Below, piece by piece: positions 1 to 25,619 of a DNA stretch of 25,619 nucleotides. The stretch spans positions 2,222-27,840 of the IMG/VR virus record IMGVR_UViG_3300000553_000261; one strand, given 5' to 3'. This DNA comes from a virus. Position 1 is the first letter of the stretch. Each line of letters begins with the position of its first letter. The translations under genes and the position numbers were made by a program. Under the pieces are notes generated by a model. It worked only from the letters and a program-made list of their open reading frames with translations, had not been told where the DNA came from and did not search any database.

Positions 1-672
1 CCGGGAACGGAAGGCAAAAAAGCGGCAGGCGAAACTTACACACCACCACAAGGCGTACAAGAAGAAGCACAGCGAGCAGTTGGGTGGATTAAGGACGGAC
101 ACGCAGGTGGAGGATTCACGGCAGTCGGTCGCGGGCGCGCTGGCGACCTCGCCGCAGGCCGACCCGTATCCCTTGCAATTATCAAGCGCATGGCAAGTTA
201 CCTCGCACGTCACGAAGTTGATGAGCAAGGAAAAGGTTGGAGTCCCGGCGACGACGGCTACCCATCGCCAGGTCGCGTTGCATGGGCCGCTTGGGGTGGT
301 GACCCTGCCGTGTCGTGGACGAACGGAATACTTGCCACCGAGGGCAAGAAATCGGATGGTGACGTTGCATTCCTTACTCCGAGCGGTCAAGTAAGGATGC
401 CCGAACCATTGAAGGCGGGCGACACCATCGTGGTCCAACACGCCGACAAAACGGAAGATGAGTTTCCCGTTCTTGACGCAAGCCAACCCGCCAAGACGAC
501 ACCGGACCAAGAGGACGGCAAAGACGTTGAGGAGCAAATCGAAGAGATTGACTCCGACGACGACGTGACGAAGGCCGCCATGGTTGTCGCACGGATGCTG
601 AGGCCGGAACTTGACCGGCTCCGAAGGACCTACGGACTTCTTGAGGAATCCCAAGCCAAGGTCCGCTCCTAG
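1..672 (+). CDS. Phage head protein, probable portal C-terminus (5' truncated)
   Basis: The frame is open from the first base, so the start lies upstream of the window; the ATG at 190 is internal. The recognisable block spans roughly residues 27-105: an ARDLAAG-like stretch (GRAGDLAAGRPVS), then a block containing SYLARHEVD, and then GRVAWAAWGGDPAVSW. In my recollection of phage proteins this block follows portal or other head proteins, or is fused to them. The tail is acidic (EEQIEEIDSDDD) and ends in a short predicted helix. Position ahead of the MuF gene fits the usual portal-MuF order. It could instead be a separate head or scaffold-linked protein. The role is inferred; the motif and the truncation are seen directly. 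The TAG stop forms part of a downstream hairpin. Confidence 0.6.
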   Translation, partial: PGTEGKKAAGETYTPPQGVQEEAQRAVGWIKDGHAGGGFTAVGRGRAGDLAAGRPVSLAIIKRMASYLARHEVDEQGKGWSPGDDGYPSPGRVAWAAWGGDPAVSWTNGILATEGKKSDGDVAFLTPSGQVRMPEPLKAGDTIVVQHADKTEDEFPVLDASQPAKTTPDQEDGKDVEEQIEEIDSDDDVTKAAMVVARMLRPELDRLRRTYGLLEESQAKVRS

Positions 673-724
673 CCTTTTCCGATCTATTCGGCATACAGTT
701 TTCCCAATAATCCCAAGGCTTTTT
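671..724 (+). terminator. Hairpin ahead of promoter cassette A
   Basis: AGCCTT (671-676) can pair with AAGGCT (715-720), and TTTT follows. The loop is long (38 bases) and holds a minor CCG/CGG stem at 679-692. The left arm overlaps the TAG stop of the head gene. Comparable hairpins stand before the two related promoters at 14720 and 15314, which is the main reason to believe it. The long loop makes efficient termination uncertain. Confidence 0.4.
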
Positions 725-732
725 AGGGGTAT

Positions 733-762
733 TTGTAATGGGATAAAATAGGTGTATATAAT
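733..762 (+). promoter_or_regulatory. Promoter of cassette A
   Basis: A -35-like TTGTAA (733-738) and a perfect -10 TATAAT (757-762) are separated by 18 bases. The spacer contains GATAAAATA (742-750). Exactly six bases separate the -10 from the ATG at 769, so transcription should begin at or next to that ATG. The same geometry and spacer word recur at 14720-14749 and 15314-15343. Conservation of the spacer word suggests an operator or a second recognition element as well as a sigma-factor site. Confidence 0.8.
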
Positions 763-768
763 TGAGTC

Positions 769-1056
769 ATGGGAACAACGAACAAGGGAGCCAACATGAA
801 GATTAAAAAAATCATCACAGCATTGGACGGCACAACGCTCGCCACGACACGCGATAGCCGCTTTGTTCTTTGTCACATCGCTGATGCGGTTGTGTTCACA
901 GACCCCGACATGGCCAAGTACAGCAAGCCACGCCGAATCGTAATCATCAAAGGTAGTGACAACCTTGACGTGATTCGTAGGGCGGCGCGGGGTCGGAAAT
1001 ACGACCCAACACGATTCATCTTCGATCTCAACAACAACGTGGCGGTTGCGTCATGA
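769..1056 (+). CDS. Small unknown protein, first gene of cassette A
   Basis: I do not recognise this 95-residue protein. It starts MGTTNKGANMKIKKI and looks like a compact alpha/beta fold with a basic middle (KYSKPRRIVIIKG, RRAARGRKYDP) and a hydrophobic end. It has no signal peptide, membrane segment or metal-binding cysteine cluster. Two in-frame starts are possible. The ATG at 769 lies six bases after the -10 and would be leaderless. The ATG at 796 has an AAGGGAG ribosome-binding sequence. The gene overlaps the next one by four bases (ATGA), so the two are probably translated together. A nucleic-acid-binding or regulatory role would fit its basic patch and neighbour but is a guess. Confidence 0.7.
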   Translation: MGTTNKGANMKIKKIITALDGTTLATTRDSRFVLCHIADAVVFTDPDMAKYSKPRRIVIIKGSDNLDVIRRAARGRKYDPTRFIFDLNNNVAVAS

Positions 1057-1802
1057 CTATCGCAAACCTTTACCCGAAGACCGACAACATCACCAAGCCA
1101 GCCCGAAACCTGAGCGACAAGTGCCATCGTTGCGGAGGCACCGGAATGTTCCCATCCGTAGGACGAACTTGCTACCGTTGCTTGGGCGATCGTCGTGACC
1201 CAACCGCGCGCCTTTGGTCCGTTCCCGCATCGTGGACCGACGAGCAAATCGTTGCATGGCACGAAGCACGCGAAGCACGCAACGCCAAGTCACGTGCTCG
1301 CTCCGAGGCCAAACGCATCGCAGACCGAGACGCCGTTTGGAATGTCAACGTTGCTCGCTTCCCACGTCTTGTGGAATTCAAGGCGATTGACTCGCTCCCA
1401 ATGATTTGCGACGACATCATCGGCAAGGCAAGCAAGTGGGAAATCTCCGACGCTCAATACGCACTCGTTGTGAAGATCGTTGAGGAGACCCTTGAGGCCC
1501 GTGCCATCCAAGCCGCCAAGCCCGTTCCCCAATACCTCGCCGTTGAAGTAGGCGACAAGGTTGAGGTTGAAGGCACCGTCATCGTGAGGACACCGTGCGA
1601 AACCCGCTACGGCATCTCGCTCATTCTCGTGATCGAAACGGCCGAGGGCAACCAAGTCAAGACGTTCGGTACGGCAGATTGGCTTTGGGGCACCGAGCGT
1701 GGCGACGCCGTGAAAATGAGCGGCACCGTCAAGGACCTTGCCGAGTACCAAGACGTCAAGCAAACCATTCTCACCCGCACCAAGGGCGAGGTGCTTGCCT
1801 AA
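1053..1802 (+). CDS. Zinc-finger protein with C-terminal OB-like domain (paralogue 1)
   Basis: The protein has 249 residues. A DnaJ-like zinc finger is visible at residues 24-45 (CHRCGGTG and CYRCLGD; cysteines 24, 27, 40 and 43). A helical, arginine-rich middle follows. The C-terminal ~85 residues are beta-rich (VEVGDKVEVEGTV, then ADWLWG, then ILTRTKGEVLA) and suggest a small OB-type barrel. The protein at 15350 has the same C-terminal domain with a different zinc module, so these are paralogues with exchanged N-termini. I recall similar zinc-finger plus barrel proteins in actinophages, without a proven function; nucleic-acid binding is the natural inference. It is translated with the preceding small gene from promoter A. 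Confidence 0.75.
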   Translation: MTIANLYPKTDNITKPARNLSDKCHRCGGTGMFPSVGRTCYRCLGDRRDPTARLWSVPASWTDEQIVAWHEAREARNAKSRARSEAKRIADRDAVWNVNVARFPRLVEFKAIDSLPMICDDIIGKASKWEISDAQYALVVKIVEETLEARAIQAAKPVPQYLAVEVGDKVEVEGTVIVRTPCETRYGISLILVIETAEGNQVKTFGTADWLWGTERGDAVKMSGTVKDLAEYQDVKQTILTRTKGEVLA

Positions 1803-1814
1803 ATCCATTGGGGT

Positions 1815-1838
1815 GAGCCAACGAGGGAAGCGCGGCTC
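1815..1838 (+). other. Small intergenic hairpin after cassette A
   Basis: GAGCC (1815-1819) can pair with GGCTC (1834-1838) around a 14-base loop. No T tract follows, so it is a weak terminator candidate. It marks the end of the inserted cassette, before the GTG start at 1865. The 62-base gap holds nothing else I can identify. Confidence 0.25.
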
Positions 1839-1864
1839 TCCAAAAAGCGCAGTAATGTAGTTCC

Positions 1865-2728
1865 GTGACCCCCATTGATCTTGCCACGCGCTTGCGTTCA
1901 CTAATCACGGTGGATGCCGACGGTCAAACGCCTCTTGCCAAGGCGCTCGCCAAGGAGTGGGACGAATCAGCACACCCGCGAGGAGCGGGCGGTCGGTTCG
2001 GGAGCGGCGACAGTACAGCGACGCAAAGTTCAGAGTCCTCAACGACAGAACGACCAGCCGTCGGCAGTTTTCAGTTCTCCCAAGAGGAGTGCAATCGAAT
2101 AGGTTTGGCATATCAAAAAGCCAAAGACGATGCCGTTTTACCAAATCCTCCACCCGATGCGGTACGTGGCATCTTCAAAGAACAAAGACAAGAAGTATGG
2201 TCGAAAATGGCAGGAGAACAAGCAGTAGCGACTGAAATGGCAAAAATACTAGGTTACGACCAACCAGCAAAGGTTGAGCCAAATCCTTACGAGCGCATGG
2301 ACTCCGAGAGACCAACGTTGTTCCGTGGTTGTAGTCAAGAAGGCGTTGATGCTCTTACCTCTGAACTAAGTTCATACAACGGAACAGGGGGGACACTTCT
2401 CGGCCCAGGTATTTACACAACAGACAACGTTAGAGTTGCGAACGAGTTTGGAAAAACGGGAGGTTTCAGAGTTGGTATTTGGGCTGACCAAGAAATGAAA
2501 GTAGCGGATACCTCAAATCAACACTTGTGGAAAGATACGGCCTTCGTTGACACACGAGGTTGGTCTAAGGAGGCCTTGACTGCTAAATCTGTTTCCGAAA
2601 GTAACCCAACGCTTCAAGCGTTGTCGCATGGCTATCAAGCACTGAACGGACACGACATGACAGAACAAAACGCAACAGTTGTATTTGATCGGTCAGCGCT
2701 GACAATCAACATTGAAAACATGTCATGA
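1865..2728 (+). CDS. ADP-ribosyltransferase-like protein with head-gene tag
   Basis: This 287-residue protein begins at GTG 1865; an in-frame TAA at 1853 rules out an earlier start. Residues 31-49 carry a tag (EWDESAHPRGAGGRFGSG) that recurs in the next gene. The catalytic candidate is the C-terminal half: LFRG at 152-155, GPGIYTTDNVRVANEFG at 180-196, and an end block with GYQAL and VVFDRSAL. This order matches a family of phage-encoded ADP-ribosyltransferases that I know from head-morphogenesis proteins (an xxRG strand, then a G-x-GIY-T..A..(Y/F)G loop, then a GYDA/LNRxA-like end). I see no clear ExE motif, so the catalytic glutamate is unassigned. Its product could modify host proteins after injection. 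Enzyme activity is inferred. A four-base overlap couples it to the MuF gene, which is where such toxin domains are often fused. Confidence 0.6.
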   Translation: MTPIDLATRLRSLITVDADGQTPLAKALAKEWDESAHPRGAGGRFGSGDSTATQSSESSTTERPAVGSFQFSQEECNRIGLAYQKAKDDAVLPNPPPDAVRGIFKEQRQEVWSKMAGEQAVATEMAKILGYDQPAKVEPNPYERMDSERPTLFRGCSQEGVDALTSELSSYNGTGGTLLGPGIYTTDNVRVANEFGKTGGFRVGIWADQEMKVADTSNQHLWKDTAFVDTRGWSKEALTAKSVSESNPTLQALSHGYQALNGHDMTEQNATVVFDRSALTINIENMS

Positions 2729-4530
2729 CCATGCCGACGCAACTTTCATCGCCACAAGGTTCGAACCTGCTGAGCGCGGTTCGCCTCTCTATCACAACCG
2801 ACCAGTTGTTTTATTTTTACGCAGCAATCAAAACAGCACTGAGAAAAGCGGGCGATGACGCAACTACCAACGATCTTGCAGAACCTTGGCGCACAATGGC
2901 AAACGACGCCATTGATGGTTCATTGAAAGTATCTGAACCAACAGCCAAATCACTAGCAACCACACTTTATGAAATAGCAAGTGCCGAGATCGCTAAGGAA
3001 ATCGCAACTATAGAAATAGAGATAGCCAAGTTACAGAAAGCCGAGTGGGACGAGTCGGAGCATCCACGTGGGGCTGGTGGCCGGTTCGGTTCGGGAGATG
3101 GCGAGCAGGCTGAAAGACCCCATCGCAAGAAGGTCATTGACGAGTGCGGTGGGGCGCAAAACCTTGACGAGATGCCGTCGAAATACAGGTCGTGGTTGTT
3201 GGACAACTCAACCATTCCCAAGTCGGCACTAAGCCAACGCGGTGTCATGGTAACACTTGAAGCAAGTAAAAAGGCTTTGATTGACACGCTCTATGACGAG
3301 GCACAACAAACCTTGCGCAAAGAAATGGAAGTTGTGAACGCCGAGATTGAACGCTTGGAAAAAGCACGACGCATTGATTGGGGTCAACATCCCAACCACC
3401 GAATCGCTGATAAAATCATTGACCTCTACACGCCGAAACTCAAGAAGGCGATGACGAAGGCCATCACCGGAATCCCACAAGCGATTGCTGGCGCACAACG
3501 CAAATATGTACCGACAAAGGTGGCGACCAAAGCAACAGGTAGCGACGCATCGGACCCGGCCTACGAAGCCGCCGCCGAAGCAGTTGCCCAGTACATGAAC
3601 ATCTCACCCGACGAGGCGATGAGTGTTTTGCAGATGATCTACGGAGATAGTTTCATTGGTGGCACCACGGTAGCGCTCAATCAAATCGGCTCGGGTGCGG
3701 CAATCTCATCGGCCTTGCGCGGAGCGGAGACAATGCTTGATTGGAGTTCGTGGGAGCCGGGATGGGCGGAAGCCGCAGACCTCGCTGAGTTCGGCGGACT
3801 TCAAAGCCTTTTGGATAGTGCGGGCATTACGATCAAATCGTGCTTGGACACGGGCTTGGACCGACTCACCAGTGCGATTGCCGATGGGCTCCGCAACGGT
3901 GACTCAAGCCAAACGATCGCCAATGCTCTCTACACAACGGACGACGCTGGAAAAGTAACGGAGGACTCCATCGTCTCGGACAATGCCTTGATGATTGCCA
4001 CGACCGAGACATCGCGCGTGATGACGCAAGCCAACATTGACTCCTACCAAGCGAACGGTATTGCTCAATATGAATGGTTGGCCGAAAACGATGAGCGCAC
4101 ATGCTTGGATTGCTCGGACAAAGACGGTGAAATCTTTGAAGTGGACGATGCCGCATCGAGTGGCGACACTTCATCGGATGGTGGTGGTGACGCAAGCGCA
4201 TCGGATGACACAAGCGCAGACGAATCCGATCTTGGAAAAGCCGACGACGGTGGCGGGGATTCCTCAAGCGATTCCTCAAGCGACGGAGGTGGGGGCGAGG
4301 ATAATGGCACCAATCAACCACCACTTCACCCAAATTGCCGTTGCGTAACCCTGCCGGTTATTTCCACAGAAGGAGCGGACACGAGCCGTGAGGCGCTATC
4401 GCCCGAAGACGATGGAGAGGCATACGCATGGGATGAGGAATCACAGTCGTGGACTCAGCCAAGCCAGCAAGCAGACCAGACCGATGAGCCACAAGCGAAT
4501 GACCAATCAAGTCAAGAGGAAACGGGCTAA
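2725..4530 (+). CDS. MuF / SPP1 gp7-type head morphogenesis protein
   Basis: A 601-residue minor head protein. The Mu F-like domain occupies about residues 370-545: TTETSRVMTQANIDSY at 426-441, then WLAENDERTCLDCSDKDGE, and the closing PPLHPNCRC at 532-540. The usual role is in procapsid assembly next to the portal. Two oddities are visible. A Ser/Asp/Gly-rich stretch of about 55 residues (474-529) separates the CLDC half from the HPNCRC half, which normally lie close together. The N-terminal region also has two similar helical segments (about 73-113 and 180-222), each ending in tryptophan followed by an HP motif. Residues 106-125 carry the WDESEHPRGAGGRFGSG tag shared with the ADP-ribosyltransferase-like gene. 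Its start overlaps that gene by four bases. Confidence 0.85.
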   Translation: MTMPTQLSSPQGSNLLSAVRLSITTDQLFYFYAAIKTALRKAGDDATTNDLAEPWRTMANDAIDGSLKVSEPTAKSLATTLYEIASAEIAKEIATIEIEIAKLQKAEWDESEHPRGAGGRFGSGDGEQAERPHRKKVIDECGGAQNLDEMPSKYRSWLLDNSTIPKSALSQRGVMVTLEASKKALIDTLYDEAQQTLRKEMEVVNAEIERLEKARRIDWGQHPNHRIADKIIDLYTPKLKKAMTKAITGIPQAIAGAQRKYVPTKVATKATGSDASDPAYEAAAEAVAQYMNISPDEAMSVLQMIYGDSFIGGTTVALNQIGSGAAISSALRGAETMLDWSSWEPGWAEAADLAEFGGLQSLLDSAGITIKSCLDTGLDRLTSAIADGLRNGDSSQTIANALYTTDDAGKVTEDSIVSDNALMIATTETSRVMTQANIDSYQANGIAQYEWLAENDERTCLDCSDKDGEIFEVDDAASSGDTSSDGGGDASASDDTSADESDLGKADDGGGDSSSDSSSDGGGGEDNGTNQPPLHPNCRCVTLPVISTEGADTSREALSPEDDGEAYAWDEESQSWTQPSQQADQTDEPQANDQSSQEETG

Positions 4531-4991
4531 TGGCTTCTGAGTGGGAGTTCGGCAACCTTGGTGGATTCAACGCATCGCTCGACGCACTGGCCGAGGCCAT
4601 CAAAGCGGCTACGTATGTTGCCATGCAGGAAAGCGCCGAAGTCATCGTGAGGGCGGCACGCTTGCAATTCAACGGACAGCATCCACCAGGAACGAGACGA
4701 ACTGTTGGCGGCAACCGTCCTCAAAGCATCAGCGAGAATTTGAAGAACTCTATTCACGTAGTCACATCACCCTTCGAAAGCGCACCTGGGCAATTCATCG
4801 CACAAGTCGCACCAACGATGATCTATGGCCGACGAATCGAACTCGGATTTCATGGAGTGGATTCACTTGGGAGAGACTTCACAAACCCCGGCCAGCCTCC
4901 GTATCCATATCTTGCCCCAGGCGTGGAAAAAGCACGCGTGCCGATTAGTGATATTTTTAGGAGCAGATGGCAAAGCGTATTCGCCGCCTAA
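4530..4991 (+). CDS. HK97 gp10-like head-tail joining (neck) protein
   Basis: A 153-residue protein with the layout of HK97 gp10-type tail-completion/neck proteins: an N-terminal helix containing MQESAEVIVRAAR, a loop HPPGTRR, a beta region, then RRIELGF and the typical GQPPYPYLAPGVEKA block before a C-terminal helix. Such proteins form a ring between connector and tail tube. The ATG overlaps the previous TAA (TAATG). Finding it before the protease and capsid genes departs from the usual order, in which neck genes follow the capsid gene. Confidence 0.75.
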   Translation: MASEWEFGNLGGFNASLDALAEAIKAATYVAMQESAEVIVRAARLQFNGQHPPGTRRTVGGNRPQSISENLKNSIHVVTSPFESAPGQFIAQVAPTMIYGRRIELGFHGVDSLGRDFTNPGQPPYPYLAPGVEKARVPISDIFRSRWQSVFAA

Positions 4992-5018
4992 CTATTTTCA
5001 CTACACCGAAAGCATTTC

Positions 5019-5381
5019 ATGAGAATCGCCATTGACCTCGACAACACCATTGACGCCACGCCGAAGCAGTTTCAATCGTTGATGTCGGCGCTGATTGCGG
5101 GTGGAAATAAGGTGACGGTACTCACCGGGACAGATGGCGACGTAGCAACGCAAGACATCTGGAACTCAAAGGCCGATTACCTCAACAACCTTGGGTGCGG
5201 TAGTTGCTGGACGGACATGACCGTTATTCCGCACATGAACGGAAACGGGCCAGAACTCAAGGCACAGTGGTGCAAAGACAATGGCGTGGACATTCTGATT
5301 GACAACTCAAAAGACAACGCGAAGGCATCTATCGCCGCTGGTGTACCGTTGGTATTAGTGCCGTGGGCAACAAGGTCTTAG
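5019..5381 (+). CDS. HAD-superfamily phosphatase
   Basis: This 120-residue protein shows all four HAD motifs: DLDNT (nucleophile Asp6, acid Asp8), VLTGT (Thr36), a lysine at about 81 (ELKAQWCKDNG), and DILIDNSKDN (Asp91, Asp95). It lacks room for a large cap domain, so it should be a C0-type or minimally capped enzyme. Phages often carry such enzymes as nucleotidases or sugar-phosphate phosphatases; the substrate cannot be read from the sequence. It has no strong Shine-Dalgarno sequence. It sits within the head operon, so its expression is presumably late. Confidence 0.75.
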   Translation: MRIAIDLDNTIDATPKQFQSLMSALIAGGNKVTVLTGTDGDVATQDIWNSKADYLNNLGCGSCWTDMTVIPHMNGNGPELKAQWCKDNGVDILIDNSKDNAKASIAAGVPLVLVPWATRS

Positions 5382-5384
5382 ACG

Positions 5385-6032
5385 ATGGCGAAGGAAATCA
5401 AATACGAAGCAGTCATCTCGGACAAGAAGGGCGAGCCCGATGATCAAAAACTCTATGATCGAGTCAAAGCCGAAGCCGCAAAAAAATTTGAGGTTTATCC
5501 GTCAGCCGTAGCAAACGGTTGGGTAGTGCAAGAATACAAAAGACGTGGTGGAACCTACTCGGTTCCTAAGGCAACCAAAGGAATTCAAGTGGACAACATT
5601 GAAAATCTCAAAACCGAACTAGCCAAGGCTGAAGAGCGGCTAGCCGACATCACCGACAGCCTTGCCAAAGGTGGACCCGGTTCGGGACCGCACAAGGGCG
5701 GCGGCGATTCCAGTCCCGATGAGGCTCATCACGATCGGATGGCAGTGGCCCACGAAAAAAACGCTAATTTCCATCGGGAACAAGCAAACCAGGCGATGGA
5801 AAGAGCGAAAGAAGCGTTGAATAATAAAGATGGCGAAACAGCGCAAACTCACATGGCTACCGCCGGAAAACATGTTGAAGCGGCACTCGCCAACGAACGA
5901 GCAACAGGGGCACACGGATTGGCAAGTGTTCTTCATTACATGGGGAATGATAAAGCGGATAGCGCATCTCACGAAGCGGAGATGGCGACTTCCACTGCCA
6001 ATAGTCACGATTGGGCCACCAGGGGATTCTAA
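5385..6032 (+). CDS. GGPGSGP-type head accessory protein A
   Basis: This 215-residue protein has two parts. Residues 1-65 form a small domain with FEVYPSAVANGWVVQEYKRR and GGTY, a phage motif (YPSAYANxxxVxEYKRRGG) that I have seen in many virion genes but cannot name. After a helix comes the tag AKGGPGSGPHKGGG, followed by an alanine- and histidine-rich helical region ending DWATRGF. The tag plus helical region is shared in outline with the next gene. Its place between MuF and the prohead protease suggests a capsid-associated or internal protein. No enzyme motif is visible. Confidence 0.65.
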   Translation: MAKEIKYEAVISDKKGEPDDQKLYDRVKAEAAKKFEVYPSAVANGWVVQEYKRRGGTYSVPKATKGIQVDNIENLKTELAKAEERLADITDSLAKGGPGSGPHKGGGDSSPDEAHHDRMAVAHEKNANFHREQANQAMERAKEALNNKDGETAQTHMATAGKHVEAALANERATGAHGLASVLHYMGNDKADSASHEAEMATSTANSHDWATRGF

Positions 6033-6063
6033 TGACCGAATCAAACGACACCTTCGACGAAAA
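6009..6063 (+). repeat. Gene-junction repeat, copy 1 (stop plus restart)
   Basis: GATTGG, 15 bases, TA, then a 32-base gene start beginning ATGACC at 6032. The 32-base part matches copy 2 (6485-6537) at 29 of 32 positions. Confidence 0.8.
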
Positions 6064-6721
6064 CCTAGAACTAGCAAAGTCGCTAACCGCATCAGTGTGG
6101 AAACGGCTTGAAAACCTTGGCGTGGCAAAGGGCGGCCCTGGTTCGGGACCGCATGCGAGCGGTGGCAGTAATGATGGCGGTACTCATGAGGCTTGGGTCA
6201 AGGGCGGAGCCAAGGGAAACTCGCCTGCCACACAATCCATCAAAGATTCGGTTGCACGCAATCCAGGTAATGACAATCTAAAATCGGCTTTAGCAAACTC
6301 GAAGGCAGGGGACCAAAGTGCTCGAAGCGGAGATCATGCCGCCGCCCGTGAGAGTTATCAAGCCGCATCGGATAGCCATATGGGAGCAGAAGCGGGTTCG
6401 TCTTTCACCATAAGTCCAGCCGGAAGCGAACACGCACAAGAGGCCGCAGATTATCACTCAGGACAAGACAACTCATATCCTAAAGATTGGCAAACGAAAT
6501 CACTCATGACCAAATCAAACAACACTTTCGACGAAAAACAGGAAGGCACGACCGACCGTTTACAAGAAGCGATTGATTGGCTTGCCAGCATGAAGGCCGA
6601 CTCCAAGCGCGTCACCGACGCTATTCCAAAAGCCAAGCAAGAAAACGAAGAAGCGGATGACGCTCAATCCATTGAGGACGCCGCCAACCAAGACGTAGAG
6701 ATAGAAGGCGAAGATGACTGA
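6032..6721 (+). CDS. GGPGSGP-type head accessory protein B, apparent gene fusion
   Basis: I start this gene at ATG 6032, inside the previous TAA and after AGGGGA, rather than at the upstream TTG 6011. It is 229 residues long: an N-terminal helix, the tag VAKGGPGSGPHASGG, a helical alanine-rich region ending DWQTKSL, then a second copy of the gene start (MTKSNNTFDE at nucleotide 6506) and an acidic tail (DVEIEGEDD). The sequence around 6485-6537 repeats the A/B gene junction at 6009-6063, differing in length only by loss of two bases that contributed to the stop. The gene therefore looks like a duplicated pair fused in frame. Function is unknown; a virion role is inferred from context. Confidence 0.65.
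   Translation: MTESNDTFDENLELAKSLTASVWKRLENLGVAKGGPGSGPHASGGSNDGGTHEAWVKGGAKGNSPATQSIKDSVARNPGNDNLKSALANSKAGDQSARSGDHAAARESYQAASDSHMGAEAGSSFTISPAGSEHAQEAADYHSGQDNSYPKDWQTKSLMTKSNNTFDEKQEGTTDRLQEAIDWLASMKADSKRVTDAIPKAKQENEEADDAQSIEDAANQDVEIEGEDD
6485..6537 (+). repeat. Gene-junction repeat, copy 2 (fused in frame)
   Basis: GATTGG, 15 bases, then the same 32-base gene start at 6506 with three mismatches. The TA before ATG in copy 1 is absent, so translation reads through from DWQTKSL into MTKSNNTFDE. Confidence 0.8.
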
Positions 6722-7172
6722 GTCAACCGATATCCACAAAGCAATCGAAGCGCTGAAGGAGGCGACTGCTGCTGCCAGCAACGTGTTGAAGGACTGGGCG
6801 AAGTGGGACGCTGAGCGCGAAGGTTCAGGTCGCCCGACAGGAAAGAACGCTGACGCCTCTGACAAGGCTGCGTATCACGATTCAAGAGCCGATTACCATG
6901 CAAGTGTTGCGCGCGACCTGCAATCCAAAATCGACAATGAGTACAAGACTCAGGGCATGGCTTCGGCACGTTGGGACCCTAAAGTTGGAGACCTCGTTCA
7001 AGCCAGAGATGCGAACCAACTTGCTTCTAGTACGAACCGTGACGTAGCGTTCGATTACAAGTCGAACAATGCTGATGATCGCGCGGACGCCGAAAACAAC
7101 GCAAATAAATATGCAAATAAGTACTCGGCAGCGGCTGACAAAGTTAATGCAAGCATGGGAATCGGCCGATGA
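6714..7172 (+). CDS. Small helical head accessory protein C
   Basis: A 152-residue, mostly helical, charged protein. It starts MTESTDIHKAIEALKE, again resembling the MTES start of gene B. A degenerate tag (KWDAEREGSGRPTGKN) stands where A and B carry GGPGSGP. The rest is rich in alanine, aspartate, asparagine and tyrosine (AAYHDSRADYHASVA; NKYANKYSAAADKV). It is probably a third, more diverged member of the A-B-C series. It overlaps B by eight bases and the protease gene by four, so it is translated with the protease. No catalytic motif is visible. Confidence 0.6.
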   Translation: MTESTDIHKAIEALKEATAAASNVLKDWAKWDAEREGSGRPTGKNADASDKAAYHDSRADYHASVARDLQSKIDNEYKTQGMASARWDPKVGDLVQARDANQLASSTNRDVAFDYKSNNADDRADAENNANKYANKYSAAADKVNASMGIGR

Positions 7173-7678
7173 GCGAACACACCTTCAAAATCACTATCAA
7201 CGTTGAGCCCGATGAAGTAGCCAAGGCAGAAATAATCGATACTAACGCTGTCGCTGGTATGGTTGTTAAATCAGAGGAAGAACAACGGTACACCTTGACA
7301 GTTGCATATCCAGCGAACAAACCGGATGTCGGAGTTGCACAAGATGGGTTCCGTGATTACGCCAGTGCCAACGCAGTAGAAAAAGCGGCTTGGTCATACT
7401 TGCGGAAATCTCCAAACATCGGCTTATGGCATCAAGATGGCACGGACGGAAGCGGAGAGGTTTGTGAATCGTATATCTACCGTGGTCCCGACTGGGAAGT
7501 CGCGGCGGCAGATGGTTCGACTCAGGTCATCAAGGCGGGCGACTGGCTGATGGGTATTATTTGGAGCGAGGCAACTTGGCCATTAGTCAAACAAGGACTA
7601 ATTGGTGGAGTTTCACCGCAAGGACGAGCGAAGCGACGGATGCCCGACAAGGCAGACGTAGCAAATCTAAGGAGTTAG
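7169..7678 (+). CDS. XkdF-type prohead serine protease
   Basis: This 169-residue protein follows the XkdF-type putative phage serine protease pattern: a beta strand TLTVAYPANKPDV, helix SANAVEKAAWSYLRK, GLWHQDG with a candidate catalytic His88, VCESYIYRG, then KAGDWLMGI and LIGGVSPQGRAKR with a candidate nucleophile Ser149. The family normally has a GxSxxG-like element in that last position. It would cleave scaffold and other head proteins during capsid maturation. The upstream tag-bearing proteins and the downstream zinc-ribbon protein are plausible substrates, which is inference. It overlaps gene C by four bases. Confidence 0.8.
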   Translation: MSEHTFKITINVEPDEVAKAEIIDTNAVAGMVVKSEEEQRYTLTVAYPANKPDVGVAQDGFRDYASANAVEKAAWSYLRKSPNIGLWHQDGTDGSGEVCESYIYRGPDWEVAAADGSTQVIKAGDWLMGIIWSEATWPLVKQGLIGGVSPQGRAKRRMPDKADVANLRS

Positions 7679-7682
7679 GCAG

Positions 7683-10382
7683 ATGCCCAAGAACGAAGTC
7701 ACCATCACCGAAATCGAGGAGTTTGAACCTTCACGCGTAGACGGTGTGGGTAAGGGTGCCAACGGCTTCCCCATCCTCATGCTCAAGTCAATCGGTGACG
7801 AAGCGGTAAAAGCCGACGACCGCTCCAATTGCAAAACTTGTGATGGCGACGGGAAGATTCTTAACAACCAACGCAAGTGCCCCGATTGCTTGGGGACGGG
7901 CAAGGCTCCGAAGGTGGGCGAGTCCGCCAAGCAGTTCATTGAAGCAGTCACGAAAGAGGACGGTGTTGCACCTTCTGGAGCACCCTACGAACTCACCGAG
8001 CAGGATTGCCCAACGTGCAATGGCTCGGGAACGATTGCTGACGCCACGCACGATGGCAAAATGTGCCCCGATTGTGGTGGCACAGGGATTGACCAAATGA
8101 TGACCAACCCCAAGGAACTCAACGCAGTTGCCGCCGACCCAGGCCGCATCTCGGTTGGAGACCCCGAGGGACGCGAAACGATGGACAAGCAAAGCGGAAG
8201 CGGTTGCCCAGGTTGTGCGGTAGCGATGGCGAACGGTGACGACAAGTGCCCCGAGTGTGGTGCCAAGGTTGAAAAGGGTCACGACTTTGAGCCGAACGGT
8301 TTCCGTCCCGCTCCATACCAAGCCGATGCAGACGAAACGGTTCAATGCCCCGACTGTCAACTCATGAACGACTTGGACTCCGCATATTGCGACCAGTGCG
8401 GTCACGAATTAGCAGGTGACGATGACGTTACGGTTGACGGCAAGCCAGCCGACCTTGGTGGATTCCGCCCAATGCCCTATCACCCCGACGCCGACGAGAC
8501 CGTTGGTTGCCCCAAGTGTGAACTCATGAACGACCTGGACGCCGCCTACTGTGACCAATGTGGACACCAACTTGCCGGTGACGACAAGGTTGTTGTGGAC
8601 GGACAGCCATTGGTTCAAGATGACGACGACGCAACCAAGGGAAGCGGCGAAACCATTGACGACGTTCTCCGTCACGACAAGGGTCACGACGACTGGCACG
8701 CCATGCACGGTGACCCACCTTGCAAGAGTGAAGCCGACTGCGCCGCCATGCGAGCCAAATACGACGACAGCGACGCAACCAAATCACTCGCTGGTTTCTG
8801 CACCCTCTGCACCAAAAAGAATGTCAGTTGTTCCAACTCGTGCATGAATTGTGGCAAGTCACTGGTCGTGTCGAAGGAAAAGGCAGACCCAAGCGTTGGC
8901 GGTGGAACCGTTCGCTCCAAGATTGCCGACGAGGACTTTGCAGGCAAAAACCGCAGTTTCCCAATCGTTACTCCAGCCGACGTGAGCGATGCCGCTTCTT
9001 CGATGGGACGTGCCGGAGCCGACAACTACGCAACTGATACCATTAAGGCAAATATCATTGCAATCGCACAACGCAAAGGACCGAAGTTCGTGGCCGAGTT
9101 ACCCCAAGCATGGAAAGACGACATGGCTGAAAAGGCTGACGGCTCGTTGAGCGGTGTCAATCCATCTCTCGGAGCAGTTGTTACGCCAATGCCAAATGAT
9201 GACGACACGGTTCTACCTGGTTCACCAAGTTGGGAAGCAGTGGACGCCGCAACCGCAACGCAAGCGGCGCAATCCCTTATGGAAGCAAGTGAGTTGATTC
9301 GTCAATTCGCACAACGTGAATCTATCGAAGTTGCGGCTGGCGAAGGGAACGACCTCTTCGACGAAAAAGCGGCGGAGATGGCACTGATTGGGGTTACAGC
9401 CGCAATCGGAGTTATGGCGCAACTTGCATTCCACGAAGGTCTTGAGGCTCAGAAGAGTCTTGAAGAAGAAGGCACTGTAGAAAAAGCAGGGAAGCGCCTT
9501 TCGGGTAAAGCGGTGGCCGCACTTGCGACCGCACGTGACCACCTAAACATTGTGTTGGGCCAAGACGACCCGGCACTGCAAACCGATGATGACGCCGACG
9601 GAAGTTCCGCCGACGCCAAATACATTCAAAGTGCGAACAAGGCACTGTTATCTAAGGAGTTAGAAGATATGTCAACCGATGAACTTGAAAAAGTTCTCAA
9701 CGCCCGCGATGAGCGGTTAGTTGAGTTGCTGGCTGACGCGATGAAGGGCAAGGTCCTCGACGATCAGACCGCATCCGTTGACAGCGCAAAAACCGTAAAC
9801 AGCAATTCGAAGAAGAAAAACCCTAAGGCCGAAATGACAGACCTTGAGGACGAGGCCGCTCAGGGCGACCACGACTCAGCGAACACTTCGCCAGAGGGTG
9901 CCGCCAAGGCGGACGGTGATGTTTCTTGCAAGGACTGCGGTGCCATGTGCAAAGCAGACGACAAGGAATGCGCCAAGTGTGGGATGGCTATGAAGGCCGA
10001 ACTCACCGAAGAAGAAATCGAAGCCAAGAAAGCACGCAAGGAAGCCAAGAAGGCTCTCAAGGCTGCTCAAAAGGCGGAGAAAGAAGCGGCTGAAAACGCC
10101 GCCGTACAAAAAGCAATCGCAGAGGGCGTGGCAGAGGCCACAACGGCAGTCATCGCCCTACAGGAGCGCTTAAGCACGGTGGAGAAAATGGCGGCACCAA
10201 GCACGATTGTTCGCACACGTCCACAAGACGCGTTGACCAAGAGTGTAGAGCGTGACGAACTTGAGATGCGCCTCGCGCACCTTGAGCGTGTTGCGCGCGA
10301 AACACCAGACCAAGACATTCGCAAGGCAAGCCGTGAGGAATCGAAGGAAATTCGTGACCGCATTGCTGGCCTAAGCGCTTAA
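7683..10382 (+). CDS. Large multi-zinc-ribbon head protein, scaffold-like C-terminus
   Basis: The protein has 899 residues. The start (FEPSRVDGVGKGANGFP) resembles the opening of proteins encoded next to phage proteases. Seven paired CxxC modules follow: about residues 50-69, 109-131, 175-192, 222-239, 276-293, 373-390 and 749-768. The first two are DnaJ-like (CxxCxGxG); the fourth and fifth are a tandem repeat. HDDWHAMHGDPPCKSEADC lies at 336-353, and at about 413-470 there is a DUF6582-like block (IADEDFAGKNRSFPI). After the last ribbon a long alanine/lysine/glutamate coiled coil runs to the end. Position between protease and capsid gene is where a scaffold is expected, and the coiled-coil end fits that. 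The role of so many zinc ribbons is unknown to me. Confidence 0.65.
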   Translation: MPKNEVTITEIEEFEPSRVDGVGKGANGFPILMLKSIGDEAVKADDRSNCKTCDGDGKILNNQRKCPDCLGTGKAPKVGESAKQFIEAVTKEDGVAPSGAPYELTEQDCPTCNGSGTIADATHDGKMCPDCGGTGIDQMMTNPKELNAVAADPGRISVGDPEGRETMDKQSGSGCPGCAVAMANGDDKCPECGAKVEKGHDFEPNGFRPAPYQADADETVQCPDCQLMNDLDSAYCDQCGHELAGDDDVTVDGKPADLGGFRPMPYHPDADETVGCPKCELMNDLDAAYCDQCGHQLAGDDKVVVDGQPLVQDDDDATKGSGETIDDVLRHDKGHDDWHAMHGDPPCKSEADCAAMRAKYDDSDATKSLAGFCTLCTKKNVSCSNSCMNCGKSLVVSKEKADPSVGGGTVRSKIADEDFAGKNRSFPIVTPADVSDAASSMGRAGADNYATDTIKANIIAIAQRKGPKFVAELPQAWKDDMAEKADGSLSGVNPSLGAVVTPMPNDDDTVLPGSPSWEAVDAATATQAAQSLMEASELIRQFAQRESIEVAAGEGNDLFDEKAAEMALIGVTAAIGVMAQLAFHEGLEAQKSLEEEGTVEKAGKRLSGKAVAALATARDHLNIVLGQDDPALQTDDDADGSSADAKYIQSANKALLSKELEDMSTDELEKVLNARDERLVELLADAMKGKVLDDQTASVDSAKTVNSNSKKKNPKAEMTDLEDEAAQGDHDSANTSPEGAAKADGDVSCKDCGAMCKADDKECAKCGMAMKAELTEEEIEAKKARKEAKKALKAAQKAEKEAAENAAVQKAIAEGVAEATTAVIALQERLSTVEKMAAPSTIVRTRPQDALTKSVERDELEMRLAHLERVARETPDQDIRKASREESKEIRDRIAGLSA
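8298..8609 (+). repeat. Tandem zinc-ribbon repeat inside the 899-residue protein
   Basis: Two ~54-residue units begin at 8298 and 8460 (162-base spacing). Each runs GFRPxPY, DADETV, CPxC, LMNDLD, YCDQCGH, LAGDD and VDGxP. Protein identity is high, while third codon positions differ often, so the duplication is not very recent. Confidence 0.8.
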
Positions 10383-10404
10383 CGAGAATAGGTAGGAATC
10401 TATT

Positions 10405-12183
10405 ATGGGATTACCAGTCCCCTCAGCGCGCGAACTTATTGACGGTGCTAACTCCGCAGAGGATTTAGCCACTCGTGGAAGCATGACCCGTGCCGCTAAG
10501 TCGGCTCGCGAAGTTTCAGACGAGTACAACGAGTTCACGCAAGAAATGACCAAGGCGGTTGTGTCCGGTCTTAATGGTGCTACCACGTGGGATTCACAGT
10601 CCGACGTGAAGGCATTCATTGGAACCGCACAAGTCGCTCCAATTAAGCACGATGTCACTCGTTCGGGTCAAGTTGCCAAGGCAATCACCGACTACGAAAT
10701 GGCTAAGAGCACCGAAGGTTCAGCGCAAGCGTGGGACCGCCTCTCAAAGGAATGGACACTCTCGACCCCAATTAGCACGGGTCTTGTTCCATTCGACCTT
10801 GAGGCTCCTGCAAAACTGCTGACCCCGCGCCCAACCCCAATCCGTAACAGCATTCCGCGTGTTAAGGGACAGGGTGGAGCACGTAGGTTCAAGGTAATTA
10901 GTGGCTTCACTGGCACCGGCACCGGAGGCGTTACGACGACTCAGCCCGGTATCACGGAAAGCACCACGAACGCCGGACCTGGCGGTCTCTCGTACATCCG
11001 TGGACCATACATCAACTACGCCGGTTACGACGTTACGTTGAACTATGTAACCACTTCACTGAGCGACTCAGTGTCCTGGCAGGCGGAATACCAGGGACAG
11101 GGCTTCGAGGACATTCGTTCCTTGAGCAACACTGCTCTCCTGTATTCGACCATGCTCCTCGACGAGCGTTTGATGATTTACGGACGTGGCACCACGGGTA
11201 ACGGTTATGCCGGTGCCCTTGGAACCCCCGCAAGCGTGACGCTTGCCGCCGTGAGCGCTTCGGTTGCTCCTGGTGGGAAGTCAACACTCGGTTCAACAAC
11301 CTCCTGGGTTGTCGTTGCCGCTGACGCTGGTGACTTGCTCGGTACGACCGGAACAACGATGCACGAAGGTCCTTCGACCGCCGCCGCTTCTGTTGCTACG
11401 TCGGCTGGACAGGCCATTCAGGTAACCGTCGGTTCAGACGTTGCCGGTGCTCTCGGATACAACTTCTACGTTGCTTCCGTTGTCGGTGGACCGTTCTACT
11501 ACGCGGGACGCACGGGTTACAACGTTGGATACATCACCTCACAACCCACAAGCGGTCCTGTGACCACTTCGGGTGCTGGTGACGCTTCTGCCGTTGCTAC
11601 CAACTACGACGGTCTCTTGACGAACACTGCGGCTTCGGGTGGTTACACCACTCGCTTGAACGCTCCGTTCTCAACGACCGCTCCTGGTGCTGAATTCCAA
11701 GTTGCATTCGGTAGCCTGTACGAATCAGTCAAGGGTGACCCGGAGGAAATCTGGTTGAACGGTTTTGACCGTCTCCAACTTTCTAACGCCATCGTTAACA
11801 ACGCCGCTAACTCGGCCTACCGTGTGTTCATTCCGAACGACGCTGTTGGTGGAGTTAAGGCTGGAACCGTTGTGCAGTCACTGTTGAACGAAGTTACCGG
11901 AACCGAAATTCCGTTGACCGTTCACCCGTGGTTCCCACAAGGTAACGCACTCATCCGTCAGAAGACCCTTCCGATTCCAGACAGCAATGTCTCGGAGACC
12001 TCGGTCATGGTTCTTCCTCAGGACTACGTTGCCGTTCAGTGGCCTGTCACGCAGTTCACGTACGACGCTTCCACGTTTGAAATCGGAACGTTCTGTCACT
12101 ACGCACCAACCTGGAATGGCCTTATCCAAGGTATTCAGGGTGTGGGTATCGGCACGACGCCTCCTTCATACGGCGACGCGTAA
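10405..12183 (+). CDS. Major capsid protein with inserted Ig-like domain
   Basis: A 592-residue protein that I take to be the HK97-fold major capsid protein. It follows the protease and the scaffold-like gene, and has a charged helical N-terminus (ARELIDGANSAEDLATR), a block with STPISTGLVPFDLE and PRPTPIRNSIPRV typical of an N-arm/E-loop region, RLMIYGRG, and a C-terminal part with WLNGFDRLQLSNAI and YVAVQWPVTQFTYD. Between about residues 271 and 395 there is a Thr/Ser/Gly/Ala-rich beta segment (from TPASVTLAAVSASV to ITSQPTSGPV) resembling an inserted Ig- or fibronectin-like surface domain. RBS AGGAA precedes the ATG. No other protein in the window fits the capsid role better. Confidence 0.8.
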   Translation: MGLPVPSARELIDGANSAEDLATRGSMTRAAKSAREVSDEYNEFTQEMTKAVVSGLNGATTWDSQSDVKAFIGTAQVAPIKHDVTRSGQVAKAITDYEMAKSTEGSAQAWDRLSKEWTLSTPISTGLVPFDLEAPAKLLTPRPTPIRNSIPRVKGQGGARRFKVISGFTGTGTGGVTTTQPGITESTTNAGPGGLSYIRGPYINYAGYDVTLNYVTTSLSDSVSWQAEYQGQGFEDIRSLSNTALLYSTMLLDERLMIYGRGTTGNGYAGALGTPASVTLAAVSASVAPGGKSTLGSTTSWVVVAADAGDLLGTTGTTMHEGPSTAAASVATSAGQAIQVTVGSDVAGALGYNFYVASVVGGPFYYAGRTGYNVGYITSQPTSGPVTTSGAGDASAVATNYDGLLTNTAASGGYTTRLNAPFSTTAPGAEFQVAFGSLYESVKGDPEEIWLNGFDRLQLSNAIVNNAANSAYRVFIPNDAVGGVKAGTVVQSLLNEVTGTEIPLTVHPWFPQGNALIRQKTLPIPDSNVSETSVMVLPQDYVAVQWPVTQFTYDASTFEIGTFCHYAPTWNGLIQGIQGVGIGTTPPSYGDA

Positions 12184-12196
12184 GCAACACCAAACT

Positions 12197-12210
12197 AAGA
12201 CTTCGGTCTT
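12197..12210 (+). terminator. UUCG tetraloop hairpin after the capsid gene
   Basis: AAGAC (12197-12201), loop TTCG, GTCTT (12206-12210): a perfect five-base-pair stem closed by C-G with the very stable UUCG loop. No T tract follows directly. It could be a weak terminator or a 3'-end stabiliser for the abundant capsid mRNA. Confidence 0.5.
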
Positions 12211-12213
12211 GGC

Positions 12214-12255
12214 TCCCGCAATGGTTTTGTCGAGGTTCGATTCCTCGGGCGGGAA
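12214..12255 (+). other. tRNA-like acceptor/T-arm minihelix
   Basis: A T-arm is visible: CGAGG (12231-12235), loop TTCGATT (12236-12242), CCTCG (12243-12247). The seven bases after it (GGCGGGA, 12248-12254) pair with TCCCGC at 12214-12219 (six pairs, then an A/G mismatch), as an acceptor stem would, and A12255 is in the discriminator position. Only ten bases join the two arms, so D-arm and anticodon arm are missing. CGC, not CCA, follows. It is either a decayed tRNA remnant or a functional minihelix. The rest of the 12184-12324 gap shows only a ribosome-binding site at 12316. Confidence 0.5.
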
Positions 12256-12324
12256 CGCAACAAATTACAAATGCAACGCAGGTGACTAGCGATTAGCATT
12301 GGCAAGTATTATTTAGGAGTAACG

Positions 12325-12645
12325 ATGGCAAACTACAACGGTGGACGAGTTCTTACCGAAACATTGACCGCAGGCTCTGCCGACCTTTGCCTCATGAGCG
12401 CACCTGGGGAAGCCGTCATTGTCACCAACATCACGGGGTCCGCTCCCATCTATTTCACGGTTGACAGGCCGGGTGGACCTTGCCCCGTGCCAACGGTCAA
12501 TGGTCAAAACTGCTTTGCCGTTGCTAACGCAGGAACTCGCGTGTCAGTACGACATGACGGAATGTACGGAAGTATCGTTCAGTTGATTTCTGCCGCATCG
12601 GTCCAATACACGATTGAAGTCGGCAGTCGCCAAGTCAACGTTTAG
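12325..12645 (+). CDS. Small beta-rich virion protein
   Basis: A 106-residue protein preceded by TTAGGAGTAACG, a good ribosome-binding site. It appears almost entirely beta-stranded (VLTETLTAGSADLCL, EAVIVTNITGSAPIYFTVD, FAVANAGTRVSVR, SVQYTIEVGSRQVNV). Size, fold type and position directly after the capsid gene suggest a head decoration or stabilising protein, but I cannot assign a family. Another small virion protein is equally possible. There is no signal peptide or membrane segment. Confidence 0.6.
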   Translation: MANYNGGRVLTETLTAGSADLCLMSAPGEAVIVTNITGSAPIYFTVDRPGGPCPVPTVNGQNCFAVANAGTRVSVRHDGMYGSIVQLISAASVQYTIEVGSRQVNV

Positions 12646-12658
12646 TAAGGAGAGAACA

Positions 12659-12928
12659 ATGGCAACAAAGATGTTCTTTAGTTCACAAAATTGCAAGGGC
12701 GTTACCTCTGGAGCAACTGGTCGCTCCTATGACACCGATAGCAAAGGCTTTATTCACGTTGAGGACAAACGCGATATCAAGTCATTGGCCGAAGGTGGAT
12801 ACGTTGTTGCTGGCACTCACCTTGCCAAGATTCGTTCTTTTTACCGTTGCGAGCCTTGCGGCTGGGAAACCCCGCTTAACCATTGCTCAAAGTGCGACAG
12901 CAACGACTTGGTAAAGGTGCAGAAGTAA
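12659..12928 (+). CDS. Small zinc-ribbon protein
   Basis: I start at ATG 12659, seven bases after AAGGAG, rather than at the in-frame TTG 12614 inside the preceding gene. That gives 89 residues. The N-terminal two thirds is a small alpha/beta region (GRSYDTDSKGFIHVEDKRD; SLAEGGYV), resembling small phage proteins made near the capsid gene. The C-terminus is a zinc ribbon: YRCEPCGWETPLNHCSKC, four cysteines in two CxxC pairs. It echoes the ribbons of the 899-residue head protein. The function is unknown; binding to nucleic acid or another virion protein is a guess. Confidence 0.65.
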   Translation: MATKMFFSSQNCKGVTSGATGRSYDTDSKGFIHVEDKRDIKSLAEGGYVVAGTHLAKIRSFYRCEPCGWETPLNHCSKCDSNDLVKVQK

Positions 12929-12937
12929 GGACAACAA

Positions 12938-13384
12938 GTGTCGGTTGAACCGAGTCACGGCTACACGTCAACCGGAAAACCCGTACACGCCGAGGTGCAC
13001 GACCACCTTCCCGAAGTTACCCGTTACCAGCGATTCAACAAACGACTAGCAACAGCGCTAACAAAACACGTCGGAACGATGACTTGTTTTTGGATATTCT
13101 GCGGATTGTCCATGCTGAGCCTGCCTGCAACATTGGTCCTGTCGAACGTCATTCCTGCCAACTGGATTCCCCCATTCTTTCGGACATTCGGATTTTCCCT
13201 GCTGATCGCTTGGATGTGTCAAAACTTTATTCAGTTGGTTCTCTTACCCGCACTAATGGTTGGGCAGAACTTACAGAATCAGGCTTCGGATGCTCGGTCT
13301 ACAAAAACCTTTGAGGACGTTCAGGAATTGAAACACGCAATCCAAAAAATCATCACCATGTTGGAGGACAAGACCAATGAGTAA
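12938..13384 (+). CDS. Two-pass membrane protein, DUF1003-related
   Basis: A GTG start at 12938, preceded by AAGG, gives 148 residues. A cytoplasmic-looking N-terminus is followed by YQRFNKRLATALTKHVGTM, a first membrane segment (about residues 48-70) and a second (about 80-105), then MVGQNLQNQASDARSTKTFED and a helical tail. The MVGQN..ASDAR segment matches a bacterial and phage membrane family that I associate with DUF1003-type proteins. The next gene is a clearer DUF1003 member, so the two may form a heteromer. Role unknown: envelope association or superinfection effects are possible. Confidence 0.6.
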   Translation: MSVEPSHGYTSTGKPVHAEVHDHLPEVTRYQRFNKRLATALTKHVGTMTCFWIFCGLSMLSLPATLVLSNVIPANWIPPFFRTFGFSLLIAWMCQNFIQLVLLPALMVGQNLQNQASDARSTKTFEDVQELKHAIQKIITMLEDKTNE

Positions 13385-13838
13385 CTGGCATCGGCATCCC
13401 GGAGTGGCAAGTGGAGATGAACTGACGCTCGGCGAACGGGCGGCAGATCGGATGAGGAACGCAATGGGCTCGTGGCCGTTTGTGTTCGTGTTCCTCGGAA
13501 TCATGCTCATTTGGGCAACGACCAATACGATTGTGTTGGGGAAAGTTGTCCGTCACCAATCCTTCGACCCATTTCCGTATGTGTTCCTGAATCTTTTTCT
13601 GTCAATGCTTGCTGGACTACAGGGAGCCATCCTTCTCATTGCCGCAAAGCGAGCCGATTCGATAGCATCTCAACAGGCAATTCATCATCTGGACGTGAGC
13701 GAGTCGCTGGTTAGGATGATGGAGCAAAACACGTCATTGACAAACGAGGTAAAAAGGGATACCGACCTGCTTCAGGAAATACACAAGCACGTCACCGCAC
13801 TATCGCCCAACTCAGGAGATTTCGAACCAAATGTTTAG
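13377..13838 (+). CDS. DUF1003 family membrane protein
   Basis: A 153-residue protein with DUF1003 hallmarks: ADRMRNAMGSWPFVFVF leading into a first membrane segment, W and N in WATTN, the FDPFPYVFLNLFLSMLAG block leading into the second, and AKRADSIASQQAIHHLD. A helical tail follows (SLVRMMEQNTSLTNEVKRD). In the family the loop usually reads FDPYPFILLNL and the segment after the second helix reads SQNRQ; here it is AAKRAD, a divergence. Eight-base overlap with the previous membrane gene implies coupled translation. DUF1003 has no established biochemical role that I know of, so none is claimed. Confidence 0.75.
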   Translation: MSNWHRHPGVASGDELTLGERAADRMRNAMGSWPFVFVFLGIMLIWATTNTIVLGKVVRHQSFDPFPYVFLNLFLSMLAGLQGAILLIAAKRADSIASQQAIHHLDVSESLVRMMEQNTSLTNEVKRDTDLLQEIHKHVTALSPNSGDFEPNV

Positions 13839-14211
13839 CCTCGTACTCATTGCCGTACTGTCCATGATTGTCAAAGACTTGGTGAGTGTATTTTCAGTCG
13901 TTGCCCAGGCACGAGGAAATGAACGCCTTGCTGGCGCACTCAACCCATTCGGAACTGTTGCCAGCATCATGTTCTATTCGGTTGGAACGCTGGGCCTTGT
14001 TCACGGACACGGCATCGCCGGATATCTGTGCCTCATCCCCGTGCTCATCGTTGACTACGTTGACGGAAGGTTATTTACGGCAGTCAGTCGCTCGATTCAA
14101 AGCGATGAGACCTCCGAGAGCGCTGGAGTCGGAGTAATCCTAAAGGGCTTTGGAGTTGTCGGAAAAGATTGGTTCCAATCGGCAACTGGGTGGTTGCGCC
14201 ATGACCGATAA
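13831..14211 (+). CDS. Small multi-pass membrane protein
   Basis: This 126-residue protein has an N-terminal hydrophobic helix (FSLVLIAVLSMIVKDLVSVFSVV) and two more hydrophobic segments (about 40-60 and 62-78: IMFYSVGTLGLVHGHG and AGYLCLIPVLIVDYV). A soluble C-terminus with WFQSATGWLRHDR follows. I do not recognise the family. Number of passes and size would suit a holin, but it is far from the endolysin gene at 18009 and is instead coupled to the two DUF1003-type genes, so a shared membrane function with them is equally likely. Confidence 0.55.
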   Translation: MFSLVLIAVLSMIVKDLVSVFSVVAQARGNERLAGALNPFGTVASIMFYSVGTLGLVHGHGIAGYLCLIPVLIVDYVDGRLFTAVSRSIQSDETSESAGVGVILKGFGVVGKDWFQSATGWLRHDR

Positions 14212-14686
14212 GAATAAGGAAGTACAGGCCCACGACCAGATAGCGGCACACCGTTATCTAATGCACTACCCAGAACACCCGACTCGTGAGGGTGACCCAA
14301 ACTACGTGGACTTCAACCACTACCACAGAGAGCACAGAGCAACCGCTCGTTGCTTCATCGGTGAACGGATTGGTTTCCAAGACTGCAAGGATGCACAGGG
14401 AAAAGATGCCCCCGCTCCCGACAACGGAGAACAACCCGGATTAGAACTTCATCATGCCCACGTTGAGTTCTCTTTACAGAACGGCATTTCCCTAAAGGCG
14501 CTGGAGCATGATTACCCTGGAATCAGCGACCCGACGACGCTCGGTAAGTGGGTCGAGTCGGACGTGAACTTTCGCTGGCTCTGCGCTTGGCATCACCGTG
14601 GAGCGGCAGGTGCGCACACGGCCAGTCACTCGGATTGGGAAGCAAGCCAATATGTGATCGGTCTTATCGAAAAGGCCAACCCCTAG
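14201..14686 (+). CDS. HNH-like protein
   Basis: The ATG at 14201 lies inside the end of the previous gene and gives 161 residues; the in-frame alternative at 14150 would lie deep in that gene. The C-terminal half has GLELHHAHVEFSLQNG, and then NFRWLCAWHHRGAAGAH. The two histidine pairs and the LCxxHHRGxxGxH finish match an HNH/beta-beta-alpha metal nuclease core, and I recall this protein type in actinophages. Metal residues appear present. It may be a packaging-linked nuclease or a degraded homing enzyme; which cannot be told. No zinc-binding CxxC pairs are seen. Confidence 0.6.
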   Translation: MTDKNKEVQAHDQIAAHRYLMHYPEHPTREGDPNYVDFNHYHREHRATARCFIGERIGFQDCKDAQGKDAPAPDNGEQPGLELHHAHVEFSLQNGISLKALEHDYPGISDPTTLGKWVESDVNFRWLCAWHHRGAAGAHTASHSDWEASQYVIGLIEKANP

Positions 14687-14688
14687 AG

Positions 14689-14709
14689 AGCCCATTTTTT
14701 GCAAGGGCT
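14689..14709 (+). terminator. Hairpin ahead of promoter cassette B
   Basis: AGCCC (14689-14693) pairs with GGGCT (14705-14709) around an 11-base loop that contains six Ts. It follows the stop of the HNH-like gene by two bases and is followed by TTGAG rather than a T run. Its place before the promoter matches cassettes A and C. Confidence 0.45.
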
Positions 14710-14719
14710 TTGAGCATAC

Positions 14720-14749
14720 TTGACAAGAGATAAAATATAGACATATAAT
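14720..14749 (+). promoter_or_regulatory. Promoter of cassette B (consensus)
   Basis: TTGACA (14720-14725), 18 bases, TATAAT (14744-14749): both boxes are perfect sigma-70 consensus. The spacer has GATAAAATA (14729-14737). The ATG at 14756 is six bases after the -10. No Shine-Dalgarno sequence precedes the ATG, so the transcript should be leaderless. It is the strongest of the three related promoters. Confidence 0.88.
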
Positions 14750-14755
14750 TGGTTT

Positions 14756-15292
14756 ATGGAAACAACTACACAAATCACAATCCCCACAAAGTTCTACGAC
14801 GACCACGTGAGTCGTGGACTTGGTGGCGGCATCGTAATCAAAAGTGGCGTCAAGTTAAGCACCGTCGAAATCAACTATGCGGATTTGTGTGACTTACTCG
14901 GTGACGCCAATTACTACATCGAACTTTATGACGACAAGGAGATTCGCCAAGCCGGTGAAGCCGACCTTGGACTTCAAGGTTCCGCCAAGAGCACGAAGCG
15001 TCGCATCGAAGCGCACGTTGCGGAGCACGGCTGGCCAGAAGAGATTGTTTTGACCGCCGAAGAAATCGCCATCAAAGAAGCCGAATACAAAGCCGATCAA
15101 GAACACCTCCAAAAAGTTCGGCTCTACCTTGACGCAAAATTCGATGCCCGAAAGGTCGCAAGAGAAGCGTTTATGAAGGACATGTATTTCCATGAAAAGA
15201 ACGAATGGCTTTCCGACCGTGATCTCCAAGCCGCTTGGAAAGAAGAGTTCGATGTCAAGTTCGACGCTGAGTGGGAGGGGGAAATCCCTTAG
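14756..15292 (+). CDS. Unknown protein of cassette B
   Basis: A 178-residue protein starting METTTQITIPTKFYDDH, translated from an ATG with no Shine-Dalgarno sequence directly after a consensus promoter. It has an N-terminal alpha/beta part (GGGIVIKSGVKLSTVEINYADLCDLLGD, continuing with ANYYIEL) and a long, highly charged helical C-terminal part rich in Glu, Lys and Ala (EEIAIKEAEYKADQEHLQK). The family is not recognised, and no metal or catalytic motif is visible. As a gene with its own promoter between hairpins, it looks like an accessory gene expressed independently of the late operon. A host-takeover role would fit but is unproven. Confidence 0.7.
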   Translation: METTTQITIPTKFYDDHVSRGLGGGIVIKSGVKLSTVEINYADLCDLLGDANYYIELYDDKEIRQAGEADLGLQGSAKSTKRRIEAHVAEHGWPEEIVLTAEEIAIKEAEYKADQEHLQKVRLYLDAKFDARKVAREAFMKDMYFHEKNEWLSDRDLQAAWKEEFDVKFDAEWEGEIP

Positions 15293-15305
15293 TTACAAGG
15301 GTTTT
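15286..15305 (+). terminator. Intrinsic terminator after cassette B
   Basis: CCCTT (15286-15290), six-base loop, AAGGG (15297-15301), then TTTT. The stop codon TAG (15290-15292) lies within the hairpin. Stem and T run fit a short rho-independent terminator. It stands directly before promoter C. Confidence 0.6.
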
Positions 15306-15313
15306 AGGGGTAT

Positions 15314-15343
15314 TTGCGTCGGGATAAAATACGTGTATATAAT
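15314..15343 (+). promoter_or_regulatory. Promoter of cassette C
   Basis: TTGCGT (15314-15319), 18 bases, TATAAT (15338-15343), with GATAAAATA at 15323-15331 in the spacer. ATG 15350 begins six bases after the -10. From 15301 to 15343 it closely matches cassette A (GGTATTTG and GTGTATATAATTG in both). Confidence 0.8.
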
Positions 15344-15349
15344 TGGATT

Positions 15350-16006
15350 ATGGAAACGACACCGAACCAAGGAGACGAAATGACCATCACCCATCAAGAC
15401 CGCAAGCCACCCATCAAAACCGACGAGTGCGTCGGCACGTTCCGAAGCATGAACCGACCATCAGAAAATGTCTACATCTGCCCCGAGTGTGCTGGTCAGG
15501 TCGCCTGGACAAAATCAAAGGCTGGCAAGGCTTACATCTGCGACGTTGGTTATTACACCACGAACCCATTCGAGGGTGCTGGCCGAGAAGTGCGAATCTA
15601 CTTACCAATGAGCCCTCACTACAAGACCTGCGCCGAACGAGTTGAGGCGAACCTTGCAACCGAAGTCGAAATCACGGGCGACACCCGCGAGGTCATCCTG
15701 GCGCGCAAAGCCGAAGCCGAAGCCAAGCGTCTTGGTCGCACCAACGTCGGTGAAGTTGGCGAGAAGATCACGGTGACCGGAAACATCGTCAAGGCCTACG
15801 AGCGTGACGGGGCTTACGGCACCACTCAGCACGTCGTCGTTGAGACCGCCGACGGCAACTTGGTCGAAGCCGGTGGAACTGCCGCTTGGCTTTACCGAAT
15901 CGAAGTTGGCAACGAGGTCACAATGACCGGAACCGTCAAGAAGCACTTCACGCGTCAAGACGGAAAAGTCACGGTGCTCACCCGCTCAAAAGGGGAGGTG
16001 CTCTAA
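15350..16006 (+). CDS. Zinc-binding protein with C-terminal OB-like domain (paralogue 2)
   Basis: From ATG 15350 it has 218 residues. The TTG at 15314 is the promoter -35 and cannot be the start. A second in-frame ATG at 15380 has AAGGAG five bases upstream, so either a leaderless or a ribosome-site start is possible. Cysteines in YICPECAGQVAW, AYICDVGYY and HYKTC suggest a metal site unlike the DnaJ-like finger of the gene at 1053. The last ~85 residues (VGEKITVTGNIV, then VVVETADGN, then TAAWLY, then VTMTGTVKKH and TVLTRSKGEVL) align closely with the C-terminus of that protein. Nucleic-acid binding is inferred. Confidence 0.75.
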   Translation: METTPNQGDEMTITHQDRKPPIKTDECVGTFRSMNRPSENVYICPECAGQVAWTKSKAGKAYICDVGYYTTNPFEGAGREVRIYLPMSPHYKTCAERVEANLATEVEITGDTREVILARKAEAEAKRLGRTNVGEVGEKITVTGNIVKAYERDGAYGTTQHVVVETADGNLVEAGGTAAWLYRIEVGNEVTMTGTVKKHFTRQDGKVTVLTRSKGEVL

Positions 16007-16067
16007 GTCAACTTTCTCAACCCTCAACTGATAGCATGGGGCCGGTCGCTAACAAAGGATTGGCCTT

Positions 16068-17213
16068 ATGCTTATTGGTGCATTCACAACTGACTGGCAA
16101 CAGCACGCCGCCATTGACGAGGAACGGTCTCGTATCGAGGGCCGACAAGTTGCCATCGAAGGCAAGACTCAAATGTCGTTCGGTGGAACGTTCTACTACC
16201 GGGGCGCAATGCCGCTTACGGAGTTAGCCAAACATGACGAGTGGGATGTGAAACTTTCGTGGCGCTTCCAAACACAGCCAGACGGCAGTATCTCAATGAT
16301 GGACACCGAGGGCAACTGGTTCACTCCAGACATCGTTTGGACTCAGCGGTGGATGCACAAAGACGGACCAGAGCAAATGCGAAAAGCCCGAGCCGCCGGG
16401 CAAGTTGTTGTTTCCGACCTTGACGACGGCTTCTGGAATCTACCGAAGTCCAACATTGCCGCCGACACAACGAACCCTAAAAACAATCCAGACTTCAACC
16501 GTGACCACTACTTGAATTGCCTTCGGGAATCGTCACTCATCACGGTTTCAACTGACGCACTAGCAAAAGACATGGAGAGAATGTGCCCAGGAGTTCCCGT
16601 TGTCGTCTGCAAAAATGCGATTGACCTTGAGCGATGGATTCCGCACGACCCTGGCCAAGATGGATTCGTTGGCTGGGTTGGAGGAATTCAATGGAGAGCC
16701 AACGACCTGCAAATTCTTAGAACATCACTGCCGAAATTCTTGATGGAAAATGATTTGCCGATCTACCACGGAGGCGACAGCAACGTGGAGGGCGTGCCAA
16801 AGTTTTACGAGCAGATGGGCATTGACCCAACCAAGATCAAATGCTTCGCCTCACCGCTTTGCCACATTGCCGAATACCCAAATCTCTGGACGCCGATCAA
16901 CCTCGGGCTTGTGCCACTGGAGCATCATCCATTCAACGTTCGCAAGAGCCATCTAAAGGGACTGGAAGCATCGGCTTGTGGCATCCCGTTCATCTACTCA
17001 TCCAAGATGCCAGAGTATGAAGCGTTCGGAGCGGGAATAATGGCCGACAACGCCAAGCCGAAATCTTGGAGGGCGGCACTCGACTCGATGCTTGACCCCG
17101 ACGCCCGACGAGCGGAAGGCAAGCGCAATCGGGAAATAGCCGAGCAGTGGGACATCACCCAAAAATGGAGTCAATGGGATGATGCACTAAGGACAGCCAC
17201 GGATTCAAAATAG
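16068..17213 (+). CDS. GT-B fold glycosyltransferase
   Basis: A 381-residue protein after AAAGGA. The C-terminal half reads like a GT4-type donor-binding domain: FVGWVGGIQWRANDLQIL, PIYHGGD, then GLVPLEHHPFNVRKSHLKG and LEASACGIPFIYS, the K..LE.sA.G.P..(Y)S block of retaining GT-B enzymes. The N-terminal half is less conserved, with VVVSDLDDGFWNLP and a STDALAKDM element seen in such enzymes. It should transfer a sugar from a nucleotide donor. It opens a cluster with two further glycosyltransferases, a methyltransferase, a beta-propeller glycosidase-like protein and an epimerase. Acceptor unknown; a virion protein is my inference. Confidence 0.75.
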   Translation: MLIGAFTTDWQQHAAIDEERSRIEGRQVAIEGKTQMSFGGTFYYRGAMPLTELAKHDEWDVKLSWRFQTQPDGSISMMDTEGNWFTPDIVWTQRWMHKDGPEQMRKARAAGQVVVSDLDDGFWNLPKSNIAADTTNPKNNPDFNRDHYLNCLRESSLITVSTDALAKDMERMCPGVPVVVCKNAIDLERWIPHDPGQDGFVGWVGGIQWRANDLQILRTSLPKFLMENDLPIYHGGDSNVEGVPKFYEQMGIDPTKIKCFASPLCHIAEYPNLWTPINLGLVPLEHHPFNVRKSHLKGLEASACGIPFIYSSKMPEYEAFGAGIMADNAKPKSWRAALDSMLDPDARRAEGKRNREIAEQWDITQKWSQWDDALRTATDSK

Positions 17214-18001
17214 TGAGTGCGGCGCTTGGAATTACGACCTACAACAGGCCCACGTTTGCCGACAAATGCTTTCGGTCCGTCAGGGACGCTGTAAGGCCTC
17301 TAGTTTCGCTTGTGAGCGTTTACAACGACGGGTCAGATGCGAAGTACCGAGCCGAGTATCGGCGAGCGTACGGGCGACTACAGGACGCCACCATAATTGA
17401 CGCTCAGGAAAACCACGGAGTTGCCTTTGCCAAGAATCGGCTCTTGGAGACCATGCTGGAACAGACCGATGCCGATTGGTTGTTTCTTTGCGAGGACGAC
17501 ATCCTTGTCAAATCGCCAGAAGCGATAACCGAGTACGTTCGCGTTGCGGAGGAAACGGGCATCCATCACTTTTCGTTTGCTTATCACGGAGAAGGAAATA
17601 GCGCTGGGCCGTCCATTAGCGACGGTCAAGTTGAGTATCACTTTCACAGTGTCGGCGCTTGGTGCATGTATTCACGCGAGTCGCTGGAAAAGGTTGGACT
17701 GTTCGACGAGAACTTCAACAACGCGTGGGAGCACGTTGAAATGGAGATGCGGCTCATTGACGCGGGCTTCATGCCGGGGTCGGCGGCACACCGCTATCCT
17801 GACGTTGTTGGCTCTAGTGTATGGTTGAAGGAAATACCAAACTCTATTGAAAAAAGTTCGATACGTCCAAGGGACGATTGGGAATCTTCAATTTTGCAAG
17901 GGCTCAGGTACTGGCACGATGCAAAACCCGAGACGTTCTCTCACTTGTTTGGTCCGGGTACTCACCTGGAAAACTACGCCAATAGGATTTTGAACTACTA
18001 G
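17213..18001 (+). CDS. GT-A (family 2-like) glycosyltransferase
   Basis: GTG 17213 shares its G with the previous stop. The 262-residue protein has the GT-A order: ALGITTYNRPTFADKCFRSV, VYNDGSD, ENHGVAFAKNRLLE, then WLFLCEDDILV with the acidic metal/nucleotide site, followed by GAWCMYSRESLEKVGLFDENF and WEHVEMEMRLIDAGF. These correspond to the N-terminal donor-binding region, the DxD-like site and the acceptor-side ED-like element of family 2 enzymes. It probably acts on the same glycan as the neighbouring GT-B enzyme. Sugar donor unknown. Confidence 0.8.
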   Translation: MSAALGITTYNRPTFADKCFRSVRDAVRPLVSLVSVYNDGSDAKYRAEYRRAYGRLQDATIIDAQENHGVAFAKNRLLETMLEQTDADWLFLCEDDILVKSPEAITEYVRVAEETGIHHFSFAYHGEGNSAGPSISDGQVEYHFHSVGAWCMYSRESLEKVGLFDENFNNAWEHVEMEMRLIDAGFMPGSAAHRYPDVVGSSVWLKEIPNSIEKSSIRPRDDWESSILQGLRYWHDAKPETFSHLFGPGTHLENYANRILNY

Positions 18002-18008
18002 GAGAGCA

Positions 18009-18848
18009 ATGACCACCACGATGTACGACGGGGTTAATCCCGCTACCGTGCCACCTGGAGCGAACGTTTACGCTGGTTACGTCAATGGAAATTGGCCTAC
18101 CTACAACGACTTTGTGCAGATGTACCCGAACGCACAACACGTTTCCATCACCGTGAACTCGGGTGGAACGGCACAGGTTCTCGACGTTGAAAACGGCGAT
18201 GCCGCCGCAGTTGACGTACCCGCTTGGCTCAACCGCATGAGGGCCGCTGGTATTCAACGACCAACTGTTTATTGTTCACGAGTCGGAGCACCGGGATACG
18301 GTTGGCAAAACGTCATTGACGCTTGTAACTCCGCTGGGGTGGCTCTGCCCGACTTTTGGATTGCCGACTACACGAGCGGGCCACACGCACTTAGCCTCAA
18401 CGGAGTGAATGCCGTTGCCGTGCAGTGGACCGATCACGGCGGTTACGACGAAAGCGTCATCAACGACCCAACGTGGCCAGCGCCTTCGGCTAAGCCTCAC
18501 ACTTGGAGCGGTCCCTCGGTATTGAAAGCAGGGGAAACGTTGCATCAAGGCAAATGCCTCGCCTCACCCAATGGCCAGTACGGAGCGCTCTTGCAAACGG
18601 ATGGAAACTTCGTTGTTTACAACAACATCAACCAGCCGCTATGGGCCGACGGTTGCAGTAGCGTTTACGGAGAGACCTTCGTTGAAATGCAGACCGATGG
18701 GAACCTCGTCCACTATCTATGGAACAACCACGCAATGTGGTCGTCCGCCACTCAAGGCAAAGGTGGGAACAGAGTAGAGATGCAAGACGACGGAAACCTC
18801 GTTATTTACACACCTCAAAATAAGCCCGTTTGGGCTAGTAAGAAATAG
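18009..18848 (+). CDS. Glycoside-hydrolase-like endolysin with bulb-type lectin domain
   Basis: This 279-residue protein follows GGAGAG. Residues 1-155 resemble GH25/DUF1906-type lysozyme-like domains: YDGVNPATVPPGANVYAGYV, a strand ending VLDVENGDA with candidate acidic catalytic residues, PAWLNRMRAAGIQRPTVYCS, FWIADYT and VAVQWTDHGGYDES. Residues ~163-279 form a bulb-type (mannose-binding) lectin domain with three QxDGNxVxY-like sites: QTDGNFVVY, QTDGNLVHY and QDDGNLVIY. The likely role is cell-wall degradation at lysis with the lectin anchoring it to a surface glycan. A virion-associated wall hydrolase is the alternative. There is no signal peptide. Confidence 0.7.
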   Translation: MTTTMYDGVNPATVPPGANVYAGYVNGNWPTYNDFVQMYPNAQHVSITVNSGGTAQVLDVENGDAAAVDVPAWLNRMRAAGIQRPTVYCSRVGAPGYGWQNVIDACNSAGVALPDFWIADYTSGPHALSLNGVNAVAVQWTDHGGYDESVINDPTWPAPSAKPHTWSGPSVLKAGETLHQGKCLASPNGQYGALLQTDGNFVVYNNINQPLWADGCSSVYGETFVEMQTDGNLVHYLWNNHAMWSSATQGKGGNRVEMQDDGNLVIYTPQNKPVWASKK

Positions 18849-18856
18849 TGTGAGTC

Positions 18857-19252
18857 ATGTCCGCTGGCGAACCCAACTACACGAACCACGCAACTATCAG
18901 GGAGACCTACGACCTAGTTAATGAAACCAGGGTCGAACTTAATGAACGGATTGACGGACTTGGAGAAAAGTTCGACGCCTTCGTTACTAGCAACGAACAT
19001 CGCCTCACAATTTTAGAGACCCACCAGGGCGCTCAAGCCGATCAACTCGTTCAAATGACAAGTCGGCTCGACGATCACGGCAAGATGATTGGAGCGCTCA
19101 AGGACGCACAGCGAGAAGAACAAGCAACTACGGAAGCCATCGAGGAGCAAAGCAAATCTCGTTGGTCAAATCGGACAACGAGAATCACCGTAGGTGCCTC
19201 AGTGCTACTCGCAACCGTATCCGTGCTGTCCCTCTTTCATGTAAAGTTCTAG
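18857..19252 (+). CDS. Tail-anchored coiled-coil membrane protein (lysis accessory?)
   Basis: A 131-residue protein with a long predicted coiled coil (ETYDLVNETRVELNERIDG to about residue 100) and one C-terminal membrane segment (TRITVGASVLLATVSVLSLF). This layout resembles XhlA-type hemolysin/holin-associated proteins and other phage proteins encoded beside an endolysin. It directly follows the endolysin-like gene, supporting a lysis role. A structural tail-anchored protein cannot be excluded. It is followed after two bases by the next gene. Confidence 0.55.
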   Translation: MSAGEPNYTNHATIRETYDLVNETRVELNERIDGLGEKFDAFVTSNEHRLTILETHQGAQADQLVQMTSRLDDHGKMIGALKDAQREEQATTEAIEEQSKSRWSNRTTRITVGASVLLATVSVLSLFHVKF

Positions 19253-19254
19253 GC

Positions 19255-19503
19255 ATGGAACAATGGCAGCCGGTAAGGGTGGTCTGGATTGATGCCCATG
19301 GCGGAGACGTCGGATGGGAAGAAAAAGATGCTTTGGAGCACAAGCCCTACGAAGTATCAACAATTGGATTCCTTTACCAACATGACGAGATTGGAGTTAC
19401 CGTCGTCATGAGTCTTTCCGATGAGCAAGTTGGTGGATACACCTTCGTGCCAAAGGTAAACATCGTCACTGTGGAACCGTTGTATCCTAACTCTGGTGCT
19501 TAG
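19255..19503 (+). CDS. Small beta-rich unknown protein
   Basis: Started at ATG 19255, two bases after the preceding stop; the in-frame ATG at 19162 would lie inside that gene. The 82-residue product has PVRVVWIDAHGGDVGWEE, VSTIGFLYQHDEIGVTVVMSLSDEQ and FVPKVNIVTVEPL. I recall similar ~80-residue proteins in many phages (W-D/DA, then GW, then a strand pair and IP..cI..v..L), with no assigned function. It is compact, soluble and without cysteine. The next gene starts at GTG inside its end. Confidence 0.6.
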   Translation: MEQWQPVRVVWIDAHGGDVGWEEKDALEHKPYEVSTIGFLYQHDEIGVTVVMSLSDEQVGGYTFVPKVNIVTVEPLYPNSGA

Positions 19504-20158
19504 GCTATTAGTCCTCGTTCCATCGCGCTGTCGCCCAAATAATGCGAAGCGGTTAATGGATGCTTGGCAATCCACCGGAGCAACTGCCGATCTATTATTC
19601 GGAGTTGACAACGACGACCCAACGCTTGCGGAATACGTCGCACTTGGTACACATATTGCCGTAGGACCAAGAATCAAAATTGGGCCGACGCTCAATTTCT
19701 TGGCTATGAAAAACGTTGAACGATATGACGCCATTGGATTCATGGGCGACGATCATCTTCCGATAACACACGAGTGGGACAAAAAAATTACCGAGGAGTT
19801 GGAGCGGCTCGGTACGGGCATCGTGTACGGCAACGACTTACTTCAAGGTGAGATGATTCCGACCGCAGTATTTATGACGGCGGATATCGTGAAAGCACTG
19901 GGTTACTTTTGCCCACCAACGTTGTTGCATATGTACCTAGACAACTCTTGGAAAGATTGGGGACAAGGAGCCGACTGCTTGCGGTATTTACCGGATGTCA
20001 TTATTGAGCACATGCACCCAGGCACGGGTAAGGGTTCCTTCGATTCCGTTTATGCCGAATCCAACATCCTCATGACGCCAGACCACACTCGTTATTTGGA
20101 ATACCGAGATGCCTTTCTTCAAGACGACATCGCTAAGATACGGGCCATCCGTGATTGA
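19496..20158 (+). CDS. GT-A-like glycosyltransferase
   Basis: GTG 19496 overlaps the previous stop by eight bases. The 220-residue protein begins LRLLVLVPSRCRPNNAKRLMDAW, has LLFGVDNDDP, GPTLNFLAM and then DAIGFMGDDHLPITHEWD, where GDDH is the expected metal/nucleotide motif of GT-A proteins. FMTADIVKALGY and a helical end follow. I recall this as a phage glycosyltransferase-like family. It is short for a complete family 2 enzyme, so activity is probable but not certain. It is next to an FkbM methyltransferase. Confidence 0.65.
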   Translation: MLRLLVLVPSRCRPNNAKRLMDAWQSTGATADLLFGVDNDDPTLAEYVALGTHIAVGPRIKIGPTLNFLAMKNVERYDAIGFMGDDHLPITHEWDKKITEELERLGTGIVYGNDLLQGEMIPTAVFMTADIVKALGYFCPPTLLHMYLDNSWKDWGQGADCLRYLPDVIIEHMHPGTGKGSFDSVYAESNILMTPDHTRYLEYRDAFLQDDIAKIRAIRD

Positions 20159-20822
20159 GTACAAACTTCACGAACCGTGTTGCCATGTACAACCAACGTT
20201 TTGGCTTCTCGATGGTGATATGTTCGCCCACTTTCTCGCGTGTCCTGGTGGACTGCCAGAGGCTCCGCTCATAGATTGGGCTTGGTCTATTGCCGGTAAG
20301 CCCGGAGGACTTTTCCTAGATATCGGCTCGCACGTTGGTTCGTGGGCATTGCCATTTGCGGCGGCGGGAATGGAAACGATTGCGTTTGAGCCAAATCCGG
20401 CGATTAGGCAGTTAATTGAACGCGCCTCATTCGACGAGCCAAATCTTTCCATCTTGCCGTATGCGTTGTCGGACTATGAAGGCGATGCACAACTTACGGC
20501 ACCGGGCATAGATGGAGGTATGGCCTCAATCGTTTGTGACTTCGGTCATGCTCCGGTCAACGAGAGTGTAATGGTCACATACCTCGACAATCTAAATCTC
20601 AAACCTTCCTTAATGAAAGTTGACGTGGAGGGGGCGGAGGTTGACGCTATCCGTGGAGCACGTCGCACTATTGCCGAGCACCAACCAGTTATCTTCTTTG
20701 AATGTTGGGAAGACGAACGTGGTCAACGACGCGAGGAATTGTTCTCCTGCGTTACCGATGAAATCAACTACAACTTGAATCGAACTGACTGGCCGGAAAT
20801 GTGGTTGGCAACACCGAGGTAG
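20151..20822 (+). CDS. FkbM-family SAM-dependent methyltransferase
   Basis: I choose GTG 20151, whose overlap with the preceding stop copies the pattern of the neighbouring gene; ATG 20109 lies further inside that gene. The 223-residue protein has SAM motif I (LFLDIGSHVGSWALPFA), the acidic second strand (TIAFEPNPAIRQLI), and the FkbM signature (LMKVDVEGAEVDAIRGAR), followed by VIFFECWED. FkbM enzymes usually make O-methyl groups on sugars or other small hydroxylated groups. The neighbouring glycosyltransferases and epimerase suggest O-methylation of a glycan. Confidence 0.85.
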   Translation: MIEYKLHEPCCHVQPTFWLLDGDMFAHFLACPGGLPEAPLIDWAWSIAGKPGGLFLDIGSHVGSWALPFAAAGMETIAFEPNPAIRQLIERASFDEPNLSILPYALSDYEGDAQLTAPGIDGGMASIVCDFGHAPVNESVMVTYLDNLNLKPSLMKVDVEGAEVDAIRGARRTIAEHQPVIFFECWEDERGQRREELFSCVTDEINYNLNRTDWPEMWLATPR

Positions 20823-21622
20823 ACGCTCCCTCGCTGATGGAGTTGTGCAATAGCGCAACAACACAAATCCTTGTGGAGCAAACCGAAACAAATTGGTATC
20901 CATGTAATCCGAGTATTGCCCAAGGTCCCGATGGCTATGCCGCTATCGTTACGTTCCGAAATATCTATCGTCACACCGGCACGACTCAAACAATTCACGA
21001 CCCGAACGGATACATCCACACCCGCAATTTCTTTGCCCAACTTTCCCCCGATACGTTGCACGCTGTGGAGCCGTGGCGTGAGTTGGCTGGCCCATCAACA
21101 CCCATCCACTTTGCGTCGGTTCAGGGAATCGAAGACCCCAGGTTGTATTGGCATAACGGCTGGCGTTACACCGGCACGATTCTTCAACATCATGCGAGTG
21201 GAGAGCATCGCGTTGCCGTCTGTGATGTTGAGCACGGACTCTTGGAAATACGAGAAGCATCGGCAGGAACGATCATCAAGAATCAAATGCCGACGGGTGG
21301 CGAGCCGGAGTTCATTGACGCCAAGGCTTGCGAAGATCGTTTGCATGGCGGAGCAGTAGTTCGGAATGAGAATGGCTATATTGGAATTGTTCACGAGGTG
21401 AGATGGCCAGGACGCGTTTACGTGCATCGGCTGGCACGGTTTGACCGAACCGGAAAACTCCTCTCGGAGTCTCGTCCATTCAAGTTGAGCACCGAGCCCA
21501 TTGACTTCGCATCGGGCATTGTGTTGCACAAGGACGATTTGGTGATTAGTTTTGGCGTGATGGACCGTCAGGCGTTGCTTGTTCGGATTCCTTTTGGCGA
21601 AAGTAAAGGACTGTTTGCATGA
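20801..21622 (+). CDS. GH130-like beta-propeller glycosidase/phosphorylase-type protein
   Basis: The only long start is GTG 20801, a 22-base overlap with the methyltransferase gene. The 273-residue protein shows repeated propeller blades: YPCNPSIAQGPDGYAAIV, VQGIEDPRLYWHNGWRY, HGGAVVRNENGYIGIVHEV, and FASGIVLHKDDLVISFGV. The EDPR block and the overall order resemble GH130 (mannoside phosphorylase/mannosidase) and related five-bladed proteins, which in bacteria often occur beside glycosyltransferases. It could trim or bind the glycan that the cluster builds. Catalytic activity is not established. Confidence 0.55.
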   Translation: MVGNTEVDAPSLMELCNSATTQILVEQTETNWYPCNPSIAQGPDGYAAIVTFRNIYRHTGTTQTIHDPNGYIHTRNFFAQLSPDTLHAVEPWRELAGPSTPIHFASVQGIEDPRLYWHNGWRYTGTILQHHASGEHRVAVCDVEHGLLEIREASAGTIIKNQMPTGGEPEFIDAKACEDRLHGGAVVRNENGYIGIVHEVRWPGRVYVHRLARFDRTGKLLSESRPFKLSTEPIDFASGIVLHKDDLVISFGVMDRQALLVRIPFGESKGLFA

Positions 21623-22515
21623 GGGCATTAGTTACAGGCTCCGAGGGATTTCTTGGTAGGCACTTTGTCGAGCACTTGACGCGTGAGGGCTGGTTAGTTA
21701 GTGGAGTTGATGTCAGGGACAAGAACACGCCGATGGACGCACGGGACGTATTTCGCAAGTGGAGTGGACCGTGGGACCTCGTTGTGCACTGTGCCGCAGT
21801 TGTTAATGGGCGACAGACGATTGAGCGGTCCCCAATGGACCAGATTGTTGACTTTGAACTTGACGCAGCGCTTTTCCGTTGGCTAGGAGAGGTCGAAGTT
21901 GGCAAGACGGTCTACTTCTCATCTTCAGCGGCTTACCCAGTTGAACTTCAAACGGTGCAAGCCAAATCGGTGAAACTCAGGGAAGTCCACGTTAATTACG
22001 ATTGGCCAGACTTGCCCGACGAACTCTACGGGTGGACAAAATTGACCGGCGAGAGATTGGCGATAAAGGCGAGGGAAGCGGGACACAACATTTTGGTTGT
22101 GCGACCGTTCTCGGGATACGGCTCCGATCAAGACGATTGCTACCCGTTTCCAGCAATTATGAAACGAGCATTGGCCAAGGAAAATCCATTCGTTGTTTGG
22201 GGCTCGGGCCAGCAAGTGCGGGACTTCATCCACGTTGACGACATTGTTGGAGCAGTGATGACGCTTCTAAACACAAGCGAGCCAGGGCCGATCAACATTG
22301 GAACGGGTCGTGGAACTTCGATGGCCGAACTTGCTCAGATGGCGGCAAAGCAGTGTGGGTGGGTTCCTGAAATAACTCCGCTTGCCGATGAGCCGGAAGG
22401 CGTGATGTATCGAGTTGCCGATATGTCAACCCTCAAACTGTTTTACACTCCAAGGATTACACTGGAAGAAGGGGTGGAACGATCACTCTTCGAACTTCGC
22501 AACAGTGTCAAATAA
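21619..22515 (+). CDS. NAD-dependent epimerase/dehydratase (extended SDR)
   Basis: A 298-residue extended short-chain dehydrogenase. The N-terminal Rossmann motif is RALVTGSEGFLGRHFVEHL, followed by VVHCAAV, YFSSSAAYP and YGWTKLTGE, which supplies the YxxxK catalytic pair. VRPFSGYGSDQ, VRDFIHVDDIVGAVM and INIGTGRGTSMAEL are typical of nucleotide-sugar 4-epimerases, 4,6-dehydratases and reductases. It probably makes or converts the sugar nucleotide used by the adjacent glycosyltransferases. The exact sugar cannot be read from sequence. A four-base ATGA overlap joins it to the beta-propeller gene; a terminator follows. Confidence 0.85.
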   Translation: MRALVTGSEGFLGRHFVEHLTREGWLVSGVDVRDKNTPMDARDVFRKWSGPWDLVVHCAAVVNGRQTIERSPMDQIVDFELDAALFRWLGEVEVGKTVYFSSSAAYPVELQTVQAKSVKLREVHVNYDWPDLPDELYGWTKLTGERLAIKAREAGHNILVVRPFSGYGSDQDDCYPFPAIMKRALAKENPFVVWGSGQQVRDFIHVDDIVGAVMTLLNTSEPGPINIGTGRGTSMAELAQMAAKQCGWVPEITPLADEPEGVMYRVADMSTLKLFYTPRITLEEGVERSLFELRNSVK

Positions 22516-22517
22516 CT

Positions 22518-22541
22518 CCCTAGTGGTAGGGTGGTTTTGTT
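22518..22541 (+). terminator. Terminator closing the sugar cluster
   Basis: CCCTA (22518-22522), loop GTGG, TAGGG (22527-22531), then a T-rich run (TGGTTTTGTT). It begins two bases after the epimerase stop. Stem and T-rich tail support a rho-independent terminator that separates the sugar genes from the fibre genes. Confidence 0.6.
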
Positions 22542-22553
22542 GACACCCAACAA
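22537..22553 (+). promoter_or_regulatory. Leader hairpin next to the fibre operon ribosome-binding site
   Basis: TTGTTG (22537-22542), loop ACACC, CAACAA (22548-22553): a perfect six-pair stem. Its 3' arm ends on the first bases of AAGGA (22552-22556), the likely ribosome-binding site for ATG 22566. It could limit translation start, or be a processed 5' end. It competes with the terminator T run for bases 22537-22541. Confidence 0.4.
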
Positions 22554-22565
22554 GGATACTCGCAC

Positions 22566-22940
22566 ATGGCAACAATCAACCAACTACCTGCGGCGCTGAC
22601 ATTCAATGGGGTCGCCGGTAATCCTGCCAACCTTCTTTTCACCTTAACGCTAACCGACTCAAATGGGGATACGATTCCCTGGAATCAGGTAACGGGCTAT
22701 GAGGTTCAAGTTGCCGATCAGTACGGAACCTACTTTCCCAACCTTGTTCCGGCAATTACGTCGCCGAGCAATTATCAGATAAGCATTATCTGGACCACAT
22801 CACAAACTCAGACGCTTGGAGAAATTCAACAACCACGAATGGCCTTGTCAATTTTCCTTGACAGTGACGGACCGTACACGCTTGTTTCTGGGCCAATCAA
22901 CATGATTGCGCCTCAGTATCCGAACCAAACATCCTCATAA
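22566..22940 (+). CDS. Small beta-rich fibre-associated protein
   Basis: A 124-residue protein after AAGGA with beta strands throughout: [41 protein letters not shown] and [11 protein letters not shown]. It resembles small domains that begin or accompany phage baseplate and tail-fibre proteins (BppU N-terminal type), but I cannot assign a family with certainty. It is fused by TAATG overlap to the collagen-like fibre gene, so the two are likely made together, and it may connect the fibre to the tail or act as its chaperone. Confidence 0.55.
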
Positions 22941-25619
22941 TGACCGATGAATACCTCGACGTAACGGTTGGGCCAGCGGGACCCGTTGAAGTAGGTGCCT
23001 ATGTGAGCACTTCCTCGGTTGGCGTCCAAGCGAACGTTGGTGAGATTGGCCCTATCGAAATCAGCACCGAGGTTGGTACGGTCACGGTTGAACTTACGGT
23101 TCAAACTGGAGCGGGTGGAGCAGAGGGCGCTACTGGACCAATCGGCCCTACGGGACCTCTTGGAAATACTGGTCCTACGGGACCCACCGGAAAAAGCGGC
23201 GCTACGGGCTCAACGGGACCGCAAGGAAATGTTGGAGGGAGTGGGGCAACGGGCTCTACGGGTCCTCTTGGAAGTACTGGAGCGACAGGCTCTGTCGGAC
23301 AAAGCGGCGCAACCGGAAGCACAGGACCAGTTGGCAACACAGGAAGCACGGGGCCAGCGTTCACGGGTGCCACGGGAGCGACAGGTCCACAAGGATTTAC
23401 AGGCGCAACAGGCGTTCAAGGAGCGGCGTTCTCGGGCGCTACGGGACCTACGGGTAACACTGGCGCTACAGGGCCTCTTGGAAATACCGGCAGTACCGGA
23501 CCTCAAGGTAACACCGGCGCAACGGGACCGACCGGGCAAAGCGGAGCCACTGGAAGCACGGGTCCAATCGGACAAAGCGGTGCGACGGGTAGCACGGGTC
23601 CTCTTGGCAACACTGGTTCAACGGGACCGACAGGAGCGGCGTTCTCGGGAGCAACTGGCTCAACGGGACCCGTTGGCTCAACTGGCGCTACGGGTGCATC
23701 GTTCACGGGACCTCAAGGTAATACCGGAAGCACTGGGCCGATTGGTGGAACCGGACCGACAGGAGCGGCATTCACGGGGGCGACAGGAGCAACGGGTGCT
23801 TCATTCTCAGGTGCAACCGGACCACAAGGAAATACTGGAAGCACTGGGCCTCAAGGAAATACTGGGGCGGCATACTCAGGAGCAACGGGTTCGACAGGTC
23901 CTGTTGGAAACACGGGAGCGACTGGACCGATTGGCGCAAGCGTTATCGGAGCGACGGGCGCAACGGGACCAACGGGCGAAACGGGCGCTCAGGGAAATAG
24001 TGGAGCCACAGGACCGACTGGGCCAGACGGGAACACTGGACCGAGTGGTGCTACGGGAAATACGGGCTCAAGTGGACCCATAGGACAAAGCGGAGCAACC
24101 GGCTCGACCGGACCAATCGGACAAAGCGGAGCAACCGGCTCGACCGGACCGAATGGAAATACTGGTGCTACTGGGGCGGCATTTAGTGGTGCGACGGGAC
24201 CGCAAGGAAATACAGGCGCAACGGGAGCGGCATTTTCAGGGGCTACAGGAAGTACGGGTCCCATCGGACAAAGCGGAGCCACGGGTTCAACTGGTCCATC
24301 GTTTACCGGAGCGACGGGTGCGACAGGACCTCAAGGAGCGACGGGTGCTTCGTCAAACCTAAATGCCCACGCGTCTTGTCAGGTATCAGATTACGGCCTT
24401 GGAACCTACGTCAATGTTGGCGGAAACTGTTCCTACACGCCAGGAACGCTTGACGCCACGGGTGGGTACGGAATCGGCGCTTCCATTACCGCAGTTGGCA
24501 ACGGTGCTCTCGTTCTCGATGGCGTAACGCTTCTAGTCAATCAAAGAGTTCTTGTGGCGAACAACGCTGGAGCCAACGCCATCTACAACGGCATCTATGT
24601 GGTTAATGCTACAGGCTCACCCTCTACACCTTGGTCGCTCATCCGATCAACGGACTACAACAATTCAGTTGTTGGAGAAGTGGGACCTGGCGACTACACC
24701 TTGATTGTTGCTGGAACGATAAATGCAGGTAAGACCTTTGAGCAAATTTCTTATGGCACTTACGGAACCGAAGGTGACATCATCATCGGCACCAACCCGA
24801 TTACATGGACCGCCGTGTCGGGGCTTGGTGCGACGGGTGCGACGGGACCACAGGGAACGGGTGGAGCGCTTGGAAATTGGGGAGGGTTCTATTCGCTTAT
24901 TGACCAAACCGCATCGGTCGCCAACACCGCCTATCCAATCACGCTAGAAAACACTTACGCCGCATACGGTGCAAGCATCTCTAACAATAACGACATCGTT
25001 TGGCAAGCGGCTGGAACCTACAACTTGCAATTCTTGGTTCAATTTGGAAATACCGATAACTCTATCCACGAAGCAAACGTGTGGTTACGTCAAAATGGCA
25101 GCGACGTGCCAAGCACGAACACGCTCATCTCGGTTCCCAACAAACACGCTGGAACCAACGGTTACATCACGAACATCGCCAACTTCATCTTCCCAGTCAA
25201 TTCTGGCGACAACGTGCAACTCATGTGGTCCACGAACAACACGGGTGTATTCATCAACTCATCGGCTTCAGTTGCTCCTGCCCCTGCAACGGCTGGTGCC
25301 GTGGTAACCGTACAACAAGTGATGTACACGCAAATTGGACCAAGCGGAGCGACGGGTCCGATTGGCGCAACGGGAAGCACCGGCCCAATCGGAAATACCG
25401 GCGCAACGGGAGCCGCATTTTCGGGAGCCACCGGTCCCACAGGTGGAACGGGTGCGACAGGAGCCGCTTACTCGGGCGCTACGGGCTCGACAGGGCCAGC
25501 GGGAAATACCGGAGCAACAGGACCCATCGGCGGGAGCGGAGCCACAGGTAGCACGGGACCTATTGGTAATACGGGTAGCACGGGACCGCAGGGAGCGACG
25601 GGACCGAGTACGGGTGTTG
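22940..25619 (+). CDS. Collagen-like tail fibre with C1q-like modules (3' truncated)
   Basis: The frame beginning at ATG 22940 stays open to the last base (893 codons visible). Residues 1-55 are a beta-rich N-terminus ([18 protein letters not shown]). Residues ~56-470 are Gly-X-Y repeats, mostly [12 protein letters not shown] and GPQ, broken about eleven times by five-residue units such as GAAFS, GASFT or GAAYS. A globular part at ~473-630 has CQVSDYG, then [23 protein letters not shown] and LIRSTDYNN, a module known from phage fibres. Another at ~643-800 ([37 protein letters not shown]) is C1q/jelly-roll-like. Collagen repeats then resume. It is the probable receptor-binding fibre; threonine at Y positions could be glycosylated. 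Confidence 0.85.
24083..24154 (+). repeat. Tandem 36-base repeat in the fibre gene
   Basis: Two adjacent near-identical 36-base units (24083-24118 and 24119-24154) encode [11 protein letters not shown] followed by I or N. They differ only at the end. The exactness at synonymous sites shows a recent duplication. Confidence 0.8.

Follow-up and report, generated by a model that had tools for sequence, protein, structure and literature searches.

A candidate fibre-glycosylation module beside a Gly-X-Thr collagen-like fibre gene in a phage genome

In BclA, the collagen-like protein of the Bacillus exosporium, triplet threonines are O-glycosylated by a tetrasaccharide with a 2-O-methylated end sugar, as described in an excerpt of PMC6222408. 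Mimivirus L230 and R699 are virus-encoded enzymes that glycosylate collagen (PMC9546862, excerpt), and the mycobacteriophages Che8 and Rita are cited with glycans on their major capsid proteins in part of PMC11256854. Phage glycosyltransferases have been taken to target DNA or the host surface (PMC7029224 and PMC10202952, both in excerpt). Among the matches listed by a literature search, no paper dealt with phage enzymes that glycosylate phage collagen. Here we describe a locus that invites this reading. Judged from its genes, the best interpretation is a module that glycosylates the fibre, placed next to a more ancient pair of genes for virion glycosylation, which we regard as reasonably probable.

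The window, the whole 25,619-nucleotide stretch analysed, carries six glycan-type genes at 16068-22515, with lysis-type genes interspersed (Pfam and PHROG searches). The cassette appears to lie in the late operon of an actinophage, and the source phage probably has an actinobacterial host. The relevant features are as follows.

10405..12183, + strand: major capsid protein, possible acceptor of the GT-B/GT2 pair (phrog_13692, function not given, E 2e-93)
16068..17213, + strand: GT-B-type glycosyltransferase (phrog_7162 glycosyltransferase, E 1e-25)
17213..18001, + strand: GT2 (GT-A) glycosyltransferase, partner of the GT-B (PF00535, over cut-off)
18009..18848, + strand: probable lysis protein, GH25-like part plus B-lectin (PF01453 E 4e-6 and PF01183 E 4e-3, both below cut-off)
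18857..19252, + strand: holin-like protein (phrog_1296 holin, E 1e-4 across 33 residues)
19496..20158, + strand: second GT-A-like glycosyltransferase (phrog_14945, E 1e-54; no Pfam match)
20109..20822, + strand: FkbM-type methyltransferase (PF05050, 45.4 bits, above the curated cut-off of 22.7)
20801..21622, + strand: predicted GH130/GT108-fold five-bladed propeller enzyme (structure model, pLDDT 91)
21619..22515, + strand: NAD-dependent nucleotide-sugar epimerase/dehydratase/reductase, SDR (best PF01370, E 7e-33; PF16363 GDP-mannose dehydratase, E 2e-18)
22566..22940, + strand: 124-aa protein between epimerase and fibre (no Pfam or PHROG match)
22940..25618, + strand: collagen-like fibre, truncated by the contig end (PF01391 in the complete homologue)
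L004 17737-18891, beyond the window: GT4 glycosyltransferase, 36 bases past the fibre stop in L004

The initial annotation had listed a GT-B, two GT-A-like transferases, an FkbM methyltransferase and an epimerase, and phrog_7162, PF00535, phrog_14945, PF05050 and PF01370 bear out all of these. Its view that the epimerase leads directly into the fibre overlooked the 124-aa gene; small proteins occupy the same pre-collagen position in the gene orders of L141, L177 and L243. The description of the system as self-contained is unsupported, because only one nucleotide-sugar enzyme, the SDR, and no nucleotidyltransferase was found among the 10 proteins scanned. The closest solved chain to this epimerase is a GDP-L-fucose synthase (E 9e-18), and a tblastn match of the capsid protein is annotated as the major head protein of Alicyclobacillus phage MMB025. 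The region 18009-19252 was rejected as a source of glycan genes, its weak GH25 and B-lectin matches and its holin being lysis-type. Two genes after the GT4 (L004 18951-19910 and 19913-20425), considered by position as connector genes, were likewise rejected, with no PHROG match. Within the cassette, terminator-like sites were not in excess, with 13 against an expected 15.6; the window held no Rfam match at gathering scores and no tRNA, and positions 12300-25619 had no DNA similarity to named phages.

The fibre part inside the window comprises 892 aa with 101 G-x-T matches. Its complete homologue, of 1853 aa, lies on a near-identical contig (G001; L004 12140-17701) and has Gly-X-Thr in 139 of 232 triplets, forming a long Gly-X-Thr region as in BclA-type collagens; the hundreds of such triplets first claimed were too many. 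The complete fibre matches PF01391 beyond chance (E 3e-67), the only Pfam family found in it at E 1e-3. BclA features a C1q/TNF-like trimer domain at its C terminus. Third-position threonine alone is weak evidence of glycosylation, because threonine is common in bacterial collagens anyway, occupying 48% of the Y positions when collagen-like proteins of Gram-positive bacteria are surveyed (PMC3368898, excerpt), and threonine richness was rejected as evidence by itself. The same excerpt describes a recombinant prophage collagen, produced in E. coli, as unglycosylated.

The GT-B and the first GT-A, its GT2 partner, follow the capsid lineage, with or without collagen. The GT-B is present in 14 of 19 records with relatives of the capsid protein, and collagen in 4 of the 19; seven aligned relatives are 47-57% identical to the window's GT-B. 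In G011 and G012 the GT-B starts at most 0.6 kb from the capsid gene, and in G011 that gene is followed by a minimal GT-B plus methyltransferase. GT2 adjoins the GT-B or stands one or two ORFs off in G006-G010, G012, G015, G018, L088, L095 and L098. G007, the capsid family's one further clear carrier of collagen beyond the window's lineage, has few Gly-X-Thr triplets (9/62 and 1/16). GT2 matches two records only, both mycobacteriophages and neither of them Che8: Myrna and ScoobyDoobyDoo, whose glycosyltransferases share 27.5% and 30% identity with it. Organism tallies for the GT-B (52 records) and the GT-A (71 records) contained no Mycobacterium phages. The initial proposal of one system for all genes is rejected, because the GT-B/GT2 pair is kept in collagen-free relatives.

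The product of 20801..21622 has no Pfam or PDB match from its sequence alone, and PF04041 (GH130) was not listed for it even at a maximum E of 10; 6 of 49 relatives match that family at E <=0.01, the best at 6e-5. Modelled from the alignment of 49, the protein is predicted with pLDDT 91 (33 from the single sequence) to form a five-bladed beta-propeller of the GH130/GT108 fold. The model gives Z 21.4 with 7fip (3.3 Å over 242 residues), about 21 with mannoside phosphorylases, 19.8 with Uhgb_MS and about 16 with Leishmania MPTs; the fold is common also to a mannoside synthase and to GT108 mannosyltransferases. Within a G-x-E-D-x-R motif, E111 and D112 occur in 49/49 aligned relatives and R114 in 48/49. 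A weak profile match (E 0.085) aligns the Glu-Asp motif, to which a catalytic role is ascribed, with GLEDPR in 9fj8. The GH130-like assignment of the initial annotation is thus confirmed through the structure model.

Relatives of this propeller gene go with collagen genes. The search for them, in which two of three seeds came from collagen contigs, matched at least 600 stretches and gave 332 relatives, of which 80 were kept; 55 of these were selected by hand, leaving aside the window's lineage, near-duplicates and a handful of other loci, and reduced at <85% identity to 46 non-redundant loci. A collagen ORF lies within about 6 kb in 30 of the 46, versus 2 of 97 random 14-mer loci (those of at least 4 kb among 102; Fisher p 6e-17), and the two random cases share one ORF, perhaps as near-copies of each other. 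Unfiltered, the count is 47/80. The closest collagen is on the same strand in 29/30 loci, and in 26/30, 25 of them same-strand, its end falls in the range from 94 bases inside the GH130-like gene to 2000 bases upstream of it; the collagen is upstream in most relatives and downstream in the window's lineage. Under single-linkage kinship, 13 of 16 clusters at 45% and 5 of 7 at 35% have a collagen member. Fusion to a GT2-TPR glycosyltransferase occurs in 18/80 relatives, and such fusions are found in Gly-X-Thr collagen records. Collagen is near 11/12 relatives fused to GT2 and 19/34 without such fusions; relatives of up to 601 aa without a GT2 match also exist. Collagen is absent from 16/46 loci. 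By tblastn the protein itself had no match in named phages, and named relatives were reached through a fusion relative: DSL-LC02 has the order collagen, GH130-like, FkbM; in DSL-LC01 the GH130-like gene is distant from collagens; and S-SCSM2R has no collagen annotated within 7 kb of it.

For the other enzymes, loci with Gly-X-Thr and Gly-X-[KNDE] collagens were sampled, at least 120 stretches each; at least 4 loci matching both patterns were left out as controls. The GT4 gene behind the fibre also goes with collagen, in fewer cases: relatives stand in 4/120 Gly-X-Thr, 0/116 Gly-X-[KNDE] and 0/102 random loci, an enrichment with p 0.015 against both control sets and p 0.12, not significant, against Gly-X-[KNDE] alone. 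In L243 the GT4 relative begins 10 bases past the collagen, and others lie near Thr-rich collagens in S-CAM7 and ACG-2014f. Relatives of the window's GH130-like enzyme, epimerase, GT-A and FkbM occur in 2, 2, 1 and 0 of 120 Gly-X-Thr and in 1, 1, 0 and 1 of 116 Gly-X-[KNDE] loci, too few to say. Whole records were filtered by collagen frame (at least 10 triplets), length (15-110 kb) and Thr share. In a first round 61 Gly-X-Thr and 48 control loci, the longer records, were taken; 39 and 25 passed, and 25 and 25 were used. A second round of 19 and 21 further loci, of which 16 and 13 passed, brought in 30 and 13 with 14 left over from the first. GT2 genes were found in 23/55 Gly-X-Thr versus 3/38 Gly-X-[KNDE] records (p 3e-4), with habitat, phage type and record size unmatched. 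FkbM genes occur in 8/35 GH130-like records (35 of the 46 loci, mostly longer records) versus 2/50 collagen records (p 0.014); with 1/25 each among Gly-X-Thr and control collagen records, they are no commoner in the former. Glycosyltransferases of Streptomyces phages share up to 43.6% identity with the second GT-A; in L141 a homologue (38% identical) lies beside a Gly-X-Thr collagen, with collagen, GT-A and epimerase in one run. GT-A, FkbM and epimerase need not serve the fibre, because relatives of the first two occur in collagen-free G006 and G010, and an epimerase relative (E 4e-85) lies in L095, whose 21-kb locus has no collagen ORF.

The recurrence of enzyme relatives beside similar collagen fibres in unrelated phages suggests that phages sugar-coat their own collagen. 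The analysis shows the gene families, the propeller fold, the order of the genes, and the tie of GH130-like and, in fewer cases, GT4 genes to collagen genes. Beyond that we infer a scheme of acceptor, sugar, linkage, step order and benefit, with roles for GT-A, FkbM and epimerase, in two units. The GT-B (16068) and GT2 (17213), of the capsid lineage, would probably glycosylate one of the conserved virion parts, the likeliest being a component of the capsid. The fibre module would comprise the GT-A, FkbM methyltransferase, GH130-like enzyme, epimerase, small protein, collagen fibre and GT4, its enzymes attaching a short, possibly O-methylated glycan to the fibre, most likely at the third-position threonine of Gly-X-Thr. 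GT4 or GT-A may start or extend the chain, and the epimerase may convert a nucleotide sugar of host origin. The GH130/GT108-fold enzyme could add a sugar, probably of mannose type, or trim by phosphorolysis, and FkbM could cap the glycan. Such a glycan might stiffen the hydroxyproline-free triple helix and protect or mask the fibre.

In a different account, the whole set of glycan genes would serve to decorate the capsid or some other conserved element of the virion, and the fibre would be a mere neighbour in a crowded late operon. The tie of the GT-B/GT2 pair to the capsid lineage irrespective of collagen, the minimal G011 arrangement and the cited capsid glycans of Che8 and Rita (PMC11256854, in part) all fit it, but GH130-like and GT4 relatives lie near collagen in loci without relatives of this pair (0/120, 0/116, 0/102 and 0/79 in the stretches examined, phmmer E 1e-5), and we consider it unlikely. 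Action on phage DNA or on an envelope polymer of the host, the latter to exclude superinfection or to alter the receptor, in place of action on the virion, would follow the reading of phage glycosyltransferases in the excerpts of PMC7029224 and PMC10202952. The genes, however, are placed among structural genes from capsid to fibre, and GH130-like, FkbM and GT4 relatives adjoin fibre genes in other phages, which makes this rather improbable.

The GH130-like protein might instead be a glycan-degrading depolymerase or phosphorylase that works alongside the fibre at the surface of the host. Its nearest folds are phosphorylases, the title of entry 5a7v places hydrolases in the family, and depolymerases are often encoded beside fibre genes. 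Against this stand the GT2-TPR fusions and the shared fold of the mannoside synthase and GT108 mannosyltransferases, and we rate degradation as similarly improbable. For the preferred fibre-glycosylation module, the initial idea of a decorated fibre stands in part: GH130-like and GT4 relatives recurring beside collagen and the GT2 enrichment in Gly-X-Thr records argue for it, and its appeal to third-position threonine carries little weight.

We advance tentatively, as a serious possibility that we would not yet call likely, that a mobile collagen-glycosylation toolkit circulates among phages. Its marker would be the GH130/GT108-fold propeller, alone or behind GT2-TPR, exchanged with GT4 and GT2-TPR beside Gly-X-Thr fibres. 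The propeller would act as a glycosyltransferase, or as a phosphorylase run in synthesis, building a glycan on threonines in the collagen that the phage itself encodes. Prokaryotic viruses would then have a counterpart, with different chemistry, to the collagen glycosylation of animals and mimivirus. The gene set names enzymes for testing fibre glycosylation, offers an answer to the stability of hydroxyproline-free phage collagens, and could provide simple enzymes for producing glycosylated collagen in bacteria.

Like BclA, the phage fibre is collagen-like with threonine in most triplets; BclA, in contrast, is a cellular spore protein, and its glycan is reported where that of the fibre is proposed. 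Mycobacteriophage virion glycosylation shares phage-encoded glycosyltransferases and actinobacterial hosts, including the Myrna relative of GT2; to our knowledge it involves no collagen fibre or GH130-like enzyme. Unlike the fibre module, it is cited for capsid proteins (Che8 and Rita; PMC11256854, in part). Mimivirus L230/R699 differ in enzyme families and acceptor, being hydroxylysine-linked and of lysyl hydroxylase/GGT type; no such enzyme appeared in the Pfam matches of the 10 scanned cassette proteins or the GT4. With GH130/GT108 mannoside phosphorylases and mannosyltransferases, for which the papers found showed no collagen neighbourhood, the window protein shares the five-bladed propeller and aligned Glu-Asp motif; its identity to the GH130/GT108 entries in Foldseek's list is 10-16%, and it falls below the Pfam model. 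Set beside the reading of phage glycosyltransferases as acting on DNA or host surface, a gene set that accompanies collagen fibres in a range of phages points to the phage's adhesin as the target of glycosylation.

The source record is an environmental virus of 27,840 bases, of which the window covers positions 2222-27840. Its genes follow in this order (window coordinates):

up to 12183: head-type genes, as far as the major capsid protein (10405-12183)
after 12183: small genes
16068-17213: GT-B glycosyltransferase
17213-18001: GT2 glycosyltransferase
between GT2 and the second GT-A: lysis-type genes
19496-20158: second GT-A glycosyltransferase
20109-20822: FkbM methyltransferase
20801-21622: GH130-like protein
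21619-22515: epimerase
between epimerase and fibre: 124-aa gene
22940-25618: collagen-like fibre, cut by the contig end

From the second GT-A onward, the ORFs overlap or almost abut by their coordinates. The GH130-like and epimerase genes share 4 bases where they meet, 50 bases separate the epimerase from the 124-aa gene, and the end of the 124-aa gene shares 1 base with the beginning of the fibre. The whole fibre is present in G001, a 46-kb contig near-identical to the window, where it comprises 1853 residues with 232 triplets in runs of at least four, 139 of them Gly-X-Thr. A GT4 glycosyltransferase begins 36 bases past the fibre stop in G001; it matches PF00534 (E 1.5e-16) and the glycosyltransferase family phrog_3408 (E 2e-89). 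The next two genes have no PHROG match. All nine proteins encoded from GT-B through the 124-aa gene match exactly in both contigs, whereas fibre residues from about 500 to 786, a collagen-poor knob stretch, share 22-76% identity per 50-column block. Judged from these alignments, such variability within otherwise near-identical contigs is an adhesin-like pattern, as would be expected for a receptor-binding part.

At the other end of the window, positions 1998-3134 (approximately) have no alignment to G001. An ADP-ribosyltransferase-like ORF (1865-2728; recognized by eye, without a Pfam match) shares the tag WDES-HPRGAGGRF with the adjoining head protein (motifs at 1958 and 3046), and KGGPGSGPH occurs twice further along, at 5667 and 6128. 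These tags are possibly capsid-targeting or cleavage signals.

Of the window's glycan genes, the GH130-like one shows a strong association with collagens. A three-seed scan returned at least 332 relatives; a collagen ORF is present in 47 of the 80 loci retained. Among non-redundant loci the proportion is 30/46, against 2/97 random loci. The nearest collagen shares the strand of the GH130-like gene in 29 of the 30. In 26 its end falls in a range from 94 bases within that gene to 2000 bases upstream, and in 12 it overlaps the gene or lies within 50 bases. Because two of the three seeds came from collagen contigs, standalone relatives were counted alone, and 19/34 of these have a collagen. A comparison set of ten distant GT-B loci contained none (0/10).

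An alignment-based model of the window protein (pLDDT 91) adopts the GH130/GT108 propeller. The Z score is 21.4 for a beta-1,2-mannobiose phosphorylase, 19.8 for a mannoside synthase and about 16 for the mannosyltransferases and phosphorylase of Leishmania. A Glu-Asp pair, conserved in 49/49 aligned sequences, lines up with the GLEDPR-type motif of solved members. According to an excerpt of PMC8950772, GH130 and GT108 have this fold in common, and some members also share substrates and mechanism. The best viral structural matches are proteins of an uncultured Caudovirales phage and of Pithovirus. Outside phages, the closest viral structures in BFVD belong to giant viruses, Pithoviruses among them; the fold family thus extends to giant viruses of eukaryotes.

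Several elements of the fibre unit recur beside collagens in other phages, as listed below.

Arrangement of collagen and glycan genes in other loci and named phages
L243: small protein, then a collagen with Thr in 69 of 88 triplets; a GT4 relative (47% identity) starts 10 bases after it
L229: GT4 relative (33%) flanked by two Gly-X-Thr collagens
L213, L216: collagens, with GT4 relatives (44-45%) 2-3 kb further downstream
L141: small protein, collagen, 87-aa ORF, GT-A relative (38%), a protein without assignment, epimerase relative (45%)
L177: divergent GH130-like gene adjoining a 1471-aa Gly-X-Thr collagen
ACG-2014f: collagen gp15, GT4 gp18
S-CAM7 (a Synechococcus phage): collagens gp14 and gp15, GT4 gp16
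DSL-LC02: collagen; divergent GH130-like gene annotated beta-mannosyltransferase; FkbM protein with an extra radical-SAM part
DSL-LC01: two collagens; GT2-TPR (a GT2 family described below) 53% identical to that of record G089

Threonine is the most frequent third-position residue in six of the seven named-phage collagens counted with at least 30 triplets (61/129, 61/130, 77/205, 30/44, 22/33 and 28/46); in the seventh, Gln is first and Thr second (17/38). Counting against the association, the GH130-like gene of DSL-LC01 is distant from its collagens. S-SCSM2R has a GH130-like gene and PaBG a GT2-TPR relative, each with no annotated collagen near it. Other genes also lie in these neighbourhoods. 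In DSL-LC01, an Actinomycetia phage, a gene annotated tryptophan halogenase (L577, 6433-8004) sits between the collagen genes and GT2-TPR. A 2OG-Fe(II) oxygenase gene soon follows GT4, near the collagens, in S-CAM7 (L573, 8972-9568) and ACG-2014f (L574, 8079-8672), and could encode a collagen hydroxylase.

A second line of comparison concerns the Gly-X-Thr repeat itself. Viral contigs were scanned for Gly-X-Thr runs and, as a control, for Gly-X-[KNDE] runs, each scan being a sample of at least 120 matched stretches; after filtering for collagen frames and contigs of 15-110 kb, GT2 genes were sought. They occurred in 10/25 Gly-X-Thr against 3/25 control records in a first batch (p 0.051) and in 13/30 against 0/13 in a second (p 0.004), giving 23/55 against 3/38 when pooled (p 3e-4), with habitat, phage type and contig size unmatched. 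Matches above the curated cut-off alone number 20/55 and 3/38. One family, named here GT2-TPR (in its short form the TPR matches fall under the cut-off), accounts for 12 of the 23 GT2-positive records (listed pairs 33-78% identical). It lies downstream of the collagen on the same strand in 12/12 and within 4 kb in 10/12. With a query from record G020, relatives of this family occur in 11/120 Gly-X-Thr, 0/116 control and 0/102 random loci. The C-terminal part of two GT2-TPR proteins is itself a GH130-like relative (E 6e-13 and 8e-13). In three Gly-X-Thr collagen records (G036, G078, G080; loci L370, L380, L382), GT2-TPR has an added N-terminal stretch resembling a SAM methyltransferase, a motif recognized by eye.

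The GT-B/GT2 pair of the window has a different distribution. The capsid protein was traced to 19 environmental records, some possibly fragments; 14 of these have GT-B, 9 the phrog_14945 GT-A, 7 FkbM and 4 a collagen (3 above the cut-off). Four records with GT-B (G006, G009, G011, G013) span the capsid gene to gene 18951 (named by its start in L004, the G001 locus), the second ORF after the complete fibre in G001, with no collagen between. GT2 follows GT-B, directly or past one or two ORFs, in eight (G006-G010, G012, G015, G018). A variable set of sugar genes comes after GT-B in several records: G006 has a SAM methyltransferase, a hexapeptide transferase, two further GT2 and one FkbM, and G011 runs capsid, small gene, GT-B, methyltransferase, gene 18951. 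Since GT-B is frequent, retained without collagen and paired with GT2, the pair travels with the capsid lineage, which it more likely serves. In named phages, the glycosyltransferases nearest to GT-B come from Arthrobacter and Streptomyces phages, and those nearest to GT2 from mycobacteriophages Myrna and ScoobyDoobyDoo. Four capsid genes in this sample (G013, G014, G015, G018; loci L028, L029, L030, L033) are apparently split by group I introns, with 10 Rfam RF00028 matches across these loci; ORFs resembling GIY-YIG or HNH endonucleases by eye lie between the pieces.

Capsid relatives also occur at 19 loci in bacterial genome contigs, 12 with at least 40% identity. Eleven of the 12 are Actinomycetota (Streptomyces, Frankia, Actinomadura and others), whereas the twelfth lies on a short Phenylobacterium MAG contig; the host of the window phage is accordingly a probable actinobacterium. 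In the Actinomycetota loci, the distance from the capsid gene to the start of a gene 18951 relative is 0.3-1.6 kb in ten cases and 5.5 kb in the eleventh. Within the stretch examined, glycan-gene relatives (phmmer E 1e-4) and collagen ORFs were found in 0/19 loci. As the bacterial relatives have little at this place, the simplest reading of these gene orders is that the glycan-lysis-fibre block arose by insertion.

The initial annotation had proposed a self-contained system glycosylating the fibre or the capsid insertion. The comparisons lend support to a glycan-coated collagen fibre, through GH130-like and GT4 genes recurring beside collagens, but with a narrower gene set than proposed. The self-contained part is not borne out: the window genes hold no full sugar pathway, so donor sugars for a fibre glycan would be supplied by the host. 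The best candidate fibre enzymes, on genomic association, are the GH130-like protein (strong association) and GT4 (fewer cases); the epimerase, GT-A and FkbM could plausibly act alongside them, though they are also found without collagen. From the analogy with BclA, and from GT2-TPR lying near Gly-X-Thr rather than Gly-X-[KNDE] collagens, we infer that threonine would be the acceptor.

A phage GH130/GT108-fold enzyme linked to collagen, and the GT2-TPR family, were not found among the matches listed from open-licence literature. Excerpts of published work already describe virion glycosylation by phages (PMC11256854) and collagen glycosylation in giant viruses (PMC9546862). An excerpt of PMC3368898 names threonine glycosylation as a collagen-stabilising means and describes recombinant prophage collagen made in E. 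coli as unglycosylated, an outcome consistent with, though no proof of, a requirement for dedicated enzymes.
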